Shown here piece by piece: positions 1 to 45,408 of a stretch of DNA of 45,408 bases. Source of the stretch: a virus; IMG/VR virus record IMGVR_UViG_3300047320_000353, positions 1-45,408 of that record. One strand, given 5' to 3'. The position numbers and the translations under genes were made by a program. Numbering within the stretch: position 1 is the stretch's first letter; each line of letters starts with the position of its first letter. Below the pieces are notes generated by a model, which was given only the letters and a program-made list of their open reading frames with translations, was not told the origin of the DNA and made no database searches.

Positions 1-498
1 CTACGTCCCTGGCGCTGCTGGCCACCCCTGATCAAGCATGTTGGTTGTGTAGGTACCTTCGGCCAGTGCTGCAAGTAATTGGCACTCACGATCGAAGCTT
101 GCCTGGACATGGGTCCGCACAGCTGCGGCAACGTCTAATAGTTGCGCGGCGGTCAGTTCAACCGGACCGTTTAGGGCTTTCCAGGTACAGACGTACGTTG
201 GGTCAAGCACCGCGGATAGCGCCGCGGCGGTGATTAAGGCTTGGCTGTCGCGGTTGGTATCGATGCTCACGCCGTTGACGGTGATGCCTGCCGTTTCGTG
301 CTGGAAGCGAACGGCTGCAATTTGTGCGGAGTGGTTGACCGGTACTTGAGGTGGCATTGTGAACACACCATCTATGTATCGCATGCCAGGCTGAGTTTCA
401 TCCGAGCAGAGAACCCAGATCAAAGATGGGTGGAATCGGTCTTGCGGGGCGATCTTCGTCACTTCTGCCACGGTTGCGTCTTCTATTCGTGCCCACAT
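1..498 (-). CDS. Tail fibre assembly chaperone (DUF4376-type)
   Basis: This 165-residue protein lies directly after the fibre gene, the usual place for the chaperone that folds or attaches the fibre. The N-terminus (MWARIEDATVAEV...) with FHPSL and W/P-rich segments is typical of phage fibre assembly proteins. The C-terminal half has the helical DUF4376 pattern, with a VNGVSIDTNRDSQ-like segment followed by a long helix. The ATG at 498 is preceded by GGTGAT at good spacing. An upstream ATG at 510 overlaps the fibre gene's stop and would add four residues. The stop codon is at base 1, so anything beyond it is outside the window. The family assignment is firm; the fibre it serves is inferred from position. 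Confidence 0.85.
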   Translation of the reverse strand: MWARIEDATVAEVTKIAPQDRFHPSLIWVLCSDETQPGMRYIDGVFTMPPQVPVNHSAQIAAVRFQHETAGITVNGVSIDTNRDSQALITAAALSAVLDPTYVCTWKALNGPVELTAAQLLDVAAAVRTHVQASFDRECQLLAALAEGTYTTNMLDQGWPAAPGT

Positions 499-503
499 GC
501 TTA

Positions 504-1457
504 TCACCATTGAATTGTCACTTGGCCATGTGCACCGCCGGGTGCCGCCCCGTCATGAGGATCAACTGCGCCACGCCACCCGTCGCCACCGAACCCCGGT
601 TTTCTGGGGGGACGGTGGTCCATTGACAGCCCTCCTTGTCCCTTGTCCAAGCTCGTTTTCCCAGCTAAAACTCCAAAGTCAATGACATCGCCAACTTGTT
701 CGATACTATGGTTTTCATCACCTCCATAACTTCCTCCCGGGTATGGAACACGGTCATTGACTGAGCCGCCCCATCCGCCTATGGCAGACATGTAGACTCC
801 GAATGACGAAGTGCCTCCGTCGGTGCCCCTCATCTCATTAACTGAAGCTCCCTTACCACCTTCGCCCACTGTGACCTTCACCGAGGTTATGCCGGTCAGG
901 TCGATCAGCTTTTTAGCAATACCGCCACTTGCCCCGCCAGTGGGGCCCGGAGCTGATGCAGATCGAGCGCCGCCCCCGCCAGCTCCGATGACGACCACCC
1001 ATACCCTGGTCGCACCCGAAGGTACGTCCCAGGTGTATTCCCCCGGTTTTTCATAAATGATCCGGCCTCGGAACGGGAACATTGCTGCGAGCGTTTGCGG
1101 CGTCACTATCGTGCTGTTGTCGGTGCCCGCCCTGACCATAATTTGAGTTGCTATGCGAGCAATGCCCGGCGCACTCGCTGTCGCTTGAACAACCTTGGCA
1201 CCGATGGCCTGGAACACCCTAAGTGCACTCATCGGCTTGCTGGTGTCAGCGCCTTTCTCTGCTTCATGCTGACTGGCGAAGGGAATGCCAGAGCCATCGA
1301 GGAGCGCGTCGATTTTCTTCTTGAGCCAGCTTGTTCGATTCGCCAACTGCTTGGCTTGTTGATTGGAGACGCCCTCGGGGCCACCCAAGACGGGATCGGA
1401 GGTTTCGAGTTGGTAGACGCCGGGCGTCCAGTCGGGGGATTCGGGTAGATCGGCCAT
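504..1457 (-). CDS. Tail fibre protein with glycine-rich tip domain
   Basis: A 317-residue receptor-binding fibre. The N-terminus (MADLPESPDWTPGVYQLE...) resembles baseplate-attachment segments of P2/Mu-like fibres: a 'DPVLGG..GVSNQQAKQLANRTSWLKKK' pattern is common in phage fibres with short helical repeats. From about residue 150 the protein is very glycine-rich (GAGGGGA, GGSYGGDE, GFGGDGW), as in tips of host-range fibres. The start is the ATG at 1457, which overlaps the TAA stop of gene I by one base. The open frame continues upstream into gene I, but that part is arginine/proline-rich shadow sequence. Last structural gene before the chaperone. Confidence 0.85.
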   Translation of the reverse strand: MADLPESPDWTPGVYQLETSDPVLGGPEGVSNQQAKQLANRTSWLKKKIDALLDGSGIPFASQHEAEKGADTSKPMSALRVFQAIGAKVVQATASAPGIARIATQIMVRAGTDNSTIVTPQTLAAMFPFRGRIIYEKPGEYTWDVPSGATRVWVVVIGAGGGGARSASAPGPTGGASGGIAKKLIDLTGITSVKVTVGEGGKGASVNEMRGTDGGTSSFGVYMSAIGGWGGSVNDRVPYPGGSYGGDENHSIEQVGDVIDFGVLAGKTSLDKGQGGLSMDHRPPRKPGFGGDGWRGAVDPHDGAAPGGAHGQVTIQW

Positions 1458-2002
1458 TAGCTGCTCCCATGGTTGTATTGGCCGTCGTAGCGTGCGACCG
1501 CGTTGTAGCGGATGGCCACTGACTGGTAGTCGAGTGATATCAGGCGGCAGCGTGCCGGGGCGACGGAGAGAAGTAAGCGGCGCAGGAGCACCGCTTGGTC
1601 GTTTGTGATGGGGCGTTGTAAAACGACCCGGTATTGTGGCCAGGCCGATGGACTGGCATTTGGCTGGGTGCGGAGGCCTTCGTGGAGTGTGACTTGGCCA
1701 AAACCCAACAGCCGAATGATTTCGCGGATGGCCCACGGTGTTCCCTTGAAACGGTGTAGCTCGACGGCGTTTTTGATCAGGTTGCGTTTGGCCTCTTCGG
1801 ACTCGGCCAGCACCCAGGCGGTTTCGTCCAGCAGTGAAAACTGGTCAGCCAGGGTCGGTAACAACGAGGGCTTCACCAGGTCGATCAGGTAGACCAGCAT
1901 TACGTTCAGGTCGAGGTCGGCCAATGCTTGATCGAGCAGGTCGCACAACAAGGCAAAGCGCTCATCCCCGGCCAGTGCGGGGGGTAATTGCTGATCAGCC
2001 AT
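1457..2002 (-). CDS. I: Tail protein I (baseplate wedge, P2 gpI family)
   Basis: 181 residues, the normal size for P2 gpI. The N-terminal 'LLPPAL..DERFALLCDLLDQAL' pattern, the central 'LADQFSLLDETAWVLAESEEAKRNLIKNAVELHRFKGTPWAIREIIRLLGFG' region and the C-terminal 'SLDYQSVAIRYNAVARYDG' are characteristic of phage tail protein I. With J and W it forms the baseplate wedge of contractile tails. Its start overlaps the end of J by eight bases, indicating translational coupling. Confidence 0.92.
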   Translation of the reverse strand: MADQQLPPALAGDERFALLCDLLDQALADLDLNVMLVYLIDLVKPSLLPTLADQFSLLDETAWVLAESEEAKRNLIKNAVELHRFKGTPWAIREIIRLLGFGQVTLHEGLRTQPNASPSAWPQYRVVLQRPITNDQAVLLRRLLLSVAPARCRLISLDYQSVAIRYNAVARYDGQYNHGSS

Positions 2003-3116
2003 AAGCCACCCCAGCGTCGACCAGTTGTATGGACGTGCAGTTCGCCCACTCGTTGCGCTCTACCTCACGCAGGCCAGCAGGTTGCTGCAGGTCGGCGCGG
2101 TAGACGCCGTTGACGTGCAGTAATGCGCTCAGTTGTTCTGGCACCAGGTCACGGCCGAGCCCGGCCCGGCACTCATCTGCGTAGGCTTGGGCGGCGGCTT
2201 GTGCGGTAGCCATGGTGCCGCTGCGGTCGGCGTGGGCGTAAAACGTGATGTGCGCCTGGATCTGGTAATCGACTTGGGTCGGTGCAAACGCGTTGACGGT
2301 GTCGCACAGCGGGCGGAGTTTTTCGCCGCTGACTTGATGTTTGATCCGTTGCAACAGTGCTTCGGTGGGTAAGCCGTTGGTGGTCAGCGGGTACAGCGCG
2401 ACATGGCCGTCGGGCTGGCCTTCGTCGGGGCCATGCACGGCGACGTCAATGATGGACTGATGCACCGCCAACGCGTGGTAGCGGTACGCGGCACGGCTGC
2501 CAGCGTTGCTGAAGGCTTCGGGGGCCAGAATGATGCGTTCGCGGTAGCGGTCATCGTCTTCGTCCTCGATGCCATGGGCCGTGACGGTGGTATTGCTGGC
2601 GGTCAGGCCTGCCACCGGCGAGCTATACAAGGTGCTGATCTGGCCGACGGTCCAGCCATTGCCTTGTGCGCCGGTGACCAGGCAGGTGGCGGTGACCGTG
2701 GCCTGTGACTGGCCACTGGCGATGACCACATCGCGGTCGGTGATGAAGGTCAGTTTGGCGTCCTGGGTACTGACCCGCGTGCTGACCGGGATCACTAGCG
2801 GCAGGGTCACCACCGTGGGCAGGCTGAAGCGCAACGTGCAGCGCGCGGCCTGGGCCAACAGCCTTGGCGTGGCGACCAACTCGCCCAGGTAATCGAGGAT
2901 CGGGCCGCGAGCGAAGCGCACCAGCAGCTGTTCGCCGGCATTTTGAATGCCCAACTGCAACCGGGAGACCGCGTAGGCAATCTGGTCGATGTACAGGCGT
3001 TCGATTTGCGCCGGGTACAAGGTCTTGCCGGACTGTTGCTCGTAGCGGGCAATCAGTTGGGCTTCGAGCGCTGCGGGGTCGATGTGGATGAATTGGGGTT
3101 TAGGCAATTCGCGCAT
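1995..3116 (-). CDS. J: Baseplate assembly protein J
   Basis: 373 residues from the ATG at 3116 (MRELPKPQFIHIDP). The 68 codons open upstream are in the shadow of W. Characteristic features are the N-terminal 'DQIAYAVSRLQLGIQNAGEQLLVRFARGPILDYLGELVATPRL' segment, a beta-rich middle ('VIPVSTRVSTQDAKLTF'), and 'ESIDDDRYRERI'-like 'DEDDDRYRERIILAPEAFSNAGSRAAYRYHAL'. This is the P2 gpJ family, a wedge component. It overlaps W upstream by 17 bases and gene I downstream by eight, so the baseplate genes are one transcription unit. Confidence 0.93.
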   Translation of the reverse strand: MRELPKPQFIHIDPAALEAQLIARYEQQSGKTLYPAQIERLYIDQIAYAVSRLQLGIQNAGEQLLVRFARGPILDYLGELVATPRLLAQAARCTLRFSLPTVVTLPLVIPVSTRVSTQDAKLTFITDRDVVIASGQSQATVTATCLVTGAQGNGWTVGQISTLYSSPVAGLTASNTTVTAHGIEDEDDDRYRERIILAPEAFSNAGSRAAYRYHALAVHQSIIDVAVHGPDEGQPDGHVALYPLTTNGLPTEALLQRIKHQVSGEKLRPLCDTVNAFAPTQVDYQIQAHITFYAHADRSGTMATAQAAAQAYADECRAGLGRDLVPEQLSALLHVNGVYRADLQQPAGLREVERNEWANCTSIQLVDAGVAYG

Positions 3117-3477
3117 AGGGCACCTCGGTAGACTGGGGTGCTTCGCCTGCCACCCGCCATTGCACCTGCACGACGACGTGTTGCGCGTTGATCTGGATGT
3201 GCACCCGGACCACGGAAACGCGGGGTTCCCACTGGCGAATGGCGTCGATCGCCTCGCGTACAAGGTGTGGGGTAATACGGTTAGTGGGCCAGTCGAGGTA
3301 CTGGTGCAGGTCGCTGCCAAACGTGGGTCGATGGGGATCGCTGCCCTTGGGGGTGGTCAGGATGATGCGGATGGCCTGGTCGATGTCGCGCAGGCCTTCG
3401 ACCACCTGGCCGCAAGTGCCGAGGGCGGGCTGCCAGTGGGCAGCGGTGATGCTGGTGTGGGGGATGGGCGTTGTCAT
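3100..3477 (-). CDS. W: Baseplate wedge protein W (gp25-like)
   Basis: 125 residues. The GPW/gp25 family is recognised from the 'IDQAIRIILTTPKGSDPHRPTFGSDLHQYLD' block, in which an R-P-x-F-G-x-D-L core is invariant, followed by an amphipathic 'REAIDAIRQWEPRV' helix. First gene of the most distal late block. The repeated dyad at 3510-3530 lies 32 bases upstream of its start, so this block probably has its own promoter. Confidence 0.93.
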   Translation of the reverse strand: MTTPIPHTSITAAHWQPALGTCGQVVEGLRDIDQAIRIILTTPKGSDPHRPTFGSDLHQYLDWPTNRITPHLVREAIDAIRQWEPRVSVVRVHIQINAQHVVVQVQWRVAGEAPQSTEVPYARIA

Positions 3478-3509
3478 GGGCCCATCGTGCGGGAACGGAA
3501 AAACGCTGA

Positions 3510-3530
3510 CTTTTAATCGAGTTTAATGAG
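3510..3530 (-). promoter_or_regulatory. Candidate late promoter site, copy 1 (upstream of W)
   Basis: Plus-strand CTTTTAATCGAGTTTAATG, copy 1 of four near-identical 19-21 bp sites, all in the same orientation relative to minus-strand late operons. The core is an imperfect dyad, CTTT-AA/TT-AAAG. It lies between W and the first cargo gene. The role as a Mor-type activator site is inferred from position only, and I see no convincing -10 box. Confidence 0.6.
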
Positions 3531-3587
3531 TTCGTCCGCTATAAAGGAGGAATGAAGAATCGAACCTCTATTTTGGCAGAGTGGGAT

Positions 3588-4232
3588 ATGAGCAAAAATT
3601 ATCATCCGCCCGAATATCAAGCACAAAGATTCACGTGCCCACATTGTATGGCCTTTTCTTCTATGGATTGGACGCCATTACAGTCACCAAAATACCCTTT
3701 AAAAATCACCGTAATGGCCATCTGCCAAGGCTGTGGAAATCACAGTCTGTGGGTACCGATTGAAAAACCAACGTCTATCGCAGCACTTATTCAGTTGAAA
3801 TACCGAATAACTTACCCTGCGATATCTCAAGCTCCGACTCCTGAAGAGAATATGCCTGAAGAAATCAAGATCGACTTCGAGGAAGCTAGACAGGTTTTTG
3901 GCTCCTCACCCCGGGCCGCAGCAGCATTGTTAAGGCTTTGCGTGCAAAAGCTGTGTCAGGTGCTTCTGGGCAAAGAAGGCGACATCCATAAACAGATTGG
4001 TGAACTCGTGGACAAGGGGCTGCCTGCCCGTGTGCTGAAGGCGTTTGACACCATACGAATCTTCGGGAATGAGTCTGTACATCCCGGAACCGTCAACCTC
4101 AACGATACTCCCGAAGTCGCTCTAGCACTCTTCAGTCTTTTGAATATGGCCGTTCGACACTGCATCACCGAAGAAAAGGAGCTAGAAGCGATCCGCGCAC
4201 TGACACCGGCAGCCAAGCGTCGAGAAATCTAA
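3588..4232 (+). CDS. Zinc-ribbon / DUF4145 protein, first of a tandem pair
   Basis: 214 residues. The N-terminus holds a zinc ribbon (TCPHC near residue 17, CQGCGNHSLW about 40 residues later). The C-terminal half (DFEEARQVFGSSPRAAAALL...) is a helical DUF4145 domain with conserved 'GNESVHPG'. DUF4145 is found in type I restriction subunits and stand-alone defence-island proteins; the biochemical function is unknown. The start at 3588 (MSKNYHPPEY) aligns with the start of the downstream paralogue (MSKHVAPTFH). An ATG at 3552 would add 12 residues and sits only one base from an AAGGAGG, which is closer than usual. It is transcribed opposite to the surrounding tail genes, so it is accessory cargo. 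Confidence 0.85.
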   Translation: MSKNYHPPEYQAQRFTCPHCMAFSSMDWTPLQSPKYPLKITVMAICQGCGNHSLWVPIEKPTSIAALIQLKYRITYPAISQAPTPEENMPEEIKIDFEEARQVFGSSPRAAAALLRLCVQKLCQVLLGKEGDIHKQIGELVDKGLPARVLKAFDTIRIFGNESVHPGTVNLNDTPEVALALFSLLNMAVRHCITEEKELEAIRALTPAAKRREI

Positions 4233-4271
4233 TTACTATTATGCTGCCCCGCATTTCAGGATGAGAGCTAA

Positions 4272-4964
4272 ATGTCTAAGCACGTCGCTCCAACTTTTCA
4301 CGCCAAAGCCTACTCCTGCATGTTTTGCTCGGTTCTCACATCAATGACTTGGTTACCGCTGTGGACTCGCCCAAACGGCGGGTTCAAGTTGTCGGAGTTT
4401 CAGTTGTGTCGATGCGATCATTGCGGTGGGAACAGTCTTTGGCTGAATACGACCGAAGACGCTCAGGAGGAAGAGGCCCCTGCTACCGGTCGCTTGATTT
4501 TGCCTTCAACCACAGCCGCGCCTATTGCTCATGCCGACCTTCCACCGGAGTGCAAAGTAGATTTCGAAGAAGCCCGCGAGATTTCTAGTCAGTCGCCTCG
4601 TGGCGCCGCTGCTTTGCTTCGGTTATGCCTCCAAAAGCTTTGCATTCATTTGGGAGGAAAAGGAAAAAAGGTTGATGACGATATCGGCATGCTGGTTAAG
4701 GCTGGCCTTGACCTAAAAATCCAGCAAGCTTTCGACGTTGTCCGAGTCACCGGCAATCATGCGGTGCATCCCGGAGAGATTTCACTGGAAGAAAACCCTG
4801 ATCACGTTACGGTGATGTTTGAGATGATCAATCTCATAGTCGAAGAGCTGATCAGTCGTCCGAAGCAAATTGAAGAGCGTTTTAAAAGCTTACCGGCTGG
4901 TGCACTGGAGGCCATACTTCGACGCGATGGCACCAAGCTGCTCACTAATGATGGTGGTGGTTAG
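4272..4964 (+). CDS. Zinc-ribbon / DUF4145 protein, second of a tandem pair
   Basis: 230 residues, a diverged paralogue of the gene before it. It has the same N-terminal zinc ribbon (CMFC, then CDHCGGNSLWL), the same 'DFEEAREISSQSPRGAAALLRLCLQKLC' block and 'GNHAVHPGEISL'. It follows 39 bases after the first copy, probably in one operon. Its last seven codons overlap tail-to-tail with the 3' end of the spike gene V: the bases giving its C-terminal ND-GGG encode the HHHH tip of V on the other strand. Its function is unknown; duplication plus position suggests two proteins that work together, perhaps as a heteromer. Confidence 0.85.
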   Translation: MSKHVAPTFHAKAYSCMFCSVLTSMTWLPLWTRPNGGFKLSEFQLCRCDHCGGNSLWLNTTEDAQEEEAPATGRLILPSTTAAPIAHADLPPECKVDFEEAREISSQSPRGAAALLRLCLQKLCIHLGGKGKKVDDDIGMLVKAGLDLKIQQAFDVVRVTGNHAVHPGEISLEENPDHVTVMFEMINLIVEELISRPKQIEERFKSLPAGALEAILRRDGTKLLTNDGGG

Positions 4965-5478
4965 AGTTTCCACCGACATCCATGATCGCTCCTGTTGCAT
5001 TGATATCGCCATTCACCTTCAGGTCACCCTTCAAGGTGACCTGCGCAACCTCCAACATCAACGAAGCCGCCTTCACCACCACCGCCTCCCCAGCTTCAAC
5101 CGTGATCCCCCGTCCGCACATCACCCGCAAAGCCCCCACGCAATCCAGCGTCATCACCCCGGCCTTACGGTCGTAGGTCGACACGGTCCCGTCACTGAAC
5201 CGTACATAGTCCGTGTCTTCATCGATCACGGGGGGTGGTTCGACGGTTGAATAGACGCCGCCCAGGTACACACCACCTACGCCATCAGCCTCCAGCAATA
5301 CCGCCACTTGTTCGTTCAGCTCGGGCATCAGCGGTCGGCGTTGAGTGCCTTGGGTGTTGCGCTGAGGGACGTTGAGCCAATAGGTCTGCAAACCATCGCG
5401 GGCGTCGAGGCGGACGCGAATGCGGCAAGTCTGGTGGTCAATGGCGCTGACTTCACCGTATTCCAGTTCAACGCTCAT
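4945..5478 (-). CDS. V: Baseplate assembly protein V (tail spike)
   Basis: 177 residues. The N-terminus is the OB-fold of the phage gpV/Mu gp45 family ('YGEVSAIDHQTCRIRVRLDARDGLQTYWLNVPQ', 'MPELNEQVAVLLE'). It is followed by a beta-helical stalk ('VGALRVMCGRGITVEAGEAVVVKA...VTLKGDLKVNGDINATGAI') ending in NSNHHHH. A histidine-rich tip that binds an iron ion is usual for these membrane-piercing spikes. The start overlaps the end of D by 11 bases. Confidence 0.93.
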   Translation of the reverse strand: MSVELEYGEVSAIDHQTCRIRVRLDARDGLQTYWLNVPQRNTQGTQRRPLMPELNEQVAVLLEADGVGGVYLGGVYSTVEPPPVIDEDTDYVRFSDGTVSTYDRKAGVMTLDCVGALRVMCGRGITVEAGEAVVVKAASLMLEVAQVTLKGDLKVNGDINATGAIMDVGGNSNHHHH

Positions 5479-6538
5479 GGGGTGTTTGCTCCGTGTTCAA
5501 TCCGCCGATTTGGCGGGGTACGCGGCACACCGACTGGTGGACGGTGTAGCCGCTGCGGTTGATGCGGTGATGTGAAGACGTGATGAGGTAATTGCCGCCG
5601 AGTTGGCCGGCGGCGATCAAGGTGACGACGTTGCCGCTAAGCAGGTTCGGCTGCCCCATGGTGGCCCAACTGCCGGTGGTGCGTTCGCGGTTGGCTTTGG
5701 CCAAATCAGCGTTGGCTTTTGCTTTGGCTTCTTCGAGTGAGGCGCTGCGTTGTCGGCTTTTTTGGGTGTCGCCGCTGGTGGTGGTTTTGCTGAGGCTGCT
5801 GGGCACGGCGACGGTTTGGCCGTTGTCGATTTTGTAGGTGATCAGCTGTTTGTTCGCGGGGTCTTTGTGCTTGACCTGGATGGCCTGGGGCACGGTCTTG
5901 ATTTGGTCGCGCAGATTGACGCTGCTCAGGTCGTGGAGTTGCAAGGTGGCCACCGGTGCGGCGTTGGCTAACTGGCTGATGGCGTGGAAAGCCAAGCGGT
6001 GCCCGGTGACCTTGAAGGCGTAGTCGTACTGCGCGGCCAGGTTGCGCAGGAAGGTCAAGTCGCTGTCTTGCTGGGTCAGCCGGTCGAGCTTGATCGGCTC
6101 GACCGTGCCGATCAATTGCAGGCCTTGGCGGGTGGCGATCTGTTGAGCGATGGTGTGCAGCGTGGTGGCCTCATAGGCGTGATGGGTGGGCGTGCGCAAT
6201 GCGGCGCGGATGCCCGTGGCCAGGCCATGAATGGTGATAGTCGACGGTGGGCTGTTGAGCTCGACCTCGTCGATCTCGAACCGGGCCAGGTCACGTAGTG
6301 GCTGGCCGGCCCAACCAATAGACAGGGTCAGACTGTCGCCGTGGCCTGGGTACCACTGATCACGCCACCGCCCCTGGGTGTCTTCGAGTTCGACCTGCAG
6401 GCTGTCAGCCTGACCGGTGAGGTGGTCGGTGTAAGACACCCCGAGCAAATGCTGGCTGATGTTGCGGGTGATGTTGCATTGTTGATAGGTCAGCACAAAG
6501 CGCGCTTGAGGGACCTGTTGCGGGACTATTGCATCCAT
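5468..6538 (-). CDS. D: Late control/tail protein D (baseplate hub, gpD family)
   Basis: 356 residues, the usual size for the P2 gpD family. In contractile tails it forms the hub that connects tube and spike. Recognisable pieces are 'SYTDHLTGQADSLQVELEDTQGRWRDQWYPGHGDSLTLSIGW', 'RFEIDEVELNSPPSTITIHGLATG', and the 'LDRLTQQDSDLTFLRNLAAQYDYAFKV' segment. A charged linker (SASLEEAKAKANADLAKANRERTTGS) precedes the C-terminal domain. Between X and V, the standard order. Confidence 0.92.
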   Translation of the reverse strand: MDAIVPQQVPQARFVLTYQQCNITRNISQHLLGVSYTDHLTGQADSLQVELEDTQGRWRDQWYPGHGDSLTLSIGWAGQPLRDLARFEIDEVELNSPPSTITIHGLATGIRAALRTPTHHAYEATTLHTIAQQIATRQGLQLIGTVEPIKLDRLTQQDSDLTFLRNLAAQYDYAFKVTGHRLAFHAISQLANAAPVATLQLHDLSSVNLRDQIKTVPQAIQVKHKDPANKQLITYKIDNGQTVAVPSSLSKTTTSGDTQKSRQRSASLEEAKAKANADLAKANRERTTGSWATMGQPNLLSGNVVTLIAAGQLGGNYLITSSHHRINRSGYTVHQSVCRVPRQIGGLNTEQTPHER

Positions 6539-6732
6539 GGGGGCAGGTCCTGGGCCGATGTGAGTGGCTGAAGAATGGGGATGGCCAAGGTCAGCCCCGC
6601 CGGCAACGTCGCCGTGACGGGCACATGGGGGTTGGCCTGCGCGATGGGCACATATCGATGGGCGTCGCCGTAGTATCGCCAGGCCAAATGGTCCCAGCGT
6701 TCGCCCTCGGTGGTGACATGGGTGATGAACAT
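6526..6732 (-). CDS. X: Tail protein X (LysM-like)
   Basis: 68 residues. 'FITHVTTEGERWDHLAWRYYGDAHRYVPIAQANPHV' has the LysM-like pattern of P2 gpX, ending in 'LPAGLTLAIPIL'. Small tail-completion/baseplate protein located between U and D as in P2. It overlaps D by 13 bases, and its start abuts the stop of U. Confidence 0.92.
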   Translation of the reverse strand: MFITHVTTEGERWDHLAWRYYGDAHRYVPIAQANPHVPVTATLPAGLTLAIPILQPLTSAQDLPPWMQ

Positions 6733-7613
6733 CAGGCCTGCCTCGTCAGCACTTGAGCGGCCAGATCGGCTAGGCGCGTGCGGGCGCCATAGAGGGTGGC
6801 CAATGCTTGATCGAGTGCTGCATGGGACGCGGCGAAGCGATCGACGATGTTGTCGGCGTCGATGGGATGCAGTGCCGTCCGGGTGCCCATCACACCGGCC
6901 AGTACCGCATTACCAAGCCGGGACACGTCGGCGCCGTCCTCCATTAAACCCGCTGCCGCCGTGAGGCCTTGCAGCGGAGCGATGGCGCCGGCTGTGACGC
7001 CGAGCAACTGCGGGACCCGACCGAGGATCATCGAGGCGTTACCGCTGTCCACCGCCTGGTACACCTGCCGGCCCGCCTGAAGAATATTGCCGGCCGTTTT
7101 GGCGTGATGAATCACTCGCTGAACAGCACTGGGGGATGGCGCTGGCCGAGAGATCAGGCCGGGTGAGCCGATGGCCGCCGTCGGCGTGCCGTGGCGCGTA
7201 GCATCGTGCAAGCCTGGCCGGGAGACCCTACGTGTGAACGCCCCTGTGTATTCCCTGAGGCTGAGCTGAACCGTGGCCGCCTGGATCTGGCCCACGGCCG
7301 AGGCCCGACGCAAGACGCTGGATAAGTGAGTAATGACGTAAGCGCCCAGGTATTCACCACTGCCCATCACGAAGGCCAACGGTTGGTGCTGATGTTTGGC
7401 CAGGCGCAGCGCCTGCAAGCGCTGCTGCGGGTCGCCCAGCACCGGGTGCAGCTATACGGTGAGCTGGCATTCATCCAAGCCTTCGCCAATCCATTCGAGT
7501 AAGGGTTTGCCCTGGATACGCGGATGTTCGGCCCAGTCGGCCGAGCCGCTGTGCTCCAGGCCGCTGATGCCGCCAGCCATAGTGAATTCAATGTCCCCCA
7601 GAATGGCAAACAT
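6732..7613 (-). pseudogene. U: Tail protein U interrupted by an in-frame amber codon
   Basis: Reading from the ATG at 7613, which overlaps the tape-measure stop as ATGA, the frame begins MFAILGDIEFTMAGGISGLE, the expected gpU start. After 53 codons it meets TAG at 7454-7452 (...DECQLTV-stop-LHPVLGDP...). The same frame then continues open for 239 codons with recognisable gpU sequence (LAFVMGSGEYLGAYVITHLS) and a long C-terminal extension. A CAG-to-TAG change is the simplest cause, because no frame change is needed. A GTG at 7442 could restart translation but would lack the N-terminal domain. gpU is needed for tail completion in P2-type phages, so the prophage may be defective. Sequencing error or amber suppression are the alternatives. 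No suppressor tRNA gene was seen. Confidence 0.85.
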
Positions 7614-10189
7614 CAGACGGTCACCTCATCGGCAGGGCCATAACTGCGGCGTCGTTTGTCGTGCTGGTAGCGTTCCATCATGCGCATCCATTCGTTGTAA
7701 CAGGCCTGCAGGCCCTGATTGATTGAGTTCACGTTGGCGCCATTGGGGACGTTGATGTGGGGTGAAAAATGGAAATTGACCGACCCCTGTGCACCCGAAG
7801 ATTCAGCGCTGGCGCTGCCCATCAGGCTGGCCCTGGACACGTCCAGCGGGTTTGGCGGGGACATATCGACATGCGATTGGGCCGCCATATCGAGTGCGGC
7901 CTGACGCACTCCTACCGTTTGAGAGCGGATTCCAATGGCGGCACCTTCACTGAGGTTGGCGCCGTAGCCGATGAACACGCGGCTGGGGGACTGGATACCG
8001 AGGGTGTCGGTAAACCAGTCTTTCACCGATGAGCCCAGGCCCACGACACTGTCTTTCAGAGCGCCGGCCATATGGCTGATGCCGTTGACCAAACCGCTAA
8101 CGAGCAAACTGCCGAACTCGGTGAACCTGCCCGGCAACTCGACGCCGAAGTAACCCATCACGCCCGCAAACGCCCGGTAGAAAAAGCCCAATGGAGAGAA
8201 GTTCGCCAACAGCCCTAGGATGCCCGATAGCCCACCACTGAAACCGGCCTGCACCTCTTGCCACAACCCGCTGAAGAACGTTTTGATCGGCGCCCAATGG
8301 CGGTACATCACATAGGCCGCCAGCGCGATACCGGTGATCAGCAGACCGATGGGGTTGAGCATCAAAGCTCTACCGAGCCACAGGATGGCTTGGCCCGCGA
8401 GCTTCAGCCCGAACAGCAATGTGCCGCCAAGGACTTTGCCCAGCAACACGCCAGCGCGGGCGACGACCATCAACGGTGCGCCAAAGGCGACGAACAGGCC
8501 GCGCAAAAACAACCCATCGTATTTGGCCATCGTGCGCAAACCACCACCGACCCGGTTTAAACCCGTGAGCAGTGGCGTGAATTTACCCATCTGCCACAGG
8601 CCACGCAGCAGCGTCCATTTGGCGGACAACGCCGTGAGGGTGGTGGTCATGGCGACAAGGGGCGACAGCACTAGGTTGGCGCCATACGCCACACCAATGA
8701 AGGCCAATTTACCTAGCAACAAACCGCCGACCAGGCCGACCACGCCCCTGATCACCTCCGGATTCTGCTCGGCCCATGCCGAGAAGGAGCGCATGAGCGG
8801 CACCACCGCACGGCTGACCTCGACAATGGCCGGCAACAGCGCGTTGCCGACCGAGATGCCAATGTCGGTGAGATTGTTGCGCAGTTCCTTCAGCTGCTCT
8901 TTGGAACTGCCCATGCGCTTGGCCCAGTCGTCATCGAGTAGACCTTTGTCGGCAGCATTGTGGCTGCCTTGCTCGATGCCGCGCAGGTCGTGCCGGTTGG
9001 CCAATGCGGGGCGTACGAACGACAACACCTGCTGGTCGGCGAACAAAGCGCCGAGCTTGTAGGCTTCATCCAGACGAGCCAACGCGGTTTGTCGCTGTTG
9101 CTGGTCACTGATGTCCAGCGCCTTGCCGTATTCGGCGGCGGCCGTCGGTGCCTGGGTGCCCAAGTGCTGGGTGAGGATTTCCAGCATGGCCTGCGCGGGC
9201 GACAGCCCTTCACCGACCAGGTTTTGCAGGCTGACTTTAAGGTCGATGCCGGTCTTCTCAAAAGCCTTGAGAGTTTCGGGCGCGGTGAGCTTTGACAGGA
9301 AGTTTTTGAAGTTGTTGGCGGCCTCATCGTTGCTACCGGCACCGCGCCGGGCGATTTGCAGCGAGGCGCCGATTTCGGCCACGGCGCGTTCGCCGGTGAT
9401 GCCCAAGGCGGCAAACTGAGGCGTGAGTTGCGGCAACCATTTGGCCATGTCAGCGAGTTCGAATTGGCCGCTTTTACCGGCAAACGCCAGCATGTTCATC
9501 GACCGTTCCAGGCCCGCCGCGCCGATGCCTAAATTGTCGCTGAGGGCGATGGCCACTGCGCCCAGGTCATCCATGCTGGCGCGGGTGGCCGTGGCGGTTT
9601 TGGCCATGACCGGGGCGTAAGCCGACAGCTCTTGCAGGCTGGCGATGCCACCGGCAATCAACACCGCCGTGCCGTTGGCGACTTCGGTGTGGACCTGGTT
9701 CCAGCGCAATGCCGCGCCACGCATGACGTTACTCAAGTGAGCCTCTTGCGCCGGGTCGAAGCCACCGGTGATGGCGATGTCGCGGGTCTGGTCCTGAAAG
9801 TCAATGGCGGTGCGCATCGATTGAACCACCGGTGCGCCCAAAGCCACGGCCGTGCCGCCGACCTCCATGGCCTGGCCACGAAGTTCGCCACGAGTTTTTT
9901 GCAGGTGTTCGCCGCGCACAATGCTGGCCGTGAGGCGCTCTTGCTTGGCCTTGAGCTGATCAAGGGTGCGACCCACCGAGTCGAACTGGCGGCGCAAACG
10001 TTCGACGCCAGCACCGCCACGGGCCAGTGATGCCGACAACTGCTGACCAATGGCCTGCTGCTTGACGGTGAGGCCGTCGGTGGCGCGGCCCAGTTGCTGC
10101 ACGGTGGATTTGGCCGAGCTGAAGGCCGCATTGAAACTTCCCGAAACAACGGCACCGATTTTTAGCCCGACCAGCAGTTCATTCGCCAT
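7613..10189 (-). CDS. T: Tail tape measure protein
   Basis: 858 residues; it sets tail length and is threaded through the tube. The N-terminus is a long coiled-coil region ('AAFSSAKSTVQQLGRATDGLTVKQQAIGQQL', then 'LKAKQERLTASIVRGEHLQKTRGEL'). Next comes the TP901/TIGR01760-type core ('GATLIAGG'-like 'GTAVLIAGGIASLQEL', 'ATRASMDDLGAVAIALSDNLGIG', 'GEGLSPAQAMLEIL'). Hydrophobic segments lie in the middle third (GVVGLVGGLLLGKLAFIGVAYG and the stretch around LLFGLKLAGQAILWLGRALM). The C-terminus contains 'DTLGIQSPSRVFIGYGANLSEGAAIGI', common at the end of tape measures. AAGG lies upstream of the ATG. Confidence 0.93.
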   Translation of the reverse strand: MANELLVGLKIGAVVSGSFNAAFSSAKSTVQQLGRATDGLTVKQQAIGQQLSASLARGGAGVERLRRQFDSVGRTLDQLKAKQERLTASIVRGEHLQKTRGELRGQAMEVGGTAVALGAPVVQSMRTAIDFQDQTRDIAITGGFDPAQEAHLSNVMRGAALRWNQVHTEVANGTAVLIAGGIASLQELSAYAPVMAKTATATRASMDDLGAVAIALSDNLGIGAAGLERSMNMLAFAGKSGQFELADMAKWLPQLTPQFAALGITGERAVAEIGASLQIARRGAGSNDEAANNFKNFLSKLTAPETLKAFEKTGIDLKVSLQNLVGEGLSPAQAMLEILTQHLGTQAPTAAAEYGKALDISDQQQRQTALARLDEAYKLGALFADQQVLSFVRPALANRHDLRGIEQGSHNAADKGLLDDDWAKRMGSSKEQLKELRNNLTDIGISVGNALLPAIVEVSRAVVPLMRSFSAWAEQNPEVIRGVVGLVGGLLLGKLAFIGVAYGANLVLSPLVAMTTTLTALSAKWTLLRGLWQMGKFTPLLTGLNRVGGGLRTMAKYDGLFLRGLFVAFGAPLMVVARAGVLLGKVLGGTLLFGLKLAGQAILWLGRALMLNPIGLLITGIALAAYVMYRHWAPIKTFFSGLWQEVQAGFSGGLSGILGLLANFSPLGFFYRAFAGVMGYFGVELPGRFTEFGSLLVSGLVNGISHMAGALKDSVVGLGSSVKDWFTDTLGIQSPSRVFIGYGANLSEGAAIGIRSQTVGVRQAALDMAAQSHVDMSPPNPLDVSRASLMGSASAESSGAQGSVNFHFSPHINVPNGANVNSINQGLQACYNEWMRMMERYQHDKRRRSYGPADEVTV

Positions 10190-10211
10190 GGGACCTTGCT
10201 ACGCTTTGAAC

Positions 10212-10472
10212 ATGATTGAAAAAACCGCAAGGCGCACCGCTAACACCGTCTACGCACTGGCCATTGGCGCCGGTGTGGTATGGCTTGCCTGGCTGTGCCT
10301 GACCCACCTGCCGCTGTGGGCGGCGATGTTGATGTTTTGCTTGGGCTTGCCGTTGCTGGCGCTGGTGGCCACCCCCGTTGCCGCGGGCGGCGCGCTACTG
10401 GTTGGTGTGGTGGTCGGGCTGATTGCATTGATCAGTCGTACGCTTGCGCGGCGAGTGCGTTGCGACGATTGA
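10212..10472 (+). CDS. Small two-helix membrane protein, antisense in the E'-T gap
   Basis: 86 residues, basic at the N-terminus (MIEKTARRTANTVY), then two hydrophobic spans (about 14-35 and 40-75) and an arginine-rich end. It lies on the strand opposite to the tail genes in the roughly 240-base gap between E' and the tape measure. Its 3' end overlaps E'. No clear ribosome binding site is visible. It could be a small exclusion protein, or an open frame created by GC-rich sequence. Not assigned to a family. Confidence 0.4.
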   Translation: MIEKTARRTANTVYALAIGAGVVWLAWLCLTHLPLWAAMLMFCLGLPLLALVATPVAAGGALLVGVVVGLIALISRTLARRVRCDD

Positions 10473-10599
10473 TCTCGCGCTCGCACACTTCGACCCAACG
10501 CCAGTAGTCGTCCAGGGTCAGCCGAGCGATCTCAGACGGTTGCAGCCGCAGCACCAGCAACAGCGCTTCGTCCCAGGATTGCAACAAGGTCGGCGCCAT
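10432..10599 (-). CDS. Tail assembly chaperone E' (second frame)
   Basis: A 55-residue frame overlapping the end of E: MAPTLLQSWDEALLLVLRL..., then PSEIARLTLDDYWRWVEVCE and a basic end. Its 'PSEIxxLTLDDYWRW' pattern and position match the E' partner of P2/Mu-like tail assembly chaperones, normally made as an E-E' fusion by ribosomal frameshifting. Relative to E it is in the +1 (equivalently -2) frame. It is open well upstream of the ATG at 10599, so either a frameshift or independent initiation (GGGAA upstream) is possible. I find only a five-G run (CTG GGG GAT) as a potential slip site. Confidence 0.7.
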   Translation of the reverse strand: MAPTLLQSWDEALLLVLRLQPSEIARLTLDDYWRWVEVCEREINRRNALAAQAYD

Positions 10600-10846
10600 T
10601 GGCCATTTCCCGCAACACCTCGGTGGCTGACCGGGAATCAGCGATGTCGAAATCCCCCAGGTCTTCCAGCGTGATGCCCAGCATCTTGGCCACCAACAGG
10701 TCTTCCATGGCGCCTTCGTCTTTGGTCAGCGCTTGGACGTTGCTGATGTCTTTGCGCTTGAGACGCTTGATGGGCAACACCGAGACCTGCGATCCGGTGG
10801 CGCTGGTGAAGGGGAATTTGAGGGTGAAGCTGAGTGTGTCAGCCAT
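10532..10846 (-). CDS. E: Tail assembly chaperone E
   Basis: 104 residues: 'LKFPFTSATGSQVSVLPIKRLKRKDISNVQALTKDEGAMEDLLVAKMLGITLEDLGDFDIADSRSATEVLREM' is the P2 gpE/phage tail assembly chaperone pattern. It coats the tape measure during tube assembly. First gene of the third late block; the dyad site at 10908-10928 lies 61 bases upstream. Confidence 0.9.
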   Translation of the reverse strand: MADTLSFTLKFPFTSATGSQVSVLPIKRLKRKDISNVQALTKDEGAMEDLLVAKMLGITLEDLGDFDIADSRSATEVLREMANGADLVAILGRSAVAGAAAATV

Positions 10847-10907
10847 CGTTTTGCTCCAGGTTGCTCAGTGGGTGAGACCTGATGATGACGGTGTGAGCGG
10901 AGACTGG

Positions 10908-10928
10908 CTTTTAATCGGATTTAAAGAG
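10908..10928 (-). promoter_or_regulatory. Candidate late promoter site, copy 2 (upstream of E)
   Basis: Plus-strand CTTTTAATCGGATTTAAAG, the second copy of the repeated dyad. It lies between the tail block and cargo region 2. Without it the E-to-V block would be separated from the previous late promoter by about 9 kb of mixed-orientation cargo. Confidence 0.6.
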
Positions 10929-10986
10929 ACGATCCGTGTGCGTTTGAAGGTCAACCAGCACTGAAATCACAAGGAGGAATGGACGT

Positions 10987-11277
10987 ATGAGTGAATCAAA
11001 CAGAGAGAAATTCAACGACCTGATCAGTCAGATCATGGATGTATTGATCGATTCATGTCCCGTTTACAACAGCCTCGATCCGGCGGAATTTGGTATTCAA
11101 GCTGGGGAAATGGCTAACAATGGCATGTACAACCCCACTGATGAAGAAGCGTTTTTTAACGACTGCATCCGGTGGCTCAAAGATGAAGAATTCATCCGAG
11201 GGGACACCAGATTCGTGGTCACCAGCTATGGCTTGGAAACGTTCAACAGCCTGCCTGAGTGCCTGGTAGCCAACTGA
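10987..11277 (+). CDS. Hypothetical protein, winged-helix-like, paralogue of 11558-12010
   Basis: 96 residues. No family recognised with confidence. The pattern 'REKFNDLISQIMDVLIDSCP...FFNDCIRWLKDEEFIRGDTRFVVTSYGLETFNSLPECL' aligns along its length with the gene at 11558 ('IERFNILVGAIFARLYETFP...FFTSTVDWLGEHGYLI...CVLTARTLELLNAMPSNL'). The helix-helix-'W L...GYI'-strand arrangement suggests a winged-helix fold. A strong AAGGAGG is eight bases before the ATG. First gene of cargo region 2, reading away from the late promoter. Confidence 0.75.
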   Translation: MSESNREKFNDLISQIMDVLIDSCPVYNSLDPAEFGIQAGEMANNGMYNPTDEEAFFNDCIRWLKDEEFIRGDTRFVVTSYGLETFNSLPECLVAN

Positions 11278-11284
11278 ACATATG

Positions 11285-11316
11285 GTGGTCGCTCCCGCCG
11301 GTGTGGGAGTGATCAC
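11285..11316 (+). terminator. Strong hairpin between two cargo genes
   Basis: GTGGTCGCTCCC (11285-11296) pairs with GGGAGTGATCAC (11305-11316), with two G-U pairs in the RNA. It lies just after the stop codon at 11277. No U-run follows, so it may attenuate transcription or stabilise the 3' end rather than terminate on its own. Confidence 0.4.
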
Positions 11317-11352
11317 CCGACCCGGTGCTGACGCGCAAAAAGGAGATGTGCA

Positions 11353-11556
11353 ATGGAAGACGAACTGACCATCGACATTGACGGTGAGCAATACACTGCG
11401 ACCTACTCAGTGTTCAACGACACCTTGACGGCGACACTGCCTGACGGAAGCCAGCGTTCTACCGAACTTCGTGGGCTGAACCCCATCAGTGCGACGCGAA
11501 CTCACCTACGGGCTTATGCCCTCAGCGCCTCCCGTCAATCTGAACTGAAGGACTAG
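11353..11556 (+). CDS. Small hypothetical protein
   Basis: 67 residues, acidic N-terminus (MEDELTIDIDGEQYTATYSV) with a predicted beta-sheet layout followed by a helix. A good GGAGATGTGCA ribosome binding site precedes the ATG. Its stop is one base before the ATG of the next gene, so the two are probably translated together. Family not recognised. Confidence 0.65.
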   Translation: MEDELTIDIDGEQYTATYSVFNDTLTATLPDGSQRSTELRGLNPISATRTHLRAYALSASRQSELKD

Positions 11557-11557
11557 C

Positions 11558-12010
11558 ATGTCGGCACCGAACATTGAGCGCTTCAATATTTTAGTCGGCG
11601 CTATTTTCGCCAGGCTATATGAAACGTTTCCCGTCCCCATTGAACTGATAGCGACAAATTTCGCTGACCTTCTGGTGGACGATGAACCGACAGAGAACGG
11701 ATACCATAAGGGCGGGTACGTACGTTTTTTCACCTCAACGGTGGACTGGTTGGGCGAGCATGGATACCTCATCAGAAAGGAACTGGTGACTACCCACATA
11801 ATTCGAGGTTGTGTATTGACTGCGCGGACCTTGGAGCTGCTAAACGCAATGCCTTCAAATCTCGAAAGCAAAGATCCCTCTTTGGGTGAGCAGTTGGTCA
11901 GTGCAACGAAAGAAGGCATGACAGGTAAGGTGAAAGAGCTGGCTTCTGACTTCTTGAGTAAGGCCGTTGTGTTTGGCACCAAAGCGGCGACCGATTGGGT
12001 GAACTCTTGA
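11558..12010 (+). CDS. Hypothetical protein, winged-helix-like with C-terminal helical extension
   Basis: 150 residues. The first 100 align with the 96-residue protein at 10987. The extra C-terminal part (EQLVSATKEGMTGKVKELASDFLSKAVVFGTKAATDW) is an amphipathic helix that could lie on a membrane or mediate oligomerisation. It follows the 67-residue gene with a one-base gap. The trio 10987-12010 looks like one small operon. Function unknown. Confidence 0.75.
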   Translation: MSAPNIERFNILVGAIFARLYETFPVPIELIATNFADLLVDDEPTENGYHKGGYVRFFTSTVDWLGEHGYLIRKELVTTHIIRGCVLTARTLELLNAMPSNLESKDPSLGEQLVSATKEGMTGKVKELASDFLSKAVVFGTKAATDWVNS

Positions 12011-12067
12011 TAGTCGATTTTTTCATCACCTGACTTTCATCCTTCACACATCAATGCCAAAACACCA

Positions 12068-12150
12068 TTGGCGAAAGAACGCGTTCCTTCGTCAATGATG
12101 TTTTACGACTGCTGCGCAGCCGAACGGGGGCAAGCCCCCTCGCCACAGGG
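12068..12150. repeat. 28-bp palindrome plus REP-like hairpins between convergent genes
   Basis: 12068-12095 is an imperfect palindrome centred on GAACGCGTTC. 12111-12150 holds GCTGCGCAGC and GGGGGCAAGCCCCC, matching Pseudomonas REP-type sequence. It lies between the convergent ends of 11558-12010 and 12158-12520, so it may stop transcription from both sides. Chromosomal-type REPs inside a phage suggest this cargo came from host DNA. Confidence 0.6.
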
Positions 12151-12157
12151 GGCGTGA

Positions 12158-12520
12158 CTATTCAGGTGGATCGAGTTGGTCCAGCGCCCGGTTCACTGCC
12201 AGTTCCCCCAGCATGATGACTTGCGCAATGCCCAGCAGCGCGTTGCGACTCGTCCCCTCCAGTTGATCCACCAGATCGGTGGCCATGACATTGGCCGATG
12301 CCAGAGACTCGCACGCGTGCACCAGTAGGGTCTCGGTATTGAGCTCTGGATTGACGATAAACATGGAGCTGGGTTTTCGCGGGGTGGCCATGATGTTGGC
12401 GGCCGAGTTGAAGTAGTGGTCGAGCTCGCACTCGACGGCTTCGTGAAGTTTGTTTGAGTCGAGGCTTTCGTCCGGGGATGCTGAATCAGTGTCCGGCGGA
12501 TTGGGTGTGACCTTGAACAT
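12158..12520 (-). CDS. DUF6124 family protein, copy 1
   Basis: 120 residues from the ATG at 12520 (MFKVTPNPPDTDSASP), with AAAGGA upstream. DUF6124 proteins are small, helical and common in Pseudomonas; their function is unknown. Conserved blocks are 'KLHEAVECELDHYF', 'NTETLLVHACESLASANVMATDLVDQLEG' and 'ALLGIAQVIMLGELAVNRALDQLDP'. The gene is divergent from the structured repeat element at 12556-12835, the same arrangement as at 29620-30295. Confidence 0.85.
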   Translation of the reverse strand: MFKVTPNPPDTDSASPDESLDSNKLHEAVECELDHYFNSAANIMATPRKPSSMFIVNPELNTETLLVHACESLASANVMATDLVDQLEGTSRNALLGIAQVIMLGELAVNRALDQLDPPE

Positions 12521-12555
12521 AATCTTCAATTCCTTTGGTGATGCTGACACCACTT

Positions 12556-12835
12556 CGCGACTAAACGAAGGGGTGGCAGCTGTACGCAGGTTAGTCGACC
12601 GGGGAATTGAAGAAACCGGCGCACCCGAAGGTGCCCTGCGCACAGCCACCATCAAATACAGGTAGGAAACACCTGTCTGACGGCACTTGTGCAACTTCAA
12701 TTACCTCTGGGCGACTAAACCCGACCACAGATGGGCTGTGGTTGGGAAACGATAGAGGCTGGGGGGCAAAGCGCACAAGCCGGCGGATTCTTACGCACCT
12801 GTAGGCAACGACGCAAGGTGTTGTAGCTTTCACGA
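12556..12835 (+). ncRNA. Candidate structured RNA element, copy A (beside DUF6124)
   Basis: About 280 nt, related along its length to 13441-13705 (plus strand) and 29620-29895 (minus strand). It carries the sites CGCGACTAAACG, GGTTAGTCGACC and GGGCGACTAAACCC, the middle one complementary to the others, so long-range pairing is possible. The most telling hairpin is CCACAG-ATGGG-CTGTGG; the other two copies have TCACTG...CAGTGA with the same loop, so both sides of the stem changed together. It ends with a conserved AAGCCGGCGGATTCT...TAGCTTT block and is followed by a strong terminator at 12849-12880. That fits a transcript on the plus strand. A short peptide (KPADS...) in one frame is an alternative. 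Confidence 0.55.
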
Positions 12836-12848
12836 CGTTACTTGGGGA

Positions 12849-12882
12849 CCGCTTAAACATGCGTGTTTAAGCGGTGTTGTCT
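12849..12882 (+). terminator. Intrinsic terminator after RNA element A
   Basis: CCGCTTAAACA (12849-12859) pairs perfectly with TGTTTAAGCGG (12864-12874) around a four-base loop, followed by TGTTGTCTTTT. This is a textbook rho-independent terminator on the plus strand. Confidence 0.75.
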
Positions 12883-13013
12883 TTTCGAGTAAATGAGGCT
12901 CGTGGACGATGAAAGCGTTGAGGAAAACCGAGAAACATCCGACGTATTTTTAGGCTTGGCGGTCAGAAACGAGACCGTTAGCGTAGTGACTCCCAACATC
13001 AAGGAGCTTCATC

Positions 13014-13388
13014 ATGCAAGGGACCACGGACACGCCTGACGACTACACCCCCGAAAGTACCAGCCCGTACATCTCCGCTGACAACAAGACACTTCACCAA
13101 GCTGCCCACCGAGCACTGAACCACTACCTGAAGCCATCGGGCCTGACGACAGCAAAGGGGCGAACACCCATCACCATCTTTGTGGTGGCTCCCGAAGTCG
13201 ATAACGAAACGCTGTTGGCCCACGCCTGTGAGTCGTTGGCGTCAGCGAATTTGATGGCCAGTGATTTTGCCGGGACGCTAGAGGGGGGGCACCGCAACAT
13301 GATGTTGGCGTTGCAGCAGGTGATCATGTTGAGCGAGTTGGCGGTGAACCGTGTGCTGGATAACGTCGGGGCGCAGCAACAGGCGTAG
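13014..13388 (+). CDS. DUF6124 family protein, copy 2 (diverged)
   Basis: 124 residues. The N-terminus differs from the other copies (MQGTTDTPDDYTPEST), but 'KTLHQAAHRALNHYLKP', 'DNETLLAHACESLASANLMASDFAGTLEG' and 'VIMLSELAVNRVLDNVG' are conserved. AAGGAG lies eight bases before the ATG. RNA element B begins about 50 bases downstream on the same strand, unlike copies 1 and 3 where gene and element are divergent. Confidence 0.82.
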   Translation: MQGTTDTPDDYTPESTSPYISADNKTLHQAAHRALNHYLKPSGLTTAKGRTPITIFVVAPEVDNETLLAHACESLASANLMASDFAGTLEGGHRNMMLALQQVIMLSELAVNRVLDNVGAQQQA

Positions 13389-13440
13389 GCCTACAGAAGT
13401 GCCCCGCGCCCAACCATGATGGCATGCTGGCTGACAAAAG

Positions 13441-13705
13441 ATGGTGACGGTACGCCAGTGAACATACCGGCGAGCTGAAACGCCGGCGGCCCAAGGGAGT
13501 CCGCGTACAGCCACCATCTATCCAGGCATGTAATGCCTGTCCCTTCAAAAGAGGACACGTACAGCTCATTGTGCCCCGGGCGGTCAAGCCCGATCACTGC
13601 TGGGCAGTGACGGGGTACAAGTTACCGGTTGGGGGCCAAGAGGAAAAGCCGGCGGATTCTGTGTTGGTTGTAGGTAAAGGCGTTGTGCTGCGTAGCTTTG
13701 CAACA
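13441..13705 (+). ncRNA. Candidate structured RNA element, copy B
   Basis: The most diverged of the three related elements. It keeps CAGCCACCATC, GGGCGGTCAAGCCCG, the hairpin TCACTG-CTGGG-CAGTGA, GTTACCGG and AAGCCGGCGGATTCTG...TAGCTTTG. It fills most of the 498-base gap between DUF6124 copy 2 and the next gene. An open frame of 93 codons from 13571 crosses it but shows no family and only short similarity with the frames in the other copies. Confidence 0.5.
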
Positions 13706-13887
13706 TCACGGACGTCTATCCCTGACTACGGCTTACCAAAATTGGAAGAAAGCGTCACGGAATCAGCTCCCCTAAGCTGGAAAATATGTGCAATATGCCA
13801 CTTCTTGGCTATGCTTCAGGGCTTGTGTGGTGACTCTAAAAAATCTGCGTGAGGTTACATCCTCACACCTGCAGCGGAGATTGCGTC

Positions 13888-14163
13888 GTGGACACTGAAA
13901 AGTACAACCGAACTGTTTCGTTGCTCTGCCCCACCTGTGGAGGTAGTTTGTTTGAGGGGGCGGATGACCCATCAGCCGAGATGGTGACCTGCGCTACATG
14001 TGATAGGTCGCTCACTCGCGACGAGCTTCTACAAGAGAACAGCGAGAACATTGGAGAGCATTTGGAAGAGATTAAAAAGTCGGTAAAAAAGGATCTAACC
14101 AAGCAGTTGCAGGACACTTTGAAGAGCGCCTTTAAGGGCAGCAAGAATATTAAGTTCAAATGA
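13888..14163 (+). CDS. Small zinc-ribbon protein with helical tail
   Basis: 91 residues from GTG at 13888, preceded by GCGGAGA. One zinc ribbon is visible (LLCPTCGGSLF...VTCATCDRSL), then a charged helix (ENIGEHLEEIKKSVKKDLTKQLQD) and a lysine-rich end. An upstream GTG at 13849 would add 13 residues. Its last bases overlap the ATG of the next gene (ATGA), so the two form a coupled pair. The base composition is more AT-rich than the phage structural genes, a sign of transfer. Confidence 0.75.
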   Translation: MDTEKYNRTVSLLCPTCGGSLFEGADDPSAEMVTCATCDRSLTRDELLQENSENIGEHLEEIKKSVKKDLTKQLQDTLKSAFKGSKNIKFK

Positions 14164-14636
14164 TAGCTATTACAGTCGACTCGGGTGATGTTATTGCTGG
14201 TTTTGCGCTGGTTTTTTCCGTGTACGCCACAGTGAAAACGATTCAGTTTAATAATCGTCAAAAAAAGCTTATTGAAGTACAAGAAAAACTAAATAATCTT
14301 TTGCTTGAAAAGGAAACAGCTGACGCAACGGACGAAAAAAAGGCCAACCTTGGTGCATCCTTCATAAAGTTAGGTAGTAACAAATATCGCTTAAAAATTT
14401 GGAATAAAGGTAAGGCTGTAGCGCGTGACGTAAATATCGACTTTCCAGAAGGGAACGATGTGCTTTTGGAGAGCGAGATTAGCGCTAAATTTCCACTGCA
14501 ATCGCTGGACACGCATCAGTCTGTCGAGCTAATTGCAGCGGTACATATGGGCACCAAACCTAAGCATCTTATCAGATTGGTATGGTCGGACGATCACTGC
14601 GAGAGAAATGAAAAACTTATATATGCCGTTCTGTAA
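14160..14636 (+). CDS. Membrane-anchored hypothetical protein
   Basis: 158 residues. The N-terminus is one hydrophobic span (about residues 8-27, VIAGFALVFSVYATVKTIQF). A coiled coil follows (NNRQKKLIEVQEKLNNLLLEKE), then a beta-rich domain with 'KYRLKIWNKGKAVARDVNIDFPEG', which looks like an immunoglobulin-like fold. AT-rich. Coupled to the zinc-ribbon gene before it by a four-base overlap, and followed by a terminator. Function unknown; the layout suggests a membrane sensor paired with a cytosolic zinc protein. Confidence 0.75.
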   Translation: MIAITVDSGDVIAGFALVFSVYATVKTIQFNNRQKKLIEVQEKLNNLLLEKETADATDEKKANLGASFIKLGSNKYRLKIWNKGKAVARDVNIDFPEGNDVLLESEISAKFPLQSLDTHQSVELIAAVHMGTKPKHLIRLVWSDDHCERNEKLIYAVL

Positions 14637-14693
14637 ACCTATTGAGTGAGCTTCGACTACTTCAAGGGTGGACAATGGGAAGTATTAGCATAA

Positions 14694-14724
14694 ACAAAAA
14701 AGCACCCTGATTAGGGTGCTTTCT
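14694..14724 (+). terminator. Intrinsic terminator after the zinc-ribbon/membrane pair
   Basis: A-rich tract, then AGCACCCTGATTAGGGTGCT (14701-14720) and TTCTC. The stem AGCACCC/GGGTGCT is flanked by A's on the left and T's on the right, so it may work in both directions. The 450 bases that follow, up to 15174, contain no gene I can support. Confidence 0.75.
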
Positions 14725-15174
14725 CATAATTGGCGGGGGAGTCTGCTCTTACCCATCTAAATAGCAGCGAACTTTCTAGCCTCTCTCAGTGATCTGCCGT
14801 CTTAACCCCCAGAGACTTGACGCCATTGCACTTGCATTTCAGGCTTACTTTAATTTTCATTTTTTACCCCTTTTATGGAAGGATCCATGGGTTGAGAACT
14901 CGATCTTCAAAACGGAGAAGATGAGGATGAAAACTTGCAGACCACCTGAGAGGTCTCCGAACGTCCCACCTGCAAGTAACAGAGTTGGTAAACCGTCGAA
15001 TGGGCCTATGATACCAAAGAACGAAAAAAAACTTCAACGAGACCGTTCTATCGCCGCTGACCAAGCTGGACTCGAAATCCTATATTGAACGCGAAGGTTA
15101 GCGATCAACAAGTTCACCGCGTTGGCTACGTAGAAGTTTTTCTGGCCACCCCAAGAATGGCCAGCCGACACCGC

Positions 15175-16479
15175 TCAGACGGTGATGGAAACTTCGAGTC
15201 TGTAACCGCTTTCAGATTCTTCTGAAACCTGCCAGACACATTGCCTGGACATGCGCAATCGGCCAAGTAGCAGGTGATGTGGATGCTTAGGACACCCAGT
15301 TGCGGCACAAGCGATCATTACTGCTCCCGCCAATTGCTCAATGACATCGTTGTGAATGCTGCGATTGCTACCATGGTGCGGCAAATTGAATACTTCTACT
15401 TCCTTTAGCAAGTGCTTGAACCGTAGAAGCCATGGCGTTCTCGTGTCATCCGTTTCCAAGTTCGCATCACCAGTACAGAGCCACGCTCCTCCTTTACTTT
15501 CAGGTAACCCACTTGATGACACGATCATCGAGCGTTGAGAACGAAAGGTCCATTCGTAAAACTGATCGGTTCTAAATATCTGCTTGTATCCTAAAACGCG
15601 TGGATGAGGCCCAGCGTAAAGGCTTAAAGACGGTTTATTGTTGTCTTTAGACAAAATGGAATAGCAGGCTTTTAAAGCCTTGCGACTATCTTCGTTGCGC
15701 AGTAGCTCCAGTAACGTCTTTTTGAATGCTTCTGACGCAATTGCCCGACTTGCGAACGTGCGAGGGAACAAGCCGCCCACAGCCCTGCGAAACGAGGCGA
15801 TGTCCTCACCTGGGAATGGATGCACATAGGGGATCAGTAACCACGATGGTGAGCCACCTCCGAAATTGATTGAAATCGAGGTGTGTTCGCCGAGCATTCG
15901 AACCACGGCCTCACCTGAGCGAAGTGTCTTAGCTTCACTCACAGTTTGAGAGCGAATCGTGTATGGACGGTTTGGCTCAGCATCCTCACCAACCGGCACA
16001 ATTTTGTCTTCAATTGAGCGTTCAGAATCAGGGTTGAAAGGAATTGCCTCGGCCGTATTGTCTCCTCGCTGAACATGAAAGATTTGCTTGATCCCGCGAT
16101 CTGCGAACCAAGTCGAAGGATCTGACAAGAATGACTGGACCGACATTCTGAGCCCCGCAGCTCCAGCGGCTTCGCATGCGATCATGGTCATGTGCAATGC
16201 GTCCAAGCAGGGAAGAATCACCGTATCGATCTGCATCTTCGAGGCCAAGGCATCGATGCCATTTATATGGTCCGCGTCCATATGAGAAATAAACAGCACG
16301 TCTATTTTGCCCGGCGAACAAAAAGACAATCCTTGCTCGAAGTGCTCCCGGTTGATTGAGCCGCAATCAAACGCGTAGGTGAACTCGCGATTGTGTGCAT
16401 CACTAATTTGACCAATCAGGAAACCACCTTGACCGACCGGTAGCTGGCGGATAGTCGCGTGCAGCATTGCTTTGCTCAA
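15175..16479 (-). CDS. Metallo-beta-lactamase-fold hydrolase (ComEC-like domain)
   Basis: 434 residues from TTG at 16479, which has AAGGAG seven bases upstream; an ATG at 16467 is the alternative. The metal-binding motif is SHMDADH (H66, D68, D70, H71), followed later by 'LCTGDANLE' and 'VFNLPHHGSNRS', the order seen in the MBL domain of ComEC/Rec2 and stand-alone relatives that act on nucleotides or nucleic acids. No signal peptide or membrane span is seen, so it is probably cytosolic. It is divergent from an AbiC-type gene, so a role in defence is plausible but inferred. The substrate cannot be read from the sequence. Confidence 0.85.
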   Translation of the reverse strand: MSKAMLHATIRQLPVGQGGFLIGQISDAHNREFTYAFDCGSINREHFEQGLSFCSPGKIDVLFISHMDADHINGIDALASKMQIDTVILPCLDALHMTMIACEAAGAAGLRMSVQSFLSDPSTWFADRGIKQIFHVQRGDNTAEAIPFNPDSERSIEDKIVPVGEDAEPNRPYTIRSQTVSEAKTLRSGEAVVRMLGEHTSISINFGGGSPSWLLIPYVHPFPGEDIASFRRAVGGLFPRTFASRAIASEAFKKTLLELLRNEDSRKALKACYSILSKDNNKPSLSLYAGPHPRVLGYKQIFRTDQFYEWTFRSQRSMIVSSSGLPESKGGAWLCTGDANLETDDTRTPWLLRFKHLLKEVEVFNLPHHGSNRSIHNDVIEQLAGAVMIACAATGCPKHPHHLLLGRLRMSRQCVWQVSEESESGYRLEVSITV

Positions 16480-16845
16480 GAATCTGCTCCTTGTGTTTTC
16501 GATTCTTTCGAGCCCCCTGTATTTGAATGACATGGGTGGCGAACGGCACATTGCCATGACTGGCTAGGCAAGTAAATTCAACTTCAATTGGTAACCTCAT
16601 CTGTGTGGACATGCATGCCACACAATGTGTGTGATACCTAGCAGCACCGCCCCCGCGGAGCCAGGTCTGACATGGGGAATTCCACTCTTCCTCTGTCGTT
16701 TGGATGAAATATGAGTAGAAGAATCGAGACGTATCGACCTAAGGATAATTCCTCCGTGCAACCTCCCCAGCGAAGCGGTTCGCCGCTATGCTGTAAGCAC
16801 TGCACAACCTCCATCCTCGTACCGAGCTCGCTCAATAGGTCAAGA

Positions 16846-17589
16846 ATGCATCCTCTTTCAGAAGAAGCAGAATCACTGCAAGGAATTCTGATTTCACAGG
16901 CCACTGGAGGAAACGAAGACGACACTGCTTACCTGAAGCTGCGTCAAGTGGTTATGGCCGATTCAACACTCGTCACAATGGTTCCGCGCTTTGTGCGAAC
17001 GTGCAGGAGTCTCAGTCAGTTTTGGCAGTTTATAAAAGGTAAGTATGCTACCTATGCCGAACGTAGGACTTATATTTGGGACGAGTTTCGCCCATTACTG
17101 GAGTATGTCGAAAAAAGTGGAGCATCACCGGCAGATAATGCCGTTACAGGCGCTATTGATAGGTTTGATTCAGAGCATGTGAGGGCAGCTTGGACCAAGT
17201 CACTAGAGCGCCGGGCCACTGACCCCGAAGGTGCTATTACGATGGCAAGGACTCTTTTGGAATCAGTCTGCAAACACATCCTGGAAGCGGCTGGGCTGGA
17301 ATACATTGACAGCCCCGACCTAAATAAACTCTATCGACAAACTGCAGAGTTACTAAACCTTGCTCCCTCTCAGCATACCGAACAGGTATTCAAGCAAATA
17401 TTAGGTGGATGCACAGCCGTTGTTGAAGGCTTAGGTGCGCTTCGGAATCGCTTAAGTGATTCGCATGGCACGGGTAAGGCTGGAGTTAAACCAGCGCCAC
17501 GCCATGCGGAGCTTGCAGTGAATCTTGCGGGCTCTCTCTCTTTGTATCTGCTTGGTACATGGGAAGTCCAGTCGCCGAATAGGGTATGA
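16846..17589 (+). CDS. Abortive infection family protein (AbiC-type C-terminal domain)
   Basis: 247 residues from ATG at 16846. The frame opens at 16711, but the first 45 residues look non-coding. The C-terminal half is a clear Abi_C domain: 'FDSEHVRAAWTKSLERRATDPEGAITMARTLLESVCKHIL', 'APSQHTEQVFKQILGGCTAVVEGLGALRNRLSDSHG' and 'KPAPRHAELAVNLAGSLSLYLL'. This domain was named from lactococcal AbiC and occurs in many defence loci; its biochemistry is not settled. Divergent from the MBL-fold gene, with about 370 bases between the starts. Confidence 0.85.
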   Translation: MHPLSEEAESLQGILISQATGGNEDDTAYLKLRQVVMADSTLVTMVPRFVRTCRSLSQFWQFIKGKYATYAERRTYIWDEFRPLLEYVEKSGASPADNAVTGAIDRFDSEHVRAAWTKSLERRATDPEGAITMARTLLESVCKHILEAAGLEYIDSPDLNKLYRQTAELLNLAPSQHTEQVFKQILGGCTAVVEGLGALRNRLSDSHGTGKAGVKPAPRHAELAVNLAGSLSLYLLGTWEVQSPNRV

Positions 17590-17663
17590 ATATAGCTTGT
17601 CTGTGTTGGTCAGCTGGCAAAAATGTTGATAGTGAAACCCACAAAAAATAACTTTGGATAATC

Positions 17664-18536
17664 ATGAATAAGCCTGGTACAGCCCTCGATACATCCTTGT
17701 TGCCACAATACATAATGTCGGCTGCTTTTATGGAACGTTTTCTAGTTGCTGCGCACGTGGACGGCGCTCCAATTGGACGCAGCCCTAATACCGAAGCAAT
17801 GAAGTTTGTAGATGCCAGTGAACTAGAAATTGATCTTCTGAAATATTTCACCGAAAACAAGGAAGCCTTTCGCGACGAATTTACTAAAGAGCTAGAGAAT
17901 AAGCTGCCAGAGGGTGTCTTTAAAATATTTTGCGAGGTCCTCGCCGAAGAGTGGTTTGACGGCAAGAGTAAACGTCAAGATGGCCGGTGCCGACGACTCA
18001 AGCGATCAATACATGATTATTTGTGTACGTTAACTAGCCGTGATGCTCAATTTGTTCAGACTGATGATCTGCCTGCAGATGTAGAACCATTGGTTGCGGC
18101 TGAAGATATCGCGGCAATTTTGACCGTCAACGATCAAATGATTTATCGCCATGTTGAAGAATGGAAGCAGAATCATCCTAACAGTGACAGTATCAGTGAT
18201 AGCGATGTTTTCCTTCGAAGGGGGCTGGCGATTGTAGGCGAACTCGACACCAGTGAGCTCTATCGTGAGCGCGACTTTATAAACTCATACTCAATCGCTT
18301 TCAGTGCTCCAGAAAAATTCTCTCAAATAAGAAAGCTAACACCAGTACTCGTAAATGGGGAAATTACACTATTCGCGAATCGAGTGCTTTTCTTCTCACC
18401 ATTCATTCCGGGCATGGACGCAAGTCAGTTGGAATTTGGAGTTATACCGTCCGATAGGCCTCTCCCCATCCATTATCAAGGCTCTCATGGAGGTATCCTC
18501 GAGTACATCCTTGATCCAGCGCCATTCCACAAATGA
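17664..18536 (+). CDS. Hypothetical protein of unknown family
   Basis: 290 residues; GGAT lies a few bases before the ATG. No motif or domain recognised. The N-terminal third is helical and charged (SELEIDLLKYFTENKEAFRDEFTKELENKLPEG). A small basic patch follows (KSKRQDGRCRRLKRSIHDYL). The C-terminal part is beta-rich and ends in 'PIHYQGSHGGILEYILDPAP'. It lies 74 bases after the AbiC-type gene on the same strand, so co-transcription is possible. AT-rich compared with the phage backbone. Confidence 0.75.
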   Translation: MNKPGTALDTSLLPQYIMSAAFMERFLVAAHVDGAPIGRSPNTEAMKFVDASELEIDLLKYFTENKEAFRDEFTKELENKLPEGVFKIFCEVLAEEWFDGKSKRQDGRCRRLKRSIHDYLCTLTSRDAQFVQTDDLPADVEPLVAAEDIAAILTVNDQMIYRHVEEWKQNHPNSDSISDSDVFLRRGLAIVGELDTSELYRERDFINSYSIAFSAPEKFSQIRKLTPVLVNGEITLFANRVLFFSPFIPGMDASQLEFGVIPSDRPLPIHYQGSHGGILEYILDPAPFHK

Positions 18537-18739
18537 ATTAGAACTTGATGTTCAACTTCGCCACCCTGCCTACGCAGGGATGGCATATTATATAAACGAA
18601 GTTGTAAGCCTGCTTAGAGCGTCGGCAGTACTAAATGCTGGCTATGCGAGAACCGTTTTCGGCAACAGCAGGCAAGCAAGTCATGCCGGCACTGTAACCT
18701 CCTTGTAATACTCATCAGTCAGGCTTTCATGCTCTTTAA

Positions 18740-19564
18740 TCAAGCCCCATAATGCCACCTTTGCTTCAAGGACGCTGTCTTCCACATCATTATTTTCCAG
18801 TCTGGCGGCAAGCCTCTGCACGGCGTCAGCGTAAAGTAGTACTGCGTTAGTAGCCAAGTAATACGCAAACGATGTTTTTCGGCTTCAATGCTTTTGTAAA
18901 TTTCGAGCTTGAACTCTGGCACCGTGTGCTCAAGGAGCATTTGATTGTAAATATCTTCCGAAAAAGAATGTACTGAATTGCAGGATGGCGCATAGAGGAT
19001 GTGGTATAGATTCTCGAGCCCCACAGCTTTAAACCGAGCGCGTGCGTCAGACCACCCCTTGACCTTAGGGTCTCTGAAGAGTGGGAGAAGGTCTTTAACA
19101 AACTTCAGGTTATCGAAAAAAGCTCTTGCTCGCTGCTCGGAGCCTTCGTCTTTAACAAGTACGGCGAAATCAAGCCATTTTTGTCCTCTATCTCTGGAAG
19201 TGGTCAAATAGCTTTTTAGAAGGGATTTTGCCCGGCTCGTATCATCCTCCTCGTTGATATACATGAGGTTTATAGTGTTTTCGAGTGCGACTCTGGACAG
19301 CGCCTCAACAGATGAATACAGGCCATTCGACAGAGAAAGAAGAAGGCTATTGTTGAGGTCGGCTACGATGTGCAGCAAGGTTTCGGTTTCGACCTTTAGA
19401 ATGAAAGGCAGAGGGTTGTCGTGTCCTACCTGTAAGTCGCGAGCCCCTTTCGTCGCTTTCTCTAAGCAGGAATTAAGCGTAGGAAGGTGATTTTTGTGGT
19501 CAAAGTGTCGTGATGAAAAGCGTTGTACGGATTTGATAAACTCTTCCGAATTGTCCATGGTCAT
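18740..19564 (-). CDS. DUF5677-like protein, probably frameshifted near its 3' end
   Basis: 274 residues as read. The helical body ('LLHIVADLNNSLLLSLSNGLYSSVEALSRVALENTINLMYI' and 'APSCNSVHSFSEDIYNQMLLEH') resembles DUF5677/HEPN-like all-helical proteins. The last 30 residues (TPCRGLPPDWKIMMWKTASLKQRW) are atypical. A shift of one base near 18845 gives a natural helical ending (VLLYADAVQRLAARLENND, then EAKVALWGLIKEHESLTDEY) with a stop at 18681-18683. A one-base deletion is therefore likely. GGGGGA lies before the ATG. It is convergent with the 290-residue gene. Confidence 0.75.
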   Translation of the reverse strand: MTMDNSEEFIKSVQRFSSRHFDHKNHLPTLNSCLEKATKGARDLQVGHDNPLPFILKVETETLLHIVADLNNSLLLSLSNGLYSSVEALSRVALENTINLMYINEEDDTSRAKSLLKSYLTTSRDRGQKWLDFAVLVKDEGSEQRARAFFDNLKFVKDLLPLFRDPKVKGWSDARARFKAVGLENLYHILYAPSCNSVHSFSEDIYNQMLLEHTVPEFKLEIYKSIEAEKHRLRITWLLTQYYFTLTPCRGLPPDWKIMMWKTASLKQRWHYGA

Positions 19565-19754
19565 CTGCGGTAATTCCCCCTATTCGTACGATCTGGTCTG
19601 TCCTAATCGTTCCCGGTACACACCATATTGGTGGCTATTCGCCATCTTTTCAACTGCGAACAACCATTTACGATTTGATTAGATACGGTTAGATCGTGCT
19701 CGGAAGTCCGTCATTCGCTAAGGTTGCTTCACAATGGCATTTTTTTGAGTGCCG

Positions 19755-20279
19755 TTAAGCAATACCAAGATTCTTGTTGTACTTGGCCAACTGATCCTGC
19801 CCGCCCACACGAAAAATATTCGCCAAATAATCCAGCAACACCACCTCATCCCCATTCAGCACCTGCCGCACATAGGTCGCGGAAAACGGCGTCTCATACT
19901 TCGTCGGGTCCCGCGGTTTGTGGTTGCCCAACTGGTACTCCTTGCCCGTGATGGTCATGGTCGTCACCAACGGAATCTCATCCACCAACCCGCCGTTATT
20001 GAACACCTGCACATTAGACCGGCACTGCAACTGCACACTCTTGAACGGTGTCACCAGCTTTTTGGCCGCCTGCACGTACAAGCTGTTCCACGTAATTTTT
20101 CCTTCGAGTTTGTCGATGCCATCAGGTAGCTCGATCAGGCCGACCATGCCCAGGCCCTGGAAGTCGCTGGTGACGGTTTTCAGGGTGCCCAAATCAATCT
20201 CTTCACACTGGCCAAAGAAGCTGCTGCCATCCAGGTACAGGTTGGCATTGGTGATGCGGTGTGCGCTAAAGCCTGCCAT
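19755..20279 (-). CDS. FII: Major tail tube protein
   Basis: 174 residues, the usual size for the P2 FII family: 'RITNANLYLDGSSFFGQCEEIDLGTLKTVTSDFQGLGMVGLIELPDGIDKLEGKITWNSLY' and 'LGNHKPRDPTKYETPFSATYVRQVLNGDEVVLLDYLANIF'. It forms the inner tube of the contractile tail. Last gene of the second late block; the cargo begins directly after its stop. Confidence 0.95.
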   Translation of the reverse strand: MAGFSAHRITNANLYLDGSSFFGQCEEIDLGTLKTVTSDFQGLGMVGLIELPDGIDKLEGKITWNSLYVQAAKKLVTPFKSVQLQCRSNVQVFNNGGLVDEIPLVTTMTITGKEYQLGNHKPRDPTKYETPFSATYVRQVLNGDEVVLLDYLANIFRVGGQDQLAKYNKNLGIA

Positions 20280-21701
20280 TTATGCGGCCCCCAGGTTGAC
20301 CAGGTACTGCCCGGTAATTTCGGTTTCGAAGGTGCCGCGCTCAAACGGCAGCGGCACGGTGAGTTTGTAGTTGAACAGTGCGTGGCCTTGTTCCAGTTCG
20401 GTCTGTGGGTTGCGGGCCGGGTCGTACCAGCATTCGCCGCCGAGCAAGGCGCTATCGCCGATGAGTTTGCGCAGGAACAGGTTGACGCTCTCGGTGATGC
20501 TGGTGATCAACGAGGTGGTGATGGGCTGGTCGACAAATTGCAAGGCGCTGTAGCGGATGGATTCGTCGACAACGTCTTTGGTGCGGCGCACGTTTTCGAA
20601 GTTGCGCATGTGGGTCACGCTGGGCCAGGCCGCGGTGCGGTTGCCCCATAGACGAAGCCCGCTGCCGAAGGAATTGAAGACGGTGGTGATGCCGTTTTCG
20701 TTGAGCAGGTTGACCTCGCTGTTGGCGTCGTCGATGCGCGCGGTCAGTGGCCGTTCCAGGCCGATGACGCCCAGAAGCGGCTGGTTGGAACTGCTCCACC
20801 AGTAGCCGTGGTCGTGGTCGACCTTGGCGCGCAGGCCGGCGGCGCGGATCGACAGTGGTTGCAGGCGCTGACCGTGGGTGGCGTCGTGCACCCGCACATG
20901 CGAATAACACAGCCGGACCCGGTCGCTGCTGGTGTTGAAGTGGATGGTGCCGGTGGGGCCGCGCCCGGCCAGCACCTGTTGTACGGTGGCGCCGACGGGG
21001 GCGTCGATGTAGGCCACGCCACCGACCTGTTCGGCGGCGATGGTCAGATCGGCACTGACAGCGGCCAGGGTGCTGAAGCCTGGGGCGATGAAGATCTTGG
21101 GGAAGAAACCCAGCTGGTTGTAGCTGTCCTGAAAGGCCTTGAGGCCCGTGCGCCGTCCCGCGGCATTGATGCCACCCAGGATGTCGGCCGGGGTGACTTT
21201 TTCGGGGTCGGCGTAGGTGTAGTCGGCCTGGACTTGGGCGTTGGCGGCGATGCTGCCACTGGCCAAGCGCTGCACGATGCCAGTGAGCATAGAGACGGTG
21301 TAGTCAGTGCCGAGCCGATGGGTGATCGAGCCATCGGCGGATTTTAATTGCAGGGTTTGCAGCGCGCCGTGTTCGAGTTGCAGTTGGTTGTGCTCGGTGA
21401 ATTGCCCGGCCTGGCCGGTGACGGTGGCACTGTGCACGGCCGGGTCGAGCACGTTCACCACCAGCACCGTGCCGGCACCGAAGTCGTAGATGCCTTGCAA
21501 CGCTTCAGGGATGCTGAAGCCGTTGCGGTGCGAGCCGAACCGGGCGGCATCGGTGTCGTTCAGGCACAGCGTCAGCTCGTTGACCGGCCCAACGGGAGCG
21601 GTACCGACCAAGGCGATGACGGCGGATTTGACCACGCGAATGGGCCTGGGGCCGTGCTCGACTTCGGTGGTTTCGATGCCGTGTAAATAGTTGGCGGGCA
21701 T
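20280..21701 (-). CDS. FI: Tail sheath protein
   Basis: 473 residues. 'YLHGIETTEVEHGPRPIRVVKSAVIALVGTAPVGP' and the later 'GVIGLERPLTARIDD', 'NLLNENGITTVFN' and 'RLWGNRTAAWPSVTHMRNFENVRRTKDVVDESIRYSALQFVD' are signature blocks of contractile sheath proteins. It directly precedes the tube gene, with no gap, as in P2 and Mu. Confidence 0.95.
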   Translation of the reverse strand: MPANYLHGIETTEVEHGPRPIRVVKSAVIALVGTAPVGPVNELTLCLNDTDAARFGSHRNGFSIPEALQGIYDFGAGTVLVVNVLDPAVHSATVTGQAGQFTEHNQLQLEHGALQTLQLKSADGSITHRLGTDYTVSMLTGIVQRLASGSIAANAQVQADYTYADPEKVTPADILGGINAAGRRTGLKAFQDSYNQLGFFPKIFIAPGFSTLAAVSADLTIAAEQVGGVAYIDAPVGATVQQVLAGRGPTGTIHFNTSSDRVRLCYSHVRVHDATHGQRLQPLSIRAAGLRAKVDHDHGYWWSSSNQPLLGVIGLERPLTARIDDANSEVNLLNENGITTVFNSFGSGLRLWGNRTAAWPSVTHMRNFENVRRTKDVVDESIRYSALQFVDQPITTSLITSITESVNLFLRKLIGDSALLGGECWYDPARNPQTELEQGHALFNYKLTVPLPFERGTFETEITGQYLVNLGAA

Positions 21702-21707
21702 GGGACG

Positions 21708-21935
21708 TTACTCCTTTTCGGCGCGAATGAATGAGGCCCTGCCGGTGGGCTTGGCGTTGCCTGGCAACAGGCGCAGGTGGTTGAGCGCCAACAGCACGCG
21801 GGTGTAGTCGTGGTCCGCTGGCAAGTTGACCGGTTGGCCCGGCTGCAACTGGACCTCTAGCAATTGCTCGCTGTCGCCCAGGCGCAGGCTGGCGGCACTG
21901 AGCGGGCCGGTGTAGCGGTAGGTGTTGAGTTTCAT
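21708..21935 (-). CDS. Small structural protein in the Mu gp38 position
   Basis: 75 residues from ATG at 21935 (MKLNTYRYTGPLSAASLRLG), which overlaps the end of the gp37-like gene (ATGA-type junction). By position it corresponds to Mu gp38/DUF2635, but the sequence is not one I can assign to that family. It lies between gp37-like and sheath genes. Confidence 0.75.
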   Translation of the reverse strand: MKLNTYRYTGPLSAASLRLGDSEQLLEVQLQPGQPVNLPADHDYTRVLLALNHLRLLPGNAKPTGRASFIRAEKE

Positions 21936-22420
21936 GGGGACTCCTGAAAATGAGCGTGTTTGAGCCGTGGCCCGTCTTCGGGGGGCAGGCTTTGCAGTTG
22001 TGTGGTGCGGATTGAAAAGTCCTGGGCGTACTGCCACACGCCATTGAGGTGGCCGATGAACTGTTCGGACACGGGGCGACAGGCCTGATCGCCATGGGGT
22101 GGGAACCAGCCCGTGAGGCAGGCACGCAGGCGGTCGAGGTAGCTGACCACGCCGTCTGTGCCGTTGAGCTGGCGGAAGACCAGCGTCAACCGCAGCAGCA
22201 CATAGCGCGACTGGACCGTGGCGTCGGTGCTGTGCGAGCCGCTGAAGGTCGATTTGCCGTAGGCCAGTAACACCGCACCGGTGGGATGATTGAGGCGGTA
22301 CTGCTGCGGGTTTTCAGGGAACAGTTCGACCATCAACTGTTGACCGAACTCGGCTTGCAGCCGTGCGCGCATGGCGTCCAGCAGTTGCTCGGTTTGGGTG
22401 TTGGGCGGCGCGTCGTTCAT
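21932..22420 (-). CDS. Mu gp37-like protein (DUF1834)
   Basis: 162 residues. 'LLDAMRARLQAEFGQQLMVELFPENPQQYRLNHPTGAVLLAYGKSTF' and 'SRYVLLRLTLVFRQLNGTDGVVSYLDRLRACLTGWFPP' fit the Gp37 family, thought to act at the neck or tail terminator. It overlaps the gp36-like gene by one base. Confidence 0.88.
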   Translation of the reverse strand: MNDAPPNTQTEQLLDAMRARLQAEFGQQLMVELFPENPQQYRLNHPTGAVLLAYGKSTFSGSHSTDATVQSRYVLLRLTLVFRQLNGTDGVVSYLDRLRACLTGWFPPHGDQACRPVSEQFIGHLNGVWQYAQDFSIRTTQLQSLPPEDGPRLKHAHFQESP

Positions 22421-22851
22421 CAGTAGCGCCCCCAGGTGTCCGCATCAAAGCGCCGAGGCCGCGAGCGCACGCGGATCTCGCCCGGCTCTGGCGCGGCGTG
22501 CCCGCTGGGCAGGCCCAGCGTGACGACGCCGTCGCGGATGCTTTCGAGCAATGCGAGGGTGTCTTTGCGACTGTCCTTCACCGCCTCGGGCAAAGCGCCT
22601 TCCGGCCGGCGTTGGTACAACCAATGCCGCGCCAGGCACACCACCGCTTCGCGCAGCAGCGTGGGCACTTGATCGAGCGGCAGGTGGTAACGCCCGCGCA
22701 AGTAGCCGTCGACCAATTCCTGGGCGTGGCGCAGGCCGTCGTCGATGACGCTTTCATTGGGCTGGGTGGCGGCCGGGTTGTCGTTGGACAGCTGGATCAG
22801 CGTGCGCTGTGGGATGGCGTTGCCCAGATCGTCGCGGGTGCAATAGCGCAT
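22420..22851 (-). CDS. Mu gp36-like head-tail connector (DUF1320)
   Basis: 143 residues. 'YCTRDDLGNAIPQRTLIQLSND' at the N-terminus and 'VIDDGLRHAQELVDGYLRGRYHLPLDQVPTLLREAVVCLARHWLYQR' are the DUF1320 signature. It is a neck protein joining portal and tail, directly after the major capsid gene. Confidence 0.92.
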   Translation of the reverse strand: MRYCTRDDLGNAIPQRTLIQLSNDNPAATQPNESVIDDGLRHAQELVDGYLRGRYHLPLDQVPTLLREAVVCLARHWLYQRRPEGALPEAVKDSRKDTLALLESIRDGVVTLGLPSGHAAPEPGEIRVRSRPRRFDADTWGRY

Positions 22852-22854
22852 GGG

Positions 22855-23835
22855 TCAACCCACCTTCAGCTCGATCAGCGCTTCGGGGAACAGGCACATG
22901 GCCAAGGGGTTGGCTTGGGCTTCCACGTCCCAGCCTTTGCCCATCTTGCGTGGCTCGGCCTTGCTGTAGAACGGCTGGCCCAGGGTGTTGACGGTTTCGT
23001 TGTAATTGGCCGGGGCGTTGAACATACGGAACACGCCACGGGCCATGGGGAACACTTGGGCGATGTCGGCCGGGATGAACCGTTGGCCGCTGACGGTAAC
23101 GTCGTACTCGATGAACTGGATGCCGCCGAAGGTGAAGCCGTTGCGCAGGTCGCCGCCGAGTCGGTCTTGGGCTTCCTGGTAGTTGGCGAAGGCCGCTTTG
23201 ACTTTGTCGTGGTCGGTAAACGCGTCGAACCAGTCCGGCCCGCACAGCGCACGAAAGCCAGTGACCATGACGCCGCCTAATTTGGATTCGCTGTAGCGTT
23301 TGGCGTCGAGACAGGCCTTGCGCACGTTGGTGTCGGCCTTGCCCAGGGCTACGGTGAATTTCTTTTGCGTCACCTCGAACTCTTTATAGAGGTCGAACAG
23401 GGTTGCGCCGTCGGCGTCGAGCAACTTGCCGCGAAGTGCGCCGATGCGCTGAAACTCCCGGGTGGCCTCGATGCTGTTTTTCAGGTCTTGCAGGTGGTCG
23501 TTGATGACCGTGGCCATGGGCGCGGTGGCGCTCTCTTGCCCGAAGGCGGCGATACCTTGCAACTGGCTGGGCAGCAGTGGCCGGTTAATGGGCAGGTGCA
23601 GGGTTTCGAAGGTGCGGCGTTTGCGTTGGCTGCCCTTGAGCGGTGCTGGGTCGTCATTGCGTGAGGTGTTGGGCACCAGCACCAGACGGCCCTCGTGCTC
23701 ATCGATGACGACGCTGGTGCTGGTGACGCCTTTCTCATCGAACAGCCCCATGGCGCCGACCTTGCCAGGGATGGCCGGGAGCTTGTTCACGGCGGCGGTG
23801 AGGTTGGCAACGCTGAACAGGTCTTGCAGGTTCAT
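22855..23835 (-). CDS. Major capsid protein (gpE family)
   Basis: 326 residues, close to lambda gpE length. 'VGAMGLFDEKGVTSTSVVIDEHEGRLVLVPNTSRND' and 'TFETLHLPINRPLLPSQLQGI' are typical of the Phage_cap_E family, as is the C-terminal 'NTLGQPFYSKAEPRKMGKGWDVEAQANPLAMCLFPEALIEL'. The presence of a gpE-type capsid with a small decoration protein, rather than Mu gpT, is shared with BcepMu-like phages. Confidence 0.93.
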   Translation of the reverse strand: MNLQDLFSVANLTAAVNKLPAIPGKVGAMGLFDEKGVTSTSVVIDEHEGRLVLVPNTSRNDDPAPLKGSQRKRRTFETLHLPINRPLLPSQLQGIAAFGQESATAPMATVINDHLQDLKNSIEATREFQRIGALRGKLLDADGATLFDLYKEFEVTQKKFTVALGKADTNVRKACLDAKRYSESKLGGVMVTGFRALCGPDWFDAFTDHDKVKAAFANYQEAQDRLGGDLRNGFTFGGIQFIEYDVTVSGQRFIPADIAQVFPMARGVFRMFNAPANYNETVNTLGQPFYSKAEPRKMGKGWDVEAQANPLAMCLFPEALIELKVG

Positions 23836-23844
23836 GGGCGGCTC

Positions 23845-24213
23845 CTAGAGGGTGGCGTGGGCGACGATGCCCAAGGCGTTGAGTTCGTCGAGGGCTGTGG
23901 CTTTTTGCGCGTCGGTGATGCCGGCGGGCCAATCGAGTTCTGCCAAGGCAAGGACGGCGCCGCGGGCAATGACGATGCCGGGTTGGTCGCTGGCGGTGGC
24001 GTCTATGCGCTCGGCCAGCACAGCGGCGGCCTTCTTGGCTGGGCCGGTGCCGGCTGGGTCCAGCCGTTGGTATTTGCCGGCGACCTTGGCCAGCACTTGG
24101 CCCAGCGGGTAATCGGTGCCGGCCAGCAACGTGGCTTGGCTTCGGGTCCAGCCGGGGCAGACTTCGATCAACAGCAAATCGCCCAGGTCTTTGGGTGGGG
24201 TAAACGTGGCCAT
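23845..24213 (-). CDS. Head decoration protein
   Basis: 122 residues between the protease/scaffold and the capsid, the position of lambda gpD-type decoration proteins. 'DLLLIEVCPGWTRSQATLLAGTDYPLGQVLAKVAGKYQRLDPAG' is the N-terminal pattern of this family. The rest is alanine-rich with 'GIVIARGAVLALAELDWPAGIT'. It stabilises the expanded capsid. Confidence 0.9.
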   Translation of the reverse strand: MATFTPPKDLGDLLLIEVCPGWTRSQATLLAGTDYPLGQVLAKVAGKYQRLDPAGTGPAKKAAAVLAERIDATASDQPGIVIARGAVLALAELDWPAGITDAQKATALDELNALGIVAHATL

Positions 24214-24222
24214 GTGGGCTTC

Positions 24223-25242
24223 CTACTTTTGGGTGCGTGCTTCGGCGTCGGCCAGCAACGGGTTGGTGAGAGCGGCATGGGTGTTGCCGGCGCGGGCCTG
24301 GGTCGCGACTTCAGAAAAGCTGACGGTGCCGGCCAGGTCGTTGAAGATGGCTTTAAGGCCGTCACTCAACGGTTGGCGGGCGTCGCCTTCGCCGAACAGC
24401 AGCGGTGCTTCACTGGCCTGGGCGAAATCGAGTGCGGCAATGACCGCCGGGGCGTGCAGCGGCTTCATGCCGGCGGCGACCAGTTGCTCTGCGTACTGAA
24501 CGCTGGTGGTGTGAATGGCCTGTTGCGTGGCCATGCGGGTGCCAGTGTCACGTTGGGCGATGTCGGCTTTGAGGCGTTGGTTCTCTGCCTCCAGGGCGGC
24601 GTTGTCTTGCTCGGGCATGCTGGATACCTGGGTGGTTTGGGTGGGTTCAGAGAACGCGGTTTGCGCGGGCTGCTCGGGTTGGCGAGCGGTTTCGGCGAGG
24701 CAGTCGATGGCCCATGAAGGCGCGACCTGGTCGGCGGCCTCTTTGTCGAACTTGCCGATGAGCCACTCACGCAAACGTCGCCACAGGTCCGTGCTGAGTT
24801 CGTGGCCGTAGTCGCCGAACTCGATGACGCCGGCTTCGCCATCGGCCAGCTCGATGGGACGCAGGCCTTTCACCGCAGGCGGTTGGGCGCCGAGGAAGCC
24901 GACGTGGCGCAGGTAGTACACGCCCGGCACCGGGTTATTGGCGGCGTTGGGGTGGTAGAAGGACGCGGAGATTTTTTTGTAGCTGCCTTTGGCGATTTGT
25001 TCGGCGAAGGTGGCGTCGACTTGTTGGGGCTCGGCGATCAGGCCTTGTGCGGCGGCCGACAGTGACTTGATCCAGCCGGCGGCCGGAGCGTCGTGTTGCG
25101 GGTGGCCGATGACCATGGGGGCTTCGTGCAGGGTTGGGTCGTAGGCGGTGACGGTGGCGGTTAGGTCGGATTCCGTGAAGGAGAAGCTGGCGCCGCACAT
25201 GGCGGTGTGGGTGCCGGGTTTGAAGATGTGGAGTGGTTGCAT
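24223..25242 (-). CDS. Prohead protease with C-terminal scaffold (Mu gpI/gpZ-like)
   Basis: 339 residues. The first 150 or so form the protease domain ('APMVIGHPQHDAPAAGWIKSL', 'FAEQIAKGSYKKISASFYHP', 'YLRHVGFLGAQPPAVKGL'). The C-terminal part contains a coiled coil (MPEQDNAALEAENQRLKADI) and a helical alanine-rich tail, as expected of a scaffold. In Mu a separate scaffold starts inside the protease gene. The methionine at residue 209 (ATG at 24618) is a fitting internal start, but no strong ribosome binding site precedes it. First gene of the second late block. Confidence 0.9.
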   Translation of the reverse strand: MQPLHIFKPGTHTAMCGASFSFTESDLTATVTAYDPTLHEAPMVIGHPQHDAPAAGWIKSLSAAAQGLIAEPQQVDATFAEQIAKGSYKKISASFYHPNAANNPVPGVYYLRHVGFLGAQPPAVKGLRPIELADGEAGVIEFGDYGHELSTDLWRRLREWLIGKFDKEAADQVAPSWAIDCLAETARQPEQPAQTAFSEPTQTTQVSSMPEQDNAALEAENQRLKADIAQRDTGTRMATQQAIHTTSVQYAEQLVAAGMKPLHAPAVIAALDFAQASEAPLLFGEGDARQPLSDGLKAIFNDLAGTVSFSEVATQARAGNTHAALTNPLLADAEARTQK

Positions 25243-25299
25243 GGGTGTGCGCTGCTGTGAAGATGGTGCGCACAGTTTCGGGTGGTGGATGGTGTTGGG

Positions 25300-25320
25300 C
25301 TTTTAATCGGGTTTAAAGGG
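25300..25320 (-). promoter_or_regulatory. Candidate late promoter site, copy 3 (upstream of the head block)
   Basis: Plus-strand CTTTTAATCGGGTTTAAAG, the best dyad of the four copies: seven of nine position pairs are complementary. It is 57 bases before the protease start and at the left edge of cargo region 3. The rest of the 487-base gap to the KAP gene shows no gene I can support. Confidence 0.62.
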
Positions 25321-25729
25321 TTTGGGTTGGAGTGATGGGCGGAGTCTGAGCTGGGTCGTTGGTTATGAGGAGACCCACTGCCATGCAATACGGTAGGCTG
25401 GCTTTATAAAGCGTTTACGACGTGTTCTTTGTTCTATCGTGAACCAACGCTTCACTTGATGTTGTATTGCTTTCTGCGTCGGCTGCGTAGCGATTGAATT
25501 TAGATTTAACCTAAGCTGCTGGTACTGATACGTGAGTTGATTGTTGGTTTCTTCCTTCGAAATTGAGGCGCGTAGGCTAGCCTCAGTAGGCCGAACGCTC
25601 CACGTTTGGGTAAGACTGCGGAGAATTCGACGGGCATGAACCTGCAGGACACCGTTTTTTCTACCAAGGAAAAAAGCAGTACAGCGCGACGGCGATTCAA
25701 CAGTTCACTCGAAAAATTGCTTCTCTCAT

Positions 25730-27889
25730 ATGGAAGTCGGCAGTTTACTTATGGAAACCAATGATCACCTTGCACGCCAAGACCGGGCCATCGATAGAGC
25801 TGAAGCCGATGCGTTGGATCGTGGCCCGTTTATCTCGAGTCTTATCAAATCGCTCGTCCATACCGAACAAAGATCTGACGGAACGATCTCTCGCCGTGCA
25901 ACAGGATTTGTCGTAGGCCTGACCGGTGAATGGGGTCTTGGTAAGTCGAGCGTCCTTAATTTGTTGCACGAAAAACTGCAGCAAGTGGACGGTGTAGTGG
26001 TGGCGACTTTGAACCCATGGCTTTTCAAGGGGCGCGACGAGCTGGTCGAGGCTTACTTCAACAGCCTACGTGAAGCGCTTGGGAGCAGCACTAGTGAAAA
26101 AACGCGAGAAGTCCGAATTCAACTCGAACGGTATAAAGCGTCCATTGAGCTCGCAGGAACCACAGTCGCTACTGTTATTGATGCTTTGGGCGCTGGTGGT
26201 GCCGCTACTGCTTTTTGGAAAAAATGGCTCGTCAAGTGGCTAAGCGCGCTTATCAAGCCAAAGGATCTGTCGGCGAATCAGGAAAGAAAACTGCTTGAAG
26301 CGAAGCTCGCCAATGCAAGCGTGCCGGTCGTAGTGTTGATCGACGAACTAGACCGAGTTGAAGATGACGAGGTCCGAGCGGTGGCGCAACTTGTGAAGGC
26401 AGTAGGTGACATTAAGGGTATTTCTTATCTGGTCGCTTACGATCCCGATCGTGTGACACAAGCGCTTGGACGAGGTAACAAACCAAAGGAGCGACAGCGA
26501 ACAGGAGAAAGTTATCTGGAAAAAATTATTCAGTTTCCGATCTCACTACGTCCGTTGTTCGAAGAAGATGTCAAGGCGCTGCTAGCTCACTCACTACGTG
26601 TCAATGGCGTTGATCTTCCAGACCCCAACGAACCATACCAACAAAGCATTATTAAACAACTGGTCCAAGTTGTGCGTACCCCTCGTGAAATCAAGCGACT
26701 AACGGGGGCGTTCGCTGTGCTGGAGGAAATTACTCGAGGCGAGATATGTCCCTATGATGTCCTAGGTTACAGCTGGATTGTCACGAAAGCTCCTGCGTTA
26801 CGTGATCTGATCGTTAATAAGCTTGAAGCCGTTATTGATGATCCTGGCGATCGTGAACTCATGAGGAGAATGTCAGCCCGCCAAAACAACAAAGATAAAG
26901 GGGCATCTGTTACCGACATACTGGGTCCTAATGCAGATGTTCATCGTGACTTTCTCCAATTGCTTTTCCCTCGGTTTAGCGTCGATAGCAAAATGGTCGA
27001 CGGGAAAAGGATCTCTAAACGTCGGAACCTCGTACGCTTGCTCTACCTCGGCAATCCACCAGGCATGATGCCTAGGGCTGAGATCGAACAGATCTGGAGC
27101 ATCGGTAATGTCGACCAAATGGAGAGGATCATTTTACATTTGCAGCAAAGCGAACAGTTCTTCCCGCTGATTGATCGACTAGGCGACTTACTTCCAGAAC
27201 TTCCCCAGAGCGGCGATGGGGTCTTCTGGGTTGCCTTATCCCGCACACTCGTTCGGCAACACGACTGGATCCACAAGGAAGAGTCTCTTGGCAATGTGGT
27301 AGATGACGCAGGGACAATTATCTGGCGGCATGCGAGTTCAAGTGATCGTGGTGCGGCGCGTCTGAAAGCAACCGTTGAAGCTTTGATAGAGGATGGTGAC
27401 CTTCTCTTAGTGCCATGGCTTCTGCGAAAACACCTGTTTGCCCACAATCGTTCATCGCATTCGAGTCCGAACGATGGCGAGGTGATTTTCGGTAAGAACG
27501 ACACGATGCAGTTGTTAGAACGAGAGTTACCCCGCTATCGCCGTGCTGTGATCGATGGCACTGCACTACGCCGACTTCCGGACACGGAGGCAATATATTG
27601 CATCGCCAACAGCAAACGATGGGATGAGGAGCTCAGGAGCAGTCTGACGTTACAACTGGACAGCATGGAAGCAGTCGCGACGTTCGCAGCTCTAACAGTT
27701 CGCCCAGGCTATATCAGTGATCGAGACAGCATGAATGTGATGATCGATGCCGACGTTGTTTTAGAAGTAATTGATAGGATGGTGGCAGAAGTAGGACTTC
27801 CGGAAGATCAATGGCTCGCCACCTCGATCAAACGCCTTCAAGCCACGCTTCGCGGTCAAGACCCTTCTTATGTTGGTCATGGCGATTGA
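25730..27889 (+). CDS. KAP-family P-loop NTPase
   Basis: 719 residues. Walker A is GEWGLGKS (66-73) and Walker B VVLIDELDR (201-209). The 'NPWLFKGRDELVEAYFNSL' segment after Walker A and 'SYLVAYDPDRVTQAL' after Walker B are typical KAP features, as is a hydrophobic insertion between the two motifs (about 140-175). KAP proteins include PifA, which makes F-carrying cells exclude phage T7, and membrane-associated ATPases in defence islands. ATG at 25730 is used; ATG at 25751 is an alternative, and neither has a strong ribosome binding site. Likely an exclusion protein, by family and by cargo position. The downstream membrane protein may be its partner. Confidence 0.88.
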   Translation: MEVGSLLMETNDHLARQDRAIDRAEADALDRGPFISSLIKSLVHTEQRSDGTISRRATGFVVGLTGEWGLGKSSVLNLLHEKLQQVDGVVVATLNPWLFKGRDELVEAYFNSLREALGSSTSEKTREVRIQLERYKASIELAGTTVATVIDALGAGGAATAFWKKWLVKWLSALIKPKDLSANQERKLLEAKLANASVPVVVLIDELDRVEDDEVRAVAQLVKAVGDIKGISYLVAYDPDRVTQALGRGNKPKERQRTGESYLEKIIQFPISLRPLFEEDVKALLAHSLRVNGVDLPDPNEPYQQSIIKQLVQVVRTPREIKRLTGAFAVLEEITRGEICPYDVLGYSWIVTKAPALRDLIVNKLEAVIDDPGDRELMRRMSARQNNKDKGASVTDILGPNADVHRDFLQLLFPRFSVDSKMVDGKRISKRRNLVRLLYLGNPPGMMPRAEIEQIWSIGNVDQMERIILHLQQSEQFFPLIDRLGDLLPELPQSGDGVFWVALSRTLVRQHDWIHKEESLGNVVDDAGTIIWRHASSSDRGAARLKATVEALIEDGDLLLVPWLLRKHLFAHNRSSHSSPNDGEVIFGKNDTMQLLERELPRYRRAVIDGTALRRLPDTEAIYCIANSKRWDEELRSSLTLQLDSMEAVATFAALTVRPGYISDRDSMNVMIDADVVLEVIDRMVAEVGLPEDQWLATSIKRLQATLRGQDPSYVGHGD

Positions 27890-28233
27890 GATTATGGGAT
27901 AGCCCCCCTAGCTTACACCGAACCGCCAGACCCCGATCCGAGCTGGATCAGGCTTCTACGCCATGTTTTTTTTCAACGTTCGTTGCATTACAGCTGAGCT
28001 GGAGTCGTCAAATAAACCCATATTCTTGCAACACCTCACCTTTCCACGAGACAAGACAGCGAAAGACAGATAGCATTACGCCATTATCTGCCGAGTCTCC
28101 GCGCCCGCAACCCTAGTAACGGCGTGCGACTTTTTAAATACTCTTATGAATCTCTTTGATGAGCATTTAATTAAGCGGCAACTAATTAATTTTTTCACTG
28201 AATAGACGCTTAAAATAAAGGCCCTAAAGAAAT

Positions 28234-29352
28234 ATGGACAGAAAAGAAGATGTAGAGCGCGTCACAGGTGAAGCAGCGGAGAACGGATTAGACACAAGCG
28301 AAGCAAAGGGCCGCGATAAAAATGGTGCTCCGATCCCGCCCCCCAAAGAGTCTGGCTTTCCTGATTTTTTTGCACTCTTGATCATATATATAGTCATGCT
28401 GTTTGGAGTTTATGGGGTATTATCATTTATCTCCCCAGAGATTCTTGTTAAGTTATGGGGTAATCTCGTTGGTACGTTCGGCATATTGACTTTGGGTTTT
28501 ACGGTGCTTTTTGCATTTGCCAAAGGTCTTGAAAGCCTTTCCAGTTCATCATTCGTTGAAATCGACCGAAAGGCTAGGGGCGATTCAAAATCTATTGGAA
28601 TACAACTTGGTTCTTTTGCGCTTAACACATTTATAAAAAACTTTGGTATGGGCAGGTTCTTTCCGTTCGACATAGATTTTGGCGACCCGAAAACTTACGA
28701 CCCCGACAAAACTAATGCGCGAATACAAGACCGTGCCGGAGTGGGAGACATTGTAGAGCGTCAGAAGGTTTTAGGCACCGCTTTCGAGATGTATATCTGC
28801 AGTGTTGTTGAGAGTTTAGATAAGCATATTTCACTTACGGAGGAAAAAGGTTCTAATTTGCTCGATAGAGGGTTGTTGTTTTTATTTGGCGGAATTTTGT
28901 ATTACATAATAGCCATCGCCCTATGGCAAATTTGGGCCAAGTATGGCGAGCCCAAAGATAGTGTAATGTATATTGGGATGTTCGCTAGCTCAGTCGTTTT
29001 TCTCGTGTGTGAGTTTCTAGCGGCTTGGTTCCTTAAACAGTACAGGCATTATGTAGATGCATCTTTGGCATGCTTGCGGGTCAAGTCGGTATATGATCGA
29101 TACATGCTATCTTATTATGCTGTTAAAGAGATGGGATCTGAGGGGGATGGGGTATCGGAAAAGCTCAGTCGTGTGCTTGAGGCGATCAAGGAAGACGTGA
29201 TGTGGCCTGGGCATAAGGATAATTTGAGCAATGACTTCAACTATATGCTTGAGACAATGAGCTCGGTTCATACTTCATTGGATAAGCTTAAAGGACTATT
29301 CGATTCCAAAACTAAGCCAGCAGGCGCTGATAGCAAACCTGACGATAAATAG
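28234..29352 (+). CDS. Four-helix membrane protein
   Basis: 372 residues. Membrane spans are seen at about 45-65, 75-97, 213-234 and 244-267, with cytosolic charged regions between and after. The N-terminal 40 residues are hydrophilic (MDRKEDVERVTGEAAENG) and the C-terminus ends KTKPAGADSKPDDK. The gene is AT-rich relative to the phage backbone. An AT-rich 344-base gap before it (28,130-28,230, rich in TTAATTAA-like sequence) probably contains its promoter. No family recognised. Adjacency to the KAP ATPase suggests a membrane effector or a second exclusion protein; this is inference. Confidence 0.8.
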   Translation: MDRKEDVERVTGEAAENGLDTSEAKGRDKNGAPIPPPKESGFPDFFALLIIYIVMLFGVYGVLSFISPEILVKLWGNLVGTFGILTLGFTVLFAFAKGLESLSSSSFVEIDRKARGDSKSIGIQLGSFALNTFIKNFGMGRFFPFDIDFGDPKTYDPDKTNARIQDRAGVGDIVERQKVLGTAFEMYICSVVESLDKHISLTEEKGSNLLDRGLLFLFGGILYYIIAIALWQIWAKYGEPKDSVMYIGMFASSVVFLVCEFLAAWFLKQYRHYVDASLACLRVKSVYDRYMLSYYAVKEMGSEGDGVSEKLSRVLEAIKEDVMWPGHKDNLSNDFNYMLETMSSVHTSLDKLKGLFDSKTKPAGADSKPDDK

Positions 29353-29524
29353 AAGGAATTCGTCGACCATAGTTGTCGCGCTAGCTACGAAACCGGGAGG
29401 AATAGGCCTTTCGGTTGTGGGGGCTAGAGCGGGTGGGCTGGAGTTGGGCGAAAGCTGACTCATTCAGGAGCCACGTTGCCCATTGCATTTGCGAGGGTCA
29501 ACCTTAAAGAAGCGTCATATTCGT

Positions 29525-29540
29525 CCTCGATTAATCGAGG
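29525..29540. terminator. Perfect 16-bp palindrome between cargo gene and RNA element C
   Basis: CCTCGATTAATCGAGG, followed by TTTGACC on the plus strand. It could end transcription of the membrane-protein gene (stop at 29352) or of element C on the other strand, or be a protein-binding site. No long U-run on either side. Confidence 0.35.
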
Positions 29541-29619
29541 TTTGACCCCGCGTAGAACACTCTTGCCCGCTCAATCAACATCACCAAGAGTTCTTGTTTA
29601 AAACCGCTCACGTTTACTT

Positions 29620-29895
29620 CACGAAAGCTACAAGACCTTGCGCCGTTGCCTACGGTTACGCCAGAATCCGCCGGCTTGTGCGCCTTGGGGGGGGCCGGTA
29701 ACTTTATTCGCGTCACTGCCCATCAGTGATCGGGTTTAGTCGCCCGTCGATGTCAAGACGCACAATGTCTCTATCAGCCAGGTATCCCATGCCTGCACTT
29801 GATGGCGGTTGTGTGCAGGGCGCTTCGGCGCGCCGATTTCTTGGCTCATCGGTCGACTAACCTGTGCACAGCTGCCTCCCTTTCGTTTAGTCGCG
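29620..29895 (-). ncRNA. Candidate structured RNA element, copy C (beside DUF6124)
   Basis: On the minus strand this matches element A almost end to end: CGCGACTAAACGAA, GGTTAGTCGACCG, GGGCGACTAAACCCG, the hairpin TCACTG-ATGGG-CAGTGA, GCGCACAAGCCGGCGGATTC and TTGTAGCTTT. It is divergent from DUF6124 copy 3, the same arrangement as element A and copy 1. Compared with A, the hairpin stem has changed on both sides while the loop is unchanged, which argues for RNA structure. A 61-codon frame over part of it (KPADS...) is the protein alternative. Confidence 0.55.
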
Positions 29896-29932
29896 AGCTG
29901 GTTGCAGCCTCACTCATATGAGGTTAGAGCCA

Positions 29933-30295
29933 ATGTTCAAGGTAACGCCAAATCCGCCGGACACCGATCCGACATCCCCGTACGAAAGCGTCGATTCAAA
30001 AAAACTCCACGAAGCTGCCGAGCGTGCTCTCGACTTTCACTTCCCCTCGACCGCCGACATCAAAGCCACACCACGCACACCCAGTACGCTCTTTACCGTG
30101 GACCCTGAGGTGAATACCGAAACCCTGATGGTTTACCTGGTGGAGACGTTGGCTTCGGTCGATGTGATGGTCCATCAGTTGGTGGATCATCTGGAGGGTG
30201 GCGACCGCAATGCTCTGCTGGGCATTTCCAACAGCATCATGCTGGCGGAGATCACGGCAAACCGGGTTCTGGATCAGATTGATCCGCCTGAGTAG
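29933..30295 (+). CDS. DUF6124 family protein, copy 3
   Basis: 120 residues from ATG at 29933 (MFKVTPNPPDTDPTSP), nearly identical at the N-terminus to copy 1. It keeps 'KKLHEAAERALDFHF', 'VNTETLMVYLVETLASVDVMVHQLVDHLEG' and 'ALLGISNSIMLAEITANRVLDQIDPPE'. An upstream ATG at 29918 would add five residues. The pairing with element C repeats the pairing of copy 1 with element A. Function unknown. Confidence 0.85.
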   Translation: MFKVTPNPPDTDPTSPYESVDSKKLHEAAERALDFHFPSTADIKATPRTPSTLFTVDPEVNTETLMVYLVETLASVDVMVHQLVDHLEGGDRNALLGISNSIMLAEITANRVLDQIDPPE

Positions 30296-30329
30296 GTGTG
30301 GGTTGCATTAGTAAATGAGGTTGCTTGCG

Positions 30330-30397
30330 TGGGCTGTGCAGCAGATCTTTCTTTGGAGTCGCTGCACGGCCAGTGAGAGCAAGCTCCTTTTTTTAAA
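30330..30397. repeat. Degenerate REP-like sequence
   Basis: GGGCTGTGCAGCAG ... GTCGCTGCACGGCCAGTGAGAGCAAGCTCC is similar to Pseudomonas REP/BIME sequence but degraded. It lies in the 305-base gap between DUF6124 copy 3 and the 30601 gene; nothing else is recognised there. Confidence 0.45.
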
Positions 30398-30600
30398 AAA
30401 TGGCTGATCTACACCTAGCGTTTAGCTTAAGAAAATCGAGACAAAATACTTGACAACGGCACACTTTAAAAATTACGTTGTGCCCGTCCTTCTCGATCCC
30501 GTCGCGAAGCTGACAAAGCTATTTACTTTCGGTTGGGTCTTATGGAAGTTGCACGAAGTGCCTTCTTGACTCCTGTATACATTCTCGCTGGAGATTGATT

Positions 30601-30987
30601 ATGCCCGCTTATTTTAGCCTCGATGTATTTTCCAATGTTTTACGCTATCTAATTCTTGCGGCTCAAGCCAAACGAGTTGTTCCGTATAATGAATTAGAGA
30701 ATGCATTCGGCCTTAGTCATAACATGGCTGGGTTCTATGCTGGAGTCGTCGGTGACTTCTGTCGCGACAAAAAAATGCCTTTACTCAACTCATTGGTCGT
30801 CAATACTACTAGCTGTACGCCCTCAGAAGGCTTCGACGCTTACTTAGACGATTCACAGAAGAATTGGGGGGAATGCCTAGCTCACTGCTGGAAGTATTTC
30901 CATCTGACGACTTCGCGGGAACACCAGGTAAAAAATTTTTCGGGCCTGACAAACGCCGTCCGTGAATGGGGTCAAAAGCGGCCTTAA
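30601..30987 (+). CDS. Hypothetical protein with MGMT-like/winged-helix pattern
   Basis: 128 residues from ATG at 30601, with GGAG seven bases upstream. 'RVVPYNELENAFGLSHNMAGFYAGVVGDFCRDKKMPLLNSLVVNTTSCTPSEGFDAY' resembles the 'TYGELA..LG....VGRAL..I..YC...GLPLLN.LVVN..TG.PGEGF' pattern seen in small stand-alone proteins and as a domain beside nucleases. Function not established. A terminator follows at 31152. Confidence 0.7.
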   Translation: MPAYFSLDVFSNVLRYLILAAQAKRVVPYNELENAFGLSHNMAGFYAGVVGDFCRDKKMPLLNSLVVNTTSCTPSEGFDAYLDDSQKNWGECLAHCWKYFHLTTSREHQVKNFSGLTNAVREWGQKRP

Positions 30988-31151
30988 CCTCACAACTCGA
31001 ATGGTCGGGATGGGCGATTCTCGCTGCTCCTTAGAGGCGGCCTATCGATTCATAGTGGCACCCATCCGATTGGAGTTTGAGGAAAATCCAATTTACCTGG
31101 ACTCGCGAACTGTTATCAGTGGAGTGGCGTTAACTTTTTGTTTGAAAGAAA

Positions 31152-31177
31152 AACCCCGCCGAAGCGGGGTTTTTTCA
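31152..31177 (+). terminator. Intrinsic terminator between convergent genes
   Basis: AACCCCGCCGAAGCGGGGTT with T's following and A's preceding. It serves the 30601 gene on the plus strand and, by the A/T symmetry, the toxin gene on the minus strand. Confidence 0.85.
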
Positions 31178-31178
31178 A

Positions 31179-31469
31179 TCAGACTCGTTTAGTCGCAGAA
31201 TCGTAGACCTCTGCGTCTCTGCGAGCACCTACACACACAATCAAAACGATTTCAGTACCATTCACACGATAGATGATGCGCACATCACCATTCCTGATCC
31301 GGCGGTACCCAGCCAAGACTCCCCGAAGGGGCTTGCCGATTTTGTCGGGTTCTCCTGAAACGATGCGCTCCCGAATGACTTTCAGAATGCGTTTCGCTTC
31401 GGCACTCCCGAGCTGTTTGAGATCATCTTCTACAGCAGGGTGAAACCGAACATTCCAATTCATCTGCAT
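31179..31469 (-). CDS. ParE/RelE-family toxin
   Basis: 96 residues from ATG at 31469, four bases after the antitoxin stop. 'WNVRFHPAVEDDLKQLGSAEAKRILKVIRERI...DKIGKPLRGVLAGYRRIRNGDVRIIYRVNGTEIVLIVCVGARRDAEVY' is the RelE/ParE fold pattern with its conserved 'YRR.R.GD.R..Y' core. Targets in this family are ribosome-bound mRNA or gyrase; this sequence alone does not say which. It is translated after its antitoxin, as usual. An ATG at 31463 is an alternative. Confidence 0.9.
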   Translation of the reverse strand: MQMNWNVRFHPAVEDDLKQLGSAEAKRILKVIRERIVSGEPDKIGKPLRGVLAGYRRIRNGDVRIIYRVNGTEIVLIVCVGARRDAEVYDSATKRV

Positions 31470-31473
31470 TTGC

Positions 31474-31755
31474 CTAACTAAAGCGAGCCTCCATGTCTTC
31501 AAGGCTCACTGTGTCTGTATTGTCGAGGCTGGGCAGGCGTTCGATGGCCAGTAGTTCTGAGCGCAGATCTTCAAGTTCGTCCTGCAGCGCTTGGTAGGCC
31601 TCTACGCCTACTAACACCGCTGCTGGCTCGTTGTCCTTGAATATCACCAGATGGGTTACTTCCCCGCTGGTAACGTCCTTCAATCGCGCCCCAAAACTAC
31701 GAACCATAGCCGTGGCAGATACTGCCTGCTCAGCTCGGTCTAGGAGTGCACTCAT
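31474..31755 (-). CDS. Phd/YefM-family antitoxin
   Basis: 93 residues with 'AVSATAMVRSFGARLKDVTSGEVTHLVIFKDNEPAAVLVGVEAYQALQDELEDL', the Phd/YefM DNA-binding fold, and an acidic C-terminal tail (NTDTVSLEDMEARFS) that would block the toxin. AAGGAAAAAAGG lies before the ATG. The leader upstream is unusual: a block of tandem repeats (31772-31966) separates the gene from likely operator sequences at 32000-32045. Confidence 0.9.
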   Translation of the reverse strand: MSALLDRAEQAVSATAMVRSFGARLKDVTSGEVTHLVIFKDNEPAAVLVGVEAYQALQDELEDLRSELLAIERLPSLDNTDTVSLEDMEARFS

Positions 31756-31771
31756 GCCTTTTTTCCTTCAA

Positions 31772-31966
31772 TAGTCAGCTTCAAATTCAGCTTCAGATTC
31801 AGTTTCAGATTCAGATTCAGTTTCAGATTCAGTAGTCAGGTTCAGGTTCAGTAGTCAGATTCAGATTCAGTAGTCAGATTCAGTAGTCAGATTCAGTAGT
31901 CAGATTCAGTAGTCAGATTCAGTAGTCAGATTCAGTAGTCAGATTCAGTAGTCAGATTCAGTAGTC
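31772..31966. repeat. Tandem repeat array in the toxin-antitoxin leader
   Basis: 31863-31966 is eight perfect head-to-tail copies of the 13-mer AGATTCAGTAGTC. 31772-31862 is a degenerate forerunner built from TTCAGA/TTCAGT/TTCAGG units. 13 is not a multiple of three, so the array does not encode a peptide repeat in one frame. It is likely to vary in copy number between isolates. Confidence 0.95.
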
Positions 31967-31995
31967 AGGAGTGTTGAGTGCCGCTACCTGCGAAG

Positions 31996-32046
31996 TATTG
32001 CGTATGATTATGCGCAAAGCAATGCGAATTACATTGCGTACCGACC
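31996..32046 (-). promoter_or_regulatory. Candidate operator/promoter region of the toxin-antitoxin operon
   Basis: Four related words occur in 50 bases: ATTGCGTATG, ATTATGCGCA, CAATGCGAATT and ATTGCGTA, in both orientations. Repeated half-sites like this are usual upstream of Phd-type antitoxin operons. The assignment is by position and repetition only. Confidence 0.4.
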
Positions 32047-32124
32047 AGCGGCTGCAATAGCGTCATTTCCATCAAATGATCATCATCGATTCCGCGCCCA
32101 GCGACCTCAAAGACTCCTGAGTCG

Positions 32125-32601
32125 TTAAAGAGATGTAGCGTTCTCCAGATGGTTGAGTGTCAGCTCCAAGATGGCCTTTTCGGTAACCTGTTGCAGATTG
32201 CCTTCAACATCCATGGGTAGGTAAGGACGCCCCGGTATGTCACCCCACAAGTGTGGAAAGTCCGCCTGCTCCCCTCCGAATTGCATCATGGCCGCATAGG
32301 GCTTGTTGCTGCCGACCAGTGCCGAGCTGTGGGTGCTGTGGGTGGTGATGGACGCGGCCAGGCCGGCGGCGCTGACTTGCAGAATCTGGCCCGGCCAGTG
32401 GCCGTGTTTGGCGCGACGCTCGGTGGTGGTGTCGGACAGTTCGGGCCATTCGGGGCGGCCTTCGTTTTCGAAATTTTCTTCGGTTTGGTGGGCCAGTTCG
32501 GCTGCGATGCTTTGCATGAGGGGTGTGAGGTCGCCGATGGCCCTCTCTACTTGGTGCAAGGTGTGCTGCAGGTGTTGGTCTTTGAGTTCCAGGATGAACA
32601 T
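32125..32601 (-). CDS. G: Virion morphogenesis protein (Mu gpG family)
   Basis: 158 residues from ATG at 32601 (MFILELKDQHLQHTLHQVERAIGDLTPLM). The 'ELAHQTEENFENEGRPEWPELSDTTTERRAKHGHWPGQILQVSAAGLAASI' and 'SNKPYAAMMQFGGEQADFPHLWGDIPGRPYLPMD' blocks are typical. gpG acts in tail completion and head-tail joining. The frame open upstream to 32733 is REP-derived sequence. Last gene of the first late block; cargo region 3 begins after its stop. Confidence 0.9.
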   Translation of the reverse strand: MFILELKDQHLQHTLHQVERAIGDLTPLMQSIAAELAHQTEENFENEGRPEWPELSDTTTERRAKHGHWPGQILQVSAAGLAASITTHSTHSSALVGSNKPYAAMMQFGGEQADFPHLWGDIPGRPYLPMDVEGNLQQVTEKAILELTLNHLENATSL

Positions 32602-32660
32602 GGGGGCGCCTCTGTTCTGATGTGGTGGGGTGTCAGTCAGCATTGGGTGGGCGGGTTTGG

Positions 32661-32703
32661 GGCTGCTGCGCAGCCCAGCGAGAGCAAGCTCCCTCGCCAC
32701 GGG
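32661..32703. repeat. REP-like element between gpF and gpG genes
   Basis: GGCTGCTGCGCAGCCCAGCG then AGAGCAAGCTCCCTCGCCAC is close to the common Pseudomonas REP sequence. It occupies most of the 174-base gap between two structural genes that are normally adjacent. It probably inserted while the prophage was resident. Confidence 0.65.
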
Positions 32704-32775
32704 TTTGTGTGTTCTTGGAGATGTCTGGGTCAAAAGATCAGAGGCTTTGCCAGTGCCTACTGGGATTTGTGGTGG

Positions 32776-33582
32776 TCAGTTGGTTGGGTGGCGCCGCCCG
32801 GGGGCGTGGTTGAAGCCTGGGTCGGTGCGGAAGGTGATGGCGCGGCCCTGTGTGTTTGTCAGGCGGATGCTGGTGATGGTCGCGGTTTTGATTTCGCCGG
32901 TACGTTTGTCGGTGCTGGTTTGGACCGTTTCTGTGAATAGTCTGCCTTCGCTTGTTTGAACCGTGAGCCCGCGGCGTTTTACGGCAGCTTCGCTCAGGGC
33001 GATGACGCGGCAGCGGCAGTTGAAGCCGTTGGGCGGGAAGACGGTTTGCCAGAGGGGGTCGTCGTGGCGAAAGACCTGGCCGTGCATGGCGCGGTGGCTG
33101 GACCGGGTTTTGCCATCGAGGACAGCGATGTACATCCAGTACGGGTGGGTGTCGGTGGTCTGTTCCATGCTGGCCTTGCGGCCGGCCATGTAAGCGCTTT
33201 GCAGGTTGGTCTGGTAGATGGTCCTGAGCCGGCGTGGGCTGCCGAGTTGGACGCGTTCGGCGGTGCCTTGGCTGTCGACGATGACGTGTTGGCCCCACCA
33301 GCCTTGGGCTTGCAGGGTCGGTTGCAGGTTGGCGGTGAATTGTTTGAGGGTTTGGCCTTGTTGCAGGGCCACTTCCAGTGCGCCACGGATGTCGGACAGC
33401 AGGTCCAGGCGCATGGCTTTGGCGACGGTGAAGGCTTGGTCGTGGGCGTGGTCGAGCAGGTCTTGCCAGCGCCAAGTGATTGCGTAGCCCTTTTGCTGCA
33501 AGTAGGCCATTGCCTTGGCCGGTTCCAGGCCGAAGATGGCTTGAAGGTCTTTGGGGGCGAGGCGTTTCGCGGGGGTGGCCAT
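32776..33582 (-). CDS. F: Head morphogenesis protein (Mu gpF family)
   Basis: 268 residues. 'RRLRTIYQTNLQSAYMAGRKASME' and 'THPYWMYIAVLDGKTRSSHRAMHGQVFRHDDPLWQTVFPPNGFNCRCRVIALSE' are the signature of the phage Mu F/SPP1 gp7 family, minor head proteins bound to the portal. Its start is one base from the portal stop. Confidence 0.93.
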   Translation of the reverse strand: MATPAKRLAPKDLQAIFGLEPAKAMAYLQQKGYAITWRWQDLLDHAHDQAFTVAKAMRLDLLSDIRGALEVALQQGQTLKQFTANLQPTLQAQGWWGQHVIVDSQGTAERVQLGSPRRLRTIYQTNLQSAYMAGRKASMEQTTDTHPYWMYIAVLDGKTRSSHRAMHGQVFRHDDPLWQTVFPPNGFNCRCRVIALSEAAVKRRGLTVQTSEGRLFTETVQTSTDKRTGEIKTATITSIRLTNTQGRAITFRTDPGFNHAPGRRHPTN

Positions 33583-33583
33583 G

Positions 33584-34969
33584 TCAGTCTTCCTGGTCGG
33601 CGTGGGTGCTCAGGCGGCCCCAGGTGTCAGCCATGAACAGGCTGTTGGTGAGGCTTTCTATCAGTGGTTTCAGGGCATCGGGTGGCAGGTTGTTGATGGC
33701 TTGGTCGAGGGCGATTTGGTCCAGCGCCTGCTGCATTGTCGGTTCGGCGAATTCAGCCGATTGAGTGGTGGTTGGTGCTTGTTGCAGGTCGCCATCTTGC
33801 AGGTGGTAGGTGCGCTGCCAGTAGGCGTTGGTGAACTTCACACCAGACTCGGTCAAGGCTTTGTCACGCTGGGCCAGGCTGGCATCGATTTCTTCCTGTT
33901 GCCATAAGGCATAGCGCGGCGCGACGACGTGGGGGCCGAAGTTGAGGTCGACGACGTGGCGAACGCAGGCGTTCAGCGCGGTGGCGACGATGGCGGCGTC
34001 GCCGTCGCGGATGTCTTTGGTGACTTCGGCACCGGCGGTGGCGCTGGCGTGGTTGCTGTCTTTTTCGGTGGTCTGGTTTTGCCCGAGCATGGCGACGTTG
34101 ATTTCGCTGCGGCAGTACTCCAGCAGTTGGCGGTAGACCTCGGCGCTGCCGGCTTTGCCGGCGGCTTCGATGATTTGCACGCTGGCGTCGTCGGGGATGG
34201 CGGCGACGGCGTCCTGCACCATGGCTTCCAGGCTGTTGAGCAGCAGGTCGGTCTCGCCGTCGGTGGCGCCGCGTGGGTGTTTGCCGATGACCCAGGGGCT
34301 GCCGTACTTTTCGGTGAACTGCACCCAGAACTTCAGGCCGCCCTTCATGAAGGTGGCCGGCCAGAAGCACATGCTCAGGTCAGGGAAGCCGTAGGGGTTG
34401 GCGTAGGTGGCGTCTTGGCGGGCGACGATGAAGCGTTGCGGGTTGCACAACTCGCCGTCGGGGCCTGCGTCTTTGGCGCGAAAGCGCAGTGCGTTGTCTT
34501 TGTCGTAGAAGAACCACTCCGCCGGTTTGCCGAGCAGGTCTTGCGGCACCAGGTGGCTGCCCAGCGGTTGCCACATCAGTTCGATGGGTTGGTAGCCGAA
34601 CAGCGGTGCGTCGAGTAGTTCACGGATGATGCGATCAAGGTCGAGGTCGGCGAACCAGTCGCTGATGAAGCGCTCGACCTTGGGGGGCGCGTCACCCGGT
34701 TTGAGGCCACGTTCCAACGACAAGACCGAGGCCTTGCGGCGGCGGATGTTGCCGCCGACCAGGGCGCAGTTGCGCAGGTCGCGGTAGATGGTGATGTCTT
34801 GGCCTTGGGCTTTGAGGATGGGGTCTGGGTTAGGCAAGTGAGCGCCGCTGAAGTCGCTGGCTTGGGTGCGGCCACGGGTGGCGATGTGTTGGCTGAGGGT
34901 GCGGCTGCGTTTGGCCTCGGTGAAGCTTATGAATTGTGTGGGGCTGACCCACAGGCCATTGGCGTTCAT
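33584..34969 (-). CDS. Portal protein (DUF935, Mu gp29-like)
   Basis: 461 residues. 'RDLRNCALVGGNIRRRKASVLSLERGL', 'LFGYQPIELMWQPLG', 'WVQFTEKYGSPWVIGKHPRGATDGE' and 'NVAMLGQNQTTEKDSNHASATAGAEV' belong to DUF935 portals. It forms the dodecameric DNA gate at the capsid vertex. It overlaps the terminase gene by four bases. Confidence 0.94.
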   Translation of the reverse strand: MNANGLWVSPTQFISFTEAKRSRTLSQHIATRGRTQASDFSGAHLPNPDPILKAQGQDITIYRDLRNCALVGGNIRRRKASVLSLERGLKPGDAPPKVERFISDWFADLDLDRIIRELLDAPLFGYQPIELMWQPLGSHLVPQDLLGKPAEWFFYDKDNALRFRAKDAGPDGELCNPQRFIVARQDATYANPYGFPDLSMCFWPATFMKGGLKFWVQFTEKYGSPWVIGKHPRGATDGETDLLLNSLEAMVQDAVAAIPDDASVQIIEAAGKAGSAEVYRQLLEYCRSEINVAMLGQNQTTEKDSNHASATAGAEVTKDIRDGDAAIVATALNACVRHVVDLNFGPHVVAPRYALWQQEEIDASLAQRDKALTESGVKFTNAYWQRTYHLQDGDLQQAPTTTQSAEFAEPTMQQALDQIALDQAINNLPPDALKPLIESLTNSLFMADTWGRLSTHADQED

Positions 34970-36570
34970 GCGTACCCCTGAGTGATGCGTTGACCCTGAC
35001 GTGGGCGACGTGATTTGACGTTGACCGGGCCACTGGCGACCTCCAGCGTTGCGAAGTTGGCCAAGGCACCGGCGCCGGCGAAGTCGCCGTGGCGGTAGAG
35101 GTCGGGGTCTTTGAGGTCTTGTTGGCGGGCCTTGACGATCATGGGGATGCCGTCGACGGTTTCGATGGCGCGGATGTCTTGGTGCAGGGTGTCGTCTTTG
35201 GGCAGTGTGAGGGTGGCGTCTTCGAACAGTTGGACGAATTTGGGCATCCAGGCGCCGTACCAGGCGCGGCTGATTTTGACCTGCTGAATGCGGTTGTGGC
35301 CGAATTCGTCGGCGGTTTCTTCGGCGAGTGTTTCGCCATTGCCGGTAGCGTCGAGTGCGGCGCCGACAAAGCGCGGCAAGCTGCGCAAGGTGTGGAACAG
35401 GATGTGTTTTTGTTGGCGGGTGGGCACGTTGTGCATCTCGATCACGAACGGCACATCGCGGTGCCGCGCCTGGTCGACGGACATGGGGCAGATGATGGAG
35501 AAGTCGCGATGCCGGGCGTAGTCCATGCCCAGGAAGTGCCGCAGATCGCGATTGAGTGGTCGCAGTAGCGGCGCCAGGTGGCGCTCGATCCAGTCGGCGA
35601 TGTAGGCCTCGCGCCGGTAGATCGGTTGTTGGGTGAAGCTGTCATCGAGTACCAAGCGCAGGACGGTGCGGCCCGCTCGCATAGCGTCGTCGATCCAGAC
35701 GCCGGGGATGCAGACGCCGTTGCCGTCGCGGGGGATGGCGTCGAGTTCCTCGCGCATTTGCGCCTTGCGTGGACCGTAGGCGCTGCGGATTTGGCAGTAC
35801 CAGGCGTGTTTGTCTTTGGCGGTGGCGACTTTGCCAGCCATGTAGCACACGCGTTCGAACAAGCCGTTGGCGACGGCGTCGTCGAAGGTGGCGCGAAAGA
35901 CTTGGGCGCTGTCGCCGTAGCGCTTGTCGCGGATGTCGCTAACCATTTGGTTGAAAGCGTTGGCCTTGCCGTTGTGGGTGCTGATGATGACGATGCGCCC
36001 ACCCCAGATGAGCAACGCGGTGGCGGCGTCGAGTACGGCGGCGACGTTACGGTGAAAGGCGGCTTCGTCGATGATGACTTTGCCTTGCAGGCCGCGCACG
36101 CCGGCCGGGTTGCTGGAGAGCGCGACGATTTTGAAGCCCGAGGCGTAGCGGATGCGGTAGGCGTTGATCTGCCGGGTGTTGCCGGCGTCGTCCTGGTCCT
36201 GGAACAGGAACTCTTCGATCTGGCTGACGCCCGAGGCTTGGGCCTGGGCGATGACGCGGCTGAATTTGGCGCAGTAGCCGATGAATTCCAGGCCCTTTTC
36301 TTTGGTGTCGCCGATGTAGAAACCGTCCATGCCGCCGGCGCTTTTTTGCGAGGCGGCGGTGATGACGCTGTCCAGGGCTTCGGCGAAGGTGATGCCGGTG
36401 CGGCGGCCTTTTTCGCAGAGTTTGATGTGGGCGTCGATGGCCAGCCATTGGGCCTGGTGGGCCATGAGCAGGCCTTCGCTCAGTGGGTTGTAGTCTTCGG
36501 GGATCTGCCGAACGCTGGGCGGTAGTTCGTCCCATTCGATGACGCGCAGTGTGCTGGTTGAAGGTTTCAT
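34966..36570 (-). CDS. Terminase large subunit (Mu gp28-like)
   Basis: 534 residues. The ATPase domain has an unusual Walker A-like 'CEKGRRTGIT', Walker B 'GKVIIDEAAF', and 'IVIISTHNG' as the coupling motif. The nuclease half contains 'FLGMDYARHRDFSII', where the D of GMDYA is the expected metal ligand. The protein packages DNA by headful from the integrated copy. It overlaps the small-subunit gene by four bases. Confidence 0.94.
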   Translation of the reverse strand: MKPSTSTLRVIEWDELPPSVRQIPEDYNPLSEGLLMAHQAQWLAIDAHIKLCEKGRRTGITFAEALDSVITAASQKSAGGMDGFYIGDTKEKGLEFIGYCAKFSRVIAQAQASGVSQIEEFLFQDQDDAGNTRQINAYRIRYASGFKIVALSSNPAGVRGLQGKVIIDEAAFHRNVAAVLDAATALLIWGGRIVIISTHNGKANAFNQMVSDIRDKRYGDSAQVFRATFDDAVANGLFERVCYMAGKVATAKDKHAWYCQIRSAYGPRKAQMREELDAIPRDGNGVCIPGVWIDDAMRAGRTVLRLVLDDSFTQQPIYRREAYIADWIERHLAPLLRPLNRDLRHFLGMDYARHRDFSIICPMSVDQARHRDVPFVIEMHNVPTRQQKHILFHTLRSLPRFVGAALDATGNGETLAEETADEFGHNRIQQVKISRAWYGAWMPKFVQLFEDATLTLPKDDTLHQDIRAIETVDGIPMIVKARQQDLKDPDLYRHGDFAGAGALANFATLEVASGPVNVKSRRPRQGQRITQGYA

Positions 36571-37118
36571 GGTTTGACGCCGAGGAAGGTCTGACGCCAG
36601 AACAGGGCTTGGTCTTCGGTCATGCCTTGGGCTTTGACGGCGTGGTCGAGTTGGGCGGCTTGTTCTTGTAGCTGGCGTTCGCGGGTGGCCTTTTCGATGG
36701 CCTGGCGTTCTTTGACGCTGAGGGTGCGGGCTTCCATGGTGGCTTTGGCGGCGCGGGCCAGGGCCGAGACCTCGGCGATGGTGACGTCGTCTTTTTCGTG
36801 GGCGCCCATGGCGGCCTGGTAGGTCAAGGTCGAGATGGCTTCGACGAGCAGTACGCCGGTTTTGTCGGACGCGTCTTCACCGAAGGCGCCGACGAAGGCT
36901 TCGGCCATTTCGCGCTGTTGACGGGCTTTGTCGGTGAGTTCGTCGAAGCCGACTTTGAAGCGGCCCAGGGCACTGCGGCTGGGGGCTTTTTCGTTGGGGA
37001 AGCGCGCTTGCAGGTCGGCGAGCATGTCGTTGAGGGTCATGCGGTCTTCGCGCAGCAGTGTGTGGATGTAGGCTTTGACCGCGGGTGGCAGGCGGTTGAT
37101 GGAGGATTTGCCGGCCAT
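36567..37118 (-). CDS. DUF3486 protein (Mu gp27-like, probable small terminase)
   Basis: 183 residues. 'SSINRLPPAVKAYIHTLLREDRMTLNDMLADLQARFPNEKAPSRSALGRFKVGFDEL' is the DUF3486 HTH-like N-terminus. A long charged helix follows (ARTLSVKERQAIEKATRERQLQEQAAQLDHA). In Mu-like phages this protein lies directly before the large terminase and is taken to be its DNA-recognition partner. Confidence 0.9.
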   Translation of the reverse strand: MAGKSSINRLPPAVKAYIHTLLREDRMTLNDMLADLQARFPNEKAPSRSALGRFKVGFDELTDKARQQREMAEAFVGAFGEDASDKTGVLLVEAISTLTYQAAMGAHEKDDVTIAEVSALARAAKATMEARTLSVKERQAIEKATRERQLQEQAAQLDHAVKAQGMTEDQALFWRQTFLGVKP

Positions 37119-37120
37119 GC

Positions 37121-37414
37121 TTATGCCCCCGGCCGTTGGATGCCGGGCACGCGGGCACGGCCGGCGGCGATGTCTTGGCCGCGTTCGGTGAGGGTGGCCA
37201 CCAGTACGGGGCCGACGTCGGTAAGGGTCAAGGCGCCTTGTTCGGTGAGCCAGTGCAGTTCGGTTTTGACCTGGTCGCGGCTGGCGGTGTGGCCGAAGTT
37301 GTCGAGGGCGGTGTTGAGCACGGAGCTGTTGGCGCGGTAGCCGGGCATTTCGACCAGCAGCCGCAGGATGACCAGGCGCATGTCGTGGCGCAGGTAGTCG
37401 GCGTATGGGCTCAT
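37121..37414 (-). CDS. Mu gp26-like winged-helix protein
   Basis: 97 residues from ATG at 37414 (MSPYADYLRHDMRLVILRLL). 'NTALDNFGHTASRDQVKTELHWLTEQGALTLTDVGPVLVATLTERGQDIAAGRARVPGI' is the pattern of the VpaChn25_0724/gp26 family, a small winged-helix protein always found beside gp25 and gp27 homologues. Exact role unknown. Confidence 0.88.
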   Translation of the reverse strand: MSPYADYLRHDMRLVILRLLVEMPGYRANSSVLNTALDNFGHTASRDQVKTELHWLTEQGALTLTDVGPVLVATLTERGQDIAAGRARVPGIQRPGA

Positions 37415-37716
37415 GTTTTTTCTCGCAGCAGGTAGTCGTTGATGCGGTCGAGCGACCGGGACAGTGGCCCGAGGGCGTCTTTGACGCCGGACAGTTCGGC
37501 GCGAATGGCTTTCATGTCGCCCAACAGGTCGGTGACGGCGGTTGGGTCTGGCAGGTGCCGCACGTGTTCTTCGAGGGCGACGATGCGGGTGCGCAGTTCG
37601 AGCAGTTCCTGGGTGCTGGCGGCCTGGCGTTTGGTGAGCCAGGTGTAGACGCCGAGTACGGTGAGGATGAGCCACTCGACAGTCTGGAAGCCGAGGTTGA
37701 GGTCGTTGAGGTTCAT
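37411..37716 (-). CDS. DUF2730 protein (Mu gp25-like), one membrane span
   Basis: 101 residues from ATG at 37716 (MNLNDLNLGFQTVEWLILTVLGVYTWL). One membrane span near the N-terminus, then a coiled coil (STQELLELRTRIVALEEHVRHL). DUF2730 proteins sit between lysis and terminase genes and are candidates for a spanin or accessory lysis role. No separate holin gene is recognised nearby. It overlaps the gp26-like start by four bases. Confidence 0.88.
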   Translation of the reverse strand: MNLNDLNLGFQTVEWLILTVLGVYTWLTKRQAASTQELLELRTRIVALEEHVRHLPDPTAVTDLLGDMKAIRAELSGVKDALGPLSRSLDRINDYLLREKT

Positions 37717-37729
37717 GGGTTGCCCCGCG

Positions 37730-38218
37730 TCACTTGGGGTGGCCGTGTACAAGGCCGGGTTCGATGCCGGCCAGTGTCAGGCCTTCGGCAATGAGGGCGT
37801 CGCCGTACCAATGGCCGCCGGGCATCGGGCCGGGACCGTTTTCGTGGCGGATGATGGCGGTGACCAGCGTGCGCATGGTGCCGAAGTGGTAGACGTCGAG
37901 TGGGGCATGGTCCGGGTGTAGGCCCAGGGCCTTGGCAACGCTGGTGACGTACGCGAGGGTGTCGTTTTCGCTCGGCGGTGCCCAGCGCTCGATGATGTCG
38001 CGCACGGTGTCGATGCGGCTGCCATCGGCGGCCTGGCGTTTGTCCTGGTAGGTGATGAGGACGCGGGCGATGGCGCGGATGCCCCAGCGTGGGTTGAGGT
38101 ATTGGACGAATTGGCTGTCGGTCTGGGTATGGGCCATGCCTTGCCAGCGGATGCCTTTGGCGTGACGGATGTTGCCAGGGTTGAAGTTGCGGATGCCGCG
38201 GGGGGGGTCGGGTCGCAT
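37730..38218 (-). CDS. Endolysin-like peptidoglycan hydrolase
   Basis: 162 residues. 'RGIRNFNPGNIRHAKGIRWQGMAHTQTDSQFVQYLNPRWGIRAIARVLITYQDK' is the conserved N-terminal block of a family annotated as structural protein or lytic transglycosylase in Mu-like phages. In BcepMu-type genomes the gene in this position is the endolysin. No signal peptide is visible. First gene of the first late block, 58 bases downstream of dyad copy 4. Confidence 0.8.
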   Translation of the reverse strand: MRPDPPRGIRNFNPGNIRHAKGIRWQGMAHTQTDSQFVQYLNPRWGIRAIARVLITYQDKRQAADGSRIDTVRDIIERWAPPSENDTLAYVTSVAKALGLHPDHAPLDVYHFGTMRTLVTAIIRHENGPGPMPGGHWYGDALIAEGLTLAGIEPGLVHGHPK

Positions 38219-38276
38219 GGGGGGCGCCTCCAGTTGTGCTCATGCCGCTAGGGTGGGCGGTTTGAGGGCTGGAGGG

Positions 38277-38297
38277 CTTTTAATGGGGTTTAAGGAG
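38277..38297 (-). promoter_or_regulatory. Candidate late promoter site, copy 4 (upstream of endolysin)
   Basis: Plus-strand CTTTTAATGGGGTTTAAGG, the fourth copy of the dyad. The stop codon of the SLATT-like gene (38290) lies inside it, so lysogenic and late transcription units touch here. Confidence 0.6.
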
Positions 38298-38847
38298 TGG
38301 GCTCAGGTTCGGGTTTCTTGTACTTAATGCTACTGACGCCGACGTCCCACACCTGGGACAACAAAGCTTGGATGTAGCCGATTTCGAGGAAGTGATGTTC
38401 CGGGTATCCTCTGGCGCGGACCATGTCGTTGTGGCAGATACTGTTGAGTACATGCATAACGGGAGGCTCCTCTGCCTCGATGCTAAGCCTGGCCGCCTGT
38501 ACTTCCAGTAGTAGCTGTTCAGTCGGACTGGCAAGCATGCGTTTTTCTAACTCGATGTACTTGCGCATGAAGTCCGTGTGATCACGACCACGTTGTGCGC
38601 TACCGATAACAAGGTTCACGGATGAGAGAACAGTTACAAAGGCAGACGCTAGCAGCGCGACTTCCTTCTTGTTTTCTTGGAGGATGCCGTAAATCGTTGC
38701 TGACCCGAATATCAATGACAACATGTTGGATGCTTTATCCAAACGGTCGTAAAACGCACGGCGGCGTTGATGATATCGAATCGAACGACACACGCTGAAC
38801 AGTGTGTCGTGCCAACGATCCTCTAGATCAGGCGTTGTCGCTCCCAT
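38290..38847 (-). CDS. SLATT-like two-TM protein
   Basis: 185 residues. Two membrane spans (about 42-59 and 64-83) follow a short basic region (SIRYHQRRRAFYDRLDKAS). The rest is helical ('HTDFMRKYIELEKRMLA', 'EAEEPPVMHVLNSICHNDMVRARG'). This layout and the 'YH..RR.FY' word are those of SLATT domains, which serve as membrane effectors in nucleotide-signalling defence systems. No cyclase or SLOG gene is seen nearby. GAGGGGAC lies five bases before the ATG. By position downstream of the repressor it may be expressed in the lysogen and act in superinfection exclusion. Confidence 0.8.
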   Translation of the reverse strand: MGATTPDLEDRWHDTLFSVCRSIRYHQRRRAFYDRLDKASNMLSLIFGSATIYGILQENKKEVALLASAFVTVLSSVNLVIGSAQRGRDHTDFMRKYIELEKRMLASPTEQLLLEVQAARLSIEAEEPPVMHVLNSICHNDMVRARGYPEHHFLEIGYIQALLSQVWDVGVSSIKYKKPEPEPTP

Positions 38848-38889
38848 CTTTGTCCCCTCTGCCTGGTCGTGGTGGTGGAGAAAAAGTAT

Positions 38890-39009
38890 CTACCACTTCT
38901 TGGCGCTTCCGTTCGGGGCTGTAGTCTTCCAAGCCATCGCGACGGCCGCCACGGCCCCGATCGCTGTTGTTATTGAGGTCGTCCCTACTGCCACGGTCGC
39001 GGTGGTCAT
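38890..39009 (-). CDS. Possible 39-residue hydrophobic peptide (alternative: 110-aa frame)
   Basis: MTTATVAVGTTSITTAIGAVAAVAM then AWKTTAPNGSAKKW. It has the best ribosome binding site of the region (AAGGG six bases before the ATG at 39009) and one short hydrophobic segment. A competing frame, 38828-39160, gives a 110-residue protein rich in R, D and G (RDRDDHRDRGSRDDLNNN) with no good start. Only one of the two is likely to be real. I favour the short one on its start signals. Confidence 0.35.
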   Translation of the reverse strand: MTTATVAVGTTSITTAIGAVAAVAMAWKTTAPNGSAKKW

Positions 39010-39186
39010 CTCTATCCCTTCTCAATGTGCTGATTCCTTGCGTCGAAATTTGAGTAATGTTCGTTATAGTGGCTACTGGCCAAGTAACCACTCTAATGTG
39101 ATTTCTGTGTCGTTGGAAAGTTTTCCATCGCCGACGTGTCGCCCATTGAACGGCGACCATTTGTAGACGCCCGGCGACGGCAGGTT

Positions 39187-39507
39187 TTAGGTGCCCGACA
39201 TCAAGTCTCTGACGAAGAAGCTCAGCAATGCCACGCCTAGGCAGACGACAACGATTGTGATGAGTTGGGTGTGGCTGGACGGATTACAAGTGCGTTTTTT
39301 TGCCGATGCAGCGGCAGGACGATGGTGTCGCCAGTTGTGGTGGCAACCCTTGCACAGGTGGGTGTGGTGGCCGAGGTTGATTTGGCCCCGGTTGCCTTTG
39401 ATTTTTACGGTGAGCGGGTGTCCCTGACCATCCCTGGGGAGATTCGAAATTTCCTCAGAAAGCCTGGCTGTTAGATTTTTGACCAGAACCTCTTCGTCGC
39501 TTCGCAT
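39187..39507 (-). CDS. Tail-anchored small membrane protein
   Basis: 106 residues. A charged N-terminal region is followed by a Cys/His cluster (HHTHLCKGCHHNWRHH) that could bind metal. One membrane span at the very C-terminus (LITIVVVCLGVALLSFFV) would anchor it with the bulk in the cytosol. It begins 17 bases after the repressor stop, so it is probably made in the lysogen. Candidate superinfection-exclusion or immunity-associated protein; no family recognised. Confidence 0.75.
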   Translation of the reverse strand: MRSDEEVLVKNLTARLSEEISNLPRDGQGHPLTVKIKGNRGQINLGHHTHLCKGCHHNWRHHRPAAASAKKRTCNPSSHTQLITIVVVCLGVALLSFFVRDLMSGT

Positions 39508-39524
39508 AGAACTCCTTTGCTATT

Positions 39525-39989
39525 TCAGCGATTGACTACCAACTTCAATATTCGCTCGACCTGGGGTGCATCAAATCCTTGATGGTCACCCAGGGCGTTG
39601 TAGACCTCTGCGGCCACTTCGACCAGTTTTTTGGAGGGCCAGCGTCGGCCGGCTTGTTTGGCGGCGGCTTCGAGCATGTCGATGATGCGGCCCAGTTTGT
39701 CGCTGTCGATGGGCGCCCATGCGGTGGCCGGCGTTGGCATGGTATTGCCGGCTGCGCGTGTTTGCCCGGTGAGGATGTAGTGCACGTCGGCACCGGCGGC
39801 GGAGATGGCGGCCAGGTAGTTGGCGTCGGGCACGCGTTCATCGGCCTCGTAGAGCATTTGGGTTTTTTTGGTCATGCCGGCCAGGGCGGCGAAGTCGGTC
39901 TGGTTGAGGCCCAGCCGTGCTCGCTCGGCACGCAATCGCTCACAAAAAGAAACCATTCGGTTATCTAAAAGCCTTTCAATGGGAACCAT
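39525..39989 (-). CDS. XRE-family prophage repressor
   Basis: 154 residues. The HTH is 'FCERLRAERARLGLNQTDFAALAGMTKKTQMLYEADERVPDANYLAAISAAGADVHYILTG', the form common in Mu-like and lambdoid repressors of Pseudomonas. The C-terminal helical part (SDKLGRIIDMLEAAAKQAGRRW) probably mediates oligomerisation; there is no LexA-type protease domain. ATG at 39989 and ATG at 39956 are both possible. Each lies inside one of two matching operators (AACCATACGGTT and AACCATTCGGTT), so the repressor very likely controls its own gene. It diverges from the early operon. Confidence 0.9.
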   Translation of the reverse strand: MVPIERLLDNRMVSFCERLRAERARLGLNQTDFAALAGMTKKTQMLYEADERVPDANYLAAISAAGADVHYILTGQTRAAGNTMPTPATAWAPIDSDKLGRIIDMLEAAAKQAGRRWPSKKLVEVAAEVYNALGDHQGFDAPQVERILKLVVNR

Positions 39990-39997
39990 ACGGTTCC
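39951..39997. promoter_or_regulatory. Two repressor operators
   Basis: AACCATTCGGTT (39951-39962) and AACCATACGGTT (39984-39995) are 12-bp inverted repeats with 33 bases between starts, about three helical turns. The second extends to GGAACCATACGGTTCC. They cover both candidate start codons of the repressor and lie in the divergent region before the early operon. Confidence 0.75.
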
Positions 39998-40075
39998 ATC
40001 ATGATTCACACCGTCCGACCACGAACGGCAACTTAATCGGCACCCCTGTGGGCGCCAGCAGCCCCCGGAGTTTCC

Positions 40076-40312
40076 ATGGCGCTACGTACAGCAGATCAGG
40101 CCAGAGCTGAGCTTAAGGCCAAAGGTATTTCGATTACCCAGTGGGCAATCGCTAACCGTTTTTCGCCCAACCTGGTGTTTGAGGTGTTGGGCGGTCGTAA
40201 AAAATGTGTGCGGGGCCAGGCCCACGAAATTGCAATCAAGCTGGGGCTTAAAGCCGGGGAAATTTGTGCTGACCCGGCGACGGCCCTTGAGTCCAGTCGT
40301 TTTGTTGCGTGA
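40076..40312 (+). CDS. Ner/Cro-position DNA-binding protein
   Basis: 78 residues, GGAG five bases before the ATG. 'DQARAELKAKGISITQWAIANRFSPNLVFEVLGGRKKCVRGQAHEIAIKLGLKAGEI' is a small helix-turn-helix protein of the kind found first in the early operon of Mu-like Pseudomonas phages. There it down-regulates the repressor and early promoter, as Ner does in Mu. Confidence 0.85.
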   Translation: MALRTADQARAELKAKGISITQWAIANRFSPNLVFEVLGGRKKCVRGQAHEIAIKLGLKAGEICADPATALESSRFVA

Positions 40313-40523
40313 GGTGCTGGGTGAAAAATCATATCGGTTATTTGGAATCTACCCCTTTCGCGTGTGCGCTAAGTGTTCGCGTGGGGCAAAAAGAGAGATT
40401 TCCTACAAAAAACACACCAAACCACACTCTTTTTGTTGAGGCCCTTTGCCGCCCGATAGCCGTGCGTTTGAAAGGTGATGGGTGTGTGGCGGCCAATTTA
40501 CCTGAATTTGTTGGGCCGCAGGC

Positions 40524-40832
40524 ATGGTTGTAAATCGCAAAGTGTCGGCCGCTGCGCGGGTGTTGCGTGTGTTGATGGCGTTGAAGGGACACACGATCAC
40601 CGGTTTGAGCAATGCGGAGCTGGCGCAGTTGACGCAGGACAGCCCGAGCAATATCACGCGGGCTATGCAAACGCTGATCGAGGAAGGGTTGGCGGTGAAG
40701 CTGGATAACGGGCGCTTTGCGCATTCGGTGGCGGTGTTGCAGATCGCGCAGGCGCATGCCGAGCACATGGCGCGGTTGACGGGACGTATGCAGGAAATCA
40801 ATCAACGTATTGCCGCTGGGTCGATGGTTTAA
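40524..40832 (+). CDS. IclR-like winged-helix early protein
   Basis: 102 residues. 'SAAARVLRVLMALKGHTITGLSNAELAQLTQDSPSNITRAMQTLIEEGLAVKLDNGRFAHS' is the IclR N-terminal winged helix without the ligand-binding domain, followed by a short helix. A homologous gene is usual upstream of the transposase in B3/BcepMu-like phages. The 210 bases before it hold no gene I can support. It may recruit the transposition complex or regulate early genes. Confidence 0.85.
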   Translation: MVVNRKVSAAARVLRVLMALKGHTITGLSNAELAQLTQDSPSNITRAMQTLIEEGLAVKLDNGRFAHSVAVLQIAQAHAEHMARLTGRMQEINQRIAAGSMV

Positions 40833-40841
40833 GGAGGTTGT

Positions 40842-41774
40842 ATGGCACGAGGGAAGAGCCAACCGGTGCAGGCGCTGGAGCTGCCAGTGCTGAACGGGGC
40901 GATGTTGACCGCCGATCAGAATGCGATGGCGACGCTGCTCGCCGAGAACGGTGAAGAGCGTGATTGGGTGAATCAATTGTTGGGCCAAGCGCAGATGGCC
41001 GGGGCATTCGAGGAGTTTTCCCGCACGGTGCGGATTTCGAAGTTGGCCCTTGTGAAGGAGAAGAAGCTGTATCGGGCGATTGCCGGATGCCGGAGCCCGC
41101 ACGGTGCGGAGAGGTTGAGTGGGACGTGGGAGGCGTTTTGTTCGTTGCTGGGGCGTTCGGTGGATCAGGTTGATCGGGATATTGCGAACCTGCGGGCCTT
41201 CGGTGAGGAGGCGCTGGAGTCGATGGCGCGGATGGGGATTGGTTACCGGGAGCTGCGTCAGTATCGGCGTTTGCCTGAGGATCAGCAGGCGGCGTTGATG
41301 GAGGTGGCGAAAACCGGCGATCAGGAGGCGTTTGTAGATTTGGCCGAGGAGATGGTGGCCAGGCATGCCAAGGAGAAGGCGGTGCTGACCCAACACCTGG
41401 ATGAGGCGCTGGCCGATTATGCCGCGCAAGGTGAGCTGATGGCGAAGCGCTCGCGTGAACTGGATGAGGCCCGGCAGGAATTAGCCGCGACACGCCGCAG
41501 TATTCAGGCGATGCCGGCGGATGAGACGGCGAAGGCGTTGCGCGGGGAAGTGGCGGCGATTGCGTTTGAGGCGGAAGCCAGTGTTTTGGGGCCGTTGCGT
41601 GAGGGATTTGCCAGGCTGGGGGCGTTGGCGGCTGAGGGTGAGGATCACCGGTCTTTTTTGGCGGGTCTGGTTCGGCAGTTGGAGGTTTCGTTGGGGGCGG
41701 TGCGCAGTGAGTTTAATTTGCCTGCGCAGGTGGATGGCCCTCCGGTCTGGCTGGACGCCGGAGGGGTTGAATGA
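40842..41774 (+). CDS. Early accessory protein with coiled coil
   Basis: 310 residues; AAGGAGG precedes the ATG. The N-terminal half ('LYRAIAGCRSPHGAERLSGTWEAFCSLLGRSVDQVDRDIANLRAFGEEALESMARMGIGYRELRQYRRLP') resembles the DNA-binding/ParB-like region of early proteins in B3-like phages. The C-terminal half is a long coiled coil (LDEALADYAAQGELMAKRS, then RELDEARQEL). It overlaps the transposase start by four bases. A role in transposition or replication is inferred from the operon. Confidence 0.82.
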   Translation: MARGKSQPVQALELPVLNGAMLTADQNAMATLLAENGEERDWVNQLLGQAQMAGAFEEFSRTVRISKLALVKEKKLYRAIAGCRSPHGAERLSGTWEAFCSLLGRSVDQVDRDIANLRAFGEEALESMARMGIGYRELRQYRRLPEDQQAALMEVAKTGDQEAFVDLAEEMVARHAKEKAVLTQHLDEALADYAAQGELMAKRSRELDEARQELAATRRSIQAMPADETAKALRGEVAAIAFEAEASVLGPLREGFARLGALAAEGEDHRSFLAGLVRQLEVSLGAVRSEFNLPAQVDGPPVWLDAGGVE

Positions 41775-43549
41775 TGAATCCGGTGCAGATTCAGCAGTTG
41801 ACGCAAATCGCCTTGCGCGCCGAGCAGGCTGTGCATGGGCAGCGTACGGCGGTGTATCAGGCGGGTGCGGTGGAGTTGGGGGTGTCGATTCAGACGTTGT
41901 TGCGCCAGTTGAAGGCGGTGCGGGTGACGAAGCCGCGCAAACGCCGCAGTGATATGGGGTGCAGTGCGTTGCCACTTGAGGAGGCGCGGTTGATTTCGGC
42001 GGTGTTGTTGGAGTCGATCCGCGCCAATGATAAGCAGTTGTCGACGATTGAGCGGGCTGTGGAGCGGTTACGCAGCAATGGTTTGATTGTGGCCGGCCGG
42101 GTTGATGAGGTCACGGGGGTGTTTCGCCCGTTGAGTATTAGTGCGATTGGCCGGGCACTGCGGGGCTATAGGTTGCACCCCGAGCAGTTGTTGCATGACG
42201 CGCCGGCGGTGTCGTTGGCCAGTAAGCATCCTAATCATGTGTGGCAGGTGGATGCGTCTATTTCGACGCAGTTTTACTTGGCCGATGACGGCGTGCGGGT
42301 GATGAATAAGGCCGAGTTTTATGACGGCAAACCGGAGAATTTGAAGAAGATCGAACGCCAGCGGCTGTGGCGGTATGTGGTGACCGACCATACCAGCGGG
42401 ACGTTGTATGTGGAGTATGTGTTGGGTGCTGAGTCGGCCGAAAACCTGTGCAGTGTGTTGATTCATGCGATGCAGAAGCGCGGTGATACGGACCCTTTTC
42501 ATGGGGTGCCCTGGGTGTTGATGACGGACCCGGGGGCGGCGATGACGAGCGGGATGTTCCGCAATCTTTGTCGGGCGTTGTCGATCGATTTGATTATTAA
42601 TCGGGTGGGTAACGCTCGGGCCAAGGGGCAAGTCGAGCAGGCGCATAACTTGGTTGAGCGCGAGTTTGAGAGTGCTTTGCGGTTTCAGGCAGCGAGCAGT
42701 CTGGAGCAGATCAATGCCTGGGCCGGCCAGTGGATGCGCTATTTCAATGGGACGGCGATTCATTCCCGCACGCGGTGGACGCGGTATGGCGCGTGGCAGT
42801 TGATTGCGCCTGCGCAGTTACGACTGGCACCCGGTGTTGAGGTGTGTCGCGAGTTGGCGGTGAGTACGCCGCAGTTGCGCAAGGTGAGTAATTTGCTGCG
42901 TGTTTCATTCCGCGGGGCTCAGTTTGATGTGAGTTCGGTGCCGGATGTGTTGGTGGGGGAAAAGCTGCTGATCACGCGCAATTGCTGGCGGGATAAGGAG
43001 TCGGCGATTGCGGTGTTGGTGGGTGTCGATGGGCGTGAGATGTATCACGTGATCGAGCGTGTCGCGATGGATAAATTTGGTTTCGCACAGTCGGCGGCGA
43101 TGATCGGTGAGCAGTTCAAGCGCCACGCCGAGACGCCTGCCCAGCGGTCACGCAAGGTCCTGGAGCAGTTGGCGACGGGGACGACGTGTGAGGCCGACGC
43201 GTTTGCGGCCCGTAAAGCGAAGGCGTTGCCCTTCGGCGGACTGATTGATCCTCATAAGCCTGTGAGTGACACGGTGTTGCCGACGTACCTGCCACGACGT
43301 GGCACCACTATGAATGTGAATTCACCAGACCTGGCGTTTGCGCCACTCACTCATGTTGAGGCGGCAAAGCTGCTGCGTGTGCGGCTGGCCGAGGGTTGGT
43401 CGGGGGACGCATTTGTGTGGTTGCAGCAGCGCTACCCGCAGGGTGTTCCACAAGACGAGCTCGATGCCATTGAGGCTGAGTTGAAGCGACCGGTTGAGGT
43501 CTTGCGCAATCCGTTCGGCCTGGTGCTGGCGACGGTTGGAGGTCTGTGA
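41771..43549 (+). CDS. A: Transposase A (DDE, MuA-like)
   Basis: 592 residues. The N-terminal HTH region is 'QAGAVELGVSIQTLLRQLKAVRV'. The catalytic rve core has D161 (HVWQVDAS), D253 (VLMTDPGAA) and E289 (AKGQVEQAHN), giving D-D(35)E spacing. The beta-barrel domain follows ('LRKVSNLLRVSFRGAQFDVSSVPDV'). It cuts and joins phage ends during integration and replicative transposition. GGAGGGG lies before the ATGATG start. Confidence 0.95.
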   Translation: MMNPVQIQQLTQIALRAEQAVHGQRTAVYQAGAVELGVSIQTLLRQLKAVRVTKPRKRRSDMGCSALPLEEARLISAVLLESIRANDKQLSTIERAVERLRSNGLIVAGRVDEVTGVFRPLSISAIGRALRGYRLHPEQLLHDAPAVSLASKHPNHVWQVDASISTQFYLADDGVRVMNKAEFYDGKPENLKKIERQRLWRYVVTDHTSGTLYVEYVLGAESAENLCSVLIHAMQKRGDTDPFHGVPWVLMTDPGAAMTSGMFRNLCRALSIDLIINRVGNARAKGQVEQAHNLVEREFESALRFQAASSLEQINAWAGQWMRYFNGTAIHSRTRWTRYGAWQLIAPAQLRLAPGVEVCRELAVSTPQLRKVSNLLRVSFRGAQFDVSSVPDVLVGEKLLITRNCWRDKESAIAVLVGVDGREMYHVIERVAMDKFGFAQSAAMIGEQFKRHAETPAQRSRKVLEQLATGTTCEADAFAARKAKALPFGGLIDPHKPVSDTVLPTYLPRRGTTMNVNSPDLAFAPLTHVEAAKLLRVRLAEGWSGDAFVWLQQRYPQGVPQDELDAIEAELKRPVEVLRNPFGLVLATVGGL

Positions 43550-44730
43550 TGTTGAAGTTGAAGCAGGTTTTACAGGATGTGGGCCGCGCCCAGGCGACGT
43601 TGGCCAGGGCGCTGGGGCTGAGCGGCCCGACGATTGCGCAGTTGTTGAATCACGGTTGTTGGCCGCGCCGGCAGGACGGCGATGAGTTGCGCGGACGTAT
43701 TCGTGTGTTTTTGAGTGAGGCCGGTGCCAATGATGCGGCTATCGCTGACGCGTTTGATGAGGTGGAGCCGCTGTGCGCGGACTCTGCAGGACCGGTGCCT
43801 GAGAATGAGTTGTCCAGGGAGGATGAGGTGATGTTGCTGCCTAAACAAGCGTTACAGCTGTCGACACGCAAGGCCTTTGGGGTGTTTCGCGATCCGTTTG
43901 ATGAGTTGCAGTGCGCGCAGGATATGTGGGTGAGCCCGGATATTCGGTATGTGCGTGAGGTGATGTATCAGACGGCCCGACACGGTGGCTTCTTGGCGGT
44001 TGAGGGGGAATCAGGGGCCGGCAAGAGTACGTTGCGCCGCGATCTGGCGAATCGCATTGCTGAGAATAATGATCCGGTGATGATGATTGAGCCGTATGTG
44101 TTGGCTTCTGAGGATAACGATGTCAGGGGGAAGACGCTGAAGAGTACGCACATTGCGGAGTCGATGATGGCGGCGGTGGCGCCGCTGGAAAAGCCCAAGA
44201 GCAGTCCAGAGGCGCGGTTTGCGCAGCTGCATAAGGCGTTGAAGGAGTCGCATGCAGCCGGGTATCGCCATTGTCTGGTGATTGAGGAGGCGCATAGTTT
44301 GCCGATTCCGACACTTAAGCATTTGAAGCGGATTTTGGAGTTGGAGGTGGGGTTCACCAAGCTGGTGAGCGTGATCATGATCGGTCAGCCCGAGTTGGGG
44401 GTGAAGCTGAGTGAGCGCAACGCGGATGTGCGTGAGGTGGTGCAGCGTTGTGAGCGGGTGACGTTGGGGCCGATTGAGGGGCCACGATTGAAGGAGTTTT
44501 TGGCGTTTAGGTTTGACCGGGTGGGTAAGGCGCTGGGGGATGTCCTGGACGATGGAGCGATTGAGGCGATTGCGGCGCGGTTGTCGCAGCCAAAGCGCTA
44601 TGGGGGGCGCGAGGAAGCGGTGTCGCTGTTGTATCCGTTGGCGATTGGCAATCTGGTGATTGCGGCAATGAATCTGGCGGCCAATCTGGGTGTGCCAGTG
44701 GTGACGGCCGATGTTGTGCGAGGGGTGTGA
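43549..44730 (+). CDS. B: Transposition protein B (AAA+ ATPase)
   Basis: 393 residues from ATG at 43549, which overlaps the transposase stop (TGATG) and has GGAGG six bases upstream. An N-terminal HTH ('VGRAQATLARALGLSGPTIAQLLNHGCWP') is followed by the AAA+ domain with Walker A 'GESGAGKST' and Walker B 'HCLVIEEAH'. The sequence is of the ExeA/TniB-like type used by BcepMu and B3 phages. It binds target DNA and activates the transposase. Confidence 0.95.
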   Translation: MLKLKQVLQDVGRAQATLARALGLSGPTIAQLLNHGCWPRRQDGDELRGRIRVFLSEAGANDAAIADAFDEVEPLCADSAGPVPENELSREDEVMLLPKQALQLSTRKAFGVFRDPFDELQCAQDMWVSPDIRYVREVMYQTARHGGFLAVEGESGAGKSTLRRDLANRIAENNDPVMMIEPYVLASEDNDVRGKTLKSTHIAESMMAAVAPLEKPKSSPEARFAQLHKALKESHAAGYRHCLVIEEAHSLPIPTLKHLKRILELEVGFTKLVSVIMIGQPELGVKLSERNADVREVVQRCERVTLGPIEGPRLKEFLAFRFDRVGKALGDVLDDGAIEAIAARLSQPKRYGGREEAVSLLYPLAIGNLVIAAMNLAANLGVPVVTADVVRGV

Positions 44731-44731
44731 G

Positions 44732-45049
44732 ATGGAGGCTCTGGATTGGGTCGGTTTTTCGCACAGTACGCCGTTGAGTATTTTGGCTGAGGCGTTCCCG
44801 GCTCGGCTGTCGGCGTTCAATGAGTTGACGCGGGAGATGCGTGAGGCCGGTATCGCTATCAAGCTTTTGGTGTTGCTGGACAATCGGATTTTTATTGAAG
44901 AGGACGCTGTCTTGGTGTTTTTACGCCACTTTGGGGATCAGTTCAGCGGCGTTCGTTATTCGCCTGCTGGGATTTTTACCTGCAATTGCGTAACGGTTCG
45001 GGGCGTTGATGTGGCTTGGTTCACGCTGGTGAAGGAGCAGGATGAATGA
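44732..45049 (+). CDS. Small early protein, unknown
   Basis: 105 residues from ATG at 44732 (MEALDWVGFSHSTPLSILAEAFPARLSAFNEL). Mixed alpha/beta with 'IFIEEDAVLVFLRHFGDQFSGVRYSPAGIFTCNCVTVRGVDVAWFTL'. It begins one base after the B stop and overlaps the Mor-type gene by four bases, so it is part of the early operon. No family recognised. Confidence 0.75.
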   Translation: MEALDWVGFSHSTPLSILAEAFPARLSAFNELTREMREAGIAIKLLVLLDNRIFIEEDAVLVFLRHFGDQFSGVRYSPAGIFTCNCVTVRGVDVAWFTLVKEQDE

Positions 45050-45408
45050 GTGACTTGCGTAGCAAGGGGCCTGAGCTGTTGGTTGACCTCGCTGAGCATG
45101 TTGCGGCTGCGCTTAATGAGTTGGTTTCGATGGATGACGACACTGCCCGTCATGTGGCCAAGGAGGTGACGGATCGTATGGCGGCGCATTGGGGTGGGCA
45201 GAACGTTTACTTCCCCATGGGCCAGGCGGTGAGGCTGAGTTGTCGCGATCGGCAGATTTTCAATGAGTTTACGGGCACAAACCATAGTGACCTGGCGCGT
45301 AGGTACGGTGTGTCGTTGCAGTGGATTTATAAGATTGTGAAGGCGGTCCGTAAGGACGAGATTACGCGTCGCCAGGTCGATATGTTCGCCCCGTCGGTCG
45401 ATGACTGA
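45046..45408 (+). CDS. mor: Mor-family transcription activator
   Basis: 120 residues. 'AAHWGGQNVYFPMGQAVRLSCRDRQIFNEFTGTNHSDLARRYGVSLQWIYKIVKAVRKDE' is the Mor/C signature: the GGQNVYFP strand that mediates dimer contact and a C-terminal HTH (about 79-102). In Mu, Mor and C switch on middle and late transcription. Here it is the only such gene seen and is last in the early operon. The four 19-21 bp dyads upstream of late blocks are its best candidate targets. The stop codon ends the window. Confidence 0.92.
   Translation: MSDLRSKGPELLVDLAEHVAAALNELVSMDDDTARHVAKEVTDRMAAHWGGQNVYFPMGQAVRLSCRDRQIFNEFTGTNHSDLARRYGVSLQWIYKIVKAVRKDEITRRQVDMFAPSVDD

Follow-up and report, generated by a model that had tools for sequence, protein, structure and literature searches.

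A cargo hotspot of Mu-like phages probably holding exchangeable defence cassettes, with a soluble ComEC-type MBL gene and an Abi_C gene followed by an uncharacterized family

Abi_C/AbiJ HEPN proteins are predicted RNases of abortive infection (PMC3710099), and the C-terminal MBL domain of ComEC is a Mn-dependent nuclease for which the motif II Asp residues and the motif III Asn have been described (PMC8579336). MBL domains are also part of trypsin–MBL defence modules (HamM, AVAST type 1, Lamassu and DRT), and the gating of the active site by insertions in HamM-type defence nucleases is relieved through cleavage by a partner protease (PMC12799240). Defence genes are further known to collect in hotspots of P2-like prophages (PMC9519451). 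Here we compare with these systems a three-gene segment of a 45.4 kb virus record (IMGVR_UViG_3300047320_000353; the whole stretch of 45,408 nucleotides is referred to as the window), which consists of an MBL gene, a divergent Abi_C-domain gene (AbiC) and a gene of an undescribed family (P3). The original prediction was that the three form one defence system. Our analyses favour instead, with a probability of roughly 0.78, a mosaic of defence cassettes that can be exchanged independently of one another at a cargo hotspot of Mu-like phages, with MBL as the first cassette and AbiC–P3 as the second. The trio is not a new system; its members belong to known kinds, apart from the uncharacterized P3 family.

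The element is a Mu-like phage, given the presence of a MuA-type transposase gene (41771–43549) with a product approximately 60% identical to that of Pseudomonas aeruginosa transposable phages; its tail is of the sheath/tube type. A P2-like phage, the first idea for the element, was ruled out by the transposase match. The record names no host, and the phage relatives, together with an AbiC relative on a Pseudomonas plasmid (85% identical), point to Pseudomonas. The trio lies between the genes for the tail tube and the tail-assembly chaperone (Table 1); its earlier placement in prophage cargo is well supported by homology. A scan for the tail tube protein gave 72 loci, in 65 of which the stretch separating the tube from the next match detected for a chaperone or tape measure could be measured; this interval was 4.9–8.5 kb in 18 of these 65 Mu-like loci and 0.15–1.7 kb in 47. 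A DUF6124 gene was found in every one of the 18 long-interval loci, in contrast to none of the 47 short-interval loci. Pfam scans of ten cargo proteins encoded at other loci, eight of which were also compared with PADLOC, identified a Dsr1-like SIR2 protein (E = 2e-77), CHAT, Mrr and PLD proteins, an HNH protein related to CBASS effectors, PDC-S31 (DUF2971) and DUF3800; three proteins had no match. Known or likely defence genes swap at the tube/chaperone site of Pseudomonas-type Mu-like phages, a hotspot for which a small literature search found no description. As in the P2-like hotspots (PMC9519451), conserved phage genes enclose a short variable region with interchangeable defence genes; the differences are the phage type (Mu-like), the location of the region, which is bordered by the tail tube and tail-assembly chaperone genes, and the DUF6124 gene at one side.

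Table 1. Features of the cargo interval and its borders (window positions).
Feature	Position	Strand	Remark
Tail-assembly chaperone, TAC_7	10532–10846		Chaperone-side border of cargo
Cargo interval (hotspot)	10847–19754	.	Between tail-assembly chaperone and tail tube
DUF6124 gene	12158–12700	-	All relatives with cargo that were fully measured have such a gene towards the chaperone side
Second DUF6124 gene	13014–13388	+	
MBL, soluble ComEC-type MBL protein	ORF 15175–16557 (460 aa); probable CDS 15175–16467 (430 aa)	-	Assigned by homology
MBL/AbiC divergent intergenic region	16468–16845	.	
AbiC, Abi_C/AbiJ-type HEPN protein	16846–17589 (247 aa); listed ORF 16711–17589	+	Assigned by homology
P3, undescribed family	17664–18536 (290 aa)	+	74 bp after AbiC
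DUF5677 protein	18740–19564	-	Common to window and L004 (there beside AbiC–P3); absent from L002
Tail tube	19755–20279		Tube-side border of cargo

Several other features of the cargo were observed. Loci L048–L119 carry, in the same interval, proteins without a Pfam or PADLOC match (for example, 572 aa in L048, 524 aa in L050 and 554 aa in L064). The window has a second cargo site (25730–30295) between the head protease and minor head genes. This site encodes a PifA-related KAP NTPase (PADLOC, 6e-46), DUF6124 for a third time and a protein of 372 aa that could be assigned to no family. In both sites, the regions around DUF6124 (12158–12838 and 29616–30295) are inverted repeats approximately 17 kb apart, with five segments that are 73–86% complementary, and are possibly recombination points for cargo exchange. 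A DUF4145 gene (3552–4232), which adjoins a DNA-binding protein gene and lies on the opposite strand among baseplate genes, possibly marks a third cargo spot; DUF4145 is counted as a HEPN family (PMC3710099).

A gene was present where an AbiC-type gene had been predicted, although Abi_C domain (abortive infection C-terminus) is the proper label, with AbiJ as the best PADLOC match (3.6e-21, C-terminal half). Lactococcal AbiC is a different protein. The Abi_C domain was found far above the Pfam cut-off (PF14355; E = 7e-21, 74.6 bits versus 24), and the protein contains the HEPN-type motif R202-N203...D207-x-H209-G210 (A6 numbering), in which R202, N203, D207 and H209 are invariant in seven homologues. 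This domain and the invariant RN...D.HG motif place AbiC with the AbiJ-type HEPN proteins (PMC3710099); some of its relatives also adjoin RM genes, a position that the same study reports for solo AbiJ proteins. Unlike AbiJ, the N-terminal half of AbiC matches only the phage orthologue group phrog_23253 (E = 2e-77 for the protein), and in this phage group AbiC is followed by P3, which was not found described as a partner in the literature searched. The start was set at the ATG at 16846 because MHPLSEEAE also opens the proteins of relatives and because loci that have different genes upstream begin to share DNA homology at this point (at 16835 in L004, 16845 in L005 and 16846 in plasmid L024). 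Promoter-like matches in the MBL/AbiC intergenic region were not above the shuffled background, and a promoter/terminator argument for an operon was dropped given matches near that background.

The divergent MBL-fold gene was recovered as predicted, with both its SHMDADH and PHHGS motifs. Its start is uncertain: the in-frame ATG at 16467 fits the homologues best, yet Met is missing at this position in the relatives from L002 and L007; the DNA homology of L033 stops at 16470, near this probable start. The ligands (D34, H62-D64-D66-H67, N277, D334 and H365 in 430-aa numbering) include all ComEC-type features, that is, motif II HxDxDH, the motif III Asn, a bridging Asp and the motif V His. These metal motifs are retained in 11 homologues (four phages, Rhodoferax and six plasmids) down to approximately 25% identity, with D34, H62, D66, H67, N277, D334 and H365 kept throughout and D64 replaced by His in two distant plasmid homologues; the relatives in L002, L007 and L033 are 67–71% identical, and that in L018 is 48% identical. 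Matches to general MBL models were weak, and those to the PADLOC models RTasMBL (DRT), LmuA and PDC-M48B and to the ComEC C terminus were better. A ComEC domain (9ic4) ranked first in the PDB by sequence and, tentatively, by fold (E = 1.2e-3 and TM 0.22 in the fold search, with a model of mean pLDDT 43 that is interpretable only in its N-terminal half), and it aligns at the N-terminal motif with almost no offset. Together with the HEPN motif of AbiC, this full ligand set gives good support by homology to the predicted presence of a nucleic-acid-cleaving enzyme. The ligand pattern, including the motif II Asp and the motif III Asn, is that of the ComEC MBL domain (PMC8579336); the protein differs from ComEC in being stand-alone and soluble, without the membrane channel. 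TIGR00361 (ComEC) matches through its C-terminal part only (28 bits versus a cut-off of 190), and a fused membrane competence domain is absent.

A second difference from ComEC is the long insertion that separates motif II from motif III (430 aa in total versus 266 for 9ic4). Following the HamM precedent (PMC12799240), MBL might be a proenzyme nuclease that this central insertion keeps inactive until a protease encoded elsewhere activates it, a reading to which the insertion, the ComEC-type MBL ligands and the best PADLOC models (DRT, LmuA and PDC-M48B) all lend some weight. We nevertheless regard it as unlikely, given that no protease family or domain was found in the scanned cargo genes of the window and L033 or in the divergent neighbour of MBL in L018. 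Moreover, the insertion looks folded rather than like a disordered gate, because W209, P213 and Y269 are kept in distant homologues. MBL resembles the trypsin–MBL modules (PMC12799240) in being ComEC-like, in having an insertion and in its defence context, and differs from them in the lack of an adjacent or fused protease among the scanned genes and in its scores far under the curated cut-offs for Avs1a (12.7 versus 420 bits) and the 6A-MBL equivalog (16.5 versus 220).

Whether the genes form one unit was judged from loci that share them. Pairwise dN/dS of MBL, AbiC and P3 against their homologues was 0.02–0.16 at dS near 1 (the exception, 0.26, being the almost identical P3 pair of L001 and L002); all three are under purifying selection and are therefore maintained genes. 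They occur together, in the same order and orientation, in the window and L002, whereas the contig of L007 ends with MBL and AbiC and L001 has P3 behind a partial AbiC in which the contig ends. L004 carries AbiC, P3 and the DUF5677 gene without MBL, and its DNA homology with the window sets in beside the AbiC ATG; L033 has MBL at the same cargo site without AbiC or P3, with homology limited to 15191–16470; the breakpoints in the hotspot loci fall at gene boundaries. In L057, the MBL slot is taken by a PLD-domain protein among the same neighbours as in L033 (92%, 78% and 73% identical). A conserved two-gene pair (272 and 144 aa; L033:6527–7776 and L057) without a Pfam match adjoins MBL in one locus and the PLD-domain gene in the other. 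The DUF5677 gene is another interchangeable cargo gene (Table 1).

Obligate co-occurrence of the three genes is contradicted by L004 and L033, and the claim of one defence system is not supported, as this hotspot contains MBL without AbiC–P3 as well as AbiC–P3 without MBL. A single three-gene, two-nuclease system, in which AbiC–P3 would sense infection and the divergent MBL would be a second effector, would require the loci lacking a part to be degraded or substituted; L004 and L033 are, however, intact alternatives with gene-boundary breakpoints rather than decaying remnants, the MBL slot itself was exchanged in L057, and relatives of AbiC and of MBL occur elsewhere without each other. We consider such a system very improbable, even though the trio (window and L002) and the MBL–AbiC arrangement (L007) were retained at dS of approximately 0.7–1.3 while the genes on both sides were replaced, and MBL co-occurs with AbiC in the hotspot at a hypergeometric P of about 0.05 (from few and related, non-independent loci). 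The sample from this phage group is small (four MBL loci and five AbiC loci, some on truncated contigs). Given the shared retention at dS near 1, facultative cooperation of the three genes, as in a loosely associated unit, is conceivable; distant homologues without the partners are likewise compatible with a lineage-specific partnership.

Outside this group, AbiC relatives (approximately 47–85% identity) occur in many contexts in which tblastn detected neither MBL nor P3. They adjoin type III RM genes in L005 and L024 (from translations and from the annotated record, respectively) and, by inspection of translations rather than profile search, a NACHT/STAND-like NTPase in L006 and restriction-endonuclease-like and AIPR-like genes in L008; other neighbours are TA genes, a relaxase and dNTPase, or integrases (L041 and L043). 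MBL relatives without AbiC or P3 are carried by Rhizobium, Zymomonas and other plasmids and by Rhodoferax (L018), where the divergent neighbour (L018:5532–7562) is an AAA_21 ATPase fused to a methyltransferase-like domain. The neighbourhood survey thus found largely independent occurrence (repeatedly for MBL and AbiC, once for P3); linkage was seen for AbiC–P3 alone, and within these phages alone.

The third protein was correctly described from the sequence as a 290-residue product, 74 bases after AbiC, of no recognisable family: searches of Pfam, PHROG, NCBIfam, PADLOC and PDB gave no convincing match (Bro-N, EreC and similar candidates were rejected at E above 0.05), and the structure model was uninterpretable (mean pLDDT 41). 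Many polar residues are invariant among the five homologues that were aligned. Within the phage group, P3 lies directly behind AbiC in four of four P3 loci (three lineages, with almost identical P3 in L001 and L002), on the same strand and across a short gap without a terminator match. A 47% identical relative is the third gene after XRE and ImmA/IrrE (Peptidase_M78) genes in L023:116–2278, without AbiC and possibly in a different regulatory context for the family; an FRG-domain gene lies near this row. P3 was not found in phages or plasmids by tblastn or in genome contigs, the latter scanned by two short patterns only, which is weak evidence. In genomes of the class of Rhodoferax, P3 was absent and MBL rare, results that say little; none of these genomes carried DUF6124, so that evidently no Pseudomonas genome was among those sampled. 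The P3 family is conserved, has no known relative and, in the two contexts found, follows either an Abi_C gene or XRE–ImmA/IrrE.

AbiC may be a complete single-gene abortive-infection system, with P3 a separate cargo gene fixed behind it by chance in one phage lineage; this is possible, although not the reading we favour, as the 85% identical AbiC on plasmid pBYT1-1 and the relatives of approximately 50% identity in many loci all lack P3, and as the L023 relative of P3 lacks AbiC. Against chance stand the constant linkage in three lineages across a short terminator-less gap and the purifying selection on P3. A tighter coupling, in which AbiC–P3 would be a two-gene defence unit with P3 (the founder of a new family that is found elsewhere with XRE–ImmA/IrrE) controlling or sensing for the HEPN RNase and MBL as an optional third layer, seems doubtful to us.

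Under the favoured mosaic of cassettes, the first would be the single-gene, soluble ComEC-type MBL, for which the ligands make Mn-dependent DNase activity on incoming or cellular DNA the most likely function. In the second, motif and family suggest that AbiC is most likely an infection-triggered HEPN RNase that leads to growth stop or cell death, and linkage suggests that P3 is most likely an accessory of AbiC (a sensor, regulator or inhibitor) or a co-carried effector. The phage would gain from a lysogen shielded from competitors. Lacking the usual protease partner among the genes scanned, this predicted soluble ComEC-type nuclease offers a simple test of whether such enzymes defend alone, and the hotspot marked by the DUF6124 gene is a source of many unclassified candidate defence genes.
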